NCBI GenBank assembly: GCA_040219085.1 | Contig: JAVJTC010000028.1 | Coordinates: 1 to 64,000 of the forward strand | Reading direction: 5' to 3' | DNA: 64,000 nucleotides | Origin: Acidimicrobiales bacterium | GTDB taxonomy: Bacteria; Actinomycetota; Acidimicrobiia; Acidimicrobiales; JAVJTC01 | Shown here: positions 1 through 64,000 of the stretch, in pieces | Layout: the number at the start of each line of letters is the position of its first letter | Position numbering within the stretch: the first letter of the stretch is position 1 | Notes under the pieces: generated by a model | The model's input: only the letters and a program-made list of their open reading frames with translations | The model's database searches: none | Told to the model about the DNA's origin: nothing | Position numbers and translations under genes: made by a program

Positions 1-1
1 G

Positions 2-289
2 TCGTTGACCTGGGATCGCGGCAAAGAGATGGGCCAGCACGTCGAGTTCAGCATCGACACCGGCATGGCCGTCTACTTCTGTGACCCCCACGCCCCATGG
101 CAGCGCGGCACCAACGAGAACACCAACGGCCTCATCCGCCAGTACCTCCCAAAGGGCACTGACCTCAGCCGGCACGACCAGGCCCGGCTCGACGAGATCG
201 CCGCAGAGCTCAACGGCCGCCCTCGACAGACCCTCGGCTGGATTACACCATCCGAAGCGTTCGCCCAAGCTGTTGCGACGACCGCGTGA
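2..289 (+). CDS. IS30-family transposase, C-terminal part (cut by window edge)
   Basis: The reading frame is open from the first codon of the window, so the start lies outside it. The visible ~95 residues match the end of the IS30-family catalytic core: a TWDRGKEM segment, then [19 protein letters not shown], where the glutamate of the ENTNG motif is the last acidic residue of the DDE triad. An [11 protein letters not shown] segment and a conserved tail ([11 protein letters not shown]) follow. The stop lies about 350 bp before the IclR gene. It probably marks one edge of the catabolic region. Whether the element is complete cannot be judged from here. Confidence 0.9.
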
Positions 290-641
290 GACCGCCCCCG
301 GTTCTGTGGACAGGGGTTTCTGTGTGATCAGGCCGCCTCTTTGGGCAAACGACTCCCCACCCGGTGGGGCTGGTGCGGGCTCGGCTTGCCGTCGATGGTC
401 CTCTTACCCCGCCGCCTGCCTGTTCCAAGACGCGCTGTCCCTGCGAGCAAGTGTGTATCGCTGAGCACTACGTCGATTCGGATTCTGATACGTTAATAGC
501 CAGTTTCACCCGGTGGCACGAGGCTGGACTATCGCCGCGGCCCGCCGAGAAATCGGCCGCCGTGGTCGACGTTGCCTACGACACTACGGAACTACTGTTC
601 AGCCAATGGAACGGCGAGAACCGGCGACAGCCAGGAGGGAC
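290..641. other. non-coding stretch after IS30 transposase
   Basis: No frame here looks coding. The right terminal inverted repeat of the IS30 element should lie in the first part, but it cannot be fixed without the left end. The last bases carry an AGGAGGG-type ribosome binding site (about 633-638) directly before the ATG at 642. Confidence 0.5.
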
Positions 642-1472
642 ATGGCGACCGGTGCAGAGGCCGTCGGAGCAGACCCACGCTACTACGTGGAGACCGTTGG
701 AAAGGCCGCACATCTCCTGTTGACGGTTGCCGACCTGCGTCGCCCGGTCACACTCGCCCAGCTTGTATCGGAGCTGCGCTGGAACAAGGCGGCCGTCTAT
801 CGGCTGGTGCGCACCCTGGACGCTCTGGGGTTCCTTCGGCTCACGGCTGACGGATACATACCTGGCCCAACCCTCATCACTCTCGGTCAGGCTGCCTTAG
901 AGGCGACCAATCTGCCACAAGTTGCGCGACCCCATCTGGAGGCGTTGGCAGCCGACCTCAACGAGACCGTCGTCGTCACGGTCCTCGATGGTGCCGAGAT
1001 CGTGTATGTCGACCGGATCGAGGCTGAGGCGATACTGATGACGCGATCGAGTGTCGGGTCTCGACTCCCGGCGTACTGCACATGCTCCGGGCAGGTCCAG
1101 CTGGCCGGTCTTGCCGACCACGAGGTCATCCGGCTCGTTGCCGATGGCCCGTTCGAGAAGCGGGCCCCGAATACGCTGACCACTCTCGATGCCCTCCTGG
1201 AGAGAGTCGCAGACATCCGCTCCCAGGGCTATGCGATAAACGACGAAGAGCTGGCGATCGGTCACCGCTCGCTCGCAGTACCCGTCTTCGACTACACCGG
1301 ACATGTCGCGGGAGCGTTGAGTATGTCCGTTCCGGCAGCGCGCGTATCGGCGGACCGCATCCTCGAGTGTCGCGGCCGCCTGCGCGATGCGGCGGCACAA
1401 GTCAGTCATGGACTGGGTGCCCCGCACTCGGCGACACTGGCGTCCTCTTCGTCCGCTGTCATCAACTCGTAG
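642..1472 (+). CDS. IclR-family transcriptional regulator
   Basis: A 276-residue protein of usual IclR length. The N-terminal winged helix (about residues 13-75) contains TVGKAAHLLLTVADL and a recognition helix around WNKAAVYRLVRTLDALGFL. The rest is the IclR effector domain, with LNETVVVTVLDGAEIVYVDR and GYAINDEELAIGHRSLAVPV. The frame is open upstream to 513, but the ATG at 642 has a strong AGGAGGG site and gives the normal length. IclR proteins usually control adjacent catabolic genes and respond to a pathway metabolite. The aminotransferase-to-hydrolase run downstream on the same strand is the obvious target, which is inference. A GTACC/GGTAC inverted repeat before 1862 is a candidate operator. 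Confidence 0.92.
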   Translation: MATGAEAVGADPRYYVETVGKAAHLLLTVADLRRPVTLAQLVSELRWNKAAVYRLVRTLDALGFLRLTADGYIPGPTLITLGQAALEATNLPQVARPHLEALAADLNETVVVTVLDGAEIVYVDRIEAEAILMTRSSVGSRLPAYCTCSGQVQLAGLADHEVIRLVADGPFEKRAPNTLTTLDALLERVADIRSQGYAINDEELAIGHRSLAVPVFDYTGHVAGALSMSVPAARVSADRILECRGRLRDAAAQVSHGLGAPHSATLASSSSAVINS

Positions 1473-1861
1473 ACTCCTGTCCTGGAGCGAGCGGACGCTG
1501 CTCTGGGCGAAGTCCCGAGCGGCGCGTCCTGGAAGACCCGGCGCAAACGCAACGTCGTTCGCATCCATGGAGTTCGTGGGTGGCCGGGTCCGTCTCTGCT
1601 GACTCTCTGCGAATGAGTGGGGGGCGCGAGTTCCGATGGGTTGGTGATGGCCGGTCGGGCCAGGTAATTCCGGCGGCATGCAGCAGCACCTGGAGGCGCT
1701 AGTGCTCGGATATTCGGAAGTCGTGGCCACAGCGTTTGACCTTCTTGACGCGGACGGACGGTCGGTCGCGTCGGGGATTCAGCCCTTGAAATGGCGGTGC
1801 ACATCGTTGTACCGTTCATTGGTACTCCGTATCGACTATCGAACCGAAGGGGCGGGCCTCG
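1473..1861. other. intergenic region before the first catabolic operon
   Basis: About 390 bp without a credible gene; short frames here lack family resemblance and ribosome binding sites. It must hold the promoter of the operon starting at 1862, since all following genes to 16211 are closely spaced. The one structured element seen is the inverted repeat at 1809-1825. Confidence 0.6.
1809..1825. promoter_or_regulatory. candidate operator, inverted repeat GTACC-N7-GGTAC
   Basis: GTACC and GGTAC form a 5-bp inverted repeat with a 7-bp spacer, 37 bp before the aminotransferase start. Position and symmetry suit a dimeric regulator such as the upstream IclR protein. There is only one copy and the half-sites are short, so it could be chance. 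Confidence 0.3.
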
Positions 1862-3217
1862 ATGGGAGATCCCGCTTCAGGATCTGTGACTTCGTTCAAT
1901 AGCGACTACACGGCAGCGACCCCTACCTCTCTCCGAATCTGGCAGGAAGCAAGGGCCATCTTTCCTGGGGGCGTCTCAGGCCAGGCGAAGGTAGTCGCGC
2001 CGTATCCGGTATTCGTTGCATCGGCGTCAGGCGCGACGCTCACGGACGTCGACGGCCGCACGTATGTCGATTTGCTGATGGGCGCGGGTCCTCTGCTCAT
2101 CGGACACTCTCACCCGGCCGTTGTGTCCGCCGTCCAACAACAAGTAGGCGTGATGGCGAACCCGATGATGCCCGTGAGGGAGTCGTTGGAGTACGCCAGG
2201 CGGCTACGAGAGCACATGCCGTATCTCGAGAAGCTGAGGTTCACGAACACCGGCTCGGAGGCCACCCGGTCTGCGATCCGGGTGGCACGCGCCGTGACTG
2301 GGCGTCACAAGATCGCGAAGTTCGAGGGAAACTACCACGGCTCTGACGATTGGGCTCTGGTCTCTGCTCACACCCCAACACCGAAGGGGCCGCCGCTACG
2401 ACCCGATCCTGTGGCCGATTACGCCGGCATGTCACCTGCCGTCCTTGACGAGGTGGTGGTGCTTCCGTACAACGCGCCGGAGGCAGCAGCGGCGATCATC
2501 GATGAGGTCGGTCACGAGCTCGCCGCGGTCATCATGGAGCCCGTCGCCTTCTCGAGTGGTGGGTCGGTGCCTGCCACGCCGGCGTTCGCGCGGACCGTGC
2601 GCGACGCGGTCCACCGGAACGGGGCTCTCCTCATTTTCGACGAGGTGCTGTGCGCGCTGCGCCTCGGCCTTGCGGGTGCGCCGGGCTACCTCGGGGTCGT
2701 TCCGGACCTCGCCACGGCGGGCAAGGCGATTGGCGGCGGCCTCCCTCTGGCTCTGTTCGGCGGTAGGGCAGAGCTCATGGAAGCGACGCTCGGAGCAGAC
2801 GCCGGTGACCGTCGTGTCTTCCAGTCCGGCACCTTCACGGAGAACCCTCTGTCGATTGCCGCCGGCGCAGCAACACTCACAGTGCTCGAAACGACGGACG
2901 CACTTGAGCGCGCGGACTCATCCGGCGAGATGCTCAGGTCGGGGTTGCGGGCGATCGTTGCCGATCGGGGGATCGAGTCGACGGTGACCGGTGTCGGGTC
3001 GATCGCGCAGATCCACTTCGGAGTGACCGCCGTGTCGAATCGCCGCGACGTCCTGGCCGGCGAACCCGAGATGACCCGGAGCGTCCTGCTGGGGATGATG
3101 GCCGGCGGTGTCCTGTGGCCACCGTTCCATCCCGCGATCACCTCCTCGGCCCATGAGGAGTCTCACATCGATCGCGTTCTGTCGACCATGGACGACGTCC
3201 TCCGCACGCTCGCATGA
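1862..3217 (+). CDS. class III aminotransferase, glutamate-1-semialdehyde aminomutase-like
   Basis: A 451-residue PLP-dependent fold-type I enzyme. The N-terminal part has IFPGGVSGQAK and DVDGRTYVDLLMGAGPLLIGHSHP, typical of the HemL-like branch of class III aminotransferases. FTNTGSEATRSAIRVARAVTG is the cofactor phosphate region, LLIFDEVLC holds the aspartate that pairs with the pyridine nitrogen, and ATAGKAIGGGLP holds the Schiff-base lysine, about residue 288. Non-tetrapyrrole relatives in catabolic clusters act on amino acids or amines. Its place at the head of a degradation operon argues against a role in heme synthesis. Its stop overlaps the next start by 4 bp (ATGA). Confidence 0.9.
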   Translation: MGDPASGSVTSFNSDYTAATPTSLRIWQEARAIFPGGVSGQAKVVAPYPVFVASASGATLTDVDGRTYVDLLMGAGPLLIGHSHPAVVSAVQQQVGVMANPMMPVRESLEYARRLREHMPYLEKLRFTNTGSEATRSAIRVARAVTGRHKIAKFEGNYHGSDDWALVSAHTPTPKGPPLRPDPVADYAGMSPAVLDEVVVLPYNAPEAAAAIIDEVGHELAAVIMEPVAFSSGGSVPATPAFARTVRDAVHRNGALLIFDEVLCALRLGLAGAPGYLGVVPDLATAGKAIGGGLPLALFGGRAELMEATLGADAGDRRVFQSGTFTENPLSIAAGAATLTVLETTDALERADSSGEMLRSGLRAIVADRGIESTVTGVGSIAQIHFGVTAVSNRRDVLAGEPEMTRSVLLGMMAGGVLWPPFHPAITSSAHEESHIDRVLSTMDDVLRTLA

Positions 3218-4209
3218 GGCTCGGCCTGTGGCTCCCGACGTTCGGCTCCGACTCTGTGGGCGGCGCGAACCACACCGTCGGGTCACTCGCTTCGCGCGCG
3301 GAGGACGCAGGATTCGACTCCTTGTGGGTCATCGATCACCTCCTGCCCAGCGGAGCTGAAGTCCACACCGGCGCGTGGCTCGACCCGGTGGTGGCGCTCG
3401 CGGCGGCCGCGGCAGTTACGGAGCGACTCGAACTGGGAACGGCGTCGCTGGTGGCAGGACCGCGTCACCCGGTGATGCTCGCCAAGCAGATCGCAAGCCT
3501 CGCGGTCCTTGCCGGCCCGCGCCTGACAGTGGGACTGAGCTCGGGCTGGATGGCTTCGGAATACGAGATCTTCGGCTTCGAGCTGCGGGAACGGGGTCCG
3601 CGCACCGACGAGGTGGCTGAATCGCTCCGACGCCTGCTTGAGGGTCCGGCGAGCTCCGTCGGGCCCTTCTATCCCTTCGACGAGATAACCATCGCGCCAC
3701 GACCGGGATGGCGCGTCCCCATCGTCGTCGCGGGCGGCGGCCGGGTCCCGGACTCGGGGTCGTCGAACGATCTCCCGCAGATGGCCGATCCCGTTCTTCG
3801 CCGGATCTGCCGGTTTGACGGCTGGCTCGCACCCTGCGCAGGAGACGAGGCTCTGACGCTGCAGGAACTCGCGATCGTGAACCGAGCCGTCGGGGATCGC
3901 CCCTTCCGGCGCCTTCACGTTCAGTGGACTCACGTCGTCGACACCGCGGATCGTGACGAGGCTCTCGCTGCTCAGCTCCCCCTCGTGAGGAGGGTGATGG
4001 GCCATGAGCGCCCGACGGAGAACCTCGTGGCGTCATATCTCCTCGGTTCGGTGGATGACATCTGCGCACGAATGGAGCGGATCGCCGCAGCAGGATTTGA
4101 CGATCTCATCGTAGGACCGGTCTCGAACGATCCCGAACAGGTCGACCTCATCGCCGAGGTGGCGAGGTCAGCGGGTGCCGGAGGGGCCCCTGCGGGTCAT
4201 GTCGGGTGA
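3214..4209 (+). CDS. luciferase-like (LLM class) flavin/F420-dependent oxidoreductase
   Basis: A 331-residue TIM-barrel protein of the bacterial luciferase-like family. It opens with the usual first strand (MRLGLWLPTFG), followed by AGFDSLWVIDHLL and LELGTASLVAGPRHPVMLAKQIASL, the common LLM core. The sequence ends with a typical GFDDLIVGPVSNDPEQ segment. These enzymes use reduced FMN or F420; cofactor and substrate cannot be read from the sequence. It overlaps both neighbours by 4 bp, so it is translationally coupled to the aminotransferase and to the amine-dehydrogenase-like gene and probably works in the same pathway. Confidence 0.88.
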   Translation: MRLGLWLPTFGSDSVGGANHTVGSLASRAEDAGFDSLWVIDHLLPSGAEVHTGAWLDPVVALAAAAAVTERLELGTASLVAGPRHPVMLAKQIASLAVLAGPRLTVGLSSGWMASEYEIFGFELRERGPRTDEVAESLRRLLEGPASSVGPFYPFDEITIAPRPGWRVPIVVAGGGRVPDSGSSNDLPQMADPVLRRICRFDGWLAPCAGDEALTLQELAIVNRAVGDRPFRRLHVQWTHVVDTADRDEALAAQLPLVRRVMGHERPTENLVASYLLGSVDDICARMERIAAAGFDDLIVGPVSNDPEQVDLIAEVARSAGAGGAPAGHVG

Positions 4210-6325
4210 GAGACCACCGCTACGACATCTTGTTCGAACCGATTCGCATCGGGCCGAAGGTCCTCCGGAATCGATTCGTGCAGGTGCCGCACTGCTCGCA
4301 TTTCGGGGTCGACCTACCGGGTAGCCAGGCTGGCCTCCGCGCCATGAAGGCCGAGGGTGGCTGGGCGATGGTCAACACCGAGTACTGCTCCATCCACCCG
4401 GAATCGGACGACTATCCGCGCAACTTCGCGCGGCTCTGGGATGACGACGACGTCGCCAATCTCAGCGTGATGACGGCCGAAGTGCACCGCCACGGTGCTC
4501 TCGCAGGCGTGGAGCTGTGGTTCGGAGCAGCGCACGCAGGGAACTACGAGACCCGCGTCCCCCCGCGGGGCGTCTCCCAGCTCAACTCCGACGACTTCCA
4601 CAATCAGTCGTGTTACGCGATGAGCGTCAGCGAGATCCACGAGCTCCAGGACTTCTATGTTTCGGCCGCGCGGAGAGCCGTTTCCGCCGGGTTCGACGTC
4701 ATCAACGTCTACGCCGGCCACTTCCACACGATCACGCTTCAGTTCCTCGCCCAGTTCTACAACAAGCGAACCGACGACTACGGCGGCTCGTTCGAGAACA
4801 GGGTCCGGTTCCTCGAGGAAACGCTCCAGAAGATCCGGGCCGAGGTGGGTGACGCCTGTGCTGTCGGGTCGAGGTTCAACATCGACAGTCTCCGGGGGGA
4901 CGACGGCATCGAGGTCCACGGCGACGGGCTGCGCGTCGTCGAGTACCTCGACGACCACGTGGACTTCTGGGACCTCCACGTAGGGAGCATCACGAACTGG
5001 GAGGACGACAGTGGTCCCAGTCGCATCCACCAGGAGAACTGGACAGCGCCGTGGGTGGGTCACGCTCGATCTGTCAGCAAGAAGCCGATCATCGCGGTCG
5101 GGCGGTTCGTGAGTCCCGACGTGATGGTCGATGTCATCACGTCAGGAGTGGCGGATGTCATCGGCTGCGCCCGCCCGTCCATCGCTGATCCCTTCCTGCC
5201 GCTGAAGATCGAGGAAGGCCGCTTCGACGACATCTGCGAGTGCATCGGCTGCAACATCTGCATCGCAACGGTGTGGGGCGTCGGATCGCGCCTGAAGTGC
5301 ACTCAGAATGCGACGGTCGGGGAGGAATTCCGGCGCGGGTGGCACCCCGAACGGTTCACCATGGCTTCAAACGCCCACCGTCGCGTGCTGGTCGTTGGCG
5401 CAGGGCCGGCCGGACTGGAATGCGCGCGCGTCCTGGGCGAGCGAGACATGGCCGGCGTCCACCTGGTCGAAGCGGGGCCCGACGTCGGGGGGGCCATGGG
5501 GTGGATCCCCAACCTGCCCGGCCTGGGCGAGTGGCGACGCTTCGTCGGTTGGAGAGAGAGCCAGATCACAAAGCTCGCGAACGTGGAGATCGTCACCGGC
5601 TGCCGGCTCGACGTTTCTGGCGTCCTCGATTACGGCGCCGAGATCGTCGTCGTCGCAACCGGATCGACCTGGTCCAGAGACGGGTTGAATCCCGTGACCC
5701 ACGATCCGATTCCTGGGGTGGACGCCTCGGCCCCCCACGTTCTGACGCCCGAACAGGTCATGGTGGATGACAAGCCTATCCCCGGCGAGGCGGTTGTCGT
5801 GTACGACACCGACGGGTACTTCATCGGACCGTCTCTTGCCGAGCGTCTCGCGATCGCCGGTCATCGAGTCCGGCTCGTGTCCCCGCACGCCGAGCCGGGC
5901 GGCTTCCTCCACTTCACTGGGGAGTTCGGCCACGTTCACCGGCGGCTCTACGAGCTCGGCGCCGAGATCGTCGGCAACCACACACTTTCGGCTGTCCACC
6001 CGGGCGGGGTAGTGGCTTCGCACCACTACAGAGACGAGCGAGTTGAGTGGGCCGCCGACGCCGTCGTGCTCGTCACACAGCGCGTCTCCCGCGACGCGCT
6101 CTATCACTCGCTGGTCGCAAACGCCACCGGCCTCGCCGACGCCGGGATCGTCGCCGTCCATCGAATCGGCGACTGCGTCGTTCCGGGCCTGGTTGCCGAC
6201 GCTACCTTCGCCGGTCACCGACTTGCCCGGGAGATCGACGGGGAGGATCCGACGAAACACCAGCCGTTCATCCGCGAGCGCGTCGTCATGTCACCGTCGA
6301 CCTACGCTCAGGCGAGCCGATCGCG

Positions 6326-6329
<4 letters not shown>
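4206..6329 (+). CDS. trimethylamine/dimethylamine dehydrogenase-like iron-sulfur flavoprotein
   Basis: A 707-residue member of the old-yellow-enzyme/2,4-dienoyl-CoA reductase superfamily, closest by eye to trimethylamine dehydrogenase. Cys30 in VQVPHC matches the cysteine covalently bound to FMN in that enzyme. The 4Fe-4S cysteines are about 346, 349, 352 and 365 (CIGCNIC...C), and the C-terminal half carries a dinucleotide fold (LVVGAGPAGLECARVL). Tyr60, Trp105, the Y-A-G-H pair near 170 and the W265/D268 region match substrate-site residues as I recall them. Residue 74 is Phe, and the site matching Trp355 is not cleanly conserved, so the substrate is probably a different secondary or tertiary amine. 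The start overlaps the upstream gene by 4 bp; the ATGA overlap downstream couples it to the hybrid remnant. Confidence 0.9.
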
Positions 6330-6867
<538 letters not shown>

Positions 6868-6871
<4 letters not shown>

Positions 6872-8916
6872 AGCGCATCGGTATCGACGTCGGCGGCACC
6901 TTCACCGACGTCGTCGTTCTCGACGAGGAGTCGGGTGCGACGTCGTGGTTCAAAGCCCCGACGGACTACGGCCAGCCGAGCGACGGGATCATGCACGCGT
7001 TCGAGGAGTCGGGGGTGCCGGCAGGGGATGTCTCACACGTCAAAGTGGGGACGACTCTCGGCTTGAATGCGATTCTGACACGCGGCGGCGCACGCACCGG
7101 GCTGCTCACCACTCGTGGGTTTCGCGATGTGCTCGAGATCCGACGCACCCATCGAAAGAAGCTCTTCGACCTCTACGAAACCGTTCCCGAGCCCCTGGTA
7201 CCTCGGGATCTGCGACTGGAGATTGACGAGCGCGTCTCCTCGGACGGGGGTGTCGTGACGCCACTCGACGAGGACGGCGTGCGGCGGGCGTGGGCGGAGC
7301 TACGGGACAAGGGCGTCACGGCGCTGGCGATTGCGTACCTGTTCTCGTTCGAGAACCCGGACCACGAGATGCGGACCAAGGAGATCGTGCTCGAAGAGGG
7401 TGGTGCCGACGTCGTGTTCACTTCGACGGAGGTGCTGCCGGTCTTCCGCGAGTATGAACGGACCTCGACGACGGTCATCGCCGCGTATGTCGCCCCAGCA
7501 GTACGTGGTTACGTCTCGGAGCTCGCTGCTCGCCTCGGCGCAGAAGGCCTGCGAGCTGGACGGCTGTCCGTGATGACCAACTCTGGGGGCGCCATGAGCG
7601 CGGACGCAGCAGCGGAGGCCCCGGTGCCCACGCTGCTCTCAGGACCGGCCGGAGGTGTGGCTGCAGCTCGTTGGCTCGGAGAGCGCGTGGGCATCCAGAA
7701 CCTGCTCACATTGGACATGGGCGGGACCAGCTGCGACGTGTCAGGAGTCGTCGACGGAGTGCCTGACGAGCGACTCGACATGGAGATCGGTGGGCTCGAC
7801 GTCGCGTATCCGACATTCGACATCCACACGATCGGAGCCGGCGGCGGCTCGGTGGCGTGGATCGACTCGGGCGGCGCTCTCCGCATCGGTCCCGAATCTG
7901 CCGGCGGCGTTCCGGGCCCGGCGTGCTACGGACGCGGCGGTGCACGACCCACGGTCACCGACGCCAATCTCGTGTTGGGGCGCTACGACGTCGCGTATCC
8001 CCTCGGGGGCTCACTGCAACTCGACCTCGAAGCGGCCAAGGTGGCGATCGACACCGACATCGCTGCGCCGCTCGGCCTGAGCATGGAGGAAGCTGCCGCC
8101 GGGATCGTGAGGCTGGTCAACGCTCACATGGCCAACGCCGTGCGCACGATCTCGGTGGAACGCGGCCGTGATGCCCGCCAGTTCGCGCTGGCGGCGTTCG
8201 GAGGCGGAGGACCCGTCCACGCCGTCGACATCGCTCGCGAGCTGCAGATCCCGACAGTTCTCGTCCCGCCCTTCCCGGGTTGCACGTCTGCGTTCGGTGC
8301 CGCGTTGTCGGTGACACGGCGGGACCTGTTGCGTTCAGTCGGCCGTCCCGTCGACGAGCTCGTCGTGGATGAGCTCGCAGTGATGATCGCCGACCTCACT
8401 GCGGAGCTCGGCGAGACGCTCGCCGGTGAAGGATACGAAGCCGACCGGGTCAGCGTCGAAGTCTGGTTGAACTTCCACTACACCGGCCAGGCCCACGATC
8501 TCGCCATCCGCTTGGACGGCGTCGACCTCACGCCCGAAACGCTCGCAGCGGCAGCCGAGGAGTTCCACCGGCTCCATGACCGGCTCTATGGGCACTCGTT
8601 CGACGAGATCCCGATCGAGCTGGTGACGGTCCGGGTCACCGGATTCGGAGCACCGGACGACCCGACCATGTGGTGGGATTGGAGAGCGTCCAGTGGGCCG
8701 GAGCGACACGAGTCACGCGGCGTCTACTTCGAGTCCATCGGCGACTTCGTGGAGACCGAAGTGTGCCTGCGAGCCGAACTCGGCCTCGGTAGCCAGACGA
8801 CGGGCCCGGTCGTCGTCCAATCCGTCGACTCGACCGTTCTCGTCCCACCCGGGTGGAGGGCGACCGCGCATGAGACCGGCACCTTGATCGTCGAGCGAGA
8901 CGAGGAACAGCAATGA
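6868..8916 (+). CDS. hydantoinase/oxoprolinase family subunit A (HyuA-type ATPase)
   Basis: A 682-residue protein of normal HyuA length. The N-terminus has the actin-like ATP-binding start RIGIDVGGTFTDVVVLD, followed by KVGTTLGLNAILTRGGA. The middle holds TLDMGGTSCDVSGV and a GAGGGSVAWID segment, and LAAFGGGGPVHAVDIAREL is the second phosphate region. Family members with a HyuB partner perform ATP-dependent opening of hydantoins or 5-oxoproline, or carboxylation of ketones; sequence alone does not separate these. It starts with GTG overlapping the hybrid remnant by 4 bp and ends overlapping hyuB by 4 bp. Next to an amine dehydrogenase-like gene, an N-methylated or cyclic amide intermediate is plausible but unproven. 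Confidence 0.92.
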
Positions 8917-10682
8917 CCCTGAGCGAAGGAAGCGACCTGATCACGCTTCAGGTGATCAGTTATGCGCTCGCCGCGGCGTCGCGGGAAATGGGAGTCACCC
9001 TCCGCAAGACGTCGTGTTCCCCGATCTTCAACGAGGGGAACGACTACTCGTGCGCGGTGTTCGACTGGAAGGGAGAGATCGTCTCCCATGGAGAGTTCCT
9101 GCCGATCCATCTCGGGTCTCTCTCGTTCTCGGTCGACGCGGTGACCGACGCGTTTCCCCTCGACGAGCTCGCTGCCGGCGACATGGTCATCATGAACGAT
9201 CCCTACCTCGGGGGAACACACCTCAACGACGTGACGCTGGTCGCCCCCATCTTCGTCGACGACGAGCTCGTGGGCTGGGCGGCGAACAGGGCGCATCACC
9301 TTGACGTCGGGGGCACGGTCCCCGGCAGCTTCTTCTCGGCCGCCACGGAGAACTACCAGGAGGGCATTCGGATCAGCCCTCTGAAGCTGGTCGACAGAGG
9401 AGTCCTCGATCGCCGGCTCGTGGACCTCGTTCTCGGCAACTGCCGGCTACCTGCACAGATGCGAGTCGATCTGCAGAGCCAGATCTCCGCGAATCGCACC
9501 GCGATCTCGAGGGTGCAGGATCTCGCTGATCGGCACGGGTCGCAGACCGTGCGAGCAGCCATGACGATGGCCCTCGATCATTCGGAGCAGAGGATGCGCG
9601 CCTCCCTGAGCGCGTTGCCCGACGGCGAGTACCACGCGTCGGACTACGTCGACAACGACGGGATCACCGACGTCCCTCGCGAAGTCCGCGTGACCGTCCG
9701 CATCAGCGGCGACGAGGTCGAGGTCGACTTCACAGGGAGCTCGCCACAGGTCGCCGGGCCCCTGAACTCCGTCCTCGGCTACACCTACTCCGGCGTCTAC
9801 ATGGTGTTCCAAGCCGCCACCGACCCCGACATCGAACCGAACGCAGGGTGCTATCGGCCGATCACGATCATCGCTCCCAAGGGCAGCATCGTGAATCCCG
9901 TCTTCCCCGCGGCGTGCACGGGCGGGAACGAGACGACCTGCATCGTCCACAACGCCGTCTTTCGCGCTCTCGCTCAGGTTCAGGGAACTCGCACGATGGC
10001 GTGCGACCACGGCTCGTCGAACAACATGATCGTTAGCGGCACGGACCCCCGAACCGGCGAACGATACGTAGTCTACGAGTATCCCGAGGGGGGATGGGGA
10101 GGGAACTGCGACCGCGACGGGCTCTCGGCGATCTGGTCCATCGTCGGAAACACCTGGAACGTCCCCGTCGAAGTCGTCGAACGCCGCTTCCCTGTTCGTG
10201 TCGAGAGGTATGAGCTGCGTACGGACAGCGGTGGCGTCGGGCTGCATCGCGGTGGACTCGGTATACGGCGAGAACACAGGCTTCTCGGCCACGACGCCAA
10301 GGTGTCGATCGTGGCCAACCGCGTACGCGTTCCGCCATGGGGGCTCGAAGGTGGCGGACCCGGGGCCCGTGCCGGCTTCGTGATACAGCACGGTGGCGAA
10401 GCTCGCGACGCCGCTCCGGAGTTCGGATCGAAAGCGACCGACGTCGATCTGCGCGACGGAGAAGTCATCTCCCAGCTAACCGCCGGGGGCGGGGGTTGGG
10501 GCGAGGCGTCGCAACGTGATCCCCGGCTCGTCGAACGCGACGTCCGGCTCGGCTACGTGTCCCCAGAGGCCGCTCTCGTCGACTACTGCGTCGTCTTGTC
10601 GGAGGACGGCTCTGTCGACGAGCCGGCGACGGCATCACTTCGTGAAGCCCGCATGAGCCGAAGCAACGGAGCACTCGCGTGA
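8913..10682 (+). CDS. hydantoinase/oxoprolinase family subunit B (HyuB-type)
   Basis: A 589-residue partner of the preceding HyuA protein. Family segments include LRKTSCSPIFNEGNDYSCA, then GDMVIMNDPYLGGTHLNDV, and in the C-terminal half YEYPEGGWGGNCDRDGLSA, with GGLGIRREHRLLGHDAKV and a glycine-rich end (LTAGGGGWG). HyuA and HyuB form a heteromeric ATP-dependent amidohydrolase or carboxylase; in some bacteria they are fused. No third (gamma) subunit of acetone carboxylase type is present nearby, which favours the hydantoinase/oxoprolinase side. The ATG start overlaps hyuA by 4 bp. Confidence 0.92.
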   Translation: MTLSEGSDLITLQVISYALAAASREMGVTLRKTSCSPIFNEGNDYSCAVFDWKGEIVSHGEFLPIHLGSLSFSVDAVTDAFPLDELAAGDMVIMNDPYLGGTHLNDVTLVAPIFVDDELVGWAANRAHHLDVGGTVPGSFFSAATENYQEGIRISPLKLVDRGVLDRRLVDLVLGNCRLPAQMRVDLQSQISANRTAISRVQDLADRHGSQTVRAAMTMALDHSEQRMRASLSALPDGEYHASDYVDNDGITDVPREVRVTVRISGDEVEVDFTGSSPQVAGPLNSVLGYTYSGVYMVFQAATDPDIEPNAGCYRPITIIAPKGSIVNPVFPAACTGGNETTCIVHNAVFRALAQVQGTRTMACDHGSSNNMIVSGTDPRTGERYVVYEYPEGGWGGNCDRDGLSAIWSIVGNTWNVPVEVVERRFPVRVERYELRTDSGGVGLHRGGLGIRREHRLLGHDAKVSIVANRVRVPPWGLEGGGPGARAGFVIQHGGEARDAAPEFGSKATDVDLRDGEVISQLTAGGGGWGEASQRDPRLVERDVRLGYVSPEAALVDYCVVLSEDGSVDEPATASLREARMSRSNGALA

Positions 10683-11647
10683 GCAGTTCGAAGTCCACCG
10701 AGATCGACGAAGCGACGGCGTGCGAGCTCTACGAGACCATGGCGCTCATCCGCCGGTTCGAGGAGCTCGCCTATCGTGCCTACGAGGAGGGAGACGTCGA
10801 AGGGACCGTGCACGTCTCCATCGGTCAAGAAGCCGTCGCCGCTGGGGTCATCAGCGCGCTGGAGCCCACAGACAAGGTGATCAGCCACCACCGGGGCCAT
10901 GGGCATGCGCTCGCCCGAGGCGTCGATCCCGGACGGCTTATGGCCGAGTTGTGCGCCCGCTCGACCGGCGTCTCCGGAGGCAAGGGAGGGTCCATGCACG
11001 CAACCGACGTCGCCTCGGGCTTCCTCGGCACGATGGCCGTCGTCGGCAGCGCCGTACCCCTGGCCACCGGCGTGGCGCTGGCCTCCAAGACCCGGGGAAC
11101 GGGTGACGTGTGCGTCGCCTTCTTCGGTGACGGAGCCATCAACCAGGGCGTGGTGTACGAATCCATGAACCTCGCGGCTCTGTGGGGTCTCCCCGTCCTC
11201 TACGTCTGCGAGAACAACAGCTACGCGATCACCACGTCGGCATCGGCGTCGACGGCCGGCCCCGGCCTGGTCGCCCGCTCGACGTCGTTCGGGCTCGTCG
11301 CGGAAGCGGTCGACGGGCAGGACGCCATCGCAGTGCGCGCCGCCACGGCACGACTGCTTGCCGGGGCCCGCGAGGGAGAACCAGCGCTCCTCGAGTGCAT
11401 GACCTACCGGTTCATGGGACACTCCCGAGGCGACCCGCCACACGGCCTCTACCGGTCGAAGGACGAGGTCGAGACCTGGCGCGAGCGCGATCCCCTGAGC
11501 GAGCTCGCGCGGCGCGCTCGTCTCAGCGAGAACCGATGCGACGAGATCCGCCGACGCGTCGACGAGGTCGCGGTGTCGGCACTCGAGTACGCCCGCGCCT
11601 CTGAGCCCCCCCGTGAAGACGCGCTGTACGAGGACGTCTGGGGATGA
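10679..11647 (+). CDS. 2-oxoacid (acetoin/pyruvate-type) dehydrogenase E1 component, alpha subunit
   Basis: A 322-residue thiamine-diphosphate-dependent subunit. The MALIRRFEELAYRAYEEG start and GTVHVSIGQEAVAAGV are standard. SHHRGHGHALARG and GKGGSMHA belong to the active-site loop region, and the ThDP motif runs from GDGAINQG to CENNSYAIT. The length and start resemble acetoin-dehydrogenase AcoA and short pyruvate dehydrogenase E1alpha chains. It begins with a GTG overlapping hyuB by 4 bp and is followed by E1beta with another 4-bp overlap. The likely reaction is oxidative decarboxylation of a 2-oxoacid or cleavage of an acetoin-like product to acyl-CoA; the substrate is unknown. Confidence 0.92.
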   Translation: MSSSKSTEIDEATACELYETMALIRRFEELAYRAYEEGDVEGTVHVSIGQEAVAAGVISALEPTDKVISHHRGHGHALARGVDPGRLMAELCARSTGVSGGKGGSMHATDVASGFLGTMAVVGSAVPLATGVALASKTRGTGDVCVAFFGDGAINQGVVYESMNLAALWGLPVLYVCENNSYAITTSASASTAGPGLVARSTSFGLVAEAVDGQDAIAVRAATARLLAGAREGEPALLECMTYRFMGHSRGDPPHGLYRSKDEVETWRERDPLSELARRARLSENRCDEIRRRVDEVAVSALEYARASEPPREDALYEDVWG

Positions 11648-12642
11648 CCATCGAGAGCGAGTCCGCAGCGGAGATGACCTTCGCGGAGGCGATCTGTGAA
11701 GCCCAGCGCGACGCCATGGCCATCGACGAGTCGATCATCCTGCTCGGCCAGGACATCGAGTCCGGCTTTCCCTTCGGCGCGACTCGGGGCCTTGCGCAGG
11801 ACTTCGGGACCGACCGGGTGATGAACACCCCGATCTCGGAAGCCGCGACGATGGGATGCGCTGTCGGAGCCGCGATGTCGGGGCTCCGCCCAGTCGTCGA
11901 AGTCGATTTCGCCGGCTTCTTGTATCTGGGCCTGGATCAGCTCCTGAACAACGCGGCCAAGATCCGCTACATGTCGGCAGGCCAGATGAGGGTCCCCCTC
12001 GTCGTCCGCGTCGGTCAGGGTCCACTGGGGTCCTTCGCAGCTCAGCACTCCCAGTCACTCCACGCTGCCCTGGCGGCCTGTCCAGGGATCGCGGTGCTCG
12101 CGCCGTCCGATGCCCAATCCGCGTACGAGTGCATGCGGTGGGCGCTGACTCAGGGCGACCCCGTCGTCGTCTGCGAAGACCTCCGCCTGTATCGCGTGAA
12201 GGCACACGTCACCCGTTCCGACGCCTCCGGCGTCGGGGCACGGCGGGTTCGTCACGGCGAGGACGCGACCGTGCTCTGTTACGGAGCGGGCACCCAGATC
12301 GCACTTCAGGCGGCGGAGCAGCTCTCGGAAGGAGGCATCTCCGTCGACGTCCTCGACCTGGTGAGTCTTTCCCCGCTCGACATCGAGGCGATCGCCGACA
12401 CATGCCGTCGGACCGGTCGGATCGTGTGCCTCGCCGACGACGGCCTCGACTTCGGGGTCGCTCCGACGCTCGCGACGACAGCGACCACGGAGGCCTGGGA
12501 CGTTCTGCGTTCGCCTGTGCTTCAGGTCGGAGCCAGGAGCATTCCGGTTCCTTATGCGAAGGCCCTCGAGGAGCTCGTCTATCCGTCGGTGGAATCGGTC
12601 GTGACAGCTGTTCGAGCCTGTCTCGATTGGAGCTGCGACTAG
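11644..12642 (+). CDS. 2-oxoacid (acetoin/pyruvate-type) dehydrogenase E1 component, beta subunit
   Basis: A 332-residue transketolase-like subunit. TFAEAICEAQRDAMAIDESIILLGQDI is the common opening. RVMNTPISEAATMGCAVGAAMSGLRPVVEVDF is the ThDP-binding region with the catalytic glutamate, then QSLHAALAACPGIAVLAPSDAQSAY, and a C-terminal transketolase domain around DVLDLVSLSPLD. It pairs with the E1alpha encoded just before it. The TAG stop shares its G with the GTG start of the E2 gene (TAGTG), so the three subunits are translationally linked. Confidence 0.92.
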   Translation: MTIESESAAEMTFAEAICEAQRDAMAIDESIILLGQDIESGFPFGATRGLAQDFGTDRVMNTPISEAATMGCAVGAAMSGLRPVVEVDFAGFLYLGLDQLLNNAAKIRYMSAGQMRVPLVVRVGQGPLGSFAAQHSQSLHAALAACPGIAVLAPSDAQSAYECMRWALTQGDPVVVCEDLRLYRVKAHVTRSDASGVGARRVRHGEDATVLCYGAGTQIALQAAEQLSEGGISVDVLDLVSLSPLDIEAIADTCRRTGRIVCLADDGLDFGVAPTLATTATTEAWDVLRSPVLQVGARSIPVPYAKALEELVYPSVESVVTAVRACLDWSCD

Positions 12643-13802
12643 TGCACGAGGTCCGAATGCCCAAGCTCTCGCTCGGCGACGACACAGAGATGCGCGTCGT
12701 CAGATGGGTCGCCTCGGTGGGTGACACCGTGACCGAAGGCCAGCCGCTGCTCGAAGTGGAGACCGACAAGACCACGCTCGAGGTCGAGGCGCCGGCCTCG
12801 GGGGTACTCCTGCGAGTGCTGGCCACCGCGGAGGAGATCGTAACCCACGGCTCGATCATCGGGCTGGTCGGTGACCCCGACGAGATCGATGACGCGGGGA
12901 CTCCTGCGGAGTCGAACAGCCGCCCAGCCGGAGCGCACGCGACCCTCGCGTCCGGCGCTGGCGATCTCGAAAGCGCCGCCGGCCGCTCGGCGGAGGCCGT
13001 TGCAGCGACGGAACCGGAGTCGGCTCCGCCCGAGCGCGTCGCCGTGAGACACGGCGCACTCGGTGGGCTGCCATCCCGACGCCTCTCCCGGAGGAGAGAC
13101 CTGGTAGGGAGGCGCGACATCCGCGCGTCATCCCCAGCCGCAGACCTCAGCGTGGTGGGAGGCGCGTACGAGGTCGTCGAGGCGACAGCTCACCGCAGGG
13201 CCGTGGCGCGGGCGATGGAGAGATCCTCACGGGTTCCCCAGTTCCCGGTGTTCCGCGACTTCGACGTGACCGGCCTCAGGCGGCAGCTCGAATCCCGACG
13301 AGAAACGGTCCCCGAGGCGACCCTCACCGATGTCATCTTGACGGTCGTTGCACACAGCCTGAGACGTCACCCCTCGTTCAACTCGTGGTACGACGAAGGA
13401 CGTTGGACGCGGTTCGCCGACATCAACATCGCTCTCGCAGTCGACGGTCCCCACGGCGTGGTCGCTCCCACCATCCGGCGAGTCGACACGCTGGACCCCG
13501 GTGAGCTCACCGCCCGGCGGGCTGATCTTGTCAGTCGTTCCCAGTCGGGTGAGCTGAAACCGGACGACCTCGTCGGTGCCACGTTCACGGTCTCCAATAT
13601 CGGTCCGCTCGGTGCCAACGCGTTGGCGCCGTTGCTGACTCCTCCCCAGGTCGCGGTACTTGGGGTCGGCAGGCTGCGCCCCGTCGGAACGTCGGCCCTG
13701 ATGACGATGACACTCGTCTCCGACCACCGCTGCCTGGATGGAGCCGACGCCGCACGATTCCTGTCCTCTGTCGCCGAGCAGTGCGCGGACATCCCTCGGT
13801 GA
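12642..13802 (+). CDS. dihydrolipoamide acyltransferase (E2) of the 2-oxoacid dehydrogenase complex
   Basis: A 386-residue protein. An N-terminal lipoyl domain (about residues 5-80) has the lipoylated lysine in ETDKTTLEV, about residue 43. A long Ala/Ser/Glu-rich linker follows, then the acyltransferase domain from about 175, ending in SDHRCLDGADAARFL with the HRxxDG catalytic motif. The peripheral subunit-binding domain normally found between linker and catalytic domain is not recognisable; the matching region is Arg-rich (SRRLSRRRDLVGRRD). No E3 gene is nearby, so a housekeeping lipoamide dehydrogenase would be needed. GTG at 12642 is chosen because it overlaps the E1beta stop; ATG at 12657 is the alternative. 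Confidence 0.88.
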   Translation: MHEVRMPKLSLGDDTEMRVVRWVASVGDTVTEGQPLLEVETDKTTLEVEAPASGVLLRVLATAEEIVTHGSIIGLVGDPDEIDDAGTPAESNSRPAGAHATLASGAGDLESAAGRSAEAVAATEPESAPPERVAVRHGALGGLPSRRLSRRRDLVGRRDIRASSPAADLSVVGGAYEVVEATAHRRAVARAMERSSRVPQFPVFRDFDVTGLRRQLESRRETVPEATLTDVILTVVAHSLRRHPSFNSWYDEGRWTRFADINIALAVDGPHGVVAPTIRRVDTLDPGELTARRADLVSRSQSGELKPDDLVGATFTVSNIGPLGANALAPLLTPPQVAVLGVGRLRPVGTSALMTMTLVSDHRCLDGADAARFLSSVAEQCADIPR

Positions 13803-14533
13803 GGGATCCGTCGCTGCACGAGCGCGTGATCGTGGTCACCGGAAGCAGCCGGGGTATCGGCACCGGGATCGGGACTGCGATCATCGACGCCGACGGCGCA
13901 GTCGTGGGTGTCTCCCGAAGTGGCGACGCGCTACCGGCTGCGGCAGCGGATCGGTTCCGATCGGTGGCTGTGGACATCACCCTGCGAGAAGCGCCTGAGT
14001 TGGCGTTCGAACGGGCCATCGAGGAGTTCGGGCGTGTCGACGGACTCGTCAACAACGCGGGCCTCCACCGGTCGGCCCACTGTTGGGAGCAAAGCGACGA
14101 CGACTTCGATGACATGTACGACGTCAACGTCACCGCTCCGTTCCGCTTCTCGCAGTACTTCGCCCGGCGTTGGATCGACAGCGGGACTCCCGGAGTCATC
14201 GTCAACATCTGCTCGGTCGAGTCCGAGGTTGGCTGGAAGGATCCGCCCCAGGCCGTCTACGCGTCGACAAAGGGTGCGCTGCTCGGCCTCACGCGGGTTC
14301 TCGGCTACGACCTCGCCGCTCACGGCATCCGCGCCGTGGCGGTCGGACCCGGAGCGATCGACACGGGCATGGCAGCCGCCAACAAGGCCGAGACCGAGGC
14401 ACGCATCCCGCTCGGAAACCGCTACGGCACTCCTTCTGACATCGGGTCGGCGACCGTGTTCCTGCTGTCGGACGCCGCGCGGTACGTCACCGGGGAGATC
14501 CTCTATGTCGACGGCGGGTATCGGCTCCCGTGA
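13799..14533 (+). CDS. short-chain dehydrogenase/reductase (SDR)
   Basis: A 244-residue classical SDR. VIVVTGSSRGIGTGIG is the TGxxxGxG nucleotide-binding motif, LVNNAGLHR the NNAG motif, and the Ser...Tyr-x-x-x-Lys catalytic set lies in the CSVESEVG and YASTKGALLG segments. VAVGPGAIDTGMA and ILYVDGGYRLP complete the fold. The GTG at 13799 is preferred because it overlaps the E2 stop by 4 bp (GTGA), the pattern of the whole operon. It probably oxidises or reduces a hydroxy/keto intermediate of the same pathway. Its substrate cannot be inferred. Confidence 0.9.
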   Translation: MRDPSLHERVIVVTGSSRGIGTGIGTAIIDADGAVVGVSRSGDALPAAAADRFRSVAVDITLREAPELAFERAIEEFGRVDGLVNNAGLHRSAHCWEQSDDDFDDMYDVNVTAPFRFSQYFARRWIDSGTPGVIVNICSVESEVGWKDPPQAVYASTKGALLGLTRVLGYDLAAHGIRAVAVGPGAIDTGMAAANKAETEARIPLGNRYGTPSDIGSATVFLLSDAARYVTGEILYVDGGYRLP

Positions 14534-15279
14534 CCTCCGTCGTGCAACAGGACGACAGGTTCGCCGGTCGGCGGGTGATCGTCACCGGGGCGGCATCGGG
14601 AATCGGCGCGTCGGCTGTGGGGCGCTTCGCTGCCGAGGGAGCAGCTGTCGTCGCCGTCGACCGTGATCCGGCTCGGCTCGAAGGGCGCCACGGTGACACC
14701 GCTGGCGTCACGACTTTCGTCGCGGACGTGCGCGACGACGTCCTGCTGGAGTTGATCGCGGGAGGCCCGCCCCCCGACGTGCTGGTCAACGCCGCCGGCG
14801 TGTTGAGAAGAGAACCGTTCGTGACCCACAGCCTCGCGGCCTGGGACGAGACCCTCGCGGTCAACGTCCGTTCCGTCTTCCGCACCAGCCGGACATTCAG
14901 TGCCCGTCACATCGGCGAGAACACTCCCGGCTCGATCGTCAACGTCTGCTCGATTGAGTCCTTCACCGCCGCACCGGATCACGCCGCGTACACGGTCTCG
15001 AAATCCGCCGTGGCGATGCTGACGAGGGCGTTCGCCCTGGAGCTCGCGGATCACGACATCCGGGTCAACGGGATCGCCCCGGGCGTGACTGCGACGGCGA
15101 TGAACGAGGCCCTACGCGAGGACGCTGAGCGCGCGTCGAGGCTGCGACGGTCCATTCCGATGGGTCGGTTCGCCGAGGCCGCCGAGCAGGCTGCCGCCAT
15201 TGCGTTCCTCGCGTCCGATGAGGCCTCGTACATCACCGGCGCCATCCTTCCCGTGGATGGCGGTTGGCTCACGGCGTGA
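14530..15279 (+). CDS. short-chain dehydrogenase/reductase (SDR)
   Basis: A 249-residue classical SDR, coupled by a 4-bp GTGA overlap to the preceding SDR. Motifs are VIVTGAASGIGASAVG for the dinucleotide, a variant LVNAAGVL in place of NNAG, and the catalytic Ser...YTVSK set in SIVNVCSIESF and HAAYTVSKSAVAML. The end, ITGAILPVDGGW, is standard. Two adjacent SDRs often act in sequence or on different stereoisomers; which applies here is unknown. The pair resembles each other but is not a recent duplication by eye. Confidence 0.9.
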   Translation: MTSVVQQDDRFAGRRVIVTGAASGIGASAVGRFAAEGAAVVAVDRDPARLEGRHGDTAGVTTFVADVRDDVLLELIAGGPPPDVLVNAAGVLRREPFVTHSLAAWDETLAVNVRSVFRTSRTFSARHIGENTPGSIVNVCSIESFTAAPDHAAYTVSKSAVAMLTRAFALELADHDIRVNGIAPGVTATAMNEALREDAERASRLRRSIPMGRFAEAAEQAAAIAFLASDEASYITGAILPVDGGWLTA

Positions 15280-15305
15280 CCGAAGCGACGAAAAGGAGCG
15301 ACCCA

Positions 15306-16211
15306 ATGCATGAGTCTGCGTCATTCCAGAGCCACGGTGACACCGTGGAGGGACTCTGGTTCCGGCCCGAGGGCCCCGGCCCTCATCCGACGGTCGTCAT
15401 GGCGGGCGGGTGGTGCTACGTGAAGGAGCTCGTCCAGCCGCGGTACGCGCAGGCGTTCGCCAGGGCCGGTGTTGCGGCGTTGATCTTCGACTATCGCCGT
15501 CTGGGTGCCAGTGGGGGGACTCCCCGTCAGCACCTCGACCCGTGGGCACAGATCGAGGACTACCGCAACGCGATCTCGTACGTGGAGACCCGTGACGACG
15601 CCGACCCCGACCGCATCGCCGTCTGGGGGATCTCCTACAGCGGTGGTCACGTTCTCGTCGTCGGCGGCCTCGACCCCCGGGTCAAATGCCTGATCTCCAT
15701 CGTGCCCGTCATCGACGGCTACGAGACCATGCGCCGCGCTCACGGGACGATGGGATTTCGGAGGCTCAGGGCTGCGGTCCTGGAGGATCGTCGCACCCGG
15801 TTCCTGACCGGCGAGTACGGCTACATGAAGCATTCGTCCGAGGCGCCTGAGACCGAGCTGTGCACCTGGCCCTTCCCGGCGAGTCCGCCCTTGTTCCAGC
15901 ATCTCAAGGAGACCGAGGCTCCGGCCTACGAGAACCGAAACACCATCGAATCGGCAGAGCGACTGATGGAGTACGACGTCAGACCCTACGTCTCCCGCCT
16001 CGTCGACACGCCGACACTCCTGGTCCTGGCGGACAACGACGACTTCACTTTCTCGGACCTCGAAACCACGGCGTTCAACGCGATTCCCACGCCTGACAAG
16101 CGGCTGGTGACCCTCGACGGGACGAGTCACCACGAGATCTACCGGGATCCGGCGAAGACCAAGGTCGCCGCGGACACGTGCATCGAGTGGTTCGACGCCC
16201 ACCTGAGGTGA
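15306..16211 (+). CDS. alpha/beta hydrolase (dienelactone hydrolase/X-Pro dipeptidase-like)
   Basis: A 301-residue serine hydrolase. The nucleophile elbow is WGISYSGGH (G-x-S-x-S/G-G), an aspartate follows near the LVLADNDDFTF strand, and the catalytic His is in GTSHHEIY. The ATG at 15306 has an AAAAGGAGC site upstream. Related proteins hydrolyse esters, amides or lactones. It is the last gene of the run that begins at 1862, with a 26-bp gap after the second SDR, so it is probably part of the same transcript. No clear terminator hairpin follows. Confidence 0.85.
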   Translation: MHESASFQSHGDTVEGLWFRPEGPGPHPTVVMAGGWCYVKELVQPRYAQAFARAGVAALIFDYRRLGASGGTPRQHLDPWAQIEDYRNAISYVETRDDADPDRIAVWGISYSGGHVLVVGGLDPRVKCLISIVPVIDGYETMRRAHGTMGFRRLRAAVLEDRRTRFLTGEYGYMKHSSEAPETELCTWPFPASPPLFQHLKETEAPAYENRNTIESAERLMEYDVRPYVSRLVDTPTLLVLADNDDFTFSDLETTAFNAIPTPDKRLVTLDGTSHHEIYRDPAKTKVAADTCIEWFDAHLR

Positions 16212-16268
16212 GTGCGTCCCGAGCTGACACTCCCGTGCGGTCCGAGTGGGCACGTCCCGGCCGCCGAG

Positions 16269-16433
16269 TCAGCTGTGGTCGATAGCGTACGTCGACACGA
16301 AGCCGCGGCGGACAGCGAGGCCGTCGGGGCCGAGGCCGCTGATCGGGCCCTTCGACCTCACGATGGACTCGATACCCGCATTCCGAAGGTCGGGGACCGA
16401 TACGACGCCATCGGCACTGACCTGGAAGCGACA
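16269..16433 (-). pseudogene. possible 3' remnant of an unidentified gene
   Basis: A minus-strand frame of 54 codons ending with TGA at 16269-16271 has protein-like composition (GVVSVPDLRNAGIESIV, GLAVRRGFVSTYAID), but an in-frame TGA (16434-16436) sits directly upstream and no start is present. It could be the tail of a deleted gene or a chance open frame in GC-rich DNA. I cannot assign a family. The rest of 16212-16481 shows nothing. Confidence 0.2.
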
Positions 16434-16481
16434 TCAATGATCGCCCACCGTGCAGCTTCCGAATCTTGCGAGAGGGGTGGA

Positions 16482-16889
16482 TTACGGCCATCCGGTCCAG
16501 CGGGAGATCTGCACCACAATCAGTTGGTTTCGAAACGAGGCCGAGTCGTATTGTGGATACTTGGTGACGAGCAATTCGATCACAGGTCCTCGGTGTCGTG
16601 AAGTCTGCGCGACAGCGGCGGTGCCGTCGAGTCGGATCCACCACAACTCCCGCCAATCCTCATCGTAATGGTCGACCAACACCGTGACTGTCGGCTGTTG
16701 CTCGATGTTCCTAAGGCGCTTGAGCGTGCGGTTCGACTTGGGTTTCACATGGTCGACCGGCGAGAACAGCGTCTCGCCGACGATCACGAAGCAGCACGGA
16801 ACGATGTGGGGCCGGTTCTTGGAGTCGACAGTACCGAGTTTCGCGATTCTGGCATCGTTAGCCCGGCGCCTCATGACGTTGGCTTTCAT
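16482..16889 (-). CDS. PPOX-class F420/flavin-dependent oxidoreductase, Rv0121c-like
   Basis: A 135-residue split-barrel protein of the pyridoxamine-phosphate-oxidase/FDOR superfamily. The strand pattern RIAKLGTVDSKNRPHIVPCCFVIVGETLFSPVDHVKPKS is typical of the small actinobacterial subgroup with a conserved KPK..LKRLRNIE segment, often listed as F420-dependent. The C-terminus (DGTAAVA, then LLVTKYPQY) completes the barrel. It lies opposite in direction to the surrounding operons. Its promoter region, 16890-17092, is shared with the first substrate-binding protein gene and contains two copies of the island palindrome, so it may belong to the same regulon. Confidence 0.82.
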   Translation of the reverse strand: MKANVMRRRANDARIAKLGTVDSKNRPHIVPCCFVIVGETLFSPVDHVKPKSNRTLKRLRNIEQQPTVTVLVDHYDEDWRELWWIRLDGTAAVAQTSRHRGPVIELLVTKYPQYDSASFRNQLIVVQISRWTGWP

Positions 16890-16981
16890 CTAGGCCATGA
16901 TTCTAAGTCTGGCCGCCAACCGCAACTGGGGACGAATCCAGGGCACCATGCGTCTTTCGCCGAAAAGAAGCATGCGCCCTG

Positions 16982-16993
16982 ACGAGCGCTCGC
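16982..16993. promoter_or_regulatory. operator copy A of the island palindrome (ACGAGCGCTCGC)
   Basis: ACGA-GCGC-TCGC matches the consensus ACGARCGYTCGT in all but the last position. It sits between the divergent F420-type gene (start 16889) and the lipoprotein gene (start 17093), 39 bp before copy B. Confidence 0.55.
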
Positions 16994-17027
16994 TGGGTCA
17001 GGCCACTCGACACTCAAGAGCTGCCAA

Positions 17028-17057
17028 TTGACACGAACGGTCGTTTGTTCGTACACT
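17028..17057 (+). promoter_or_regulatory. promoter of first substrate-binding protein with operator copy B in the spacer
   Basis: TTGACA (17028-17033), an 18-bp spacer and TACACT (17052-17057) form a sigma-70-like promoter. The palindrome ACGAACGGTCGT (17033-17044) fills the first part of the spacer, a position where a bound repressor would block RNA polymerase. The second lipoprotein gene has the same arrangement at 27481-27510, which supports both assignments. Confidence 0.65.
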
Positions 17058-17092
17058 CCGATGGCTAGCCGTACCTGGGGAAGGGGACCTTT

Positions 17093-18244
17093 GTGAGTGA
17101 GATCCGAAAAGGCGTGTTGTTCCGCCGGCTGCAAGCACTGTTGGCCGTCCTATTGGTCACTGCGCTCATCGCCGGGGCTTGTGGTGACGACGACGATGAC
17201 ACCTCGTCGGCTGATGACGGCTCCGCGTCGAGTGATGACGGCTCGACCGATGGTGGCCCGCTGCCTACCTCGGAGCTCTGCGGGACCGAGCCGATCCGAC
17301 TCGCCCACATCGATGGTTTCGGCGGCAACGCGTGGCGTCAGATCACCCATGCCGAACTCCTGGACGAGATCTCCGACTGCGACAACATCGAGGTCAGCTA
17401 CGCCGAGGCCGGTGGCGACCTGCAGGCCTACTCGGCGGCGATCAACTCCTTCGTCGCCCAGGGCTACGACGTGATCGTGACCTACGACGACTTCGGCAAC
17501 CAGGCTCTGGGGTCACTGCGGGACGCCTTCGAGGCCGGTGTGGTCGTGGTGCCCTACACATCCGACCCCAATGGCGTGGTCGGTGAGGACTACTCGGACT
17601 TCATCACGATGGACTACGCGGCTATTGCCGAGGATTGGGCGGCCTGGATGGCCGACGTCGCCGGTGACGACGCGGAGCTCATCTTCGTCGGGGGCATCCC
17701 CGGCAACCCGTCGAGCCTCGCGGCGAAGGGAAACTTCGAGGCCGCCGTCGAGTCGCTCGGTGTCGGTCTCGAGTTCCTCAACGAGGAGCCGATCGACACC
17801 AACTGGAACATGGCCGACGCTCAGCAGGCACTCGCCGGTGCCATCACCCAGTATACAGACTTCGAAGGTTGGGTGAGTGACTACGGCGTCGTGTCTGTCG
17901 GTGGTATCCGCGCCATGGAGAATGCCGGGCGCTCGATTCCGCCGCTCGCGACCTACGCGACGTCCAACGAGCTCGGGTGCGTGTGGTACGAGCTCAGCGA
18001 GGACAATCCTGACTTCGAGCTGTTCGCCGTCGACGGGACGACCCGGGTCGTGCGCCTCGCCGTCCGCAAGGCGCTGGCCGCCCTGAACGGCCTCCCGGAC
18101 ACCGACGTGGAGGTCTTCGTGCTCGAGCCGTTCATGGACACGGTCAACGGCATCGACCCGCCGTGTGAGCCCGACCTTCCGCCCGACGCGGACCTCTCGT
18201 CAGGTCTGAGCCCCGAGCAGCTCGCCGCTGTGTTCGAGAGCTAA
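17093..18244 (+). CDS. CUT2-type (sugar-like) ABC transporter substrate-binding lipoprotein
   Basis: A 383-residue exported lipoprotein. Basic start, hydrophobic stretch (residues 14-28) and a lipobox ending at Cys30 (ALIAGAC), then an Asp/Ser-rich linker (about 31-56) and a periplasmic-binding-protein type 1 fold resembling ribose-type binders (LAHIDGFGGNAWRQI, INSFVAQGYDVIVTYDDFGNQ). It would hold its ligand at the outer face of the membrane for the fused ABC protein and permease encoded at 19726 and 22284. A close paralogue lies at 27603. GTG start after a GGGGAAGGGG site. The ligand is unknown; two LLM enzymes and an EthD protein nearby suggest a non-sugar substrate. Confidence 0.88.
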   Translation: MSEIRKGVLFRRLQALLAVLLVTALIAGACGDDDDDTSSADDGSASSDDGSTDGGPLPTSELCGTEPIRLAHIDGFGGNAWRQITHAELLDEISDCDNIEVSYAEAGGDLQAYSAAINSFVAQGYDVIVTYDDFGNQALGSLRDAFEAGVVVVPYTSDPNGVVGEDYSDFITMDYAAIAEDWAAWMADVAGDDAELIFVGGIPGNPSSLAAKGNFEAAVESLGVGLEFLNEEPIDTNWNMADAQQALAGAITQYTDFEGWVSDYGVVSVGGIRAMENAGRSIPPLATYATSNELGCVWYELSEDNPDFELFAVDGTTRVVRLAVRKALAALNGLPDTDVEVFVLEPFMDTVNGIDPPCEPDLPPDADLSSGLSPEQLAAVFES

Positions 18245-18256
18245 TTCTGCGAGCAC

Positions 18257-18330
18257 CGACGGTGGTCGCACAGCGACCCACCGTCGCTGATATACGGGTG
18301 GGGGTCCGGGTTGGTCCGGACGCCCACCCG
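18257..18330 (+). terminator. double hairpin after the first lipoprotein gene
   Basis: Two inverted repeats follow the stop codon: CGACGGTGG/CCACCGTCG (18257-18286) and a longer one, CGGGTGGG...CCCACCCG (18295-18330), with an inner TCCGG/CCGGA pair. There is no T-run. They fit a transcript-end or mRNA-stabilising element that would leave the binding protein in excess over the transporter. Confidence 0.6.
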
Positions 18331-18411
18331 ATAAGAATGAAGAGAAGGGAAGAGAGCGGACCAGAGGCCCGGTCTCATGGACCAAAGATCCGTCGAAGGA
18401 GCTCGATTTCG

Positions 18412-18750
18412 GTGACTATTCGAACCATTGCAATCCTCGGCCGCAAGCCCGGCATGTCCTTTGAGGAGTTCTGCCGCTACTGGAAGGAGACCCACGCACC
18501 GTTGGCGGCACAGGTGCCGGGCGTCACGCGCTACGTGCAGCGTTACGTCGTGCCCGAAGCCGACGAACCCGATAACGAGTTCGGTGTCGACGGGTTCGCC
18601 GTGCTTGACTACGAGAGCATCGAGGCCATGGAGGCGGGCTGGGCGAGCGAGGCGGGTCAGCGTGCGCTCGATGACGTGCCGAACTTCCTCGGTAAGCACT
18701 CCGTCGTCGTGTTAGACGACTATGTGGTGGTCGACAAGGAGAGCGACTGA
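18412..18750 (+). CDS. EthD-domain protein
   Basis: A 112-residue alpha+beta barrel protein. The segment ILGRKPGMSFEEFCRYWKE followed by THAPLAAQVPGVTRYVQ is the EthD/dimeric-barrel signature, and a C-terminal strand set (FAVLDYES, then VVVLDDYVVV) follows. EthD proteins accompany oxidative catabolic genes and some relatives act as small enzymes on reactive intermediates; the exact role is open. GTG at 18412 is chosen because AAGGAG (18396-18401) precedes it. It shares a base with the next start (TGATG), so it is coupled to the LLM gene. Confidence 0.8.
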   Translation: MTIRTIAILGRKPGMSFEEFCRYWKETHAPLAAQVPGVTRYVQRYVVPEADEPDNEFGVDGFAVLDYESIEAMEAGWASEAGQRALDDVPNFLGKHSVVVLDDYVVVDKESD

Positions 18751-19595
18751 TGGATCTCGGAGTCGTCTATTTCTGCACCGACCAGACGATCTCTCCCACT
18801 CGTCTCGCGACCGAGGTCGAACAGAGGGGCTTCGAGAGCCTCTTTATGACCGACCATTCTCATATTCCCACTTCGCGGGTCACTCCCTATCCCGAGGTCT
18901 ACGGAGGCGGTGAGCTCCCGGAGTTCTACAAGCGGACACTCGAGCTCTTCGTAACCCTGGCGGCAATGGCTGCCGTTACGGAGCGGATCAGGCTCGGTGC
19001 GGGCGTCGCACTCGTCGGTCAGCGCGACGCCTTGTACACCGCCAAGGCGATCGCGTCGCTCGACCACATCTCGAACGGTCGCGTGATCGCCGGGGTCGGT
19101 TTCGGCTGGAACCAGGACGAAGCGGAGCACCACGGCGTCGACTGGGGTCACCGATTCACGACGGTGAAGCAAAAGGTCCTCGCGATGAAGGCGCTGTGGC
19201 AACAAGAGGTCGCATCGGCCGACGGGGACTTCGTGCAGTTCTCTGACTCTTGGGCGTGGCCGAAGCCGATCCAGTCACCGCACCCTCCCATCTACGTGGG
19301 AGGAGCGGGACCGACGACGATGCGCCACACGATCGAGTGGGGTGACACATGGTACGTCGTTCCCTCGGCGGCCGACGTCACGCTCGAGAAGGCTATTCCC
19401 AGGCTCCGAAGGATGGCGGAGGAGCATGGACGAGACCCCGACACGGTCGGTGTGGCGGTCGCCTCAGGTCCGCCAGATCCAGCCGTGCTTGCAAAATACG
19501 AGGAGCAGGGCGTCGAAAGGGTCGCTCTGTGGCTCGATCCGGCCGACGAGGCTTCGACTCTCCGGGGCCTTGACGAGCTCGCCAAGTTGCTGTGA
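18750..19595 (+). CDS. luciferase-like (LLM class) F420-dependent oxidoreductase
   Basis: A 281-residue LLM-class TIM barrel. MDLGVVYFCTDQTISP, FESLFMTDHSHIPTSR and IRLGAGVALVGQRDALYTAKAIASLDHISNGRV are typical of the short actinobacterial F420-dependent subgroup, as is GVGFGWNQDEAEHHGVDW. It ends at normal length for that group. It is coupled to the EthD gene (TGATG overlap) and followed by a hairpin, so the two form a small unit between the binding protein and the transporter genes. Substrate unknown. Confidence 0.87.
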   Translation: MDLGVVYFCTDQTISPTRLATEVEQRGFESLFMTDHSHIPTSRVTPYPEVYGGGELPEFYKRTLELFVTLAAMAAVTERIRLGAGVALVGQRDALYTAKAIASLDHISNGRVIAGVGFGWNQDEAEHHGVDWGHRFTTVKQKVLAMKALWQQEVASADGDFVQFSDSWAWPKPIQSPHPPIYVGGAGPTTMRHTIEWGDTWYVVPSAADVTLEKAIPRLRRMAEEHGRDPDTVGVAVASGPPDPAVLAKYEEQGVERVALWLDPADEASTLRGLDELAKLL

Positions 19596-19609
19596 TGCAG
19601 GTCCGCGGG

Positions 19610-19641
19610 GGTTCGGACAACGACTCTTCGTCGTCCGAACC
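19610..19641 (+). terminator. hairpin after the EthD-LLM pair
   Basis: GGTTCGG (19610-19616) pairs with CCGAACC (19635-19641), with a second inner ACGAC/GTCGT pairing, 14 bp after the LLM stop. There is no T-run. It may separate the EthD-LLM unit from the transporter genes that begin at 19726. Confidence 0.5.
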
Positions 19642-19725
19642 TGTCGCCGGTCGCCTCCCATACGGCGCCGAGGACTGCCTTCAAACCGCGTCCGATAGCC
19701 AGCGGGGCGCGCAGGCAACAAACTG

Positions 19726-22281
19726 ATGTGCTCTGAACTGTTCGAACGGCTGGCAGATGCTGCGAATCTCGAGGACCGCCATGCGGAGAACGCTAGGCGG
19801 TCCTCGGGAGAGGATGTCCTCGAGGCTGTTTCTGTCTCCAAGCGCTACCCGGGAGTCCAGGCGCTCAGCGATGTAAGCTTGACTGTCCGACGCGGTGAGG
19901 TCCACGGGCTCGTTGGCGAGAACGGTGCAGGCAAGTCGACGCTCGTCGGGATTGCCTCTGGAGCGGTTGCCCCCGAGGAGGGGGAGATCTGGATCAACGG
20001 GGCACGGGCCCCGTTGGGTGATCCCGACTGGGCTCGGGAGCACGGCCTCGCGATCGTGTACCAAGAGCCAGCCTTGCTTCCGGACCTGACCGTCGCAGAG
20101 AACGTCCGTCTCGGGATGCCCGACGATCACCGCCCACCGGTGTCCGACCAACTTGCCTACGCCAGCCAGGTTCTTGAGAGCTGGAGCGGCATTGCACAGA
20201 TCGACCCGCGTGCCTACGTGCGGGACCTCGCTCCCCTCGAACGATTCATCGTGGAGATCGCACGCGCTGTCGCGGAGGTGCCGACCGTACTCATCCTCGA
20301 CGAGCCAACTGAGCACCTGCCTGCGGCGGGTGTCGAGGAGCTATTCCTTCTGATCGGCGAGGTATGCAATCGGGGTGGCTCGGTCGTCTACATCTCCCAC
20401 CGGATCCGGGAGGTCAAGGCGGTCGCGGATCGTGTATCCGTCCTTCGCGATGGCGAGCTCGTCACCACCGGGGAGGCGTCGGAGCTGTCGGAGTCCGACA
20501 TCGTTGACCTCATCGTCGGCCGCCGGCTCGAGGCGAGGTTCCCCTCGAAGGCATCGACCGACGACCTGGGCCCGGTCCGGCTCCGCACAGAGGGCTTGTC
20601 GGGCCAGGGATTCTCCGACATCGACCTCGAGGTCCGGGCGGGTGAGATCGTGGGTCTAGCCGGAATCGAGGGCCAAGGCCAGCGTGAGCTCCTGCGTGCT
20701 CTCGCCGGCCTGCAGCGGTCCGTGGGAACAGTCCATGTGGATGGAAAGGGCGTTCGACTCCGAACGTCGACTGCCGCCGTTCGTCACGGAATTGTTTACC
20801 TCGCGCACGACCGCCACCGGGAAGGCGTACTCCCCAATCTCGGGGTTCGGGAGAATGCTGCTGCAGGCGGTCTCTCGCAGTGGGCCACCGCCGGATTCAT
20901 GGTCCCGCGACGCGAGCGACCGGCGGTCCGGGCGCAGCTCGAAGAGGTCAAGGTCAAGACACCGTCGCTCGAGACAGCGATCGACGATCTGTCAGGCGGA
21001 AACCAACAGAAGGTGATGTTCAGTCGCGCGCTGCTGAACGGCAGTGCAGTTTTCCTCGCCGACGAACCCACCCAGGGCGTAGACGTTGGTGCCAGAGCGG
21101 ACCTCTACGAGATGTTGCGGACGGCGGCTGCCGAGGGTATGGCCGTAATCGTGGTCTCCGCCGACTCGGCCGAACTCGAAGGGCTTTGCGACCGCGTGCT
21201 CGTAGTGTCCCGTGGCCAGATCGCCGGCCAGCTGACCGGCGACGACGTCGTGGAGCGCTCGATCACCGAGGCTGCGCTCACGGCAACAACAGTCCGCAAG
21301 GACCGGGAACTGGCGGGGGCATTCCGTCAGCACTGGTTCATGCGACTGTTGCGAAGCGACTTCGCTCCGTCGTTCGCGCTCATACCCGCTCTCATCGTAC
21401 TCGGGATCATCGCCACGAACGACAGCGAGTTCTACCTCACGCAGCAGAACTTCTCTCTTACGCTACCCCTCGCGGCGACCCTGGCGCTGTTTGCGATGGG
21501 CCAACAGCTTGTCATGATGACCGGGGCTATCGATCTCTCGATCGGGCCGCTCGCCGGCCTGCAGGTTGTCATCGCGTCGTTCATGCTTGATTCGGGCGTG
21601 TCGACGGCCGGATGGGTCGGCGCGATCCTTGTCTTGCTCGGTGTCGCCGTACTGGTCGCGTCGGTTAACTGGTTGCTGACGGACCTCGTGCGGATCAACC
21701 CGCTTATCGCCACCTTGGTCACCTTCGGGGCCCTCCAGGGCGTTTCCCTGCTCCTGCGGCCGACACCGGGTGGGAGCATCACTGACGGACTCACCGACGC
21801 GATGAAGTCCGAGGTCTGGTTCATCCCGGCGGCGCTGATCGCAGCGGTGGTGCTCGCGATCGGTTTGGAACTCGCCCTCTACCGCACGATGTGGGGAATG
21901 CACGTTCGCGGCGCAGGATCGGATCGAATCGTGGCCGCAAAGGTTGGAATCTCGCCGTCCGCCATGTTGTTCCTCACGTTCCTTGGCGCAGCCCTATTCG
22001 CGACACTCGCTTCGTTCATGTTGATGGCACAGGTACGAGGCGGGAATGCCTCAGTCGGGAATGGTTTCACGCTGTCAAGCGTTGGGGCCGTGGTGCTCGG
22101 CGGGGCCAGCATCCACGGCGGACGGGGGTCCCTCCTCGGAGCGCTGATGGGGGCGCTGCTCATCACCCAGATCAACACCGTCGTGCAGTTCCTCGGCTGG
22201 GGTCGCGAGTGGCAGCTGTACCTCCTCGGAGGTCTCACCATCGCCGCCGCCGCCTCCTACTCGCTCCTAAGGAGTCGTTGA
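19726..22281 (+). CDS. ABC transporter, two ATPase domains fused to a CUT2-type permease
   Basis: An 851-residue protein combining what are normally two subunits. NBD1 (about residues 30-265) has Walker A in GENGAGKST and Walker B in LILDEPTEHL, but its signature loop reads LAPLERFIVEIARAV instead of LSxGxxQ. NBD2 (about 280-520) has the degenerate Walker A usual in this family (GLAGIEGQGQRE) and intact LSGGNQQKV and DEPTQGVD motifs. From about 545 on is an RbsC-like permease with several membrane helices and MTGAIDLSIGPLAGLQ. It should work with the separate permease at 22284 and one or both binding lipoproteins. The ATG at 19726 leaves about 28 residues before NBD1; the true start could be slightly later. 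Confidence 0.88.
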   Translation: MCSELFERLADAANLEDRHAENARRSSGEDVLEAVSVSKRYPGVQALSDVSLTVRRGEVHGLVGENGAGKSTLVGIASGAVAPEEGEIWINGARAPLGDPDWAREHGLAIVYQEPALLPDLTVAENVRLGMPDDHRPPVSDQLAYASQVLESWSGIAQIDPRAYVRDLAPLERFIVEIARAVAEVPTVLILDEPTEHLPAAGVEELFLLIGEVCNRGGSVVYISHRIREVKAVADRVSVLRDGELVTTGEASELSESDIVDLIVGRRLEARFPSKASTDDLGPVRLRTEGLSGQGFSDIDLEVRAGEIVGLAGIEGQGQRELLRALAGLQRSVGTVHVDGKGVRLRTSTAAVRHGIVYLAHDRHREGVLPNLGVRENAAAGGLSQWATAGFMVPRRERPAVRAQLEEVKVKTPSLETAIDDLSGGNQQKVMFSRALLNGSAVFLADEPTQGVDVGARADLYEMLRTAAAEGMAVIVVSADSAELEGLCDRVLVVSRGQIAGQLTGDDVVERSITEAALTATTVRKDRELAGAFRQHWFMRLLRSDFAPSFALIPALIVLGIIATNDSEFYLTQQNFSLTLPLAATLALFAMGQQLVMMTGAIDLSIGPLAGLQVVIASFMLDSGVSTAGWVGAILVLLGVAVLVASVNWLLTDLVRINPLIATLVTFGALQGVSLLLRPTPGGSITDGLTDAMKSEVWFIPAALIAAVVLAIGLELALYRTMWGMHVRGAGSDRIVAAKVGISPSAMLFLTFLGAALFATLASFMLMAQVRGGNASVGNGFTLSSVGAVVLGGASIHGGRGSLLGALMGALLITQINTVVQFLGWGREWQLYLLGGLTIAAAASYSLLRSR

Positions 22282-22283
22282 CG

Positions 22284-23324
22284 GTGTTGGCGACACAACG
22301 CCTGCAGCGCGTACGGCTGGTCGCTACGCCGATCGTCTTGTCGACGATCGGGCTGTTCATCCTGAGCTGGATCATTGAGCCGAAGAGCGTCCAGGGCACT
22401 GCCATCGATTCGATGCTGCCGTTCGCCGGGATTCTCGCCATCGCCGCAGTCGGGCAGACGCTCGTCGTCATGACGCGAGGCATCGACCTATCGGTCGCGG
22501 GGCAGATGACAATGGCCGCCCTCATCGTAAGCAAGTACTCGTCAGACCATGGCGGCAACCTCGTCGCGGCAATGCTGATCGTGATCGTCGTCGCCATCGT
22601 GATCGGGTTCGCGAATGGTGTCGCCGTGGCGATCCTGCGGGTAAGCCCACTGGTCGCAACGTTCGCAATGAACACCATTCTCGCAGGTGTTGCCCTGAGC
22701 TACACGGGAGGGACGCCGGAACGCGCACCGGATGGTCTGGCCGACTTCGCCCTCAGGAAGACGTTCGGTGTGTCCAACTCGGCCCTTCTCGCGCTTCTCA
22801 TCGTCCTCGTAGCCGGCATCCTCGGCGTGCAGACGGTCTGGGGTCGGCAGCTACAAGCCGTAGGTGCCAGCGAGCGCGCGTCGATTGCGTCGGGCATACC
22901 GGCGACCTGGATCAAGATCACCAGCTACATGGCGGCATCCCTGTGCTTCGCAGGTGCCGGCATCGTGCTCGCCGGATTCATCGCATCGCCGACCGTGACC
23001 TCGGGAAACCGCTATCTCCTGCCGTCGATTGCCGCTGTGGTCATCGGCGGCACGTCGTTCGCGGGCGGAAAGGGACGCGTGATCGGCACCGCGGTGGGTG
23101 CCGTGTTCCTCAGCCAGCTATCGCAGCTCGTGTTGTCGGTGGGGCTCCCCACCTCGTCACAGCTCCTTATCGAGGCCGGGGTTCTCGCCGTTGCGATTGG
23201 CGCACAGACGATCGGATCACGAGAACGGAAGGAACAGTTGCGCCGTGGGTTCGAAAGAGCGGTCGATGTCGCCCGCGGCAACAGATCTGTCAGAACAGCG
23301 GACGAAAGGATTTCGCCATCATGA
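22284..23324 (+). CDS. CUT2-type ABC transporter permease
   Basis: A 346-residue membrane protein of the RbsC-like family with about eight to ten hydrophobic stretches. The conserved VVMTRGIDLSVAGQM segment and the loop VVIGGTSFAGGKGRVIGTAVGA define the family. It is a distant homologue of the permease half of the preceding fused protein, so the pore is probably a heterodimer. AAGGAG at 22269-22274 lies 9 bp before the GTG at 22284, which makes that the best start; TTG at 22278 overlapping the upstream stop is the alternative. The stop overlaps the cupin start by 4 bp. Confidence 0.88.
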   Translation: MLATQRLQRVRLVATPIVLSTIGLFILSWIIEPKSVQGTAIDSMLPFAGILAIAAVGQTLVVMTRGIDLSVAGQMTMAALIVSKYSSDHGGNLVAAMLIVIVVAIVIGFANGVAVAILRVSPLVATFAMNTILAGVALSYTGGTPERAPDGLADFALRKTFGVSNSALLALLIVLVAGILGVQTVWGRQLQAVGASERASIASGIPATWIKITSYMAASLCFAGAGIVLAGFIASPTVTSGNRYLLPSIAAVVIGGTSFAGGKGRVIGTAVGAVFLSQLSQLVLSVGLPTSSQLLIEAGVLAVAIGAQTIGSRERKEQLRRGFERAVDVARGNRSVRTADERISPS

Positions 23325-23725
23325 CTGCGCACACCCCTGGCCTCGAGGACTACGAGGCCTCCATCGGAGAGCTCGCGGGCCGGTATGTCGATGTCGACGA
23401 CCTCGCCTGGCAACCGACGCCCGTCAAGGGCGTCGATATGAAGGTCCTGCTCCGCGACCCCGACACCGGCCTCCTGACAGCGCTGTTCCGTTGGGAACCA
23501 GACACGAAGCTCGATCTTCACGAGCACATCGAGATCGAGCAGTCCTTCGTCTTGTCCGGCTCGCTCACCGACGAGGAAGGCACCGTCACTGCCGGCAACT
23601 TCGTGTGGCGCCCCAAGGGGAACCGGCATTCTCCCTGGACCGACGACGGAGTCCTGCTCATCGCCTTCTTCTTGAAGCCCAATCGCTTTCTCGAAGGAGC
23701 CGCCGCTGGTCAGGAGCTGGCCTGA
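23321..23725 (+). CDS. cupin-domain protein (ChrR-like)
   Basis: A 134-residue single cupin. WEPDTKLDLHEHIEIEQSFVLSGSL is the first cupin motif with its His, His and Glu metal ligands, and GNFVWRPKGNRHSPWTDDGV holds the second motif with the last His. Such small cupins act as isomerases, dioxygenase-like enzymes or metabolite sensors. It starts with ATG overlapping the permease stop by 4 bp and is followed by the acyl-CoA dehydrogenase after 23 bp, so it is part of the transport/catabolic operon. The reaction is not known. Confidence 0.83.
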   Translation: MTAHTPGLEDYEASIGELAGRYVDVDDLAWQPTPVKGVDMKVLLRDPDTGLLTALFRWEPDTKLDLHEHIEIEQSFVLSGSLTDEEGTVTAGNFVWRPKGNRHSPWTDDGVLLIAFFLKPNRFLEGAAAGQELA

Positions 23726-23748
23726 GCGATGCCGCTCAGAGCCTCGCT

Positions 23749-24885
23749 GTGACAGACATCGACCTCCTGCGTTCGACGGTCAGTGGGCTCACTGCGTCGT
23801 ATGGACCCGCGTACTTCGCGCGGAAGACGGCGGCGGGTGAGTCCGCACAGGAGCTCTGGGATGACCTCGCCCAGTCCGGGTTCGTGGGGGTCAACGTTCC
23901 CGTCGAGTTCGGCGGCGGGGGTATGGGGCTCACCGAGCTCGCGATCGTGGCCGAGGAGACAGCAGCCGCCGGCTGTCCGCTGATGATGCTGGTCGTGTCG
24001 CCCGGTCTGTGCGTCCCGCTGATCACGACCCTGGGAACGGAGGCCCAGAAGCAGCGATGGCTCCCTTCGTTGGCCGAGGGAGCGAAAATGGCCTTCGCTG
24101 TGACCGAAGCGGATGCAGGCTCGAACACCCACAACGTCAAGCTGCGTGCCGAGCGACGCGGGAGCACGTGGGTTCTGTCGGGGTCGAAGACGTACATCTC
24201 AGGCGTCGACGAGGCCGCGAACCTCATGGTCGTGGCCCGTACGGGCACACACGAGAGGTCAGGACGCGCGCGCCTCTCTATGTTCATCGTCCCCTCCGGC
24301 TCTCCAGGGATCGAGCTCCAGCCGATTCCGACCGCAGTCCGGGCGGCCGAGCGGCAATTCTCGGTCTTTCTCGACGAGGTCGAGGTGGCCGATGACCACC
24401 TCCTCGGCGACGAGGGGGACGGGCTCCGCCAGTTGTTCGGAGGACTCAATCCGGAACGGGTCATGTCTGGCGCCGTCTGTATCGGTCTGAGCCGCTTCTG
24501 CCTCACCAAGGCGGTCGACTATGCCCGGGACCGCCATGTCTGGGACGTCCCCATCGGAGCACATCAGGCGGTGGCTCACCCCCTTGCCGAGGCGAAGATC
24601 GAGTGTGACGTCGCAAAGATCGCGCTGTACGAGGCGGCACGGGCCCATGACACCGGTCGTGACGTGGGGGAGCTCGCGAACATGGCCAAGTACGTGTGCG
24701 CGAAGTCGGCTCGGTCGGCGTTCGACTCGGCTGTACAGACCCACGGCGGCAACGGACTGGCGATCGAGTACGGCCTCGCAGATCTCTGGGGGCTAGTGCG
24801 TCTCTACGAAATTGCTCCCGTCAGTCGCGAAATGATCCTGAACCACATAGCCCAACACACGTTGGGCCTCCCGAAGTCCTATTGA
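23749..24885 (+). CDS. acyl-CoA dehydrogenase
   Basis: A 378-residue flavoprotein of the acyl-CoA dehydrogenase family. PVEFGGGGMGLTELAIVAEE is in the helical N-domain; MAFAVTEADAGSNTHNVKLRA and WVLSGSKTYISG form the FAD/substrate beta-domain; ERVMSGAVCIGLSRFCLTKAVDYA begins the C-terminal helical domain, and QTHGGNGLAIEYGLADLW is the usual closing motif. It would introduce the alpha,beta double bond into an acyl-CoA made by the ligase encoded at 33030. The start is a GTG at 23749; no ATG is available and the frame upstream runs in another gene. Confidence 0.9.
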   Translation: MTDIDLLRSTVSGLTASYGPAYFARKTAAGESAQELWDDLAQSGFVGVNVPVEFGGGGMGLTELAIVAEETAAAGCPLMMLVVSPGLCVPLITTLGTEAQKQRWLPSLAEGAKMAFAVTEADAGSNTHNVKLRAERRGSTWVLSGSKTYISGVDEAANLMVVARTGTHERSGRARLSMFIVPSGSPGIELQPIPTAVRAAERQFSVFLDEVEVADDHLLGDEGDGLRQLFGGLNPERVMSGAVCIGLSRFCLTKAVDYARDRHVWDVPIGAHQAVAHPLAEAKIECDVAKIALYEAARAHDTGRDVGELANMAKYVCAKSARSAFDSAVQTHGGNGLAIEYGLADLWGLVRLYEIAPVSREMILNHIAQHTLGLPKSY

Positions 24886-24934
24886 CAGGTCACGTGGGCA
24901 TCAGTGACAGATCGACAACAGAAAGGAACGAATC

Positions 24935-26047
24935 GTGAAATCACTTGCAGCGGTGATGTGGGCCCCCTCTGGAAACTTCGAGATCACCGAAGTCGAGGTG
25001 GACGATCCGAAGGCGAATGAGGTACTCGTCCGCTACGAGTACGCGGGGTTGTGTCATTCCGACGAGCACCTCCGTCACGGCGACCTGACCATCGATCCGC
25101 CGATGGTCGGTGGGCATGAGGGAAGTGGCGTGATCGAAGCCGTCGGACCGGGGGTAACTGCGGTCGAGCCTGGAGATCACATTGTCACGTCCTGGATGCC
25201 GACGTGTGGCGGGGTGTGCCGCTTTTGCATGATGGGCAAGAGCAACCTCTGTGACAACGGCCAGTTCCTGATGGCTGGCACGATGCTCGACGGGACCCAG
25301 CGCGTCCACGCCCGTGGAATGGGAATGGGGGGTGTAGACCTGCTCGGGACCTTCTCCCAGTGGAACGTGATTCCCGAGTCGGCATGTGTGAAGGTGGACA
25401 AAGGCCTGCCGCTTGACATTCTCGCGATCACCGCTTGTGGTGTACCCACTGGTTGGGGCTCCGCCGTCTATGCCGCCGACACCCGGCCCGGTGACGTGGT
25501 CGTGATCTACGGTGTAGGCGGAATCGGGGTGAACGCCGTGCAGGGTGCGCGCCACGCCGGCGCAGAGATCATCGTCGCCGTCGACCCCGTCGAGTTCAAG
25601 AGAGAGACAGCGGCCCAGCTCGGTGCGACCCATACCTTTGCTTCCGCAGAGGAGGCCTACGAGTTCGTCTGGCCGGAGACCCACGGCCAAGGCGCGGACA
25701 GCGCGATCGTGACCGTCGGAATCGTCGAACCTGGCGTCGTTTCCGAAGCCTTTCGCGTGATCCGCAAGGCCGGCACCGTCGTCGTGACGGCCCTTGCGAA
25801 TCCCGAGACGAGGCTCGAGATCCCGAGCCTCGAGCTCACACTGTACGAGAAGCGCCTAGTCGGCTCGCTCTTCGGGTCCGGAAACCCACACCAGGACATC
25901 CGAACTGTCATCCGTCTCTGGCAGAGCGGAAACCTCAAGCTCGAGGAGCTCATCACGAACCGCTACCCCCTGGAGGACGTGAACAAGGGATATGACGATC
26001 TCCTGGCCGGCATCAACATCAGAGGGATCCTCGACATCGCCCATTGA
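24935..26047 (+). CDS. NDMA-dependent (nicotinoprotein-type) zinc alcohol dehydrogenase
   Basis: A 370-residue zinc MDR alcohol dehydrogenase. GLCHSDEHLRHGDL with GGHEGSGVIEAVGPG supplies the catalytic zinc ligands, CGGVCRFCMMGKSNLC is the four-cysteine structural-zinc lobe, and VVIYGVGGIGVNAVQGARHAGA is the dinucleotide site. The pattern matches the actinobacterial group that holds NAD tightly and passes electrons to N,N-dimethyl-4-nitrosoaniline in assays, and is thought to use mycofactocin in the cell. The MftD-like enzyme at 30262 fits this. It has a GTG start and an AGAAAGGAAC site. A primary alcohol substrate and an aldehyde product for the dehydrogenase at 39788 are inference. Confidence 0.87.
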   Translation: MKSLAAVMWAPSGNFEITEVEVDDPKANEVLVRYEYAGLCHSDEHLRHGDLTIDPPMVGGHEGSGVIEAVGPGVTAVEPGDHIVTSWMPTCGGVCRFCMMGKSNLCDNGQFLMAGTMLDGTQRVHARGMGMGGVDLLGTFSQWNVIPESACVKVDKGLPLDILAITACGVPTGWGSAVYAADTRPGDVVVIYGVGGIGVNAVQGARHAGAEIIVAVDPVEFKRETAAQLGATHTFASAEEAYEFVWPETHGQGADSAIVTVGIVEPGVVSEAFRVIRKAGTVVVTALANPETRLEIPSLELTLYEKRLVGSLFGSGNPHQDIRTVIRLWQSGNLKLEELITNRYPLEDVNKGYDDLLAGINIRGILDIAH

Positions 26048-26160
26048 GGCCTTTCTCGCCGGCCATTGCGTCAGTGCGGGGCGCATGGATCGTTGGCCGG
26101 TATCTTCCCCGGAGTCAACCAGCGCCCCGCGTCCGATCACCGAACAAAGGAACGAACCAC

Positions 26161-26811
26161 GTGCGAACCGGTGACTATGCGGAGCTTCCAACCGCCGACG
26201 CCATCCGCGAGGCGGCAGCCGATCTGTTCCTGGAGCACGGGTACGCAGCGACGACTCTCCGCGAGATCGCCGATCGCGTGGGTCTGAAGGTGGGATCTCT
26301 CTACAACCACATCGATAGTAAGGAGCAGTTGCTGGGAGAGATCCTGCGCACGGTCATGACCAGCCTCCATGGCGAGATCGACGCTGCTCTCTCGCATGTC
26401 GATGACGACGCCGTTGAGAGGTTCCACCGCGTCTTCGAAGCCCATATCCGATTCCACGCCGAGCACGCGCGAAAGGTGTTCATCGGGAACTCGGAGATGC
26501 GGTCGCTGTCGGATCAGGATTCCCGCAAGGTTCGCCGTAGCCGTCGGGAATACGAAGCGAAGATCCGTGGCCTCATCGATGACATCGCGTCGCAGACAGA
26601 GGCCGTCGTGATCGATCCTCAGTTCCAAACCTACGTAATCCTAGCCATGGCTCCTCACCTGGCGTCGTGGTACGACCCGGCGGGCCCACGATCACTCGAT
26701 GAGATCGTGAACATCTACAGAGCGCTCGCTGTGAGGCAACTCGGCCTGAGTGACGATCGCCTCGAGCCCCTGATGAAGCCGATCGAGGTCAACGGCGAGC
26801 TATCGGAATGA
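26161..26811 (+). CDS. TetR-family transcriptional regulator
   Basis: A 216-residue regulator. The N-terminal helix-turn-helix (about residues 8-55) reads IREAAADLFLEHGYAATTL, REIADRVGLKVGSLYNHI, then DSKEQLLGEIL, close to KstR2-like and other catabolic TetR proteins that sense CoA esters. The C-terminal part is all-helical and would bind the effector. GTG at 26161 has AAAGGA 9 bp upstream. It is the only TetR gene in the island and the best candidate to bind the ACGARCGYTCGT palindrome found before the lipoprotein, CitE/ligase, MaoC and FAA-hydrolase genes. No clear copy lies in front of its own gene. Confidence 0.9.
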   Translation: MRTGDYAELPTADAIREAAADLFLEHGYAATTLREIADRVGLKVGSLYNHIDSKEQLLGEILRTVMTSLHGEIDAALSHVDDDAVERFHRVFEAHIRFHAEHARKVFIGNSEMRSLSDQDSRKVRRSRREYEAKIRGLIDDIASQTEAVVIDPQFQTYVILAMAPHLASWYDPAGPRSLDEIVNIYRALAVRQLGLSDDRLEPLMKPIEVNGELSE

Positions 26812-26891
26812 TAGACACCGAGTGAAGACGAGGAGCGGGGCTGCTGCGTCCCGAGAAGAGACCGCGCCATCGGCTCGATGCATGACCACTC

Positions 26892-27398
26892 CTAGGGGCG
26901 CAGGGGTTGGCGGACCCAGCCCTCCGTCCAGTCCGACACGTGGTGGGTCTTGCCCATGAGTTCCTCGAACAGCCAGGTTCCGTCCTGGCGGAGGAACTTG
27001 TCCGTGTACTGGATCGTGATCAGAACGGCATCAAACTCGGAGGGATCGTCGGTGCGGGCGATAGTGGCCAAGCACAGGAGATAGAAGGTGCCCGTCGCCG
27101 AGTCCCCGTCAGGATTGATCGTGATGCTGGGCGCAATCATGTAGTGCAACGCCCAGGGGATTGGGCCCGACAGAGCGCGGAAGTGCTCGCGGATCTCTTC
27201 ACGTCCTTCGTTGTTTCCGCCGACGCCATCGACGATCCACCGGCCGTCCTCAGTGAAGAGTGAAGCAATCCCGTCTGGGTCGTAGTTGTCATCGCAGTAG
27301 GCAGCGTACTGGTACTTGAGCTCTTGGATTTCTCGGACGGACTCCAGTTCGCCAAGGCGTCGTTCAAGCTCGGCGATCCTGTCCTCGGTCGTGCTCAT
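26892..27398 (-). CDS. SnoaL-like / NTF2-fold protein
   Basis: A 168-residue protein beginning with a short coiled-coil (RIAELERRLGELESVREIQELKYQYAAYC), followed by the SnoaL-like cone fold: PDGIASLFTEDGRWIVDG, REHFRALS and a closing sheet around FLRQDGTWLFEELMGKTHHVSDW. Family members include ketosteroid-isomerase-like and hydratase-like enzymes of catabolic clusters. It is divergent from the second lipoprotein gene and shares its control region with two palindrome copies (27425-27436 and 27486-27497). The ATG has an AGGAGAGAGGGG site upstream. Confidence 0.82.
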   Translation of the reverse strand: MSTTEDRIAELERRLGELESVREIQELKYQYAAYCDDNYDPDGIASLFTEDGRWIVDGVGGNNEGREEIREHFRALSGPIPWALHYMIAPSITINPDGDSATGTFYLLCLATIARTDDPSEFDAVLITIQYTDKFLRQDGTWLFEELMGKTHHVSDWTEGWVRQPLRP

Positions 27399-27424
27399 GG
27401 CAGCGGTCCCCTCTCTCCTGAAAC

Positions 27425-27436
27425 ACGGGCGTTCGT
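27425..27436 (-). promoter_or_regulatory. operator copy C of the island palindrome
   Basis: Read on the minus strand it is ACGA-ACGC-CCGT, one mismatch from the consensus. It lies 26 bp upstream of the SnoaL-like start, just downstream of a CATAAT that could be that gene's -10 box, a typical repressor position. Confidence 0.5.
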
Positions 27437-27480
27437 ACGATTATGACGAACCACTCCTTCGTCGAAGCCAACCGTACCAC

Positions 27481-27510
27481 TTGACGCGAACGTGCGCTAG
27501 TTTGTATCGT
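27481..27510 (+). promoter_or_regulatory. promoter of second lipoprotein gene with operator copy D in the spacer
   Basis: TTGACG (27481-27486), 18 bp and TATCGT (27505-27510), with GCGAACGTGCGC (27486-27497) at the start of the spacer. Box spacing and operator position are the same as at 17028-17057 before the paralogous gene. Confidence 0.6.
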
Positions 27511-27602
27511 GACTATCACGACATCCGCCGTTCGGAGATATGCGGCCAGCGTGCCATCCGTGCTGTGCCGAGAAGCGCTGCGGACAACAGAGGGGAACAC
27601 TC

Positions 27603-28916
27603 ATGAGTCGATTTGTGAGCCGAAACTCGACTAGGCGTCGCCTGTGGTGGCGTCTCGTCGCACTTCTCGCCGTCCTCGCGTTGGTCGCTGCCGCGTGTGG
27701 TGACGACGATGACGACGGCGCGGCCGGTGACGACGGTGCATCCAGCGACGACGGGTCAACCGGTGACGACGGTGCATCCAGCGACGACGGGTCAACCGGT
27801 GACGACGGTGCATCCAGCGACGACGGGTCAACCGGTGACGACGGTGCATCCAGCGACGACGGGTCAACCGGTGACGACGGGTCAACCGGTGACGACGGGT
27901 CAACCGGTGACGACGGTGCATCCAGCGGCGATCCGTTGCCGATCGGCGAGCTGTGTGGCGATGGAGAGGTCCGGATCGCTCATGTCGACGGTTTCGGTGC
28001 CAACACCTGGCGTCAGATCGTGGTTGCCGAGTTGTTGGACGAGGCCTCGGCGTGTCCGAACATCACTGTGGAGTACGCGCAGGCGGACTTCGATCTTCAG
28101 ACCTACATCACAGCGATCAATTCGTTCGTCGCGCAGGGTTTCGACGCGATCGTGACCTATGACGACTTCGGCAACCAGGCACTGGGCGTGCTTCAGGATG
28201 CGACCGATGCCGGCGTCGTCGTGGTTCCGTACATCGCTGATCCTGGTGGCACGGTGGGCGAGGACTACGCCGGCTACGTCGAGTACGACTTCGAAGCCGA
28301 GGGCAACGCGATGGCCGACTGGCTCCATGAAAACTTCGGGCCTGACGGCAACCTCCTCTTCGTCGGCGGCATCCCCGGGAACCCGGCCTCGCTGGGTTTG
28401 ATGGAAATCGTCCGGAGCCGACTCGACGAGATCGGTAGCGACATCACCTTCCTCAGCGACGAGCCGATCGACACCAACTGGGACCCAGCCGAGGAACAGC
28501 GCGTGATGGCCGGCGTCCTGACGCAGTTCGACGACATCGACTTCATCGTCTCGGACTACGGCGTCGCATCCAAGGGCGGTATCCGTGCCTTCGTCAATGC
28601 CGGACGTCCGCACCCGCCACTCGCCACATCGGCTTCAGACAACGAGCTCGGCTGCCTGTGGCAGGAGCTCTCGCCCGAGATGCCGGACTTCGAGCTGCTC
28701 TCGATCGACGGGACCACCCAAACTGTCCGCGTAGCGCTCCGTAAGGCATTGGCCGCCCTCAACGGGCTCCCTGACAACGAGCCCGAGCAATTCGAGCTCA
28801 TCACGTTCATCGACACAGTCAACGGGCAGGATCCTCCCTGTGACGAAGACCTTCCCCCCGACGCCGACCTCTCGGCTGGGCTGACGACCGAACAGCTCCA
28901 AGAACTCTTCGGCTGA
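27603..28916 (+). CDS. CUT2-type ABC transporter substrate-binding lipoprotein with repeat linker
   Basis: A 437-residue paralogue of the protein at 17093. The signal peptide ends in a lipobox at Cys32 (ALVAAAC). An Asp/Gly/Ser linker of about 80 residues follows, built from four copies of GDDGASSDDGST, two of GDDGST and a partial copy. The binding domain matches its paralogue closely (DGFGANTWRQI, INSFVAQGFDAIVTYDDFGNQ, PPCDEDLPPDADLSAGL at the end). The ATG at 27603 has a GAGGGGAA site. No second ATPase or permease set is nearby, so it probably feeds the same transporter as its paralogue, perhaps with a different ligand preference. The linker length is the main difference. Confidence 0.88.
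   Translation: MSRFVSRNSTRRRLWWRLVALLAVLALVAAACGDDDDDGAAGDDGASSDDGSTGDDGASSDDGSTGDDGASSDDGSTGDDGASSDDGSTGDDGSTGDDGSTGDDGASSGDPLPIGELCGDGEVRIAHVDGFGANTWRQIVVAELLDEASACPNITVEYAQADFDLQTYITAINSFVAQGFDAIVTYDDFGNQALGVLQDATDAGVVVVPYIADPGGTVGEDYAGYVEYDFEAEGNAMADWLHENFGPDGNLLFVGGIPGNPASLGLMEIVRSRLDEIGSDITFLSDEPIDTNWDPAEEQRVMAGVLTQFDDIDFIVSDYGVASKGGIRAFVNAGRPHPPLATSASDNELGCLWQELSPEMPDFELLSIDGTTQTVRVALRKALAALNGLPDNEPEQFELITFIDTVNGQDPPCDEDLPPDADLSAGLTTEQLQELFG
27726..27932 (+). repeat. in-frame 36-bp/18-bp tandem repeats encoding the lipoprotein linker
   Basis: Four near-perfect 36-bp units start at 27726, 27762, 27798 and 27834. Two 18-bp units follow (27870, 27888), then a partial 36-bp unit from 27906. 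The 18-bp unit is the 36-bp unit without its middle. DNA identity is nearly complete, so copy number is likely to vary between relatives; every change keeps the frame. Confidence 0.9.
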
Positions 28917-28942
28917 TCACGCCCCCCTGTCATCCCGGCGCC

Positions 28943-28983
28943 CTCGTGTTGGTCGGCTCACTCCCCCGGCCGACCAACACGAG
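28943..28983 (+). terminator. strong hairpin after the second lipoprotein gene
   Basis: A perfect 15-bp stem (CTCGTGTTGGTCGGC with GCCGACCAACACGAG) and an 11-nt loop start 27 bp after the stop codon. There is no T-run, as often in high-GC actinobacteria. It separates this gene from the LLM gene at 29047. Confidence 0.75.
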
Positions 28984-29046
28984 AGGCATCGAAACCCGCC
29001 CCGACACCGGCACGGCCTCGAGCCTCCTCCACCGCAAAGATCCCGC

Positions 29047-30060
29047 ATGAACGTCGCGCTCTGGTACGACTTCCGCAACCCAGGGCCATGGCGCCAGGCG
29101 TACGCGTCTCTCTACAGCGAGCTACTCGACCAGATCGAGTGGGTCGACGACCTCGGCTGCTTCGAGTCGGTGTGGCTCTCAGAACACCACTTCACCGAGG
29201 ATGGCTATCTGCCGGCCGTCACGCCGATGATGGCAGCCATCGCCCAACGCACCCGGAGGATACGGATCGGCACCCAGGTTCTGCTGGCGCCACTCCACCA
29301 TCCTTTACGACTCGCCGAAGAGATCGCGGTCGTCGATCAGTTGTCGGGGGGACGCGTCGAGTTGGGTTTGGCACCGGGCTATCGGGCCCACGAGTTTGAG
29401 GTTCTAGGGATCCCCCGTCAACAGCGCGGGTCGCGAACCGACGAGACCATCGAGTTGCTCCTCCAAGCCTGGACAGGCGAGCCGTTCTCTCATCACGGCC
29501 GGCATTTCGACTTCGACGACGTGATTGTCACTCCACCCCCCTCACAGAGCCCGCACCCGCCGATCTGGATCGGGGGGTCCAGTGTCGCCGCCGCACAGAG
29601 GGCGGTTCGATTCGGAGCTGCATTCCTCGCCGATCAGGGGACACCACCGGAAGCTATCGACGCCTTCGTCCAAGCGCAGCGTCAGCTCACAAGTAATAAC
29701 CTGCGCCCGCTCGGGACTAACCGGATGATCTATGTCTGCGACGATACCGAGCAAGGTTGGCAGGAGATCGAACCACACCTCAGGTACCAGGAGAACGTCT
29801 ACGAAGCGTGGTACCGCGATGAGAAGCCAGGACCGCACGACACGCCCGAAACCATGCGTGAACGCACACCGATGTCGCGCGAGGTGAACATCGTCGGTAC
29901 GCCCGATGAAGTGGTGGCTGAGATAACTCGGCAGCACGGCGACCAGCCCTTCGATCTGCTGACGTTCTGGGCGCGGCCTCCGGGGTTGTCCATCTCGAGC
30001 AGCAACCGATCAATAGAGATGTTCGCTGCGGAGGTGGAGCCCCGGTTGAGCGCGCTCTGA
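29047..30060 (+). CDS. luciferase-like (LLM class) flavin-dependent oxidoreductase
   Basis: A 337-residue LLM-class TIM barrel, longer than the one at 18750. VWLSEHHFTEDGYLPAVTPMMAAIAQ and IGTQVLLAPLHHPLRLAEEIAVVDQLSGGRVELGL are typical of the luciferase-like monooxygenase subgroup with an E-H-H motif. GRHFDFDDVIVTPPPSQSP and PPIWIGGS follow. It is probably an FMNH2- or F420H2-using monooxygenase or dehydrogenase. It has no obvious ribosome binding site right before the ATG and no palindrome copy, and it converges with the MftD-like gene. Confidence 0.86.
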   Translation: MNVALWYDFRNPGPWRQAYASLYSELLDQIEWVDDLGCFESVWLSEHHFTEDGYLPAVTPMMAAIAQRTRRIRIGTQVLLAPLHHPLRLAEEIAVVDQLSGGRVELGLAPGYRAHEFEVLGIPRQQRGSRTDETIELLLQAWTGEPFSHHGRHFDFDDVIVTPPPSQSPHPPIWIGGSSVAAAQRAVRFGAAFLADQGTPPEAIDAFVQAQRQLTSNNLRPLGTNRMIYVCDDTEQGWQEIEPHLRYQENVYEAWYRDEKPGPHDTPETMRERTPMSREVNIVGTPDEVVAEITRQHGDQPFDLLTFWARPPGLSISSSNRSIEMFAAEVEPRLSAL

Positions 30061-30136
30061 CAAGCCGCACTACTACATGCAGAAGTGCGCGGCACTCGGC
30101 ATCTCGTCGCAGATTCGAGTGCGATGAGGACCACTT

Positions 30137-30192
30137 GCCCAATAGGCAGTGCGGCTAGCCATGCCACGCCGCTCTCGCCCAATGGGCAGTGC
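30137..30192. repeat. pair of 16-bp direct repeats between convergent genes
   Basis: GCCCAATRGGCAGTGC occurs at 30137-30152 and 30177-30192, 40 bp apart, each containing a short palindrome (GCCCAATGGGC in the second). Both lie in the 200-bp gap between the stops of the LLM and MftD-like genes, where no gene is visible. The function is unknown. Confidence 0.5.
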
Positions 30193-30261
30193 AGGGTTGT
30201 CGTCGCCTTGGATGCCTGTCAGCGATCTGCTCACGCTAGCGACCGGCCAAGAGCGGCTGCG

Positions 30262-31434
30262 TCAGGAGATCTTTGGCGGGGGGAACCCCTCGGGGATAAG
30301 GATGTCGTCGGGGCCCAGGTCGTCGATGGCACCCTTGCCCAGCCCGAGCATCGTAGAGTCCATCCCCATCCGCAGGACGTCGAGGACGTTCTCGACACCG
30401 GCCTGGCCCGCGACGGCGAGGCCCCACAGGTAGGCACGGCCGATCATGACGGCCTTCGCGCCGAGAGCGAGGGCCTTGACTACATCGCTTCCACGCCGGA
30501 TGCCGGAGTCCATGACGACCTCGATCTGATCGCCGACCGCATTGACCACCTCGGGAAGGACCCGGATCGCCGCGGGGGCGCCGTCTACGTTGTTTCCGCC
30601 GTGGTTCGAGACCGAGATGGCGGTAGCGCCTGCGTCGATGGCGCGACGGGCCTCGTCGGCGCGGGCGATGCCCTTGACCATGAACGGTCCACCCCACTGC
30701 TCGCAAACCCATGCGACGTCGTCCCAAGTGGCCGGGGGCGTCATCATCCAGGTCCCGTACGCCTCGAAGAAGCCGGGGACTCGCTCGCCGGGCGGCACGA
30801 AGTTCGGGACGCCGAGGCCGGGGAGTCCGCCCGAGCGCAACCACTCGAGCAGCCACATGGGGCGCATCGCCACCTCGGGGGCATGCTTCGCCATCGTCTT
30901 GAGGTTCATGGCCTGGGGGATGTCGGGACTGCCCCAGTCCCGGCTGTGGGAGAACGACCAGTCGAGAGTGAGAATCAGTCCGACGGCTCCGGCGCCCCGG
31001 GCGCGTTCCATGCGGGCACCCATCGAATCCCGGTCGCCCGCCCAATAGATCTGGAACAGGGTCTGGGGGTTCGCCTCGATCACGTCCTCCATGGGCTTGG
31101 AAGCGAACGAGCTGAGCCCCATGACGACACCGCGGGCGGCCGCAGCCCGGGCGACCGCCACCTCTCCATCAGGGTGGACGGCCTGCACGCCAGTCGGCGA
31201 GATCATCACGGGCATCGACATCGGCTGACCCATCACCGTCGTGTCCAACCTTCGCTCGGCGGGTTGACCCGCCGTCATCGGGCGCAGACCCAGCTCGCGG
31301 AACGCCGCGGTGTTGTCGTTCGCCGAAACCCCGGCCTCGGACCCGGCCACAAGCGCCCCGTAGACCGACCTTGGCAGGAAGCGCTTCGCCCGACGCTGAG
31401 CGACGGCCACGGACTCGAACCACTTGCTGGACAT
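30262..31434 (-). CDS. MftD-like FMN-dependent alpha-hydroxy-acid-oxidase family protein
   Basis: A 390-residue TIM-barrel FMN enzyme. It matches the mycofactocin-system MftD group by eye: WFESVAVAQRRAKRFLPRSVY start, MPVMISPTGVQAVHPDGE, GLSSFASKPMEDVIEANP, TLDWSFSHSRDWGSP, SNHGGNNVDGAP and GIRRGSDVVKALALGAKAVMIG. In known mycofactocin clusters MftD makes the redox-active form of the peptide-derived cofactor. No mftA, B, C, E or F is in this window, so it is either a stray copy or a related dehydrogenase recruited by this pathway. It is the last gene of a minus-strand run CitE-MaoC-MftD, 15 bp after the MaoC stop, with a GGGAGG site. Confidence 0.85.
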   Translation of the reverse strand: MSSKWFESVAVAQRRAKRFLPRSVYGALVAGSEAGVSANDNTAAFRELGLRPMTAGQPAERRLDTTVMGQPMSMPVMISPTGVQAVHPDGEVAVARAAAARGVVMGLSSFASKPMEDVIEANPQTLFQIYWAGDRDSMGARMERARGAGAVGLILTLDWSFSHSRDWGSPDIPQAMNLKTMAKHAPEVAMRPMWLLEWLRSGGLPGLGVPNFVPPGERVPGFFEAYGTWMMTPPATWDDVAWVCEQWGGPFMVKGIARADEARRAIDAGATAISVSNHGGNNVDGAPAAIRVLPEVVNAVGDQIEVVMDSGIRRGSDVVKALALGAKAVMIGRAYLWGLAVAGQAGVENVLDVLRMGMDSTMLGLGKGAIDDLGPDDILIPEGFPPPKIS

Positions 31435-31449
31435 CGTGCCTCCCGTTGT

Positions 31450-31929
31450 TCAAGAGTGGCGCTGGTTCCGGTCTCTCTCGGCTGGCGTCTTCAGCATCAG
31501 CGCGGCCCGGCGCACCGCGCAGACGAGTTCTCCGTCCTGGTTCAGGCCCCGGTGCTCGAGCCGCACGATGCCGGCGTCGGGTCGGGACTTCGACTCCCGG
31601 CGTTCGAGGACCTCCGTCTCGACACGGAGCGTGTCGCCGATCCTCACCGGAGCGGGGAGCTTCACCTCTTCGAAGCCGAGGTTTCCGAGCGTCGTACCGA
31701 GCGTCGTGTCGGCGACGGGGATGCCAACGACAAGGCCCAGAGTGAAGACACTGTTCACGATCCTCGATCCGTACTCGGTCCTGCCGGCGAACTCCGCATC
31801 CAGGTGCAGTGGTTGGACGTTCATCGTCAACGTCGTGAACAACAGGTTGTCGGTCTCGGTGACTGTCCTCGTCACCGCATGGCGCAGTACCAGGCCAGGC
31901 TCGAAGTCCTCCAGGTACATCCCACTCAT
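31450..31929 (-). CDS. MaoC-type hydratase/dehydratase
   Basis: A 159-residue single hot-dog protein of the MaoC/R-hydratase type. MYLEDFEPGLVLRHAVTRTVTETDN is the usual opening, TMNVQPLHLDAEFA holds the aspartate-histidine hydratase motif in the N-x-x-P-x-H-x-D form, and VKLPAPVRIGDTLRVETEVLERRESKSRPDAG closes the sheet. Relatives next to CitE-like lyases hydrate mesaconyl-CoA or similar branched enoyl-CoAs. ATG at 31929 has a GGAAGAGAGG site; an upstream TTG is less likely. It sits between the CitE-like gene (112-bp gap) and the MftD-like gene. Confidence 0.85.
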   Translation of the reverse strand: MSGMYLEDFEPGLVLRHAVTRTVTETDNLLFTTLTMNVQPLHLDAEFAGRTEYGSRIVNSVFTLGLVVGIPVADTTLGTTLGNLGFEEVKLPAPVRIGDTLRVETEVLERRESKSRPDAGIVRLEHRGLNQDGELVCAVRRAALMLKTPAERDRNQRHS

Positions 31930-32041
31930 GGCTGCCTCTCTTCCGTGTCTTCTCGGCTCTGTCAATCTTCTTCGAGCGCAGCGTGCTGGGATGTGCTCCA
32001 GAACGCCCCGTCGTCGGTTCTCTACGTGCCGCGCGCCGTGG

Positions 32042-32926
32042 TCATGCGTGATCGAAGCGGGCGAGGATGGTCCGGGCCGTCTTGACGTGTGCGATGTCGA
32101 TGTGCTCCCCCTCGAACGTCACTGCAGCGGAACCGGCCTCCTGCCCGACCTCGAACGCTGCAACCATCCGTCGGTAGCGTTCCAGGACATGCCCCGGAGG
32201 TGTATACGCCTCGTTGACGACGGCGACGTGGGAGGGATGGATCACAACCTGACCGCGGAAGCCGAGTTGTGAGTTCTGAAGTGCGAATCGGCCAAGACCG
32301 TCGAGATCGGTGAGCTCCTGCCACAGCCCGACCATTGGCGCGTCAATTCCTGCGGCGCGGCTGGCGACGATCGCAGCTGTGCGGTACTGCAGCGTCTCGA
32401 GTCCCTCCGGGGTCCAGGTGAAACCGACCTCGCGTGATACGTCGGAATCACGGGCCGCGGCGACAAGGACCGACACGATCCGGTCCGAAGCCGTCATGAT
32501 CTGGGTGCAGTCCCGAATCGCCCGCGCCGTCTCCAACGACGGGACGAGCGCCACCGATCCCTGCGGAACGGCGTGCATCACCTCAAAGCATCGGACGACA
32601 GCCTCGAACTCGCGGACGTCGTCAGCGCCGAAGAGCTTCGGCAACAAGAGGGCGTCGACGCGTTCGACAACGGCGGCCTCGACGTCGGACGCGTAGTGAT
32701 TGCTGTCGAGTGCGTTGGGCCGTACGAGGACGACAGGCGCTGCGTCGGCGTCGCGGATGCTGCTGACTGCCTCCCGCAACCCCGCGCGGGCCGCAACTTT
32801 CTGATCCTCTGGAACCGCATCCTCGAGATCCAGGATCACGGCGTCCGCGCCCGAATCGACGGCTTTTCGGGCCCACGGCTTGTGCGCAGGGACGAAGAGG
32901 GCTGAACGCATTGGGGCCAGGTTCAC
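32042..32926 (-). CDS. CitE-type CoA-ester lyase (HpcH/HpaI aldolase family)
   Basis: A 294-residue TIM-barrel lyase. RSALFVPAHKPWARKAVDSGADAVILDLEDAVP is the classical CitE/CoA-ester lyase start, with the D-L-E-D-A-V metal-site motif. VRPNALDSNHY, LLLPKLFGADDVREFEAVV and GFRGQVVIHPSHVAVVNEAY follow. Family members cleave or form malyl-, beta-methylmalyl- or citramalyl-CoA. Next to a MaoC-type hydratase this fits hydration and cleavage of a branched acyl-CoA. A GTG at 32926 coincides with the transcription start predicted from TTGCAA-N17-TACGCT, so a leaderless mRNA is likely; ATG at 32911 is the alternative. Confidence 0.87.
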   Translation of the reverse strand: MNLAPMRSALFVPAHKPWARKAVDSGADAVILDLEDAVPEDQKVAARAGLREAVSSIRDADAAPVVLVRPNALDSNHYASDVEAAVVERVDALLLPKLFGADDVREFEAVVRCFEVMHAVPQGSVALVPSLETARAIRDCTQIMTASDRIVSVLVAAARDSDVSREVGFTWTPEGLETLQYRTAAIVASRAAGIDAPMVGLWQELTDLDGLGRFALQNSQLGFRGQVVIHPSHVAVVNEAYTPPGHVLERYRRMVAAFEVGQEAGSAAVTFEGEHIDIAHVKTARTILARFDHA

Positions 32927-32932
32927 ACCACC

Positions 32933-32984
32933 AGCGTAGACGTACGAGCGTTTGTTTGCAAGCCTGGCCAGTATCGGCTAGGGT
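32933..32984. promoter_or_regulatory. back-to-back promoters sharing TTGCAA, with operator copy E
   Basis: TTGCAA (32956-32961) is its own reverse complement. Forward, it is followed after 17 bp by TAGGGT (32979-32984), toward the acyl-CoA ligase. Reverse, after 17 bp by TACGCT (32938-32933), toward the CitE-like gene. The palindrome ACGAGCGTTTGT (32944-32955) fills the reverse spacer and abuts the forward -35 box, so one bound protein could shut both promoters. Confidence 0.6.
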
Positions 32985-33029
32985 TCGATCGAAGATCCAG
33001 CTTGGCCTGCGCCACGCCGAAGGGGAGCC

Positions 33030-34541
33030 ATGTTTGTAGTCGGTGACGCACTCCGATGGAACAAGCGCCGCTACCCGCACGAGATAGCGCTCGTGGACGA
33101 GTCGGGTTCATCCACCTGGGGTGAGGTCGCCGATCGATGTTGGGCCCTGGCACGAGGGCTTCTCGAGGCCGGAGTGAAGCCGGGCGATCCCGTTGGCGTG
33201 TTGTCAGGGAACAGTCGGTTCTCAGCCGAGACGTATCTCGGGATCGTCGCGGCCGGGGCGGTCGCTGTCGAATACAACAACCTCTGGTCCTCGCGGGAGC
33301 TGGTACACGGCGTCGAGTCGACCCACGCCCGGGTTGTACTGGTCGAGAAGCCTCACATCGAGTCCTTCGGCGCGGCGCGTGACGTCGGCCTCTCGCACGT
33401 CGAGACGGTGATTCACCAAGGCGAGGCCTACGAATCTTTCCTTCGCTCCGGCAGTGAACCGGAGGTCGCGGTCTCCCCGGCTGATCCGAATGTGATGATC
33501 TTCACCGGCGGCACCACAGGCTTCTCGAAAGCTGTCGTACTCACACACGAGAACGTGCTGGCGAACTGCATGAACATGATCATCGACACCCGCATGGAAC
33601 ACGCCGACAGGACGCTGATCATCGCTCCTATGTTTCACTCCGGTTCGCTGTTGTGCTGGTTCTTGCCCCACGTGGTCCTCGGTGCGCGCAGCGTGCTCCT
33701 GCGTAGCTTCGACGAAGACGCCGTGGCCGAGGTGACGGCGTCCGAGGGCGTGACGAATGGGTTCCTCGTACCGAACATGGTCCGGCGCCTGCTCGCGAGC
33801 GGGAATCTGGGCGGCGAGCGATTCGCCACTTACCGTCGCTGTTACGTCGGTGGAGCCACGTTCCGGATGCCCGACAAGCTCGCCGTCAGGGACGCCCTTC
33901 CCGCGACCGACATCTACTACCAGTACGGGCTGACCGAGGCCGGTCCGATCGTCAGCCGGCTACTCCCCGGCGAAATGTTCCGCGAGGAGGTCGACGGCTC
34001 GATCGGCACCGAGTTCGTGCTAACGGAAGTCTCGCTGCGCGGCGACGACGGCGAGCCAGTCGCGACCGGCGACGTAGGTGAGATCTGCGTGCGAGGTCCG
34101 AACGTGATGCTGGGCTATCACGATCGTCCTGACGCGACCGCCGATGCCATTCAGGAAGGCTGGCTCAAGACCGGGGACATGGCGACCCAAAGTGCCGAGG
34201 GTTATCTCTTTTTTCACGACAGGAAGAAGGACATGATCAAGTCCGGCGGCGAGAACGTCTACTCCCAGGAAGTGGAACGGGTCCTCTACAGCCATCCGGC
34301 CGTGTCGGAGGCTGCTGTGATCGGGGTCGTCAGTGATGAGTGGGACGAAGAGGTCCGAGCCATAGTCGCACTCGACGAGGGAGCGTCGCTATCGGAGCGG
34401 GACCTCCGCTCCTACTGCCGGGACTATCTAGCCGCCTACAAGATCCCCAAACGGATTGCATTCGTGTCCAGGCAGGACATCCCGATCAACCCCAGCGGGA
34501 AGATCATCAAGAGTGAACTCCGCGACGCGGACCTCTGGTAG
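33030..34541 (+). CDS. AMP-forming acyl-CoA synthetase/ligase
   Basis: A 503-residue ANL-superfamily adenylating enzyme. The P-loop-like motif is IFTGGTTGFSKAVVLTHEN, motif YQYGLTEAGP forms the AMP pocket, GWLKTGDMA carries the aspartate that binds ribose, DRKKDMIKSGGENVYSQEVE is the hinge region, and PSGKIIKSEL has the catalytic lysine near the end. It would convert a carboxylic acid from the alcohol/aldehyde dehydrogenase steps to its CoA ester for the acyl-CoA dehydrogenase. ATG at 33030 has a GAAGGGGAG site. The acyl specificity cannot be read; medium-chain or branched acids are reasonable. Confidence 0.9.
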   Translation: MFVVGDALRWNKRRYPHEIALVDESGSSTWGEVADRCWALARGLLEAGVKPGDPVGVLSGNSRFSAETYLGIVAAGAVAVEYNNLWSSRELVHGVESTHARVVLVEKPHIESFGAARDVGLSHVETVIHQGEAYESFLRSGSEPEVAVSPADPNVMIFTGGTTGFSKAVVLTHENVLANCMNMIIDTRMEHADRTLIIAPMFHSGSLLCWFLPHVVLGARSVLLRSFDEDAVAEVTASEGVTNGFLVPNMVRRLLASGNLGGERFATYRRCYVGGATFRMPDKLAVRDALPATDIYYQYGLTEAGPIVSRLLPGEMFREEVDGSIGTEFVLTEVSLRGDDGEPVATGDVGEICVRGPNVMLGYHDRPDATADAIQEGWLKTGDMATQSAEGYLFFHDRKKDMIKSGGENVYSQEVERVLYSHPAVSEAAVIGVVSDEWDEEVRAIVALDEGASLSERDLRSYCRDYLAAYKIPKRIAFVSRQDIPINPSGKIIKSELRDADLW

Positions 34542-34567
34542 CGGCCGGAATCGAATTGATGTGGCGT

Positions 34568-34579
34568 ACGAGCGTTCGC
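34568..34579. promoter_or_regulatory. operator copy F of the island palindrome (ACGAGCGTTCGC)
   Basis: ACGA-GCGT-TCGC, one mismatch from consensus, extended by GT before and TTG after as in other copies. It lies 20 bp before the MaoC-type start, after a possible TTGATG -35 box (34556-34561). Confidence 0.55.
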
Positions 34580-34599
34580 TTGTTGAAGGGGTCATACAC

Positions 34600-35082
34600 A
34601 TGGAGAGTCTCGCCCATCCCGTATCCGATCCGGACCGGAACGTTGCGTGGGAGGACTTCGCAGTGGGACGCGCGGTCCGTTCTCAGGGGCTCACGGTCAC
34701 CGAGACGCATCTAGTGATGTGGTCGATGACGTGCGGTGACTGGTACCCGCTCCACACCAACGCGGAGTTTGCCAAGGAGACGCGATTCGGTCACCGCATC
34801 GTGCACGGTCCGCTGACCCTCGCGCTCTCGCTCGGGCTGATCGTCCAGACCACAGTCTTCGGCGACGCCGTCGTCGCATGGCTGGGACTCGACGAAGTCA
34901 GGGCGACGGCTCCGGTCTTCATCGACGACACGATCACTGTGACCGCGACGGTTCTCGAGGCGTCGCGATCATCCAAGCCCGAGTACGGGAAGGCCCACCT
35001 CGGCTACAGCATCACCAACCAGGACGACGCCGAAGTGATGACATTCGTATCAGGCTTCCTGCTCACAACCCGCCACGCGTGA
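34600..35082 (+). CDS. MaoC-type hydratase/dehydratase
   Basis: A 160-residue hot-dog protein. NVAWEDFAVGRAVRSQGLTVTETHLVMWSMTCGDWYPLHTNAEFAK holds the hydratase motif in the variant form D-W-Y-P-L-H-x-N, and FGHRIVHGPLTLALSLGLI is the usual continuation. It is a second, distinct MaoC-type gene besides the one at 31450 and probably hydrates a different enoyl-CoA. ATG at 34600 is preferred over longer frames that run into the ligase gene. It has its own palindrome copy 20 bp upstream, so it seems to be transcribed separately from the ligase. Confidence 0.85.
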   Translation: MESLAHPVSDPDRNVAWEDFAVGRAVRSQGLTVTETHLVMWSMTCGDWYPLHTNAEFAKETRFGHRIVHGPLTLALSLGLIVQTTVFGDAVVAWLGLDEVRATAPVFIDDTITVTATVLEASRSSKPEYGKAHLGYSITNQDDAEVMTFVSGFLLTTRHA

Positions 35083-35217
35083 GCTCATCGGCGAAGACTC
35101 CCAGTGCAGACTGCGACTCGGCGGATCCTGCCCTAGAAACGCCCAGACCTTTGTGGCTCCCGATCCGAGGACCCTGACGGACGGCGCATGTTGCCGTGTC
35201 TCATCGGGCGGGGCCGT

Positions 35218-35323
35218 ACGAGCACACGCTCGGGTATGAACCAGGCAGTTCCCTAAACCCCCGCTGTTTGCTGGCGTGACGTACGAGCGCTCGTTTGGCT
35301 ACAGCGGGAACCTAGGTTAGTCT
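35218..35323 (+). promoter_or_regulatory. control region of the FAA-hydrolase/carboxylase operon, operator copies H and G
   Basis: ACGAGCGCTCGT at 35283-35294 is a perfect palindrome and the best copy in the window. A degenerate copy (CGAGC-ACAC-GCTCG) lies at 35219-35232. TTGGCT (35295-35300), 17 bp and TAGTCT (35318-35323) is a plausible promoter just after the operator; GTGACG (35276) with TACAGC (35300) is an alternative that would place the operator inside the spacer. Confidence 0.55.
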
Positions 35324-35374
35324 TTGAGCGGGCGTGCAGCGCGGTAGAAGCCACAGGGGACTAGGAGGAAGTAG

Positions 35375-36208
35375 GTGAGAGTTGCAGTAGTGCGGCTAGG
35401 CACGGACGAGCGCGTCGCCCGAATCGACGGCGGGTCCCCGAAGATGCTGCCCTTCCGTACAGTGCCCGAGGCGCTGGCGTCGGCGGGTTCGATCAGTGGT
35501 CTCGAATCTATCGAAGGCGCCGACGTGCCTATGCATCTCGCCTTGGACTTCGCTCCGTTACTTCCGATGTCAGCGCGTGTCTTCTGCATCGGGCATAACT
35601 ACCGCGGTCACATCGAGGAGATGGGTCGTGAGATCCCTGATCGTCCGACGGTCTTCTCCAAGTTCGGCACCTCGCTACTGGGCTCCAACGACGACTTGTG
35701 TTTGAGTTCCGCATCGACGATGTGGGACTGGGAGATCGAGCTGGCGGTCGTCCTCGGCGCCGGGGCACCCGCCATCGAGCAGCCACGGGATGCTGGCCGC
35801 GCAATCGCCGGATTCGCCGTGTCGAACGACGTCACCGCTCGTGATCTCCAGCGACAGTCCTCACAGTGGTTTCTCGCGAAGTCCTTCGACGCTGTCACTC
35901 CGCTCGGACCTTTCCTGGTAACGACCGACGAGGTGGGTGACGGATCGGGCCTCGAACTCACGTGCACCGTCGACGGCGAAGTCATGCAGAGAGGGAGTAC
36001 GAGCGATCTGGTCTTCTCACCAGCCGAGCTCGTCTTCTACCTGTCCCGACACACTCGGCTGATCCCCGGAGACGTGATCCTGACCGGCACGCCCTCCGGC
36101 GTCGGCGCCGGCCGGTCGCCGGAGGTATACCTAGACGCGGGCCAAACACTCCATTCTGAGATCACAGGCCTCGGATCCTGCTCCAACCGCTGCGTGGAGG
36201 CCTCGTGA
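35375..36208 (+). CDS. fumarylacetoacetate (FAA) hydrolase family protein
   Basis: A 277-residue FAH-fold protein. FCIGHNYRGHIEEMGREIP starts the catalytic domain, WDWEIELAVVLG carries the acidic metal ligands, VSNDVTARDLQ is the family hallmark, and LIPGDVILTGTPSGVGAGRSP closes the site. Members hydrolyse or decarboxylate 2-oxo-dicarboxylic or acylpyruvate compounds. GTG at 35375 follows a strong AGGAGG site. It is first in an operon with the carboxylase genes; its stop overlaps the carboxylase alpha GTG by 4 bp. Confidence 0.88.
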   Translation: MRVAVVRLGTDERVARIDGGSPKMLPFRTVPEALASAGSISGLESIEGADVPMHLALDFAPLLPMSARVFCIGHNYRGHIEEMGREIPDRPTVFSKFGTSLLGSNDDLCLSSASTMWDWEIELAVVLGAGAPAIEQPRDAGRAIAGFAVSNDVTARDLQRQSSQWFLAKSFDAVTPLGPFLVTTDEVGDGSGLELTCTVDGEVMQRGSTSDLVFSPAELVFYLSRHTRLIPGDVILTGTPSGVGAGRSPEVYLDAGQTLHSEITGLGSCSNRCVEAS

Positions 36209-38127
36209 GGGCGCACTCCGGAACGGCCGACGCGCTCTTCGAGGCTGACGCGGACTGCGTGATCTCCCGGGTCCTGGTCTCAAACCGGGGCGAAATCGCG
36301 GTGAGGGTCTTGACGACCTGTGCCCAGCTCGGTATCGAAACAGTGGCGATCCACAGCCATTCGGACCAGGAGGCTTGGCACGTGAGGATCGCGGACGACG
36401 CCGTCGCGATCGACGCTCCGTCCGGATCCCGCTCGTACCTTGACATCGCAGCCATCGTGGACGCCGCCAAGTCCCGCGGCTGCGACGCCGTCCACCCCGG
36501 CTACGGGTTCCTCTCCGAACGCGCGGAGTTCGCCGCCGCCGTCGAAGAGGCCGGTCTCATATTCATTGGGCCACCGGCCCATGTCATCGCCACGATGGCC
36601 GACAAGATCAAGGCACGGGAGTGTGCCGTCGTCGCTGAGGTCCCCATCGTTCCCGGGACCGACCAGGTGTCGTCGGTCGGCCTCATCGAGGAGTTCGCGG
36701 ACACCCACGGGCTTCCGCTGCTTCTGAAGGCCTCCGCGGGCGGAGGTGGGCGCGGAATGCGGCTGATTCGGGACGCGTCCGAGATCTCCCACGCACTCGA
36801 AGGGGCACAGCGCGAAGCTGAAGCGGCCTTCGGAGACGCAGCAGTTTACCTCGAGCGATACCTCGACTCCGCTCGCCATGTCGAGGTGCAGGTTCTCGCT
36901 GACACCCACGGGACCGTCCTTGCTCTCGGCGACCGGGACTGCTCGGTCCAGCGCCGGCATCAGAAGTTGGTCGAGGAAGCTCCCGCTCCCGGCCTGGCTG
37001 ACGCCACGCGGGCTGCCATGGCCGAAGCGGCGATCCGTCTCGCCGAGGAGGTCGACTACGTCGGGGCCGGCACGGTGGAGTTCCTCTACGAGCCGGCTGA
37101 CGAAGCTTTCTACTTCCTGGAGATGAACACCCGTATCCAGGTCGAGCACCCTGTAACCGAAGAGGTGCTCGGCATCGATCTCGTCGCCGCTCAGCTGGAC
37201 ATCGCAGCGGGGCGACGGCTGAGCGTTGCGGCGAGGGAGCTGACCCCGCGGGGTCACGCCATCGAGGTCAGGGTCAATGCCGAGGACGTATCAACGGGAG
37301 CATTCATTCCTTCGCCGGGCCTCGTGACCGATCTTCGGATCCCCGTCGGGCCCGGCATACGTTTCGACTCCGGTTATGAGCCCGGCGACGACGTCCTGCC
37401 GGACTTCGATAGCTTGATCGGAAAGCTGGTCGTGTGGGCGCCGACCCGGGGTTGGGCGCTAGTCCGTGCGGTCGCGGCGCTCGAGGGACTCCACATCGTC
37501 GGACCTCCCACAACGATTCCGGCTGCTACTGCGATCCTAAGGCACCCCGATTTCGTCGCAGGCGCTGTCGGCACCCGCTGGTTGGAACACGAGCTCGAGC
37601 TGACGGAGCTCCTATCTGAGGAGCTGGCGCGACACGACGAGGATGGGGTCGCCTTGTCTTCCGTGGCCGGGCCCGCGCCCGCCTCGATGCCCGCGTCCGA
37701 CGACGGAATCGTGTGGGTCGGCGGGCGCGAATACAAGATCACATCAGCGACCACGCAGCCTCCGCCGGGGGATCCTCACCGTCGGCCCGAGGCTCCTCGG
37801 CCCGCGCAGTCGCGGCCAGAGCCGTCCGGCAGGGCGCGGTCTCGATTTGCTGCGCGGCCGGCCCCGGATCGGCGCGCTCCGCGGGACGCTACCGGCGCAG
37901 ACGGAAAGGTGCGCAGCCCGATGCAGGGCACCGTGATCGCGCTCACGAGCGCCGTGGGCGACGCCGTGATGAAGGGGCAGGTCCTGTTGGTTCTCGAGGC
38001 GATGAAGATGGAGAACTCGATCACGGCCGATGTGGATGGTGAGGTCGTGGCCATAACGGTGGAGGTCGGCGACGTCGTCGCGTCGGGCGAGATCCTCGTC
38101 GAGATCGAACCTGGCGGCGCCGCATGA
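36205..38127 (+). CDS. acyl-CoA carboxylase alpha subunit (biotin carboxylase + BCCP)
   Basis: A 640-residue biotin-dependent subunit. The biotin carboxylase part (about residues 20-460) opens with RVLVSNRGEIAVRV and has LLKASAGGGGRGMRL (ATP-grasp glycine loop) and EMNTRIQVEHPVTEEVLGIDLV. A Pro/Arg-rich linker leads to a BCCP domain with the biotinylated lysine in EAMKMENSI, about residue 601. It should carboxylate biotin for the beta subunit at 38185. GTG at 36205 overlaps the FAA-hydrolase stop; an in-frame GTG at 36259 would start right at the conserved domain. Substrate type (propionyl-, methylcrotonyl- or geranyl-CoA-like) cannot be decided by eye. Confidence 0.9.
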   Translation: MRAHSGTADALFEADADCVISRVLVSNRGEIAVRVLTTCAQLGIETVAIHSHSDQEAWHVRIADDAVAIDAPSGSRSYLDIAAIVDAAKSRGCDAVHPGYGFLSERAEFAAAVEEAGLIFIGPPAHVIATMADKIKARECAVVAEVPIVPGTDQVSSVGLIEEFADTHGLPLLLKASAGGGGRGMRLIRDASEISHALEGAQREAEAAFGDAAVYLERYLDSARHVEVQVLADTHGTVLALGDRDCSVQRRHQKLVEEAPAPGLADATRAAMAEAAIRLAEEVDYVGAGTVEFLYEPADEAFYFLEMNTRIQVEHPVTEEVLGIDLVAAQLDIAAGRRLSVAARELTPRGHAIEVRVNAEDVSTGAFIPSPGLVTDLRIPVGPGIRFDSGYEPGDDVLPDFDSLIGKLVVWAPTRGWALVRAVAALEGLHIVGPPTTIPAATAILRHPDFVAGAVGTRWLEHELELTELLSEELARHDEDGVALSSVAGPAPASMPASDDGIVWVGGREYKITSATTQPPPGDPHRRPEAPRPAQSRPEPSGRARSRFAARPAPDRRAPRDATGADGKVRSPMQGTVIALTSAVGDAVMKGQVLLVLEAMKMENSITADVDGEVVAITVEVGDVVASGEILVEIEPGGAA

Positions 38128-38184
38128 GCAGTTGCGCGCCGTCCCCAAGTTGTCAAGTCACACCTCCAGCGATGGGTCAATGAG

Positions 38185-39741
38185 ATGCCGAATGCAGATG
38201 CTGCCGACGTGATCGACGACATCCACCAGGAGTTGGATCGGCGCTTGGCCGTCGCTCGTCTGGGCGGCCCAGAAGACCGACGCCAGAAACAACACGAGGC
38301 CAATAAGCTGCTGGTCCGCGAGCGGCTGGAGCTCCTTTTCGACTCCGAGCCGTCGTTCGAAGACGGCCTCCTGGCAAGATTCGACGAGGGGCTGCCGGGT
38401 GACGCCGTCGTCACGTGCTTCGGCACGGTCGACGGACGCGAGATCTGTGTGATCGCCAACGACTACACGGTCAAGGCCGGAACCTGGGGGAAGAGAACGT
38501 TCGAAAAGATCATCCGTGCCCAGGACGTCGCCGTCGAGGCCGGTGTTCCGATCGTGTACCTCTTCGACTCCGCCGGTGCGCGGATCGACGAGCAGTTCGA
38601 GAGCTACGCGGGGCGGCGCGCTTGGGGCAACATCTTCTACAACCAGATCCAGATCTCGGGTCAGGTCCCACAGGTGTGTGCGCTCTTCGGCCCCTCCCCA
38701 GCGGGATCGGCCTATGTGCCAGCGCTGTCGGACCTCACGATCATGGTCCGAGGAAACGCGACCGCCTACCTCGGTTCACCGCGGCTGGCGGAGATGGTAA
38801 CCGGCGAGAAGGTATCACTCGAGGAGATGGGCGGTGCGGAGATGCACTGCCAGGTGTCGGGACTCGGCGACGTACTGGTCGAGGACGACGAGGAGGCGAT
38901 CGCCGCCATCCGAGTCTGGCTCTCGTTCCTTCCGTCCAGCTGGAAGGAAGAGCCGCCCTCTGCACCGCCCGAGGAGCCATACGATGGCCGGTCGCCGAAG
39001 GAAATCGTTCCCGAGAGTGAGTCGGCCGCCTTCGACGTCGTCGAGTTCATCGACTCGCTCGTCGACTCACGCAGCTTCTTCGAGTACAAGACGCTCTTCG
39101 CCGAGGAGCTCGTGACTGGCTTCGCACGGCTCGGCGGCAAGCCCGTCGGGATCGTCGCCAACAACTCGTCGGTGAGGGGCGGTGTCCTCTTCAGCGATTC
39201 GTCGGACAAGGCAGCCCGCTTCATCTGGATCTGCAACGCCTTCAACGTCCCACTTCTGTTCCTGGTTGACATAGCCGGGTACATGATAGGAAGTGCCGTC
39301 GAGCGGGACGGGATCATCCGGCACGGCGCCAAGATGCTCTATGCGGTTGGAGCCTCCCGCGTCCCGCGGATCGCCGTCCTGGTCCGCAAGGCCTACGGCG
39401 GCGGATACCTCGCGATGTCCGGTGCCCCCATGGACCCCGACGCTGTGATCGCGCTTCCGACAGCGAAGCCCGCTCTCATGGGGCCCGATGCCGCCGTAAA
39501 TGCGATCCATTACAACCGGATCCAGGAGTTCGAGGACCCTGAAGAGCGCGCGGCGTTCGTCCGCGAGAAGCACGAGGAGTACGCCGCCGGGATCGACGTC
39601 TTCCGGATCGCGAACGAGAACGCGGTGGAGGCGGTCGTCCCCCCCAACGATCTCCGCGACGAGTTAATCCGCAGGTACGCGGTCTATTCCCGCCGCCCAC
39701 GTGTCTCGCCCTCGCGCCGCAACGGAGTGCAGCCAGTATGA
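38185..39741 (+). CDS. acyl-CoA carboxylase beta subunit (carboxyltransferase)
   Basis: A 518-residue crotonase-superfamily carboxyltransferase. The N-domain has VYLFDSAGARIDEQFESYAG and GPSPAGSAYVPALSDLTIMV, with AYLGSPRLAEMVTGEKVSLEEMGGAEMH. The C-domain has GIVANNSSVRGGVLFSDSSDKAARFIWICNAFN, LVDIAGYMIGSAVERDGIIRHGAK and RKAYGGGYLAMSGAPMDP. It pairs with the alpha subunit before it. It follows after 57 bp; a ribosome binding site is weak. The set resembles methylcrotonyl- or geranyl-CoA-type carboxylases as much as propionyl-CoA carboxylase, and its place beside acyl-CoA dehydrogenase, hydratase and lyase genes would suit branched-chain acyl-CoA breakdown. Confidence 0.9.
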   Translation: MPNADAADVIDDIHQELDRRLAVARLGGPEDRRQKQHEANKLLVRERLELLFDSEPSFEDGLLARFDEGLPGDAVVTCFGTVDGREICVIANDYTVKAGTWGKRTFEKIIRAQDVAVEAGVPIVYLFDSAGARIDEQFESYAGRRAWGNIFYNQIQISGQVPQVCALFGPSPAGSAYVPALSDLTIMVRGNATAYLGSPRLAEMVTGEKVSLEEMGGAEMHCQVSGLGDVLVEDDEEAIAAIRVWLSFLPSSWKEEPPSAPPEEPYDGRSPKEIVPESESAAFDVVEFIDSLVDSRSFFEYKTLFAEELVTGFARLGGKPVGIVANNSSVRGGVLFSDSSDKAARFIWICNAFNVPLLFLVDIAGYMIGSAVERDGIIRHGAKMLYAVGASRVPRIAVLVRKAYGGGYLAMSGAPMDPDAVIALPTAKPALMGPDAAVNAIHYNRIQEFEDPEERAAFVREKHEEYAAGIDVFRIANENAVEAVVPPNDLRDELIRRYAVYSRRPRVSPSRRNGVQPV

Positions 39742-39787
39742 CCCGGTTCGTCCGACCGGGCTCCCCGAAAGAGAGTCAGGCGCCTCG

Positions 39788-41227
39788 ATGATCAGCGAGC
39801 ACCAGGAAATGTTCTACGTCGGCGGTGAGTGGGTCGCGCCGCGACACCGGGCGACGATGGAAGTCGAGAACCCGGCGACGACCGAGGCTATCGGTTCCAT
39901 CTCCCTGGCGAGCCGGGCCGATGTCGATGCGGCCGTCAACGCTGCTGCCGGAGCCTTCGAGTCCTTCTCCGTGACGACCACGGAGCAGCGAATCGCCTGG
40001 CTCGAGGCCGTGCTCGCCGTGTACGAGCGCCGGCGCGACGAGTTCGCCCGCGCGATGACCGCAGAGATGGGAGGCCCGATCTCGCTCACCTCGACCGCTC
40101 AGTGCGACCTCGGTTCGGCCCACCTGCGCTGCACCATCGACGCTCTCCGGCGGATCTCCTTCGAGGCCCTCCGCGGCAACACACTGGTCGTTCGTGAGCC
40201 GACGGGGGTGGCCGCGCTGATCACACCATGGAACTGGCCGGTCAACCAGGTCTTCACCAAGTTCGCATCGGCGTTCGCCGCCGGGTGCACGATGGTGCTG
40301 AAGCCGAGCGAGGTCGCGCCTCTGAACGCAGTTCTGTTCGCCGAGGTCGTCGATGAGGCAGGGATCCCGCCCGGTGTCTTCAACCTGATCAACGGCGAAG
40401 GTCCCACGACCGGGGCGGCGCTCGTGTCGCATCCCAGGGTGGACGTCGTGTCCTTCACCGGTTCTACCCGGGCGGGTGTTCAGATCGCAAAGGACGCCGC
40501 CGCCACGGTCAAGGTCGTCCACCAGGAACTCGGCGGCAAGTCCCCGAACGTGATCCTCGATGACATCGACCTCGAGCTTGCGGTTCCGCGAGGAGTGCTT
40601 GCGTGCTACGCGAACGCCGGCCAGTCGTGCAGTGTCGCCACAAGAATGCTCGTGCCCGCTGCAGCGATGGCCGATGCAGCGGCCATCGCGAAGACCGCTG
40701 CCGAAGACCACGTCGTGGGGGACCCGACCAGCCCCGACACGACGATGGGGCCGCTCGTCAACCGGATGCAGTTCGAGCACGTCCAGGGGCTGATCCAGTC
40801 CGGCATCGATGCCGGGGCGACTCTCGTGTGTGGTGGGACAGGCCGTCCCGAGGGACTGGACCGGGGATACTTCGTGAAGCCGACCGTGTTCGCGGACGTC
40901 GACAACTCGATGGAGATCGCGCAAACTGAGATCTTTGGTCCGGTCTTGTCCATCATCGGGTATGAGGACAAGGAGCACGCGATCTCGATCGCGAACGACA
41001 GCATCTATGGGCTCGCGGCTGTCGTTCAGTCGTCGAGCACGGACCGCGCACTCAGGGTTGCGCGTCGTCTCGTGGCGGGCCACGTCTACATCAACCACGA
41101 GTTCACCCAGTACGCGTCGTCACCGTTCGGTGGACGCAAGCAGTCGGGCAACGGCTACGAGCACGACGAGTGGGGGCTCGCGGGGTTCCTCAGCACGAAG
41201 GCGATCCTCGGGAGCGTCGAGGAATGA
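39788..41227 (+). CDS. aldehyde dehydrogenase
   Basis: A 479-residue NAD(P)-dependent aldehyde dehydrogenase. FYVGGEWVAP is the usual start, GVAALITPWNWPVNQVF with LKPSEVAPL form the cofactor site, ELGGKSPNVILDD has the general-base glutamate, NAGQSCSVATRML the catalytic cysteine, and EIFGPVLSIIGYED with FGGRKQSGNGYEHDEWG the C-terminal signature. It likely oxidises the aldehyde made by the alcohol dehydrogenase at 24935 to the acid activated by the ligase at 33030. ATG at 39788 gives normal length. It is last in the FAA-hydrolase/carboxylase operon. Confidence 0.92.
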   Translation: MISEHQEMFYVGGEWVAPRHRATMEVENPATTEAIGSISLASRADVDAAVNAAAGAFESFSVTTTEQRIAWLEAVLAVYERRRDEFARAMTAEMGGPISLTSTAQCDLGSAHLRCTIDALRRISFEALRGNTLVVREPTGVAALITPWNWPVNQVFTKFASAFAAGCTMVLKPSEVAPLNAVLFAEVVDEAGIPPGVFNLINGEGPTTGAALVSHPRVDVVSFTGSTRAGVQIAKDAAATVKVVHQELGGKSPNVILDDIDLELAVPRGVLACYANAGQSCSVATRMLVPAAAMADAAAIAKTAAEDHVVGDPTSPDTTMGPLVNRMQFEHVQGLIQSGIDAGATLVCGGTGRPEGLDRGYFVKPTVFADVDNSMEIAQTEIFGPVLSIIGYEDKEHAISIANDSIYGLAAVVQSSSTDRALRVARRLVAGHVYINHEFTQYASSPFGGRKQSGNGYEHDEWGLAGFLSTKAILGSVEE

Positions 41228-42011
41228 CGTCGAGGAATGACGAAGTCACGAGACTGCCACCGACGCTGACTGGGGCCAAGAACTACCGGGCCTCACCCAG
41301 GCCTCGGTGCATCGGTTCTCGAAAGGATCCCAGCGAATCGATGTCAACATCTGGCCGCCGGCTCCACGCTGCAACTGTTGAGGACTGCGCCGTTGACGGA
41401 ACACTGAGGGCGCAGGACACTTGACCCGTAGGTCGCCGAACGCCTCAACCACTCCAACCAAGTGAGGCTGTGTTGGGTTCTCATCCTGATGCCAAGGACA
41501 CGATCAGATCCAACCGTTCGACTCCCCGCTCGGGAGAGCCGGAGTCAGCGAGGGCTACCACTCCGAGCTGCTTGAGTAGGTTGCGCACCTTCGTCCTGCG
41601 ATGTCTCCAAGCAGACATGAGCCAAACAGACATCGGCGTTGCCGAAGACGAGCCGGCGACATGGTCGACGCCTGGGCTCTCAGAATGGCGGGGCCTCGAC
41701 CCTTAGTCTCGACGAGGCCGAGTGCGACCAAGGCGCTGTCCACGTCGCACGGACGCTGTCGTAGGCTCGTGTCGGACAATCGGTCTTGTGCGACGTCGTA
41801 CAGGAACATCTCCAGCGCTTCGAAGAGGTCGTGGATCTCTCCTGCACTTATCCACTGGTGACCGGTGGTGCCGTATTCATGGCCTGAGCTGGGAAAACGA
41901 GAATCCGGGTTGTCTGCCGCTGAGCGCGGATCATCCCTACTCCGAGGCGAAGGTAAGGACGGAAGTAGGGATCAGCGAACTCGAACGTCCACGCCGATTA
42001 CCGTGGGCCCG
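41228..42011. other. non-coding junction at the end of the catabolic island
   Basis: About 780 bp without a convincing gene. A minus-strand frame in the second half (open from about 41970 down to 41555) has protein-like stretches (HEYGTTGHQWISAGEIHDL, FEALEMFLYDVAQD) but no good start and a non-conserved-looking end, so it may be the remnant of a gene. TACCGT at 41999-42004 is a likely -10 box for the gene starting at 42012. Confidence 0.45.
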
Positions 42012-42587
42012 ATGACGCAAGCGGGGCAGTTGTTTGCGGATGGCGATCGTCCTCCCAAAGGATCCTGGGCGATTCGCCTCGCCGGGCGGCGAGTAATCGT
42101 CACCGAGGTGTTCTGGTCGTACTGGAACCTCGCCGCCGAACGCCAAGCAGTGTTCTTCCGGCGCGCACACAACCGACCCGCCCCCTGGACCTCCGACCCC
42201 GTCATCGCGCGTCCCCGGTTCACGAACGCGTACCGCGCCTCGGACCGCGTCAGTCAGTATCTCCTCCACAACGTCATCTACGACGAGCCCCGCACCGCCG
42301 CCGACACGATCTTTCGGACGCTGCTCTTCAAGATCTTCAACAGAGCCGACTCTTGGGAACACCTTGTCGCCGCGGTCGGCGAACCGACCGCCGCCTCGTT
42401 CGACGCCCGCCGCTACGCCTGCGTCCTCGACGAACTCATCGACAACGACCGGCGCGTCTACTCTGCCGCCTACATCATGCCGAACCCCCAACTCGGCTTC
42501 GCTCGTAAGCACCACAACCACCTCGCCCTCATCCATGAGCTGCTCCGAGATGGAACGATCGGCCAGATTGAAGCGCCCCGGGATTGA
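42012..42587 (+). CDS. DNA-base-hypermodification-type protein (hmdU DNA kinase helical domain), 3' end lost to IS3
   Basis: A 191-residue frame whose residues 25-180 match the helical domain of proteins annotated as 5-hydroxymethyluracil DNA kinase or nucleotide-kinase-domain proteins, found in phages and mobile islands. Conserved stretches are FWSYWNLAAERQAVFFRR, PWTSDPVIARPRFTNAYRASD, RVSQYLLHNVIYD, FRTLLFKIFNRADSWEHL and SAAYIMPNP...RKHHNHLALI. Full-length relatives, as I remember them, continue about 100 residues. Here the frame runs 19 bp into the left inverted repeat of the IS3 element and stops. ATG at 42012 lies 8 nt after TACCGT, so a leaderless start is likely. It is probably inactive. 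Confidence 0.75.
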   Translation: MTQAGQLFADGDRPPKGSWAIRLAGRRVIVTEVFWSYWNLAAERQAVFFRRAHNRPAPWTSDPVIARPRFTNAYRASDRVSQYLLHNVIYDEPRTAADTIFRTLLFKIFNRADSWEHLVAAVGEPTAASFDARRYACVLDELIDNDRRVYSAAYIMPNPQLGFARKHHNHLALIHELLRDGTIGQIEAPRD

Positions 42588-42612
42588 TGCCGCGTCTTTC
42601 TGAGTTGGAAGG

Positions 42613-42933
42613 ATGCGAACTATGCCGAAGAAGATCGATCCGAGGGTCAAGGAGCGCTGCGTGCGTCAGGTCCTCGACCATCTGCAGGAGTACTCGTCGT
42701 TGACGGCGGCCGCGGAGGCTGTCGCCCGACGCGAGAACGTCGGGAAGGAGACCGTGCGCCGCTGGGTGATCCAGGCCCAGATCGATGGCGGCCAACGCCA
42801 GGGCCCGACGTCGGAGGAGCTGGCCGAGATCAAGGAACTCAAGGCCAAGGTCCGGCGTCTCGAGCAGGACAACGAGATCCTGCGACAGGCATCGATTTTC
42901 TTCGCGGGGGAACTCGACCCCCGCGACCGTTGA
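42613..42933 (+). CDS. IS3-family transposase OrfA
   Basis: A 106-residue protein with an N-terminal helix-turn-helix (LTAAAEAVARRENVGKETVRRWVIQ) and a C-terminal leucine-zipper-like coiled coil (AEIKELKAKVRRLEQDNEILRQ). It binds the element ends. OrfB lies in the -1 frame. Near the end of OrfA a TTTTC run (42896-42900) is followed by a perfect 8-bp stem with 7-nt loop (42903-42925), which could promote the programmed -1 frameshift that makes the OrfAB transposase in this family. The slip site is not a classical A6G heptamer, so the TTGA start/stop overlap at 42930 may matter as well. Confidence 0.88.
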   Translation: MRTMPKKIDPRVKERCVRQVLDHLQEYSSLTAAAEAVARRENVGKETVRRWVIQAQIDGGQRQGPTSEELAEIKELKAKVRRLEQDNEILRQASIFFAGELDPRDR

Positions 42934-43901
42934 TCGTGGCGTTCATCGACGAGATGCGCGCCCAGGGCCACGCGGTCGAGTCGATCTGTCGAGTCCTCAC
43001 CGAGCAGGGCTGCCAGGTCGCCGCGCGGACCTACCGGGCCTGGAGCCAACCCGCCCAGCAAGTGGCGGCCCGCACACTCAGCGACGCGCTCGTCGAGGCC
43101 TGCGTCCGCGACCTGGCCTGGACCGTCACCGACGACGGACGCCGCCAACTCACCCCCGAAGGCCTCTACGGACGTCGCAAGATGCTCCGGGCCGTGCGCC
43201 ACTCGATCCCTGACGCCACGCCGGGTGCGGTCGATCGGGCCATGCGCAGCCTGGGCCTGGTAGGTGTCCGACGGGCCAAGGGGATCCGAACGACGATCCC
43301 GGCCAAAGACGGCCGCCGAGCCGGTGACCTGTTGAACCGGGACTTCACCGCCCCAGCACCCAACAAGAAATGGGTCATGGACTTCACCTACGTCCGAACC
43401 TGGACCGGGTTCACCTACGTCGCGTTCATCGTCGACGTGTACGCCCGCCGGATCGTGGCCTGGAACGCCGCCACGTCCAAAGACACCGACCTGGTGATGG
43501 CGCCGCTGCGCATGGCGATCTGGCAACGCGACCGCGACGGCCACCCGATCGTGCCCGGCGAGCTGATCGGCCACGCCGATGCCGGGTCGCAATACACCTC
43601 GATCCGCTTCACCGAGCACCTCGACCTCGAAGGCGTCCACCCCTCGATCGGCAGCGTCGGCGACGCCTACGACAACGCGCTCATGGAGTCCACGATCGGC
43701 CTGTTCAAGACCGAGTGCATCCGCACCACCGTGTTCCACGCCGGCCCCTACCGGACCCTCGCCGACGTCGAGTACGCCACCGCCGGCTGGGTCGACTGGT
43801 ACAACAACCGGCGCCTCCACAGCACCCTCGACTACGCCACCCCCATCGACTACGAACAAGCCCACTACGCGACCCTCAACCGAGAGCCGCAACCCGCATA
43901 A
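42930..43901 (+). CDS. IS3-family transposase OrfB (DDE integrase domain)
   Basis: A 323-residue catalytic frame. The N-terminal half has the HTH_21-like segment (YGRRKMLRAVRHSIPDATPGAVDRAM). The rve core has the first Asp in WVMDFTYV, the second in HADAGSQYTS, and the Glu in DNALMESTIGLFKTECI, so the DDE triad is intact. The end (TAGWVDWYNNRRLHSTLDYATPIDYE) is typical. It would be made mainly as an OrfAB fusion by -1 frameshifting, since its only start codon here is TTG at 42930. The element looks capable of transposition. Confidence 0.9.
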   Translation: MIVAFIDEMRAQGHAVESICRVLTEQGCQVAARTYRAWSQPAQQVAARTLSDALVEACVRDLAWTVTDDGRRQLTPEGLYGRRKMLRAVRHSIPDATPGAVDRAMRSLGLVGVRRAKGIRTTIPAKDGRRAGDLLNRDFTAPAPNKKWVMDFTYVRTWTGFTYVAFIVDVYARRIVAWNAATSKDTDLVMAPLRMAIWQRDRDGHPIVPGELIGHADAGSQYTSIRFTEHLDLEGVHPSIGSVGDAYDNALMESTIGLFKTECIRTTVFHAGPYRTLADVEYATAGWVDWYNNRRLHSTLDYATPIDYEQAHYATLNREPQPA

Positions 43902-44277
43902 GAGCGGCAGAGAACCTGGGGCGCTTCACGGCGTCGAGGTCCTCGCTGGTGTGTTGAGTTGTTGCGTCCGCGACGATCCCGAGGAGGAGGCTGACGCGGG
44001 TGCGGATCCAGCGCATCGTTGACGGCGGCGCACCCGCGAACTCGTAGATGCCCCGACGGACCCGCCTGACCCTGCCCCGGCGGATCTCCCACCGCAGGGA
44101 GTCTGAGATGAGCTTGGTGGGAGCGCCCGGAAGGTGTACCCCGCGGCGCGCGACTGTCTTGGCGAGCTCGTGAAGGCTGACGGGTTGGTTCGCATCCGCC
44201 AGGCACACGACCAACACGTGCCTCAGGCCACGTCCGCGCAGCTCACCTCGCTTCGCATGGTCGATATCGACTCTCAT
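43876..44277 (-). CDS. small winged-helix-like protein, 3' end replaced by IS3 sequence
   Basis: A 133-residue minus-strand frame. Residues 1-116 or so are outside the IS; the last ~17 (KRPRFSAALMRVAALG) are encoded by the IS right end. The native part contains QPVSLHELAKTVARRGVHL and SDSLRWEIRRGRVRRVRRGIYEF, a pattern seen in small AbiEi-like or winged-helix proteins, but I do not recognise a named family. Whether much of the original C-terminus is lost is unknown. It lies on the other side of the IS from the hypermodification-type gene, so both may come from one disrupted mobile locus. Confidence 0.55.
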   Translation of the reverse strand: MRVDIDHAKRGELRGRGLRHVLVVCLADANQPVSLHELAKTVARRGVHLPGAPTKLISDSLRWEIRRGRVRRVRRGIYEFAGAPPSTMRWIRTRVSLLLGIVADATTQHTSEDLDAVKRPRFSAALMRVAALG

Positions 44278-44349
44278 GCCGCCAGGTTGGCCGCAGCCTG
44301 TGACATCGGTGCCTGCCGTGTTCGCACGCCACCAGGACGGGCCACTCGA

Positions 44350-44483
44350 ATTCGCTATGACACTGCTCGGAAACGGGGTCGGGGACGAACGGCCGGATTC
44401 GCTATGACACTGCTCGGAAACGGGGTCCGGGCCGAACGGCTGGATTCGCTATGACACTGCTCGGAAACGGGGCCCGGGCCGCG
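44350..44483 (+). repeat. 47-bp tandem repeat, nearly three units
   Basis: Units begin at 44350, 44397 and 44444, each starting ATTCGCTATGACACTGCTCG and continuing GAAACGGGG; the last parts differ at a few positions and the third unit is cut at about 44483. The array lies between the start of the small minus-strand gene and the stop of the nitrilase-type gene. There are no spacers, so it is not CRISPR. The unit is not a multiple of three and does not look coding. Confidence 0.9.
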
Positions 44484-44491
44484 TCCAGAGC

Positions 44492-45427
44492 TCACGGCGC
44501 AGCCGGGGGTTCGACCACGCCCTTCTGCTCGGTGATCAGCCGGTAGTGGCGGGGCTCCCGATAGAGGTCGAAGTCGAACAGCGTCTTCTTGTACTGGGCG
44601 CACATGTCGAGGTCACAGTCGGCGACGATCACCTCGTCGCCTTCGGTGACGGCCTGAGCCACGATCTGGCCAGACGGCGCGTAGATCGCCGAGTGGGCGA
44701 GCGATTCGACGCCCTCCTCGGTCCCGCCCTTGGCGACGCCGACCACCCAGGTGCCGTTCTGGTACGCGCCGGACTGCATAACCAGATGGTTGTGGAACGA
44801 CGCCAGCGTGTTCTGCGTCGGATCCGGGGCGTAGTGGATCGGCGTGTTGTAGCCGATGAGCACCAACTCCACGCCCTGGAGTCCCATCACCCGGTAGGTC
44901 TCGGGCCAGCGACGGTCGTTGCACAGCGCCATGCCCACGAGACCGCCGAAGGCCCGCCACACGCCGAAGCCCTCGGGGCCGGACTCGAAGTAGTGCCGCT
45001 CGAGGTGCTGGAACGGCCGGTCCGGCTCGTCGTCGGAGTGGCCCGGGATGTGGACCTTGTGGAACTTCGCCACCTCGACCCCGTCGGGCCCGACGAGGAC
45101 GTAGGTGTTGTAGCGGTGGCCGTCGGGCGTGAGCTCCGCGTACCCGAGGCAGAAGCCGACACCGAGCCGGGCTGCCTCGTCGAACAGGACAGCGGTCTCG
45201 GGGCCCGGCATCTGCGTCTCGTAGAACGAGTCCACCTCGTCCTGATCGTCGATCCACCAGCGGGGGAAGAAGGTGGTCAGTGCGAGCTCGGGGTACACGA
45301 CGAGGTCACAGCCGCGTTCGGCCGCATCGCGCAACATCACGAGTTGGCGCTCCACGACGTCCGCCCGGGAGTCGGCACGGGCGATCGGTCCCATCTGTGC
45401 CGCGGCGACCCGCACCCTCCTCGTCAC
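44492..45427 (-). CDS. nitrilase-superfamily amidohydrolase, N-carbamoyl-D-amino acid hydrolase-like
   Basis: A 311-residue carbon-nitrogen hydrolase. The Glu-Lys-Cys triad lies in LVVYPELALTTFFPRWW (about residue 47), AKFHKVHIPGHS (about 125) and MALCNDRRWPETYR (about 170). The segment spacing and the ALCNDRRWPE motif match D-carbamoylases, which hydrolyse N-carbamoyl-D-amino acids to the amino acid, CO2 and ammonia. Beta-ureidopropionase-like substrates are an alternative. GTG at 45427 overlaps the stop of the M20 hydrolase by 4 bp. It is last in the xanthine-dehydrogenase-type operon. The 47-bp repeat array follows. Confidence 0.88.
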   Translation of the reverse strand: MTRRVRVAAAQMGPIARADSRADVVERQLVMLRDAAERGCDLVVYPELALTTFFPRWWIDDQDEVDSFYETQMPGPETAVLFDEAARLGVGFCLGYAELTPDGHRYNTYVLVGPDGVEVAKFHKVHIPGHSDDEPDRPFQHLERHYFESGPEGFGVWRAFGGLVGMALCNDRRWPETYRVMGLQGVELVLIGYNTPIHYAPDPTQNTLASFHNHLVMQSGAYQNGTWVVGVAKGGTEEGVESLAHSAIYAPSGQIVAQAVTEGDEVIVADCDLDMCAQYKKTLFDFDLYREPRHYRLITEQKGVVEPPAAP

Positions 45428-46740
45428 GATCCGTCTTCCTCTTCGTCGGTCCCCTTGTCCGCAGGGGGAACGATCGTCGCCAATCCGAGCATTGTCTGCA
45501 ACAGGACATCGGCGCCGGCCGTCAGATCGGCCGGGCCGGTGTGTTCGGCCGGGTTGTGGGAGATCCCCCCGACGGATGGTACGAAGACCATCCCGGTCGG
45601 ACAGACGCGGGCGAACATCTGGGCGTCGTGCCCGGCCCCCGACGGCATCCGCCGCACCCGGTGACCGAGGCGCATCGCGGTCTCCTCGATCCGGCGGATC
45701 ACACCCTCGTCGAACACGACCGGCTCGAAACGCGCCATCGCCTCGGAGCTGATCGTGACACCCTCGGCTGCGGCGAGGCGATCCAACTCGGCGGCGAGGC
45801 GGGCCTCGGCCTCGACCAGCGCCGCCTCGTCGGTGTTGCGGAGGTCCACCGTGAGGTGGGCCCGGGCCGCGATCACGTTGACGAGGTCCGGATGCAGGTC
45901 GATCGTGCCGACAGTGCCGACCTGGCTGCCGCCCATCTCCACAGCGAGCTCACGCACGAACGTCGTGACGGCAGCGGCAACCCAGCCGGCGTCGCGGCGC
46001 ATGGCCATCGGCGTCGTGCCCGCATGGTTCGACTGCCCGGCGATCTCGATGCCGGTCCAGGAGATCCCCTGCACCCCGGTCACCGAACCGATCGTGAGAC
46101 CTTCGGCCTCGAGGACCGGACCCTGTTCGATGTGGAGCTCCACGAACGCATGGGGAGCGGGTCCCGGGCACGGTGCGGTACCGCGGTAGCCGATGCGGTC
46201 CAGTTCGTCACCGAGGACCGCCCCGTCCGTGTCGGTCAGTGCGAGCGCCTCCTCGAGGCCCATGCCGCCGACGTAGACGAGGCTGCCGAGCATGTCAGGG
46301 GCGAAACGGGCCCCCTCCTCACCGGTGAAGAACCCGACAGCGAGGGGTCGGTCGGTGACGACCTCGGCCGACGCCAGCGTCTCGACCACCTCGAGGCCGG
46401 CGAGCACCCCCAGGTTGCCGTCGTAGATACCGCCCGTGCGGACGGTGTCGATGTGGCTGCCCGTCATCACCGGCGGACCGTCGTGACGTCCGGGGCGCAC
46501 ACCGACGACGTTGCCGATCGCGTCCACCGTCACGTCGAGGTCCAGATCCCGCATCCAGGCGACGACGAGATCGCGGCCGTCGCGGTCCTCGTCGGTGAGA
46601 GCCATCCGGCACGACCCGGCCGCGCCAGTCGGCCCGGTGATCGGCCCGATCCCGGCCAACTCACGCAGTCGGCGCAGCAGGCGTCCGCCGTCCACGCGCA
46701 GATCGGAGTGCGGCGGGACCATGGACCCCACCTCGCTCAT
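45424..46740 (-). CDS. M20-family carbamoylase (allantoate/N-carbamoyl-L-amino acid amidohydrolase-like)
   Basis: A 438-residue zinc amidohydrolase. Metal ligands are visible in MTGSHIDTVRTGGIYDGNLGV (His and Asp), FFTGEEGARF (Glu pair), FVELHIEQGPVLE (His) and SVGGISHNPAEHT (last His). QSNHAGTTPMAMRRDA is the lid-domain contact. Members hydrolyse allantoate, ureidoglycolate or N-carbamoyl-L-amino acids. Together with the nitrilase-type carbamoylase and the xanthine-dehydrogenase-type subunits it points to breakdown of ureido compounds from purines, pyrimidines or hydantoins. The stop overlaps the next gene by 4 bp and the ATG overlaps the Mo-subunit stop by 4 bp. Confidence 0.9.
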   Translation of the reverse strand: MSEVGSMVPPHSDLRVDGGRLLRRLRELAGIGPITGPTGAAGSCRMALTDEDRDGRDLVVAWMRDLDLDVTVDAIGNVVGVRPGRHDGPPVMTGSHIDTVRTGGIYDGNLGVLAGLEVVETLASAEVVTDRPLAVGFFTGEEGARFAPDMLGSLVYVGGMGLEEALALTDTDGAVLGDELDRIGYRGTAPCPGPAPHAFVELHIEQGPVLEAEGLTIGSVTGVQGISWTGIEIAGQSNHAGTTPMAMRRDAGWVAAAVTTFVRELAVEMGGSQVGTVGTIDLHPDLVNVIAARAHLTVDLRNTDEAALVEAEARLAAELDRLAAAEGVTISSEAMARFEPVVFDEGVIRRIEETAMRLGHRVRRMPSGAGHDAQMFARVCPTGMVFVPSVGGISHNPAEHTGPADLTAGADVLLQTMLGLATIVPPADKGTDEEEDGS

Positions 46741-49052
46741 CTGGCAGCGACCGGGGGGATCGACGACGGTGTGATGCCCGCGGCGCGCAGTCCTGCGAGG
46801 ACCCGGCTCGGTGTGAGCGGGAACGCGTCGAACCAGACGCCGGTGGCGTCGTGAAGCGCGTTGACGACCGCGGGGGCGTAGGGGAGATAGGGCATCTCGG
46901 CCATGCCACGGGCCCCGAACGGGCCGATCGGGTCAGGCACCTCCATCACCACCGACTCCACCCGCTCGGGGATCTCGCCGATGCCCGGCATCAGGTATCC
47001 CGACAGGCGCGGGTTCGTGATGTGGCCGTCGCGCAACTGGAGATCCTCGGTGATCGCGTAGCCGTGGGCCTGCACGACCGCACCCTCGATCTGGCCCACG
47101 ACGAGATCAGGGTTGATCGCCCGGCCGACATCGTTCACCGAGACCACCCGGTGCACGGTCACGTGACCCGTGCCGATGTCGACGGACACGTCGACGCTCT
47201 GCGCCACATAGCCGTAGGCGAAGTTCGGGTCGCACTCGCCAGTGTCGGGGTCGAGCGCCTGCGTGGGCGGAGGCACGTAGCGGAAGAACCCCTCGGCCGG
47301 ACGCTCGCCGTCGAGCCAGGCCTTCGCCGCCTCCTCGGCGGCGCCGAGGATGGCGTTGCCCGACATCCACGTGAGCCGGGACGCCGAAGCCGAACCGGAG
47401 TCGCCGGCCGTGGCCGTGTCGGAGTAGTGGGCCCGGATCGCCTCGGCGGGAAGGCCGGTCGCCTCTGCCGCCATCTGGCGGAACACCGTGTGGCCGCCCT
47501 GGCCGACATCCGCCCCCGCGTGGAAGAGATCTGCGCTCGTCGGTTCGGTTTCGCCCGGTTCGCCGTGCAGGACGATGCGTGACTCGCACCGCTCCGGGAA
47601 GCCGAACGAGTAGCCGACGTTCTTGTAGGCGCACGCAAAGCCCCGCCCGCGGCGGATGTCGTCGGGTTCGGACGGCAGCGAGGCGAACGGCTCGGGGTCC
47701 ACGCCGGGAGGCTCATAGGCGGGGTCGTCCCAGGTGGACTCGGCGGCGCAGCGTTCGATGACGGCCGGCAGGCTGACGCCTTCGGGGTAGACCGAACCCG
47801 TGTGGCCGATCGAGCCGTCGCGGATCATGTTGCGGCGGCGGATCTCCACCGGGTCCATGCCGAGGGCATCGGCCAGCTTGTTGATCTGACACTCCGCTGC
47901 GAACGCGCCCTGGGGGGCACCGAAGCCGCGGAAGGCGCCACCGGGAACCGACGTCGTGTAGACCGCGTGACTGTCGACGTGGAGGTTCGCCACGACGTAG
48001 GGCCCCGGTACGCACAGGTGCAGGTTCCCGAGGACCTTGTTCGTCGTGTAGTTGTAGGCGCCGGCGTCGAGATACGACTCGGCCTCGACGGCGACGATCG
48101 TGCCGTCGGCCTTCGCCCCCCAACGCGTACGGATCCGGCCGCGGTGGCGCTTGTGGTGCCCGATGATCGATTCCTCGCGTGACCAGCGGGACCGGATCGG
48201 GCGGGTCTCCCCCCGCTCGGCGAGTTGCTGCGCGGCGAGGGCCATCACGATCTGCAGCGATGTGTCCTCGCGGCCGCCGAACGCACCGCCGATGGCCGGG
48301 TAGATCACGCGAACGCGTTCATGGGGCAGGCCAAGCGCGTGGGCGATCTGCTCACGGTCCTCGTGCGTCCACTGGCCCGCGACCTCGACGGTCGGGCGAC
48401 CCTCATCGTCCACGTAGGACAGCGCGGCCTCCGGCTGCAGGTATGCGTGTTCCTGGTGGGGGACCTCGTAGACGCCCTCGGCGATCACGTCGGCCTCGGC
48501 CCACCCGGCGTCCATGTCGCCCCGCCGGAACTTGTAGGTCTGGTAGATGTTCGAGTCCGGGGTCAGCTCCGGGTGCAGTGGCGCGGCGTCCTTGGCGAGA
48601 GCGGCATCGATGTCGTCGATGAGCGGGAGGTCCTCCCATTCCGCCACGATGGCAGCGGCCCCCGCGTCGGCAGCGGCCTTCGTCTCGGCGACGACGAGTG
48701 CCAGGTGGTCGGCTTCCCAGCGCGAGACGTCGCAGCGCACCACGCTGCGCCCCGAGTTCTCGAGCCCGACGAACACCGGCTGGTCGAACAGGGTCAGGCC
48801 GTACTCGTTGACGGGGATGTCGGCGGAGCCGAACACGGCGATCACGCCGGGCATCGCCTCGGCCGCGGCGAAGTCCAGCGACAGGAGCCGGGCGTGGGGT
48901 TTCCCGGTGAAGACCACCCGGGCCCACAGGGCATCGGCCGGGGCGAGATCGTCGGGGTAGCGGGCCTCGCCGGTGACCTTGGTGTGGGCGTCGATCTTGC
49001 GGCTCGACTGGCCGACGCCGCCGGGCGGGCTGTGGCGCACCGGGGCGCTCAC
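46737..49052 (-). CDS. xanthine-dehydrogenase family molybdopterin subunit
   Basis: A 771-residue molybdenum hydroxylase large subunit. KVTGEARYPDDL is the domain start, PHQEHAYLQPEAAL the first cofactor-site region, AIGGAFGGREDTSLQI and GGAFRGFGAPQGAFAAE the molybdopterin loops, and VGQGGHTVFRQMAAEATG the second pterin region. GPFGARGMAEMPYLPYAPA matches GAKGVGE with the catalytic Glu kept. GTG at 49052 gives a 4-bp overlap with the FAD/2Fe-2S gene and the family length; longer frames run antisense-like through the upstream gene. The substrate may be xanthine, hypoxanthine or another N-heterocycle. Confidence 0.9.
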   Translation of the reverse strand: MSAPVRHSPPGGVGQSSRKIDAHTKVTGEARYPDDLAPADALWARVVFTGKPHARLLSLDFAAAEAMPGVIAVFGSADIPVNEYGLTLFDQPVFVGLENSGRSVVRCDVSRWEADHLALVVAETKAAADAGAAAIVAEWEDLPLIDDIDAALAKDAAPLHPELTPDSNIYQTYKFRRGDMDAGWAEADVIAEGVYEVPHQEHAYLQPEAALSYVDDEGRPTVEVAGQWTHEDREQIAHALGLPHERVRVIYPAIGGAFGGREDTSLQIVMALAAQQLAERGETRPIRSRWSREESIIGHHKRHRGRIRTRWGAKADGTIVAVEAESYLDAGAYNYTTNKVLGNLHLCVPGPYVVANLHVDSHAVYTTSVPGGAFRGFGAPQGAFAAECQINKLADALGMDPVEIRRRNMIRDGSIGHTGSVYPEGVSLPAVIERCAAESTWDDPAYEPPGVDPEPFASLPSEPDDIRRGRGFACAYKNVGYSFGFPERCESRIVLHGEPGETEPTSADLFHAGADVGQGGHTVFRQMAAEATGLPAEAIRAHYSDTATAGDSGSASASRLTWMSGNAILGAAEEAAKAWLDGERPAEGFFRYVPPPTQALDPDTGECDPNFAYGYVAQSVDVSVDIGTGHVTVHRVVSVNDVGRAINPDLVVGQIEGAVVQAHGYAITEDLQLRDGHITNPRLSGYLMPGIGEIPERVESVVMEVPDPIGPFGARGMAEMPYLPYAPAVVNALHDATGVWFDAFPLTPSRVLAGLRAAGITPSSIPPVAAR

Positions 49053-50569
49053 GACGACGCCTCCGCCGCGGCCTCGACCGCCTCGATGATCTTGTAATAG
49101 CCGGTGCAGCGGCACAGGTTGCCCGACAGCCCGGTGCGTATCTGAGCCGGCGTCGGCCGGGGGTGCTCGGCGATCAGCGACGCGCCCGACACGAGGAAGC
49201 CGGGGATGCAGAAACCGCACTGCACCGCGGCCTTGTCCACGAACGCCTCCTGGATGGCATGCAGCTGGTCAGGCTCCGCCAGTCCCTCCACGGTGTTGTC
49301 GCCGCCTTCGGCGGACCGTCCCAGCCGGGCCAGTCCCTCCACGGTGGTGATGTCGGTCCCGGCCACGCGGGGGGCCGGCACGAGGCAGGACATGACCGCC
49401 ATGCCGTCCATCACGATCGTGCAGGCGCCGCACTCGCCTTCGGCGCAGCCCTCCTTGGTCCCGGTGAGGCTGCCCTCGCCGACGTGGTGCGCGCTCTCGC
49501 GCAGCCAGTCGAGGGCCGTCGAGGACGGGTCGGCGGTAGCCGTCAGTTCCGTCCCGTTGACCGTGGCGGTCACCGGCGCCGGCCCGTCGGTGGACGTGGC
49601 GTGTTCCTCACCGGTGGGGCAGTGGCCGCCGGGTGCGTTCACCCACAGCCGGGGCGAATCGGGCGCCCAGCGTTCCCGGTGTCGGCCGGACGCGAGCGTC
49701 CGCAATGCCCGGGCCACGACGGTGCCGAGGGCATCGGCGCGGTACTCGGCGGTGGCCCGCACGTCGGCGATCGGGTTCACCGCCGCACGGGTGGCGTCCA
49801 CAGCGGCGTCGATGGTCGCGCCGTCGAGGGGGGCGCCGACGAGCAGGTTCTCCACGCCGGTCGCCCGGAAGACGGTCGGCGCCAGGCTGCCGAGCGCGAC
49901 CCGTGCCCGCGTCACGATGTCGTCGTCGAGGTCGACCACGACGGCCAGGTGCACGATCGAGATGGCCTGGGCCCTGCGGAGCCCGAGCTTCACGTACAGC
50001 CCGCGGCGGTCCAACCCGGCCGGCGCGGTCGGAACGGTGATCCCGGTGACCATCTCAGCGGGTTCCAGAACGGTGGTGCGCAGCCCCGTGTAGAAATCGG
50101 CCACGTCCACAGCGCGGGTGCCCGACGCCGAGCGGATCGATACCGCTGCGTCGAGGGCGATCAGCGCCGAGATCGTGTCGTTGGCCGGCGAGGCGGTGAC
50201 GAGGTTGCCGACCACCGTCGCCCGGTTGCGCAACTGGGGTGAGCCGACCTCCACGCAGGCTTGGGCCAGCGGAAGAGCGTGTTCCACGACGTCGCTCGAC
50301 GCGATCACCTGCGCATGCGTGGTCGCGAAGCCGAGGTTCAACGAGCCGTCTCCGACGGTGATCTCATCGGCACCGGCGATCCGGGTGACGTCGATCAGAT
50401 GACCGATGCCGGGCCGGACACCCCGCTCGAGTTCCAGGAGGATGTCGGTCCCGCCGGCCACGAGCCGCGCCGCCTCCCCGTGCTCGGCCAGCAGGTCCAG
50501 CGCCGCGTCGACCGATGTCACCGCGTGGTAGCCGTGGACGTGGCGGTGGTGCTGTTGGACCGGGTGCAT
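49049..50569 (-). CDS. fused FAD-binding and 2Fe-2S subunit of a xanthine-dehydrogenase family enzyme
   Basis: A 506-residue fusion. Residues 1-300 are the CoxM/XdhB-type FAD domain (ARLVAGGTDILLELERG, ATVVGNLVTASPANDTISAL, YVKLGLRRAQAISIVHLA). From about 335 is the CoxS/XdhC-type domain: GCAEGECGACTIVMDGMAV...SC binds the plant-type cluster and CGFCIPGFLVS...CRCTGY the second. These are normally separate proteins or part of one eukaryotic-style chain; the FAD-then-FeS order here is less common. A 17-residue insertion with repeated NTVEGLA sequence lies between the clusters (DNA repeat at 49278-49346). The ATG is 7 bp after the phosphoribosyltransferase stop. Confidence 0.9.
   Translation of the reverse strand: MHPVQQHHRHVHGYHAVTSVDAALDLLAEHGEAARLVAGGTDILLELERGVRPGIGHLIDVTRIAGADEITVGDGSLNLGFATTHAQVIASSDVVEHALPLAQACVEVGSPQLRNRATVVGNLVTASPANDTISALIALDAAVSIRSASGTRAVDVADFYTGLRTTVLEPAEMVTGITVPTAPAGLDRRGLYVKLGLRRAQAISIVHLAVVVDLDDDIVTRARVALGSLAPTVFRATGVENLLVGAPLDGATIDAAVDATRAAVNPIADVRATAEYRADALGTVVARALRTLASGRHRERWAPDSPRLWVNAPGGHCPTGEEHATSTDGPAPVTATVNGTELTATADPSSTALDWLRESAHHVGEGSLTGTKEGCAEGECGACTIVMDGMAVMSCLVPAPRVAGTDITTVEGLARLGRSAEGGDNTVEGLAEPDQLHAIQEAFVDKAAVQCGFCIPGFLVSGASLIAEHPRPTPAQIRTGLSGNLCRCTGYYKIIEAVEAAAEASS
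49278..49346 (-). repeat. 18-bp direct repeat 51 bp apart inside the fused Xdh gene
   Basis: GCCAGTCCCTCCACGGTG occurs at 49278-49295 and 49329-49346. The 51-bp offset adds 17 codons in frame, so the protein reads TVEGLARLGR... and then TVEGLAEPDQ. It looks like a small slippage or duplication event within the hinge between the two 2Fe-2S clusters. Confidence 0.75.
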
Positions 50570-50576
50570 GTGTGGC

Positions 50577-51098
50577 TCAGGCGTCGACGGCGTCGGTCTG
50601 GGCGGTGGACAGGTCCACCACGGGCGGTTCGGTCGACCACGGGAAGTTGATCCACTGGTCGGTGTGCTTCCAGACCCAGTCGCACTTCACGACCGAATGG
50701 GACTTCTCGTAGAGGACCGCCGTGCGGACTTCGGCGACTTTGCCCTCGGTCACCTTCTTGGCGCAGAAGTCGCGGACGAGTTCGAGCGTGTGACCGGTGT
50801 CGGCGACGTCGTCGGCGACGAGGATGTTGGCGTTGGCGACGTCCACGAAGTCCACGTAGGGAGGCAACATCACCGGTACCTCGAGACGTTCGTCGACGCC
50901 GGTGTAGTACTCCACGTTCATCACGTACAGGTTCTTGACGCCCAGGGCGTAGCCCAGGGATCCGGCCACGAAGAGGCCGCCGCGGGCGATGGCGAGGATC
51001 ATGTCGGGGCGGTAGCCGTCATCCGCGACCTGGACTGCGAGTTCGCGCACCGCACGGCCGTACAGGTCCCAGTCCAGTACCTCTCGCTCGGTGCTCAT
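50577..51098 (-). CDS. purine-type phosphoribosyltransferase
   Basis: A 173-residue type I phosphoribosyltransferase. ANILVADDVADTGHTLELV is the PRPP-binding motif, MILAIARGGLFVAGSLGYALG the N-terminal strand/loop, and TAVLYEKSHSVVKCDW with WINFPW resembles xanthine/hypoxanthine phosphoribosyltransferases, where the Trp near the end stacks on the base. ATG at 51098 has a GGGAGGAA site; the TTG 6 bp upstream is less likely. It is first in the minus-strand operon with the xanthine-dehydrogenase-type genes, so purine salvage and oxidation may be balanced here. Confidence 0.85.
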   Translation of the reverse strand: MSTEREVLDWDLYGRAVRELAVQVADDGYRPDMILAIARGGLFVAGSLGYALGVKNLYVMNVEYYTGVDERLEVPVMLPPYVDFVDVANANILVADDVADTGHTLELVRDFCAKKVTEGKVAEVRTAVLYEKSHSVVKCDWVWKHTDQWINFPWSTEPPVVDLSTAQTDAVDA

Positions 51099-51190
51099 CG
51101 CCAAGTTCCTCCCGGGGCCGTCATGGCCTCGATTCGTCGGCTTGTCACTCCGACGCTAGCGCCGTCCGGCGACAGGGCAGGTACCGGACC

Positions 51191-51203
51191 TAGGGTTGCG
51201 GCG
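51191..51203 (+). promoter_or_regulatory. -10 box and leaderless start of the SerA-like gene
   Basis: TAGGGT (51191-51196) ends 6 bp before the GTG at 51203. With a usual 6-7 bp distance, transcription would start on the GTG itself. No ribosome binding site is present. Confidence 0.5.
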
Positions 51204-52420
51204 TGCGCATCCTGTTCGCTGACTCCTGCCACCTGTCCTGCGTCGACCGACTGCGGACGGGAGGTCATGTGGTGACGCTCACCCCGGACCTGGACGAGGC
51301 GTCACTCGTCGACGCGATCACGGGCCATGACGCGGTGGTCGTCCGGTCCACCCGGGTCACAGCGGCCGCCCTCGAGGCGGGCGAGCGCCTCGGTCTCGTC
51401 GTGCGGGCCGGTGCCGGTGTCAACACGATCGATCTGGACATGGCCTCGGCCCGAGGCATCGCCGTGTGCAACACGCCCGGTCGCAACGCGATCGCCGTCG
51501 CGGAGCTGACGATGGGTCTGCTCCTGGCGGTCGACCGCCACATCGCCGAGGCGACGGCCGACGCCAGAGCCGGGCACTGGGACAAGGGCCGGTACTCGAA
51601 GGCGCGGGGACTCGCAGGGCGACGGCTAGGCATCGTCGGGCTCGGCGGCATCGGCACCGAGGTCGCCACCCGGGCGGCCGCGTTCGGTCTCGAATTGCAC
51701 ACCCTGGACCGCGCCGGGCGCTCGGCGGCCACCCGCCGCCTCATCGACGACCTCGACGTGACGGTCCACAGCGTCGCCTCGGAGCTCGCCCGGGCGGTCG
51801 ACATCCTCAGTCTCCACGTCCCTGGTGGCAACGAGACCAGGCACCTCGTGGATTCCGCCGTTCTCGCCGCTCTCGCCGCGGACACCGACGCGCCCGTCCT
51901 GTTGAACACATCCCGGGGTGATGTGGTCGACCCGGACGCCCTCCTCGGCGCCCTGGAACTGGGCATGCACGCCGGCCTCGACGTATGGCCCGACGAGCCC
52001 CCGGAGAAGCAGGGCGAATGGGCTTCGGCGCTCGCGCGGCACCCGAACGTCGTCGCGACCCACCACATCGGCGCGTCGACGGACCAGGCGCAGGTTTCGG
52101 TGGCCGACGCGGTGGCCGAGGTGATCGAGGCGTTCGACGAGGGGCGGCTCGTCAACTGCGTCAACGTCGAGACACGCCGGCTCGGCTCGTGCACGGTCGT
52201 CGTGCGGCACCTCGATCGCGTCGGTGTGCTGGCGGGCGTGTTCGACGTCCTGCGCCGCGCCGACATCAACGTCGAGCAGATGGAGAACCGGGTCTTCACC
52301 GGTGGCCGGGCCGCGATGGCGCTCATCGAGGTCGTGGGTGAGGTCGGCGAGGATCTCGTCGCCGAGTTGTCAGCCGGCGAACACATATTGTCGGTGGCGG
52401 TGCGGGGGGCGGACTGCTGA
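51203..52420 (+). CDS. D-3-phosphoglycerate dehydrogenase-like protein with ACT domain
   Basis: A 405-residue 2-hydroxyacid dehydrogenase. The substrate domain has VRAGAGVNTIDLDMASARGIAVCNTPG, the NAD domain RLGIVGLGGIGTEVATRAAAFG, then LLNTSRGDVVDPDALL with the catalytic Arg region, DVWPDEPP with the Glu, and HHIGASTDQAQ with the His. A C-terminal ACT domain (about 325-400) follows. It is shorter than the large actinobacterial SerA with an intervening domain. A leaderless GTG start is likely. It overlaps the DUF1015 gene by 4 bp, and this pair (serA-like plus DUF1015) recurs in other bacteria. Confidence 0.88.
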   Translation: MRILFADSCHLSCVDRLRTGGHVVTLTPDLDEASLVDAITGHDAVVVRSTRVTAAALEAGERLGLVVRAGAGVNTIDLDMASARGIAVCNTPGRNAIAVAELTMGLLLAVDRHIAEATADARAGHWDKGRYSKARGLAGRRLGIVGLGGIGTEVATRAAAFGLELHTLDRAGRSAATRRLIDDLDVTVHSVASELARAVDILSLHVPGGNETRHLVDSAVLAALAADTDAPVLLNTSRGDVVDPDALLGALELGMHAGLDVWPDEPPEKQGEWASALARHPNVVATHHIGASTDQAQVSVADAVAEVIEAFDEGRLVNCVNVETRRLGSCTVVVRHLDRVGVLAGVFDVLRRADINVEQMENRVFTGGRAAMALIEVVGEVGEDLVAELSAGEHILSVAVRGADC

Positions 52421-53628
52421 ACCGCATCCTCGTCCCCTTCGAAGGCCACGTCGTACGTCCGGAATGGGCCGAGCGCGTCGTCTCGCCTGCCTACGACGGG
52501 GTGAACGCGACGGAACGCAGAAAGATGATGGACGAGAACCCGTACGTCTTCCTGCACGTCACGCGCTCTCCCGAAGACGTCGCCGAAGGCTCGCCCCGGG
52601 ACCCCGGCGCCCTGGCCGACTCCAGCGCCACCGCACTACAGCGCCTTCTCGACGCCGACGCCTACGAGAGCTACGGCCCGGCCGTCTACCTCTACCGGCT
52701 CCGCCTCGGTGATCATTTGCAGACAGCGGTCGTCGCCGACGTCCCGGTTGCCATAGCGGACGAAGGTCGACTCCGCCCCCATGAACGCACCCGTGCCGCA
52801 CGGGCGAGCCTGCTCGGTCACCACCTCGAACGTGTGCGGGTCTCGTCGAGTCCCATTGCGGTCACCTACCGCGAGCACCCCGGTGTCGACGACATCGTCG
52901 AGACCGTCACCGCCGGTCCGCCCATCCTCGCCTTCTCCGACGCCTCCGGGCTCGAGCAGACCGTGTGGCGGGTGGCGGACCCGGCACTCATCGCGAACCT
53001 CGACGACGCGATCGGTGATGCCGTCCTCTACATCACCGACGGGCACCACCGCACGGCGGCGGCCGTCGCAGCGCGCAACGCCCTCGCTGCCGCCGGGACC
53101 CTCGCAGAGGACCATCCTGCTCGCTTCATGTTGTGCGCCCTGTTCCCGGCCGCCCAGCTGCAGGTGTACCCCTTCCACCGGATGGTCACAGTCGACGGCG
53201 CCCCCGCCGACGCCGTTGCCGCATTGGCCGCGGCGGGAGCCCTCACCGCAGCCGACGGCCCCGTCGCCGGCAGCGGAGCGCGGACGTTCGGTGTCCACGC
53301 TGCCGGTCACTGGTGGCGCCTCGACGTGGATGCCCGGGGCGACGACGGCGGCGCGCTGCCCGCCGACGTCCTCCAGGACCGCGTCCTGCGACCGGTGTTC
53401 GGAATCGACGATCCGGGTGCGAGTGACCGCATCGAGTACCTCCCGGGCACGGCTGGTCTCGACACGCTCGCCGAGCGGTGCGGCCTGACCGGCACTGTCG
53501 GGTTCGCCCTGGAGGCGACCGGTGTCGACACGCTCATGGACGTGGTCGACGCCGGACGGGTCCTGCCACCGAAGTCGACGTTCTTCCATCCCAAGCCACG
53601 CTCGGGGATCTTCCTGCGGCTTCGTTGA
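52417..53628 (+). CDS. DUF1015-family protein, apparently with a CTG start
   Basis: A 403-residue DUF1015 protein. LYITDGHHRTAAAVAARNA is the family hallmark, VYPFHRMV and PPKSTFFHPKPRSG (C-terminus) are also typical. The conserved N-terminus (VPFEGHVVRPEWAERVVSPAYDGVNATERR) lies upstream of the first GTG (52501), and no ATG, GTG or TTG exists before it in frame. CTG at 52417 overlaps the SerA-like stop by 4 bp (CTGA) behind a G-rich stretch and would include the whole domain, so I take it as the start. Starting at 52501 would remove 28 conserved residues. The biochemical role of the family is not established; the HTH-free fold and linkage to serA suggest serine metabolism. Confidence 0.8.
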   Translation: MNRILVPFEGHVVRPEWAERVVSPAYDGVNATERRKMMDENPYVFLHVTRSPEDVAEGSPRDPGALADSSATALQRLLDADAYESYGPAVYLYRLRLGDHLQTAVVADVPVAIADEGRLRPHERTRAARASLLGHHLERVRVSSSPIAVTYREHPGVDDIVETVTAGPPILAFSDASGLEQTVWRVADPALIANLDDAIGDAVLYITDGHHRTAAAVAARNALAAAGTLAEDHPARFMLCALFPAAQLQVYPFHRMVTVDGAPADAVAALAAAGALTAADGPVAGSGARTFGVHAAGHWWRLDVDARGDDGGALPADVLQDRVLRPVFGIDDPGASDRIEYLPGTAGLDTLAERCGLTGTVGFALEATGVDTLMDVVDAGRVLPPKSTFFHPKPRSGIFLRLR

Positions 53629-53719
53629 GGTTCCCGGGAGAGCCGGGACAAGGTCACTTTCACGCGCCGTTCACGTCCGCCGTTGGAGCCGATGTCGTGC
53701 GCAGCGGTAGCCTTCGCTC

Positions 53720-54634
53720 GTGACTTCTGCCTCTGTGGAGCTCGTCGAATCCGTCTCGCCGACGATCGAGTCGCTGATGGCGACCCATCGCGAACGCCGG
53801 GCGCACTGGTACGCGCACGAGATCATCCCGTGGGAGCGCGGCCGCAGCTACGCCGACGAGCCATGGGACGAGAGTCAGGCGACCCTGTCGCCGATCGCCC
53901 GCACCGCGCTGCACGTCAACCTCCTCACCGAGGACAACCTGCCCTACTACTACGCCAAGCTCGCCACGTCGTTCCCCGAGGACTCGCCGATGGCCGAGTG
54001 GGCCCGGCTGTGGACCGCCGAGGAGGCCCAGCACGGGTCCGCCATGCGCGAGTACCTGCTGGTCTCGCGCAACTGCGATCCCGTCAAGCTTGAGGACGAC
54101 CGCCTGGAGACGACCACCCGGGGTTGGGCCACCGACGTCGTCGACCCCGTCGACCTGTTCGTCTACACCTCGGCCCAGGAGCTGGCCACCCGGATCAGCC
54201 ACCGCAACGCCGGCTCGCTCGCCGACGACGAGGCCGCCTTCCAGCTGATGAAACGGATCGCGGCCGACGAGAACCACCACTTCCTCTTCTACCGCGGCGT
54301 GACCACGGCGATGTTGAAGGAAGCGCCGACCCAGGTCATCGGCTCGATCTACAAGGTGCTGTCGAACTTCGAGATGCCGGGAACGACGATCCCCGGCTTC
54401 AGCCGCAAGGCCATGGAGATGGCGCGCGCCGGTGTCTACAACATGCGGATCCACGCCGAACAGGTCGTCCAGCCGCTGCTGCGCGAGTGGAACATCGGCT
54501 CACTCGACGGCCTGTCGGGTGCCGCGGCGCAGGCTCAGGACAAGATCATGAGCCTCTACGACGACCTCCTCGTCGCCGCTGAGGACTTCGAGACCCGACT
54601 CGCCAAGCGCAAGAAGCGGCTCACCCGCACCTGA
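53720..54634 (+). CDS. acyl-ACP desaturase-like diiron protein
   Basis: A 304-residue four-helix-bundle protein. Diiron ligands are visible in NLPYYYAKLATSF, then TAEEAQHGSAMREYL (E-x-x-H), and later RIAADENHHFLFYRG (second E-x-x-H). The order and spacing match actinobacterial DesA-type acyl-[ACP] desaturases. It would introduce a double bond in a fatty acyl chain on acyl carrier protein. TAGCCT (53708-53713) ends 6 bp before the GTG at 53720, so a leaderless mRNA is likely. It stands alone, convergent with the toxin gene. Confidence 0.85.
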   Translation: MTSASVELVESVSPTIESLMATHRERRAHWYAHEIIPWERGRSYADEPWDESQATLSPIARTALHVNLLTEDNLPYYYAKLATSFPEDSPMAEWARLWTAEEAQHGSAMREYLLVSRNCDPVKLEDDRLETTTRGWATDVVDPVDLFVYTSAQELATRISHRNAGSLADDEAAFQLMKRIAADENHHFLFYRGVTTAMLKEAPTQVIGSIYKVLSNFEMPGTTIPGFSRKAMEMARAGVYNMRIHAEQVVQPLLREWNIGSLDGLSGAAAQAQDKIMSLYDDLLVAAEDFETRLAKRKKRLTRT

Positions 54635-54648
54635 TTCGGCGGCCGGGG

Positions 54649-54664
54649 GGGGGCGATATCCCCC
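54649..54664. terminator. G/C hairpin between convergent genes
   Basis: GGGGG-CGATAT-CCCCC (54649-54664) lies between the desaturase stop and the toxin stop. It is short but very stable and could end transcripts from both sides. Confidence 0.45.
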
Positions 54665-54665
54665 G

Positions 54666-54941
54666 TCAGTGTGGCCGGTACACGTCGCTGCGGTGATCGA
54701 TCGCGAGGACCGTCACGACGCGACGCTCGTTCTCGATCTGGTAGACGACCCGAAAGTCGCCGCGGCGAGCGCTGTGTTTCCCTTCGAGATCGAAACGTAG
54801 CGCCCGCCCGACCCGGTGGGGGTTCTCGGCGAGTCCGCCGTAGACGAACTCGACGCAGGCGGTCGCGATCTTCTCCGGTAGGCGATCGAGCGACCGAAGT
54901 GCACTCGATGCCCAGTCGACCTCGAACGGCTCCGGTGTCAC
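54666..54941 (-). CDS. RelE/ParE-superfamily toxin
   Basis: A 91-residue RelE-like protein. VDWASSALRSLDRLPEKIATAC is the N-terminal helix, VGRALRFDLEGKHSARRGDFRVVYQI the central sheet with the basic residues used on mRNA in RelE toxins, and VVTVLAIDHRSDVYRP the conserved end. GTG at 54941 overlaps the antitoxin stop by 4 bp, the standard antitoxin-toxin arrangement. It is expected to be a ribosome-dependent mRNA interferase or gyrase-type (ParE) toxin; the RxxFRVVYxI and HRxDVYR pattern favours RelE. Confidence 0.88.
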   Translation of the reverse strand: MTPEPFEVDWASSALRSLDRLPEKIATACVEFVYGGLAENPHRVGRALRFDLEGKHSARRGDFRVVYQIENERRVVTVLAIDHRSDVYRPH

Positions 54942-55222
54942 TTCTTGGAGATGCGAGCGAGCGCCTGGTCCTTCGTGAGGCGCTCCGTGCGGCCGGCGGC
55001 GACGTCGGCATGGCCGTCACGGATTGCTTCTGTCAGCGTCGGACTGCTGAGGATCGTTAGTGTCTCTTCGAGGGATTCCAAGTCGTCGACGTTGAGCATC
55101 ACGGCAGCAGGTCGTCCGTGCTTGGTCACGACGACCCGTCCATGCTCGCGTTCGAGCCTGTCGACGACTTCAGACAGTCGGTTCTTCACGTCTGCCAGGG
55201 ACAGATGCTCGCTCGAGGACAT
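54938..55222 (-). CDS. Phd/YefM-family antitoxin
   Basis: A 94-residue antitoxin. LSLADVKNRLSEVVDRLEREHGRVVVTKHGRPAAVMLNVDDLESLEE is the Phd/YefM DNA-binding fold; the acidic C-terminal half (LTEAIRDGHADVAAGRTERLTKDQALA) should wrap the toxin. ATG at 55222 fits the family start, while the frame upstream to 55726 is open by chance. Direct repeats of ATGGCTAG over the start region (55221-55240) suggest autoregulation by the antitoxin or the complex. Confidence 0.88.
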   Translation of the reverse strand: MSSSEHLSLADVKNRLSEVVDRLEREHGRVVVTKHGRPAAVMLNVDDLESLEETLTILSSPTLTEAIRDGHADVAAGRTERLTKDQALARISKK

Positions 55223-55240
55223 GGCTAGAAGTATGGCTAG
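55221..55240 (-). promoter_or_regulatory. toxin-antitoxin promoter/operator
   Basis: ATGGCTAG repeats at 55221-55228 and 55233-55240 (12-bp period) cover the antitoxin start codon and a CATACT -10-like box on the minus strand that ends 7 bp before the ATG. This suits a leaderless, autorepressed promoter. Confidence 0.45.
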
Positions 55241-55482
55241 ATTGCCTGCCTCCGTCAACCCTCCACCCGGCGACCGAGTCGCCCGCTTCGACGGTGACGC
55301 CCGTCTACGTGGCGACGGAGTTCGCCGCCGGTGCCGATGGCTCACTTCAAAAGCAAGGACTGGAATCGGGATGCCCGCAAGTAGCAGGGGGGTGGCTGAC
55401 CGGCGCAGGCTCCTGTGAGACTCGGACAAGATGCTGGAGTCGCCTACGGGACAGGGCTCGGCCCGGCTTCGGCTCGCGGCTA
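55223..55482. other. intergenic region, nothing further seen
   Basis: Apart from the toxin-antitoxin control site at its left edge, this 260-bp gap shows no gene, repeat or clear hairpin. Confidence 0.4.
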
Positions 55483-57048
55483 TCAGTAGCCGATCGCGGC
55501 GCCGACCACGGCGCGCGGGTCGGCTGCGCCGGCCCATCCGGAGGGTGTGGCGACGATGGCGTCGGCGTGTCCGAAGCCGGGGCTCTGCTGCATCGGTCGC
55601 ACACCGTGTCCGCGCGACTCGAGCCCCGTCACCCAACCGTGGGAACCGAGTTCGAGCATCACGATCTGGTCGCCGACGGCGTTCCACGTGTCGAAGCCGT
55701 TGCCGCCGTCGAGGCCCAGTGCCCATCGGGGGGCCGCGATGGCCGGACCGGGCGGCTGTGCGTGCCGCAGCATCCGCGTCAGCGTCTGCAGCAGGATCTG
55801 GGGCTGGGCGTCGCCGCCCATCGTCCCCGCCACGATCGCGAGTCCGCCGTCGGAGCGGGTGACGATCGCCGGGGACAGCGTGTGGGGTGGGCGACGGCCC
55901 GGCCCGTACTCGGCGGGATGGCCGGGCTCGAGGGAGAAGCCGACACCACGGCAGTGCAACAAGATGTCGGTCTCACCGACCGCGAGGTGGCTCCCGAAGC
56001 CTGCGGCGTTCGACTGGATCAGCGAGACACCCATCCCGTCGGCATCCGCGGTCGACAGGTGGATCGTGCCGCCGTCGGCCGCGGGGCCCGCGAGACGCGA
56101 GCGTCGCTCCGGGTCGATGCCCGCTCGACGGCGGGTGACCTCGGCCGCCGCGAGCAGGACCGACACGTCAGCGTGTTCGTGGAGTACCTCGGGTCGGTCC
56201 CGCCCGGCTGCCCGCGCTGCCTCCACCATGAGATGGGCCCAGGCGCCGTCGGCCGGGTCGTCGGGCAGGTCGAGCCCTTCGATGATGGCGAGGCCGAGCA
56301 GGGTCAGGTAGCCCTGCGAGTTCGGCGGCGTCGTCCACACGTCGTGGCCGAAGGCCCGCACCGACAGCGGCTCGACCCAGTCGGCCAGCGGCACGGCGAG
56401 GTCCCCGGGGACGAACTCGCCGGCGCCCAGCGTGAGAAGTCCCTCACCGAACTCTCCGCCGTAGAAGCCGTCCCGGCCGTGGTCCACGACGGCCCGCAGC
56501 GAACGGGCGACACCGGGGCGTCGGATCAGTGCTCCCGCGCCGTCGGTGGCGGGCCGCAGAGCCGCAGCACCCCGGACGTCGGCGACGCCACCGGCGGCGG
56601 CCGCGAGCAGCGGAGAGGCCGGGAACCCGTCGTCGGCGAAACCGACGGCGTGCTCGAGCACCTCGGCGAGCGGCAGTCGGCCGTACCGGTCGTGGAGCGC
56701 CAGCCATCCGTCCACGCAGCCCGGTACGGGTACAGCGGCGATGTGACCCGTCAGCGGAATCGTCGTGTGGCCCTGGGCGCGGACGCGGTCAGGGTCGGCG
56801 CCGCTGCCGGCACGCCCCGAGGCGTTGAGGCACGCCGGTGCACCCGGCCCCTCGTGGACGAGCGCGAACAGGTCGCCCCCCATCCCGCACATGTGGGGGG
56901 AGGTGACCGCCAGGACGGCGCTGGTGGCGATCGCCGCGTCGACCGCGGTGCCGCCAGCCCGCAGGGTTGCGACTCCGGCCTGGGACGCGAGCGAGTCGGG
57001 ACTGGCGACGAGGCCGTGGGGGGCGCGTACGGAGGTGTCAGGTGTCAT
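55483..57048 (-). CDS. gamma-glutamyltransferase family protein
   Basis: A 521-residue Ntn-hydrolase-fold protein. The N-terminal part has HGLVASPDSLASQAGVATLRAGGTAVDAAIATSAVLAV and SPHMCGMGGDLFALVH, the family hallmark. The nucleophile threonine lies in DGGTIHLSTADADGMGVSLIQSN, where autocleavage normally separates large and small subunits. The end has HTLSPAIVTRSDGGLAIVAGTMGGDAQPQ. It may act on glutathione-like gamma-glutamyl compounds or be a cephalosporin-acylase-like relative. No signal peptide is seen, so it is probably cytoplasmic. ATG at 57048 lies 9 bp after a TAGCGT box, so it is likely leaderless. Confidence 0.88.
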   Translation of the reverse strand: MTPDTSVRAPHGLVASPDSLASQAGVATLRAGGTAVDAAIATSAVLAVTSPHMCGMGGDLFALVHEGPGAPACLNASGRAGSGADPDRVRAQGHTTIPLTGHIAAVPVPGCVDGWLALHDRYGRLPLAEVLEHAVGFADDGFPASPLLAAAAGGVADVRGAAALRPATDGAGALIRRPGVARSLRAVVDHGRDGFYGGEFGEGLLTLGAGEFVPGDLAVPLADWVEPLSVRAFGHDVWTTPPNSQGYLTLLGLAIIEGLDLPDDPADGAWAHLMVEAARAAGRDRPEVLHEHADVSVLLAAAEVTRRRAGIDPERRSRLAGPAADGGTIHLSTADADGMGVSLIQSNAAGFGSHLAVGETDILLHCRGVGFSLEPGHPAEYGPGRRPPHTLSPAIVTRSDGGLAIVAGTMGGDAQPQILLQTLTRMLRHAQPPGPAIAAPRWALGLDGGNGFDTWNAVGDQIVMLELGSHGWVTGLESRGHGVRPMQQSPGFGHADAIVATPSGWAGAADPRAVVGAAIGY

Positions 57049-57103
57049 CGGGACCGACGCTAGGGCGCCTCGGCCCCCATGACGAACCCGGTCGTGTCCC
57101 GGT

Positions 57104-58105
57104 TCAGGCGGTTCCGCGGCCCACCGAGGCCACGACGCGGCGGTAGGCGTCGAGGCCGAGGGCGGTCTTGGCGACACATCGAAGTCCCTTCCCCGGCGCT
57201 GCCCAGACATGGGGTGTCATGGCCACGATGGCGCCCACCGCCGAGCGGCGATCGCCGCGGGCAAGGTCCCGCTCGACGCGTCCAGAGAGGTGCTGGACCC
57301 AGCGACGGGCCGCCCAGCGACGCGCTCGCAGCGGGCCTACGGCGTCGGTGACGGCCGGGAGCCACTTCTCCTGGAGGATGGCTTCTGAACGCATGTGGCT
57401 CTCGTGTCGGTTGCTGAGTGACGCGAGGTGGTAATTGCGGATGAAGAGGGCGTCGTCGACAGCGACCGTGCGCACTCCTGAGGCTGCCCACCGGAGCAAC
57501 AGGTCGTAGTCCTGGAAGTTCCTGAGATCCGGGTCGAAGCCTCCGTGTATCGAGAACAGGTCCCTCGGTGCGAGCGTCGCGGAGAGGTAGGGCCTGGGCG
57601 CGTAGAGGGCGGTGGCGAGCGTGTCCAGGTATCCGGCCGAGGCTCGATGGATCCAGGAGGTGCCCGCCTCGACTTCTGTGATGACCGAGTTGCAGAACGC
57701 CACGGTAGGTCGGGAACCGTTCCCGTCGGGTGCGGTTGCGAGCGCCTCCACCAGCCGTTCCAGCAGCGTCGGTAGCCACTCGTCGTCGTCGTCGCAGAAG
57801 CCGATCAGCCCTCCCCGGGCGACGGCGATGCCGCGGTTGCGGGCTTCGGCGACGCCAGCGGGGGATTCCAGTCGCTCGATTCTCAGGCGTGGATCGTCGA
57901 CGCGCGCAAGTGAGTCGGTCGCAGGCGTCGTCGAACCGTCGTCGACCACGATCACCTCGAGCTGGTCGAACGTCTGCGACAGGACGGAGAGGACGGCGGT
58001 GACAACCATCTCGGGCCGATCCCGGGTGGGGATCACGACGCTGACCTGCGCCTCGAATTGGGATGCACGCCGGCGTTCTCCGGTGGCGTGGTCCTGCTGT
58101 TCGAT
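57104..58105 (-). CDS. family 2 glycosyltransferase without a normal start codon
   Basis: A GT-A fold glycosyltransferase: VSVVIPTRDRPEMVVTAVL is the first strand, VIVVDDGSTTPATDSLA the nucleotide site, LIGFCDDDDEWLPTLL the D-x-D-like region, and FDPDLRNFQDYDLLLRWAASG the acceptor-side motif. It would transfer a sugar to a cell-envelope or secondary glycan. No ATG, GTG or TTG occurs in frame before the conserved first strand; a GTG at 58036 would cut into it. An ATC at 58103-58105 sits where the predicted TACGGT promoter (58117-58112) should start transcription. I place the end there; the start is unsettled. Confidence 0.75.
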   Translation of the reverse strand: MEQQDHATGERRRASQFEAQVSVVIPTRDRPEMVVTAVLSVLSQTFDQLEVIVVDDGSTTPATDSLARVDDPRLRIERLESPAGVAEARNRGIAVARGGLIGFCDDDDEWLPTLLERLVEALATAPDGNGSRPTVAFCNSVITEVEAGTSWIHRASAGYLDTLATALYAPRPYLSATLAPRDLFSIHGGFDPDLRNFQDYDLLLRWAASGVRTVAVDDALFIRNYHLASLSNRHESHMRSEAILQEKWLPAVTDAVGPLRARRWAARRWVQHLSGRVERDLARGDRRSAVGAIVAMTPHVWAAPGKGLRCVAKTALGLDAYRRVVASVGRGTA

Positions 58106-58139
58106 CCTCCCACCGTACCTGTGTCGTACGATCGGTCGA
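58105..58139. promoter_or_regulatory. divergent leaderless promoters between two glycosyltransferase genes
   Basis: Forward: TACGAT (58127-58132), 6 bp, ATG at 58139. Reverse: TACGGT (58117-58112), 6 bp, then ATC at 58105. Both would start transcription on or next to the first codon. No -35 boxes were recognised. Confidence 0.45.
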
Positions 58140-59368
58140 TGCGGCGTGGGAGCTCTGAGGCCGTCGCCCCGCGGCTCGTGGTGTCGACCCGCTACTACCC
58201 CAGCCGCCGCGAGGCCTTCATGACGTCCTACGTCACGGCTGTCACCCGGCTGGGTGTCGACGTCAGCGTCGTCATCACCGGCCCGCTGGTCGAAGAGGAC
58301 GTCGAGCCGGTGACCCGGCCGGGTGCCATCGACACACTGAGGGTCCCGTGGGAGGCTCCACCCTGGCGCAAGGTCATGGCGCTGCCGGGGATTCTCGCCA
58401 GGGCCGTCGCCGCTGATCCGCGTGTGGCCGGGCGACTCTGCAGGCGGGTTCTGCGACGGAATCCGACGCCGGGCGGCGCCGCGTCGCGACTCTTCACGAC
58501 CGCACCGTTGCTCGCCGGTCCCGCCAGGGCTGTCCACTTCGGCTGGATCTCCGATGCGATCGAGGCGACGGAGTTGCTCGACATCGCGGACGTGCCGACC
58601 GTCGTCAGCTGCCACGGGTCGGACCTGCGCCTCAGTGCGCGCAGCGACCCGTCGTTCGCCCGCGCAATCCGCGAGGTCTTCGCCCGGATCGACATCGTGC
58701 ACTGCGTCTCGCACGAGCTGGCCGGCCACGCTGTCGACCTCGGCGCAGATCCCGCCAAGGTCCATGTCGGCGCCTGGGGTGTCGATCTCACCCGGTTCTC
58801 GCCAACGACGAGGCCAGCGCCGCTCGAGCCGGTCCGGATCATCACGGTGGCGCGCTACGAGGGTCTCAAGGGCCACGAGTACGCACTGGAGGCGATCGCC
58901 GCCGTGGTCGAGCGTGGCGTCGACGCCTCCTACGTCATCGTCGGGTCCGGCACGCCCCAGGAGCGTCAGCGCCTGATCGGTCTCGTGCGACGCTTCGGGC
59001 TCGAGGACAGGGTCGAGCTGACGGGGTGGATCTCACCGGACGATGTGGCGGCACGGATGCGTCAGGCTCACCTCTTCCTCCTGGCGTCCACCAGCGAGGG
59101 TCTGAACAACTCGACTCTCGAGGCGATGGCCACAGGCCTTCCCGTGGTGGTGACCGACGTCGGCGGCATGCCCGAAGCGGTGACCGACGGCGTCGAGGGG
59201 TTCGTCGTCCCGGCTCGGGAACCCGATGCGCTCGCGGACGCGATCGCACGCCTCGTCGGCGACCGGTCGGCGGCGTCGGCCATGGGCGATCGTGGCCGGG
59301 CGCGCGTTCTCGCCCACTTCGACGGCACCGAGCAGGCCCGTCGACTGCTCGAACGGATGTCGTCGTGA
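58139..59368 (+). CDS. family 4 (GT-B) glycosyltransferase
   Basis: A 409-residue glycosyltransferase. The N-terminal domain ends with VVSCHGSDLRLSARSD and a CVSHELAGHAVDLGADPAKVHVGAWGVDLTRFSP segment. The C-terminal donor domain has RIITVARYEGLKGHEYALEAIAAV, VIVGSGTPQERQRL and the E-x7-E motif in STSEGLNNSTLEAMATGLPVVVTDVGGMPEAV. It is divergent from the GT2 gene and likely serves the same glycan. ATG at 58139 lies 7 bp after TACGAT, so it is likely leaderless; a longer frame from 58058 is less likely. Confidence 0.88.
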   Translation: MRRGSSEAVAPRLVVSTRYYPSRREAFMTSYVTAVTRLGVDVSVVITGPLVEEDVEPVTRPGAIDTLRVPWEAPPWRKVMALPGILARAVAADPRVAGRLCRRVLRRNPTPGGAASRLFTTAPLLAGPARAVHFGWISDAIEATELLDIADVPTVVSCHGSDLRLSARSDPSFARAIREVFARIDIVHCVSHELAGHAVDLGADPAKVHVGAWGVDLTRFSPTTRPAPLEPVRIITVARYEGLKGHEYALEAIAAVVERGVDASYVIVGSGTPQERQRLIGLVRRFGLEDRVELTGWISPDDVAARMRQAHLFLLASTSEGLNNSTLEAMATGLPVVVTDVGGMPEAVTDGVEGFVVPAREPDALADAIARLVGDRSAASAMGDRGRARVLAHFDGTEQARRLLERMSS

Positions 59369-59552
59369 TGCGCCCGGTTTCTCAACGGTTCCGTTCGTTC
59401 GGTCCCGACCAGCTCGGGCGGCTCGCGACGGCGGGCGTGGCTCCAGGAGGGCGCCTACCGTCTGGGGAGGCTCAGCGGCAGTGTCAGGTCCCGGGTCTGG
59501 TACCCCCCTCCCTCTGTGTCTGCTGTCACCGGCGGCCCGTAGGGTCGGGGCC

Positions 59553-59987
59553 ATGTACACGAGATGGTCGAATGTGGCCTCGTCGGCGCCGGAGTTCGCT
59601 GCGTCCGTCGCGGCCCGCTTCGGCGCGAATCTGCATCACCTTCTGGGCACGATCCGCGCCGACGGCTCGCCTCGCATCAGCGGGACGGAGGTCACCATCG
59701 GTTCCGACGTCGGCCTCGGGATGATGCCCGACAGTCGCAAGCTCGCGGACGTCGGGCGTGACCCCCGGGTCGAGATCCACAGCGCCCCTCTGGAGGAGGA
59801 CCTTGCGGCCGGTGATGCCAAGATCGGTGGTCGGCTGGTCGCAGCCGGGGCGCCGCCGAAGGGGGCACCGGGCTCGATGTTCGTCGTGGACATCGAACGT
59901 GTGAGCCTGGTTCAGGTCGACGGCGATGAACTCGTCGTCAGCGTGTGGCATCCGGGTTCCGGGCTTCAGGTGACGCGTCGCCGCTGA
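59553..59987 (+). CDS. pyridoxamine 5'-phosphate oxidase-like (split-barrel) protein
   Basis: A 144-residue split-barrel protein. FAASVAARFGANLHHLLGTIRADGSPRISGTEVTI is the first sheet, typical of PPOX/F420-binding proteins. MMPDSRKLADVGRDPRVEIHSAP and MFVVDIERVSLVQVDGDELVVSVWHPG complete the barrel. It probably binds F420, FMN or heme; function unknown. ATG at 59553 is 8 bp after TAGGGT (59540-59545), so it is likely leaderless or nearly so. Confidence 0.8.
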   Translation: MYTRWSNVASSAPEFAASVAARFGANLHHLLGTIRADGSPRISGTEVTIGSDVGLGMMPDSRKLADVGRDPRVEIHSAPLEEDLAAGDAKIGGRLVAAGAPPKGAPGSMFVVDIERVSLVQVDGDELVVSVWHPGSGLQVTRRR

Positions 59988-60114
59988 TCCCGGTCTCCCC
60001 CTAGCGGTTCGTCGCGAATCATCCGGTGGAGGGACGAACGCGTTTCGCCAGGTCGGTACGGTCATCCATTGAGAAGACAGGCCCAGCCGTACCCGCAGAA
60101 CCGAGGATCACCCG

Positions 60115-60480
60115 ATGGCTTCCATCACGGTCGACGACGACGTCATACGCATCGAACTCACGCGGTTCGAGAAGATCATGGGGATCCTCGGCGATCAGGA
60201 GATCCCGCTCTCGGCGGTCACGGCGGTCTCGGTCGAGCACGACTCACGTGGTGCGCTGCGCGGTATGAGGCTGCCCGGCACGGCGGTCCCCGGCCGCACG
60301 TGGCTGGGCACCTGGCGTGGCCGAGGCCACAAGACGATGGTGCGGATCCGCAAGGGCGAGCCGGCGGTGAGCATCGCAGCCGACGGGCAGTCCTTCACGC
60401 ACTACCTGGTGAGCGTCGAATCCCCTGAGGCGGTCGTCGCGCAGATCGCCGAGGGATCGGGTCAGGTCCTCGACCGGTAG
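60115..60480 (+). CDS. small conserved PH-like domain protein of unknown function
   Basis: A 121-residue soluble protein, MASITVDDDVIRIELTRFEKIMGIL followed by strands around IPLSAVTAVSVEHDSRGALRGMRLPGTAVP and a C-terminal helix (SPEAVVAQIAEGSGQ). This is the pattern of short bacterial PH-like proteins common in actinobacteria. It has no membrane segment. ATG at 60115 follows a GAGGAT site. It ends overlapping the convergent serine hydrolase gene by 19 bp. Confidence 0.7.
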   Translation: MASITVDDDVIRIELTRFEKIMGILGDQEIPLSAVTAVSVEHDSRGALRGMRLPGTAVPGRTWLGTWRGRGHKTMVRIRKGEPAVSIAADGQSFTHYLVSVESPEAVVAQIAEGSGQVLDR

Positions 60481-61295
60481 CGGTCGAGGACGGCGTCGCT
60501 GAACGGGGGCCAGACCTCGAGGCTCCACGGTCCGAACTCCCGGTCGGTCAGTGCCGCGCACGCGAGACCTGCGTCGGGGTCCACCCACAGGAAGGTGCCT
60601 GCGCCCCCGAAGTGACCGAACGTCGTCGCCGAGTTGGCGGAGCCCGTCCAGTGCGGTGTCTTGTCCCCGACGATCTCGAAGCCGAGACCCCACGGGCACG
60701 GGTCGAAGCTGCCCACGCCGGGGACCACACCTCGCAGGTCAGCGAACTGCGGGGTCGTCGCGGTAGCGAGGGTCGAGGCTCCGACGAGGGTGGGCGAGAG
60801 AAGCTCCCGCCCGAACGCCAGTAGATCCCGCACGCAGCTCCGGGCCCCGTGGGCCGGTGAACCCCGCAGCTCCGTGCTGTCCATTCCGAGGGGGCCGAGG
60901 ACGGCCTCCCGGACGTAGTCGGCCCAGGGGATCCCGGTCTGCTCGGCGAGGTGGTCGGCGAAACGTTCGATGCCGGTGTTCGAGTAGACCCGCCGGGATC
61001 CCACCGCCGCCACCGGCTCGTCGCCGTCGAAGGGCAGCCCGGATGCGTGAGCCAGCAGGTGCCGCACGGTCGAGCCCTCGCGTCCGCCGGCCGCCTCGTC
61101 GAGGGTGACCGAACCCTCCTCGAGAGCCACGAGTCCGGCATAGGCCACGAAGAGTTTCGTCACCGATGCCACACCTGTCGTCCACTGCGGATCGCCCCCG
61201 AGACCGATCGTGTGAGCCCCGTCCGTGACACCGACGGCGACGGTGTCGACCGGCCAGTCTTCGGTGTGGTCGGCGATGTCTTCGGGTGTGTCCAT
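60462..61295 (-). CDS. beta-lactamase/D-alanyl-carboxypeptidase family serine hydrolase
   Basis: A 277-residue class-C-like serine hydrolase. TTGVASVTKLFVAYAGLVALEEG holds the S-x-x-K nucleophile, RVYSNTGIERFADHLAEQTG the Y-x-N motif, and HFGGAGTFLWVDPDAG the H/K-x-G triad end. RHLLAHASGLPFDGD is the common family loop. No signal peptide is visible with ATG at 61295, so it may be a cytoplasmic esterase rather than a cell-wall enzyme. It is divergent from treY. Confidence 0.85.
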   Translation of the reverse strand: MDTPEDIADHTEDWPVDTVAVGVTDGAHTIGLGGDPQWTTGVASVTKLFVAYAGLVALEEGSVTLDEAAGGREGSTVRHLLAHASGLPFDGDEPVAAVGSRRVYSNTGIERFADHLAEQTGIPWADYVREAVLGPLGMDSTELRGSPAHGARSCVRDLLAFGRELLSPTLVGASTLATATTPQFADLRGVVPGVGSFDPCPWGLGFEIVGDKTPHWTGSANSATTFGHFGGAGTFLWVDPDAGLACAALTDREFGPWSLEVWPPFSDAVLDRYRSRT

Positions 61296-61363
61296 GAGGC
61301 CTCCCGAGCCGGTTCTACAGGGGTGGGGATTCGCGCACGCTCGCGACGGGTAATGATCGAAGC

Positions 61364-63736
61364 ATGCCCACAACCCCCGTCGCGTCCTACCGCGTCCAGC
61401 TCGGACCCGACTTCGGGTTCGCCGAGACCCGGGCGATCCTCGACGATCTCGTCGCGCTCGGGGTCAGCCACGTCTACCTGTCGCCGGTCGCGGAGGCCGT
61501 TCCCGGCAGCTCCCACGGGTACGACGTGGTCGACCATGCGACGGTGCGGGCCGAACTCGGCGGTCCCGAGGGCCTACGCGAGCTTGCCGCCGACGCGGAG
61601 GGGAGGGGCATGTCGCTGGTCGTCGACATCGTCCCCAACCACGCGTCGGTGAGCGTCCCGCGCCTCAACCGGGCCTGGTGGGCCACGCTGCGGGATGGTC
61701 CGACGTGTCCCGAGGCGGAGCGCTTCGACATCGACTGGGCATCGGGTCGGGGACGGGTGGTCCTGGCCGTCCTGTCAGAACCACCGGCCGAGGCCATCGA
61801 GAACGGGGATCTTCGGATCGACGAGACAGGTGACGAACCCGTCCTGCGCTACCACGGTCTCGAGCTCCCCCTCGCCCCCGGGACGGTCACGGCCGACGTG
61901 GCCGAGACCCTCGCCGCCCAGCACTACGTCCTGCACAGGTGGCGCGACCCGGACCGAAACGTGCGCCGGTTCTTCACCATCGACGACCTCGTCGCCATCC
62001 GCCCCGAGGTCCCCGCCGTCGCCGCCGAGGTGGCGGCCCCGCTCGTCGAGTTGGACCGCGCCGGACTGCTCGGCGGCGTGAGAGTCGACCACGTCGACGG
62101 CCTCGCGGACCCCGGCGCATATCTCAACGATCTGCGGGCCGCGGTCGGCGGTGCGTGGATACTCGTCGAGAAGATCCTGGCTCCGGGCGAGGAGCTCGAT
62201 CCCGACTGGGCCGCGGACGGGACGACCGGGTACGAGCACGCCCGCCTGGTCGATCAACTCCTCGTGGATCCGGCCGGCCTGGAACGGCTCCGTGACCACT
62301 GGACGGCCCGCACCGGCGACACCCTCTCGTGGGCCGAACACGAGCACCTCGCGCGGATCGAGGTGCTCAACGGCGACCTCGCCCCGGATCTGGCCAGGGT
62401 CGGCGACTGCGCGGTGGGGGTCCTCACCGCCCACCCGCCCGCCGCGGTGCGCGCGGCCCTGCTCGAGTTGACGGTGCACCTGCACCGCTACCGGACCTAC
62501 CTCCCCGCCGACGCATCCGACGTCGAGGTGGTCCTGCGGGCCGCCGAGCGGGCGGCGAATCGCCGGCCGCTCCTCGCGGGGGTCATCGACGACCTCGCGG
62601 AGGAGATCTGTGAGCCCACGGACCCCGCCGGCGCGGAGCTGAGAGACCGGTGGCAGCAGCTGACCGGGCCGGTAGCGGCGAAGGCCGCCGAGGATCGCGC
62701 CTTCTACCGCCACCATCCACTCGTCGCCATGAACGAGGTCGGTGGCGATCCCGGGGCACCGGGGCTGGCGCCGGAGGAGTTCCATGCCGCCGCCACGAGG
62801 GCGCAGGCGGTGGCTCCCCGCTCGATGCTGACGTCGTCGACCCACGACACCAAGAGGTGCGAAGACGTCCGCGCCCGCCTGTTGACACTGTCCGGCATGC
62901 CGGGTGAGTGGGCGGAGACCGAGCGGGCGTGGACCCGGCATCTCGGATCCGTCGCCGAGAGGGTCTCCCCTGAGGAGCGTTCGCTCGCCTACCAGACCGT
63001 CTTCGGGGCGTGGCCCATCGACGGCGAACGCCTCGGCGACTTCCTCGTGAAGGCCGCGCGCGAAGCCGACGTGCGCACCGCGTGGGTGGACCCCGACGAC
63101 GACCACGAGACGGCCCTGCGTCGCCTCGCCGTGGCACTGACCGATCCCGACGGCATCGGCGGCGACGTCGCCGCACTCGCCGACCGTCTCGACGGCCAGG
63201 CGCGGACCGTGTCCCTAGCCCAACTCGTGCTCCGGTTGACGTATCCGGGTGTTCCCGACATCTACCAGGGGGCCGAGGTCGCGATCCGTTCGCTCGTCGA
63301 CCCCGACAACCGCGGCCCCGTCGAACGGGAGCGCATCCGGGCCGTGGCCGCGGAAGCCGTCGCCCTCGACGGTGACGGTGCGTGTCGCCGGGGCGATCTC
63401 GACCTGGCGAAATACGTCGTCATCAGTCGGACACTGGCACTTCGTCACCGTCGGCTCGCGGCGTTCGGACCGGGGCCGGAGGGTGCCTACGTCGCCGTTC
63501 CCACGGCGGGGCCCCGCTCGGCGAACGCAGTGGCGTTCTGTCGTGGCGGCCAGGTCGTCACCGTGGTGACGCGCCACCCCTGGGCGGTCACCGGGGGTTT
63601 CGCCACCTCGACGGTCGCCCTCCCGCCGGGCCGTTGGGGTGACGTGTTGCGCGACGGATCACCACCGTTGTCCGGAACCGTCCGTCTCGACCAGATCCTC
63701 GGTCGGGTCGGCGTCGCCGTCCTGGAGTCGTTGTGA
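61364..63736 (+). CDS. treY: maltooligosyl trehalose synthase
   Basis: A 790-residue GH13 enzyme. VASYRVQLGPDFGF and LGVSHVYLSPVAEAVPGSSHGYDVVDHATVRAELGG are TreY-specific openings, VVDIVPNHASV the first catalytic region, GVRVDHVDGLADPGAYL holds the nucleophile Asp, WILVEKIL the acid/base Glu, and STHDTKRCEDVRARL the third Asp region. TreY converts the reducing end of maltodextrins to a trehalosyl unit, which TreZ releases. TreZ is not in this window; it may lie outside or to the left. ATG at 61364. Trehalose serves stress protection and, in some actinobacteria, mycolate carriers. Confidence 0.93.
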   Translation: MPTTPVASYRVQLGPDFGFAETRAILDDLVALGVSHVYLSPVAEAVPGSSHGYDVVDHATVRAELGGPEGLRELAADAEGRGMSLVVDIVPNHASVSVPRLNRAWWATLRDGPTCPEAERFDIDWASGRGRVVLAVLSEPPAEAIENGDLRIDETGDEPVLRYHGLELPLAPGTVTADVAETLAAQHYVLHRWRDPDRNVRRFFTIDDLVAIRPEVPAVAAEVAAPLVELDRAGLLGGVRVDHVDGLADPGAYLNDLRAAVGGAWILVEKILAPGEELDPDWAADGTTGYEHARLVDQLLVDPAGLERLRDHWTARTGDTLSWAEHEHLARIEVLNGDLAPDLARVGDCAVGVLTAHPPAAVRAALLELTVHLHRYRTYLPADASDVEVVLRAAERAANRRPLLAGVIDDLAEEICEPTDPAGAELRDRWQQLTGPVAAKAAEDRAFYRHHPLVAMNEVGGDPGAPGLAPEEFHAAATRAQAVAPRSMLTSSTHDTKRCEDVRARLLTLSGMPGEWAETERAWTRHLGSVAERVSPEERSLAYQTVFGAWPIDGERLGDFLVKAAREADVRTAWVDPDDDHETALRRLAVALTDPDGIGGDVAALADRLDGQARTVSLAQLVLRLTYPGVPDIYQGAEVAIRSLVDPDNRGPVERERIRAVAAEAVALDGDGACRRGDLDLAKYVVISRTLALRHRRLAAFGPGPEGAYVAVPTAGPRSANAVAFCRGGQVVTVVTRHPWAVTGGFATSTVALPPGRWGDVLRDGSPPLSGTVRLDQILGRVGVAVLESL

Positions 63737-63739
63737 GTC

Positions 63740-63761
63740 GACGGGTCCGTTGAGGCCCGTC
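63740..63761. terminator. hairpin between treY and the EAL-domain gene
   Basis: GACGGG (63740-63745) pairs with CCCGTC (63756-63761) a few bases after the treY stop. It sits between convergent genes and could end either transcript. Confidence 0.4.
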
Positions 63762-63768
63762 GCAGGGT

Positions 63769-64000
63769 TCACGACAGGTCCTGGGAACGCTCGTCGGGTC
63801 GGAGCGGCCGTAGCAACTGCTCCTCGAGTCTTGCCGCGTCGAGGGGACGGGCGAGAAGGTACCCCTGCACCTCGTCGACGCCCTCTGCGCGCAGTCGGTC
63901 GATCTGTTCAGCTGTCTCGACGCCCTCGGCCAGCGTCCGCAGACCGAGGCTCTTGCCGACCTGGACGAGTGTGTGGATCAGCGCGACCGTCTCACTGGAC
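63769..64000 (-). CDS. EAL-domain c-di-GMP phosphodiesterase, C-terminal part (cut by window edge)
   Basis: The minus strand is open from the window end to a TGA at 63769-63771. The ~76 visible residues match the end of an EAL domain: VQVGKSLGLRTLAEGVETAEQ and GVDEVQGYLLARPLD, the strand and the Q-G-Y-x-x-x-R-P-L closure. EAL domains hydrolyse cyclic di-GMP. The N-terminal part, including the EAL motif itself and any sensor or GGDEF domain, lies outside the window. Confidence 0.85.
   Translation of the reverse strand, partial: SSETVALIHTLVQVGKSLGLRTLAEGVETAEQIDRLRAEGVDEVQGYLLARPLDAARLEEQLLRPLRPDERSQDLS

What the first reader, a model, noticed from the sequence alone, without database searches (positions are those of the whole stretch)
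1862..16211. Unassigned catabolic operon joining an amine-dehydrogenase-like enzyme, HyuAB and a 2-oxoacid dehydrogenase complex
Aminotransferase, LLM oxidoreductase, TMADH-like protein, HyuA/B, E1alpha/E1beta/E2, two SDRs and an alpha/beta hydrolase are in one direction, mostly with 4-bp or 1-bp overlaps. I know no described pathway with this set. The logic suggests N-dealkylation or oxidation of an amine, ring or amide opening by HyuAB, transamination and oxidative decarboxylation to acyl-CoA. The order of steps is a guess.
Basis: partly seen in the sequence, partly recalled or inferred. Interest (0 to 1): 0.65.

Follow-up and report, generated by a model that had tools for sequence, protein, structure and literature searches.

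The report
N-heterocycle breakdown operon with gene relic
A draft bacterial genome carries a tightly packed run of twelve genes that most likely breaks down a nitrogen-containing ring compound; no described pathway with this gene set was found, and one gene in the middle is the stump of a lost molybdenum enzyme that relatives still carry intact.

Summary
Twelve same-strand genes (1862-16211) follow an IclR regulator, and all 11 junctions overlap (ten by 4 bp, one by 1 bp). It is an in-frame fusion of the start of a molybdenum-hydroxylase FAD subunit to the end of the Mo subunit, most likely a deletion relic. The TMADH-like protein is 51% identical to TMADH but groups on the tree with only three of 80 fetched relatives (support 0.989). 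Two of these (Prauserella, Pseudonocardia) lie beside an intact Mo-hydroxylase, the only two of the 80 that do; the third lies beside HyuAB, a class III aminotransferase and ETF. The hyuA-hyuB-E1alpha-E1beta block plus the alpha/beta hydrolase recurs in two genomes of another genus of the same order, without E2, TMADH or aminotransferase. The full set was found nowhere else. Best reading: N-alkyl heterocycle catabolism (amine oxidation, lactam formation now lost or supplied elsewhere, ATP-dependent lactam opening, transamination, then acyl-CoA). Substrate and step order are not shown. It is a new combination of known enzyme families, of moderate interest.

The parts
513..1472 (+). IclR-family regulator, probable regulator of the operon
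   Evidence: Pfam IclR_C 2.6e-42, HTH_IclR 4.8e-8
1809..1825 (.). Perfect palindrome GTACC-N7-GGTAC, 36 bp upstream of the first gene; candidate operator
   Evidence: Only occurrence in the window, 0.04 expected; function not tested
1862..3217 (+). Class III aminotransferase, GSAM-like
   Evidence: Pfam Aminotran_3 4.2e-63; best PDB match GSAM 253 bits, also D-phenylglycine and beta-Phe aminotransferases ~196-200 bits; below NCBIfam cut-offs
3214..4209 (+). LLM flavin/F420-dependent oxidoreductase
   Evidence: Pfam Bac_luciferase 5.1e-38; TIGR03619 144 bits, below cut-off 166.9
4206..6329 (+). TMADH-family amine dehydrogenase (OYE-like FMN domain, 4Fe-4S cysteines, nucleotide-binding domains)
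   Evidence: 752 bits, full length, to 1djn TMADH; 51% identity; Cys30, Y60, Y169, H172, W264, D267 and four cluster Cys kept, W355 replaced by V with a W one residue later
6326..6871 (+). g4, relic: N-terminal part of a Mo-hydroxylase FAD subunit fused in frame to the C-terminal ~90 aa of a Mo subunit
   Evidence: Pfam FAD_binding_5 2.7e-9 over 66 residues; XdhA/CoxL C-terminal hits up to 1.2e-14; BLAST to the complete enzyme elsewhere in the window; ORF open, codon bias as in neighbours
6868..8916 (+). HyuA: ATP-binding subunit of an ATP-dependent lactamase/hydantoinase
   Evidence: Pfam Hydantoinase_A 2.9e-86; CapA 535 bits vs ApcC 285; phosphate motif DVGGTFTD at the N-terminus
8913..10682 (+). 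HyuB: metal-binding subunit
   Evidence: Pfam Hydantoinase_B 9e-186; D44, H103, D106 and H128/H129 fall at the metal tetrad region
10679..11647 (+). E1 alpha of a 2-oxoacid (or acetoin-type) dehydrogenase
   Evidence: Pfam E1_dh 4.8e-69; TIGR03182 347 bits, cut-off 394
11644..12642 (+). E1 beta
   Evidence: Transket_pyr 1.2e-33, Transketolase_C 1e-25
12642..13802 (+). E2: lipoyl domain + acyltransferase domain; E3-binding domain not recognised
   Evidence: Biotin_lipoyl 2.4e-15, 2-oxoacid_dh 6.2e-50, no E3-binding domain at E<=0.01; lipoyl motif ETDKT and catalytic DHRCLDG
13799..14533 (+). SDR oxidoreductase 1
   Evidence: Pfam adh_short_C2 1.9e-49
14530..15279 (+). SDR oxidoreductase 2
   Evidence: Pfam adh_short_C2 2.1e-52; best NCBIfam glucose/butanediol dehydrogenase-like, below cut-offs
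15276..16211 (+). alpha/beta hydrolase (S15/CocE-like, partial match to UilS lactonase)
   Evidence: Peptidase_S15 3.6e-12; NF047920 129 bits, cut-off 400; 48-50% to the hydrolase near hyuAB-E1 in G990/G1027

Best explanation
The operon most likely encodes catabolism of an N-alkylated or cyclic amine whose ring is carried to a lactam. Proposed steps, all inferred: the TMADH-like enzyme oxidises a C-N bond to an iminium that hydrolyses, passing electrons through its 4Fe-4S cluster to ETF; a molybdenum hydroxylase formerly oxidised a ring carbon next to N to give a lactam; HyuAB opens the lactam at the cost of ATP; the class III aminotransferase removes the freed amine; SDRs and the alpha/beta hydrolase process the carbon chain; E1-E2, with an E3 encoded elsewhere, yields an acyl-CoA. 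Shown here: the gene set, its tight packing, the relic, and the placement of the TMADH-like protein in a clade whose members sit beside Mo-hydroxylases or HyuAB. The Mo-hydroxylase genes were most likely lost by an in-frame deletion; that step is either supplied by one of several other Mo-hydroxylases in the genome or no longer needed because the substrate now enters as a lactam.
For: All 11 junctions overlap. HyuA/HyuB score with lactamases/hydantoinases, not carboxylases, and are only two genes, the arrangement of the hydrolase branch (PMC5214803). Precedent for HyuAB + class III aminotransferase: caprolactam pathway (PMC6061476). Precedent for a TMADH-family enzyme and a Mo-hydroxylase in one N-heterocycle pathway: Pno and NdhAB of nicotine degradation (PMC5500553). 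Clade {window, L053, L067, L078}, support 0.989; Mo-hydroxylase beside TMADH-like genes in 2 of 80 loci, both in this clade, chance about 0.001. L078 carries FAD-FeS-Mo, two LLMs, alpha/beta hydrolase, M20 amidohydrolase and the TMADH-like gene on one strand. L053 carries ETF, HyuAB and class III aminotransferase. HyuA-HyuB-E1a-E1b-...-ABH recurs in G990 and G1027. HyuAB + class III aminotransferase + intact FAD-FeS-Mo cluster in G595. E3 and ETF exist in the genome.
Against: No enzyme has been assayed and no substrate is known. The complete set was found in no other genome. G990/G1027 lack TMADH, aminotransferase and E2, so the HyuAB-E1 block may serve a different substrate. The Mo-hydroxylase step that the logic needs is broken in this operon. 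The relic is not specifically closest to the Prauserella/Pseudonocardia enzyme (36% over 70 aa); it scores better with G595 and with another enzyme of its own genome. W355 of the TMADH aromatic bowl is not conserved in place.
Confidence: 0.5

Rival explanations
1. The operon is a composite of two modules that do not form one pathway: an amine/N-heterocycle module (aminotransferase, LLM, TMADH-like, Mo-hydroxylase relic) and a HyuAB-E1-E2-SDR-ABH module for a different compound, merged or decaying after loss of the Mo-hydroxylase.
For: HyuAB-E1ab-ABH occurs without TMADH/aminotransferase in G990 and G1027; TMADH-like with Mo-hydroxylase occurs without HyuAB or E1 in L067 and L078; the relic lies at the boundary of the two halves.
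Against: All junctions overlap, including both sides of the relic, and codon bias is similar throughout; L053 holds TMADH-like, HyuAB and aminotransferase together, though on opposite strands and with HyuB only 28% identical.
Confidence: 0.27
2. E1-E2 acts as an acetoin-type alpha-ketol cleaving complex: SDRs oxidise a diol to an alpha-hydroxyketone, which E1-E2 splits to an aldehyde and an acyl-CoA; the transaminase is not its feeder.
For: E1 alpha falls short of the pyruvate dehydrogenase cut-offs; SDR2 resembles meso-2,3-butanediol dehydrogenase, 184 bits against a cut-off of 270; class III aminotransferases usually give aldehydes or ketones, not 2-oxo acids (own knowledge).
Against: No test run here places E1 alpha with acetoin enzymes; E2 has the normal acyltransferase domain; the SDR scores are far below cut-off.
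Confidence: 0.15
3. The 181-aa fusion is an assembly error, and the real genome carries a complete Mo-hydroxylase here.
For: The genome is a 45-contig draft with 2.18% estimated contamination; related loci carry intact enzymes.
Against: The fusion is in frame and the ORF keeps 4-bp overlaps on both sides; a shuffled stretch of this length is stop-free in about 2% of trials. Repeats at the junction that could explain a collapse were not tested.
Confidence: 0.08

Closest known systems
Trimethylamine/dimethylamine/histamine dehydrogenase family, incl. 6-hydroxypseudooxynicotine oxidase Pno
   Same: Full-length homology, FMN cysteine, 4Fe-4S cysteines, Y169-H172-D267; used in an N-heterocycle pathway in the case of Pno (PMC5500553)
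   Different: 51% to TMADH but in a separate clade; W355 absent in place, V344->E, Y442->R; different neighbours
Caprolactamase CapAB and ATP-dependent hydantoinase/5-oxoprolinase
   Same: Two subunits, ATP motif, metal site; in the caprolactam cluster also found with a class III aminotransferase (PMC8453981, PMC6061476)
   Different: Below the CapA/CapB equivalog cut-offs (535 and 342 bits against 1000); accompanied by TMADH-like and E1-E2 genes
Anaerobic indoleacetate pathway of Aromatoleum (HyuAB-type gamma-lactamase)
   Same: A HyuAB-type enzyme opens a lactam within a CoA-linked N-heterocycle pathway (PMC5214803)
   Different: No TMADH-like or E1-E2 genes known to me in that pathway (from memory)
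Hybrid nicotine pathway (NdhAB Mo-hydroxylase + Pno, Agrobacterium S33)
   Same: Mo-hydroxylase plus TMADH-family enzyme on one N-heterocycle (PMC5500553)
   Different: No hydantoinase is mentioned in that paper; the Mo-hydroxylase of the window operon is broken
AcoABC / pyruvate and branched-chain 2-oxoacid dehydrogenases
   Same: E1 alpha, E1 beta and lipoyl E2 in one operon
   Different: No E3 in the operon, no recognisable E3-binding domain, below PDH cut-offs

Membership tests
Trimethylamine dehydrogenase (true TMADH) | Aromatic bowl Y60, W264, W355 | tested here: not met
   Y60 and W264 kept; position 355 is V with W one residue on
Trimethylamine dehydrogenase (true TMADH) | Groups with 1djn on a tree | tested here: not met
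   Groups with L053, L067, L078, support 0.989, outside the 1djn group and the Y60Q group
TMADH family (broad) | FMN cysteine, 4Fe-4S cysteines, catalytic triad, ~700 aa multidomain protein | tested here: met
   C30, equivalents of C345/348/351/364, Y169, H172, D267; full-length match
ATP-dependent lactamase/hydantoinase (HydAB branch) | Two genes hydA-hydB, no third carboxylase subunit | tested here: met
   HyuA-HyuB followed directly by E1 alpha; criterion from PMC5214803
ATP-dependent lactamase/hydantoinase (HydAB branch) | ATP phosphate motif and Asp/His/Asp/His metal site | tested here: met
   DVGGTFTD; D44, H103, D106, H128/129; which of the two histidines corresponds to CapB His124 is not settled
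ATP-dependent lactamase/hydantoinase (HydAB branch) | Hydrolysis of a cyclic amide with ATP | not testable with these tools
   Needs an enzyme assay
Caprolactamase CapAB | NCBIfam equivalog cut-off | tested here: not met
   535 and 342 bits against 1000
Molybdenum hydroxylase (CoxMSL/XDH type), gene g4 | Complete FAD, 2Fe-2S and Mo-binding domains | tested here: not met
   Only FAD-domain N-terminus (66 aa) and Mo-subunit C-terminus (~90 aa)
Pyruvate dehydrogenase complex | Equivalog cut-offs for E1 alpha and E2 | tested here: not met
   E1 alpha 347 of 394 bits, E2 far below; E3 only elsewhere in the genome
Acetoin dehydrogenase | Activity on acetoin / grouping with AcoA | not tested
   No reference AcoA sequence was placed on a tree

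The most novel reading that the evidence does not exclude
The TMADH-like proteins of this clade are a separate amine-dehydrogenase subfamily specialised for N-alkyl heterocycles that works in series with a Mo-hydroxylase and a lactam- or amide-opening enzyme, forming an undescribed actinobacterial pathway that in this genome ends in a dedicated 2-oxoacid dehydrogenase.
Probability: 0.35. Interest if true: 0.6.

Novelty: new variant of a known kind. Interest (0 to 1): 0.42.

Why it matters
If true, it adds a catabolic route for N-heterocycles (alkaloid-like or synthetic amines) in little-known actinobacteria, points to a TMADH subfamily with a different substrate, and gives a testable case of a pathway that lost its Mo-hydroxylase in mid-operon while keeping translational coupling.

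Tried and rejected
A first genome scan with the TMADH-like protein alone found nothing; an alignment query worked. E1 alpha searches over 396 phylum and 296 class genomes gave only general E1 hits up to about 49% identity, and 20 of their neighbourhoods held no HyuAB. The HyuB neighbourhoods read in G056 had no E1 or TMADH. TMADH-like + fused HyuAB in four proteobacterial loci (L097, L102, L103, L105) was set aside: the neighbours of the one annotated (L103) are mostly housekeeping genes and their TMADH-like proteins have E60/D355, unlike the window. Carboxylase function for HyuAB was considered and rejected on scores and gene order. Plasmid neighbours of the hydrolase and of the downstream transporter did not name a substrate. 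Paper searches for the gene combination found nothing. iqtree did not run in the box, FastTree was used. No structure was predicted.
Full report
What is there. The window is the first 64 kb of contig C28 of a 3.77 Mb draft genome with no other member of its family among the genomes returned. Twelve genes run in one direction from 1862 to 16211 behind an IclR regulator: class III aminotransferase, LLM oxidoreductase, TMADH-like flavoprotein, a 181-aa ORF (g4), HyuA, HyuB, E1 alpha, E1 beta, E2, two SDRs and an alpha/beta hydrolase. With the starts given in the parts list, ten junctions overlap by 4 bp (ATGA/GTGA) and one by 1 bp (TAGTG). A single palindrome GTACC-N7-GGTAC lies 36 bp before the first gene. 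The next run of genes begins at 17093 with its own TTGACA-N18-TACACT match, so the unit probably ends at 16211.

The missed gene. g4 (6326-6871) matches 66 residues at the start of the FAD_binding_5 domain and then the last ~90 residues of XdhA/CoxL-type Mo subunits. BLAST against the complete Mo-hydroxylase at 46740-50569 of the same window finds both halves independently. The reading frame is open, codon bias equals that of its neighbours, and 4-bp overlaps are kept on both sides. An in-frame deletion removing the rest of the FAD subunit, the 2Fe-2S subunit and most of the Mo subunit, in FAD-FeS-Mo order, explains this best. The genome has at least seven other places that match the Mo-subunit end.

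The TMADH-like protein. It aligns over its full length with TMADH 1djn (752 bits, 51% identity). The FMN cysteine, the four cluster cysteines, Y60, Y169, H172, W264 and D267 are kept; W355 is V, with a W one residue later; V344 is E, Y174 is H and Y442 is R. On a tree of relatives it is outside the TMADH group and the Y60Q (DMADH-like) group and joins L053 (Actinomycetota MAG), L067 (Prauserella endophytica) and L078 (Pseudonocardia kujensis), support 0.989. Of 80 loci fetched with TMADH relatives, only L067 and L078 gave a Mo-hydroxylase match, in FAD-FeS-Mo order; their Mo subunits are 70% identical. The chance of both falling among the three sisters is about 0.001, but the two loci are related to each other, so they are not independent events, and flanks differ in length. 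L078 has Mo-hydroxylase, two LLMs, alpha/beta hydrolase, DUF1028, M20 amidohydrolase and the TMADH-like gene on one strand. L053 has a RidA-like gene, the TMADH-like gene, a cupin, ETF beta and alpha and an Fe-S protein, and on the other strand HyuA, HyuB and a class III aminotransferase.

The HyuAB-E1 half. HyuA and HyuB score highest with caprolactamase and N-methylhydantoinase and much lower with carboxylases, and lack a third subunit gene, the arrangement of the hydrolase branch in PMC5214803. Motifs corresponding to those mutated in caprolactamase (PMC8453981) are present. HyuA-HyuB-E1alpha-E1beta recur in this order in G990 and G1027, about 39-42% identical, followed by a polyamine-type ABC transporter, a polysaccharide-deacetylase-fold protein, a hydrolase 48-50% identical to the window's, and an LLM 50% identical to the one at 29047-30060 of the window (annotated in G990; matched in G1027). 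They lack E2, TMADH and aminotransferase in the stretches read. A third arrangement, G595, joins HyuAB and a class III aminotransferase to an intact FAD-FeS-Mo set. So parts of the operon recur in several combinations.

How it probably works. Inference, from the families: amine oxidation by the TMADH-like enzyme with ETF as acceptor (two ETF alpha genes exist); lactam formation by a Mo-hydroxylase, now lost here; ATP-dependent lactam opening by HyuAB; removal of nitrogen by the class III aminotransferase, as in caprolactam catabolism (PMC6061476); processing by SDRs and the hydrolase; acyl-CoA formation by E1-E2 with the genome's E3. The TMADH-family enzyme Pno and a Mo-hydroxylase act in one nicotine pathway (PMC5500553), a precedent for the pairing. 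Nothing here identifies the substrate. Whether E1-E2 acts on a 2-oxo acid or an alpha-ketol is open.

Limits. No expression or activity data; draft assembly; the public collections searched are samples; FastTree supports are local values; the role of the TMADH pocket residues is own knowledge plus the alignment to 1djn.

Noticed in passing
17093-41227: A second catabolic island (PBP, EthD, LLM, fused ABC ATPase-permease, acyl-CoA dehydrogenase, Zn-ADH, TetR, then MaoC, CoA-ester lyase, AMP ligase, FAH, biotin carboxylase, carboxyltransferase, ALDH). Rhodococcus ruber MSA14 pmega_1 (L231) has much the same gene content, ABC protein 53% identical.
   Followed up: partly
44492-50569: Complete Mo-hydroxylase on the - strand with its FAD and 2Fe-2S subunits fused in one ORF (49049-50569), next to an M20 amidohydrolase and a carbon-nitrogen hydrolase: looks like another N-compound catabolic set.
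   Followed up: no
27540-28916: Peripla_BP_4 protein with a long GDDGSTGDDGASS repeat linker after its signal region, read by Pfam as collagen repeat.
   Followed up: no
G000:C29:188851-189453 (L224): A 1252-aa open frame that joins a Mo-subunit C-terminus to a FAD-subunit N-terminus, the opposite order to the relic.
   Followed up: no
L097, L102, L103, L105: Proteobacterial loci with a TMADH relative (E60/D355) convergent with a fused or adjoining HyuAB (about 1240 aa).
   Followed up: partly
41865-43901: 5-hmdU DNA kinase-like helical domain protein and a transposase-type integrase (rve) close together, a possible insertion boundary in the window.
   Followed up: no
17034-17051: Inverted repeat CGAAC-N8-GTTCG overlapping a promoter-like match in front of the 17093 operon; candidate TetR operator.
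   Followed up: no

Follow-up and report, generated by a model that had tools for sequence, protein, structure and literature searches.

Several described systems bear on the operon discussed here. According to passages of one study, CapH and CapP control bacterial immune operons through ssDNA (PMC13373217), and in another, phosphorylation of phage 5hmdU DNA is described as preceding its further modification (PMC6449724). A third work assigns 5-hydroxymethyluracil-kinase and thymidylate-synthase domains to E. coli defence systems that were validated experimentally; MazG, MazG-C, and aGPT-Pplase domains belong to systems that it predicts (PMC13092281). We analysed a half-gene of the HMUDK_hel family that abuts an IS3 element in a 64,000-nucleotide stretch of bacterial DNA, hereafter the window, and compared it with intact relatives and their neighbouring genes. 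The half-gene probably no longer works, and we read it, with a probability of roughly 0.75, as the remnant of a damage-inducible, probably anti-phage operon for nucleotide or base modification that was lost through an IS-associated deletion.

The half-gene and its IS3 junction

The window ORF (Table 1) was assigned to HMUDK_hel by a Pfam profile search that returned an E value of 1.8e-50 and 172 bits, where the cut-off is 25; phrog_2396 matches as well (E 1.5e-26), and the family match is far beyond chance. Residues 31–186 align to profile positions 1–157 of 281, so that the complete domain is not found in the window protein and 124 positions are missing. Read through its stop in a whole-genome search, the ORF covers positions 1–167. 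That search yielded a single HMUDK_hel match in the window genome (a draft of 3.77 Mb in 45 contigs, 96.4% complete), no second, 3′ piece of the gene elsewhere in it, and no match in 14 control genomes.

Table 1. Coordinates of the half-gene, the IS3 element, and neighbouring features in the window
Feature	Position	Strand	Basis or remark
HMUDK_hel 5′ half-gene, probably a dead fragment	42012..42587	+	PF18723 profile match, 191 aa
Gene-derived codons 1–186	42012–42569	+	codon 186 straddles the IS junction
IS3-family insertion sequence	42569..43928	+	terminal inverted repeats and transposase; one copy in assembly
IS3 orfA (HTH_Tnp_1)	42613..42933	+	PF01527 1.3e-5; NF033516 5.6e-10, part of model
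IS3 orfB, DDE transposase	42930..43901	+	PF00665 2.5e-20; NF033516 4.7e-68
IS3 terminal repeats	42569–42593 / 43904–43928		25 nt, 80% complementary
Upstream stretch with database matches	41818–41972		within minus-strand frames 41558–41997
ORF overlapping the IS3 right end	43876–44277	-	133 aa
Tandem repeat	44347–44490		47-bp unit, three copies

The gene-derived codons align to the 368-residue homologue of locus L064, the last of them to residue 186. Across 58 intact homologues 61 alignment columns are invariant; the window copy keeps 28 of the 29 that fall in the retained half, and the other 32 are gone from it. The missing half includes the invariant GPGA loop and a helix pair at L064 residues 192–218, whose helix-turn-helix-like arrangement in the predicted structure suggests a helix-hairpin-helix. 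Differences between the window gene and L064 number 61, 42, and 111 at the three codon positions, and because they concentrate at third positions the half-gene still looks protein-coding and long under selection; the break is probably not an old one. Every homologue measured for length (67, from the 80 loci introduced below) has at least 333 residues, in a sample of best-scoring relatives that under-represents short homologues, and the remaining loci have no ATG or GTG start before the domain. None, then, has exactly the length of the window protein; intact homologues of that length, like the lack of a significant family hit, are what the initial annotation had said would refute it, and neither was seen here. 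The search of the order produced two further partial matches among its 15 (G228:C270 and G188:C81), so fragments of the gene exist elsewhere too. Judged by its sequence, the window ORF is probably a non-functional fragment and an ordinary IS-associated gene ruin.

The element at the break is assigned to IS3 because of its transposase and terminal repeats, not because of a target duplication. Its orfB scores 230 bits against NF033516 (cut-off 160), overlaps orfA, and lies in the -1 frame relative to it, and the element sits within a 123-kb contig. The last five codons of the half-gene (EAPRD) and its stop, 42570–42587, are sequence of the left terminal repeat. The initial annotation was thus right about the family, the missing 3′ part, the IS3 element, and the end of the reading frame inside its repeat. 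IS3 elements are expected to produce target-site duplications of 3–5 bp, with some members lacking one. No duplication was found at this element, whose flanks read ...CCAGAT on the left and CGGCGT... on the right, and this absence suggests a later deletion at the IS3. A search for the ancestral intact site showed that the DNA of 41240–42560 matches relatives mainly across the gene itself, and the right flank (43929–44490) gave only short or weak matches to other genomes.

The surrounding DNA has features of its own. G+C falls to 0.62 at 41–42 kb. DNA immediately 5′ of the half-gene has a 74% match in G190:C32 (E 9.9e-19) and further matches in G138 and G052; in G190 (L171) the matched DNA lies just past two ORFs that, judged by eye, we take to resemble an AbiEi/AbiEii toxin-antitoxin pair, and the window copy looks like a frame-broken remnant. 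The ORF overlapping the right end of the IS3 has an AbiEi antitoxin match that falls below the cut-off (E 0.039). The 35-nt core of the 47-bp tandem unit is 94–97% identical to the first copy, and a 30-base piece of the unit (≤3 mismatches) occurs genome-wide only at those three places. Pieces of mobile or defence genes seem to have accumulated between 41.2 and 44.5 kb.

Relatives and their operon

HMUDK_hel is carried by 13 of 298 genomes of the order, including the window genome, which is the sole member of its family in the genome collection. Same-order bacterial genes reach 71% identity over 160 residues of the retained part. Identity to the window protein is 28–50% for matches on 20 plasmid records, and 13 of these fall at 44–50%. 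Relatives occur in 296 phage records at E ≤ 1e-5, the best being 34% identical to the window protein; 31 relatives lie on viral contigs, the best 49% identical to L064. A contig scan with the 191-residue fragment alone as query gave no confirmed match. The named loci counted below are the best 80 of at least 551 confirmed relatives, ranked by similarity to one Acidimicrobiia protein, and this ranked selection means that the operon frequencies below are not unbiased; several of the 80 contigs are short, and several of the loci are order loci that were used for building the profiles.

A tree of 91 N-terminal regions, with bootstrap values that are not fully settled, places the window gene in a clade of 16 rows (support 99/95) made up of same-order or Acidimicrobiia rows along with a Balneolia MAG and a second MAG that has no name beyond 'bacterium'. 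Most of the named rows are Acidimicrobiia, and the gene of G233, a genome of the same order, is identical over the compared region to one from Acidiferrimicrobium sp., in keeping with the actinobacterial host proposed initially. Merging duplicates leaves 12 other loci, two of which end at contig edges, giving 10 that are testable. In nine of these (partial in L027) the first gene recognised downstream, in the same orientation, is a thymidylate-synthase-fold gene. The exception is L026, whose gene is 89% identical to that of L064 and has no synthase or CapP-like gene nearby. Intact copies with neighbours in related genomes, to which the initial annotation had pointed as a check, do occur, and because the HMUDK_hel gene comes first in this clade, the window IS3 sits where the remaining operon would follow.

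The fullest close relatives (L064, L066, and L057) begin with HMUDK_hel, the thymidylate-synthase-fold gene, and AcpS (phosphopantetheinyl transferase) and continue with a CapH-like repressor, a CapP-like metalloprotease, a papain-like C1 protease, and a MazG/MazG_C pyrophosphohydrolase. Taken together, the Pfam and PADLOC scans of the same-order operons L028 and L064 recognise AcpS (PF01648), a CapH-like repressor, a CapP-like protein that bears a chagasin-like inhibitor segment, a protease of the papain family, MazG with MazG_C, and HMUDK_hel. PADLOC matched capH and capP in all four operons tried (L028, L064, L041, and L040), with E values of 1.1e-15 and 2.7e-17 in L028 and 1.2e-14 and 1.2e-17 in L064; the HTH protein of the Streptomyces plasmid L040 matched RmrA (1.7e-11) better than capH (2.3e-7). 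The HMUDK_hel, synthase-like, MazG_C, and C1 proteins that were also submitted to PADLOC had no listed match.

Among the best 80 of at least 551 relatives, profiles for the synthase (ts), CapH-like (hth), and CapP-like (imm) proteins match together within 7 kb at 51 loci. Counted singly over the same distance, ts was found at 54, hth at 54, imm at 53, maz at 54, acps at 32, acp at 28, and dcd at 21; beyond 7 kb, where many loci have little sequence, two hth and one imm matches were added. When the count is restricted to the 46 loci flanked on each side by at least 6.5 kb, ts occurs at 34, hth at 34, imm at 33, maz at 32, acps at 23, acp at 21, the C1 protease at 15, and dcd at 14, with maz alone at eight and no recognised partner at two. 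Across the order, MazG_C is present in nine of 298 genomes, all nine among the 13 HMUDK_hel carriers (hypergeometric p about 1.6e-14, a value that ignores relatedness).

Carriers of the operon span Actinomycetota, Pseudomonadota, Cyanobacteriota, Planctomycetota, Acidobacteriota, Myxococcota, Verrucomicrobiota, and others, and comprise both plasmids and long chromosomal contigs. Seven plasmid stretches contain versions of a single gene set comprising an acyl carrier protein (or a small protein instead), an HTH protein, an ImmA/IrrE protease, thymidylate synthase, HMUDK_hel, and an NTP pyrophosphohydrolase; a holo-ACP synthase is additionally present in two of the seven sets, and in the Streptomyces plasmids the thymidylate synthase gene is annotated as hypothetical. 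Other plasmids carry HMUDK_hel in different gene settings. Decay is seen elsewhere, with partial synthase and MazG matches in L027 and a MazG split into two frames in L025 and L057. No description of the operon was found among the matches listed in titles and abstract beginnings of the open-licence literature.

Some further loci are worth recording in their own right. Short HMUDK_hel pieces occur in L035 and L036, and the gene is annotated as two pieces in the Acinetobacter plasmid L044. In the sphingomonad plasmids L019 and L038 it directly follows an exonuclease-domain/dnaQ gene and shortly precedes the plasmid dnaE, with one opposite-strand gene between HMUDK_hel and dnaE in L019, a setting unlike the main operon. 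TIR-domain genes lie near it in cyanobacterial, Parabacteroides, Sinorhizobium, and haloarchaeal plasmids (L021, L045, L046, and L047), and in L021 it also stands beside a CBASS-type phospholipase gene. In Brevibacterium phage LuckyBarnes (L022), genes for thymidylate synthase and two glycosyltransferases lie upstream of HMUDK_hel (4.6e-68), a group that is likely a thymine-modification cluster.

The window genome yielded none of the partners sought. Searching the window with six L064 operon proteins by tblastn (E ≤ 0.05) recovered only the HMUDK_hel gene itself, as did a ten-profile hmmsearch at 1e-3. The genome-wide search covered the synthase-like, MazG, and MazG_C proteins: synthase-like and MazG homologues were not found, in searches run without a positive-control genome, and MazG_C was not found while nine other genomes of the order matched, so that the window genome has HMUDK_hel without MazG_C.

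Predicted folds and the kinase label

PF18723 is described as '5-hmdU DNA kinase, helical domain', and plasmid records annotate the gene as 'nucleotide kinase domain-containing protein'. None of the 58 intact homologues contains the Walker A motif GxxxxGK[ST], and in the L064 and L021 proteins no domain other than HMUDK_hel exceeds its cut-off. The kinase label is misleading because these stand-alone members have no P-loop motif; for them it is probably a misnomer, and the name probably belongs to a partner domain of some phage proteins rather than to HMUDK_hel. The initial designation as a 5-hydroxymethyluracil DNA kinase-type gene therefore stands as to family and is probably misleading as to kinase.

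An AlphaFold2 model of the L064 protein, a helical protein, has a mean pLDDT of 90.5 and a pTM of 0.88. Its closest solved fold is PUGT, the 5-PmdU glycinyltransferase of phage PaMx11 (Z 11.1 over 225 residues, rmsd 3.9, 11% identity), and its top Foldseek match has an E value of 0.036. Next come the queuosine salvage enzyme DUF2419 (Z about 10) and HhH DNA glycosylases (≤8.6), which may share with it only a general helical arrangement. Matches to viral models include aGPT-Pplase clade-1 proteins (1.6e-8 and 4.8e-6), the SP10 5-hmdU DNA kinase (637 residues), and PhiW-14. Together the model comparisons hint at a resemblance of the HMUDK_hel fold to amino acid:DNA transferases. The proposal that profiles of both HMUDK_hel and aGPT-Pplase might match thus held for the former; the window protein had no aGPT-Pplase profile match up to E = 1 in a search whose HMMER filters drop many weak matches, and that group is touched by the fold matches of the intact homologue. 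A sequence search of solved structures gave nothing significant.

The synthase-like protein was modelled with a pLDDT of 90.5. Foldseek matched it to thymidylate synthase (E 1.3e-10) and the CMP hydroxymethylase MilA (6.8e-10) with TM scores of 0.5–0.57, and Cys195, invariant in 41 rows, is presumably the nucleophilic Cys of the thymidylate synthase superfamily. PF00303 scores 13.1 bits on the L028 protein and 14.2 on that of L064, under its cut-off of 24.3, and the L040 and L041 proteins were not among its matches. The alignments used for modelling comprised 58 of 63 full-length rows for HMUDK_hel and 41 of 44 for the synthase-like protein.

Origin of the fragment and comparison with known systems

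Most likely, an IS3-associated deletion removed the 3′ half of the window gene together with all downstream operon genes. We infer such a deletion because the IS3 lies at the break and no target duplication accompanies it. The operon itself would have been present earlier in the window genome, where no other operon gene is now detectable in the window. Alternatively, the gene may have stood alone, as L026 lacks nearby synthase and CapP-like genes, and have been stand-alone cargo cut by IS3 insertion and deletion; the two partnerless and eight MazG-only loci among the 46 well-flanked ones point the same way, and against them stands the synthase gene next downstream at nine of the 10 testable loci of the window clade, which makes this account unlikely. 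A mis-join at a repeated IS3 would fit a 45-contig draft whose break falls exactly at the IS3 end, yet the element is single in the assembly and internal to its contig, and no separate 3′ half was found, so an assembly artefact is highly improbable.

Two further readings concern what the fragment is. An origin in hypermodified-thymine phages, by way of a prophage or a phage-like element, draws on the many phage and viral-contig relatives, on the viral structural matches that include SP10 and PhiW-14, and on the Brevibacterium phage in which HMUDK_hel stands beside thymidylate synthase and glycosyltransferases. Phage matches nevertheless reach at best 34% identity to the window protein, against 71% for same-order bacterial genes, and the gene belongs to a bacterial clade with operon context; on these comparisons of identity and clade we consider a phage source very unlikely and rejected it. 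Where the initial annotation saw a trace of a phage-like or DNA-modification locus, it is the second term that we retain. A function for the shortened protein, for instance as a DNA-binding inhibitor or regulator, could be argued from a frame open up to the IS3 and a well-conserved retained half. Such a role is scarcely credible for a protein that has lost more than half of the invariant residues (32 of 61), the helix pair and GPGA loop among them, and whose length recurs in none of the 67 measured homologues.

Under the preferred reading, a remnant of a damage-inducible modification operon, the parent system could work as follows. ssDNA arising from damage or infection would activate CapP, and active CapP would cleave CapH and derepress the operon. 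The synthase-fold enzyme would hydroxymethylate or otherwise substitute C5 of a pyrimidine nucleotide, while the nucleotide pool would be shaped by MazG/MazG_C or, where the operon takes another form, by a dCTP-deaminase-like protein. The HMUDK_hel protein might then add or move a group on that nucleotide or on DNA, with the acyl carrier protein perhaps delivering the group transferred. The outcome would be modified or poisoned nucleotides or DNA that hinder phage, or a marking of DNA. More specifically, though we regard this as a doubtful conjecture, the parent operon could be a cellular, DNA-damage-derepressed counterpart of phage thymine hypermodification, in which an AcpS-charged ACP supplies the group that HMUDK_hel attaches to a synthase-made C5-substituted pyrimidine, either within DNA or while still in the nucleotide pool, to serve as a weapon against phage or a mark of host DNA; the window would record the loss of that operon via the IS. 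None of the proposed system works in the window.

The fragment is ordinary, and the point of interest is its recurrent, little-studied parent operon, which combines enzymes that modify nucleotides with a carrier-protein module and a regulator of the damage-responsive type. If the reading is confirmed, bacteria would possess inducible systems for base or nucleotide modification whose protein families phages employ to disguise their DNA.

Among known systems, those of DefensePredictor use the same domain vocabulary, and the passages compared do not mention ACP/AcpS or CapH/CapP (PMC13092281). Measured against the family itself, the window protein corresponds to the first part of the HMUDK_hel profile. 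The SP10 5-hmdU DNA kinase is much longer, whereas intact bacterial members have no P-loop motif; we take its extra part to be the kinase. PUGT (gp46 of PaMx11), of the aGPT-Pplase group, provides the best solved fold for an intact homologue at low identity, but it is a phage protein, whereas the HMUDK_hel relatives sit in a bacterial operon, and a shared chemistry is predicted only. With respect to CBASS, the annotations of the plasmid stretches name no CD-NTase; one stretch, L044, has an adenylate/guanylate cyclase-domain gene. As in the CapH- and CapP-controlled immune operons, CBASS and others, the operons of intact relatives carry CapH-like and CapP-like genes, which the window does not; what sets them apart is the payload under that control, here nucleotide-modifying enzymes together with AcpS/ACP.
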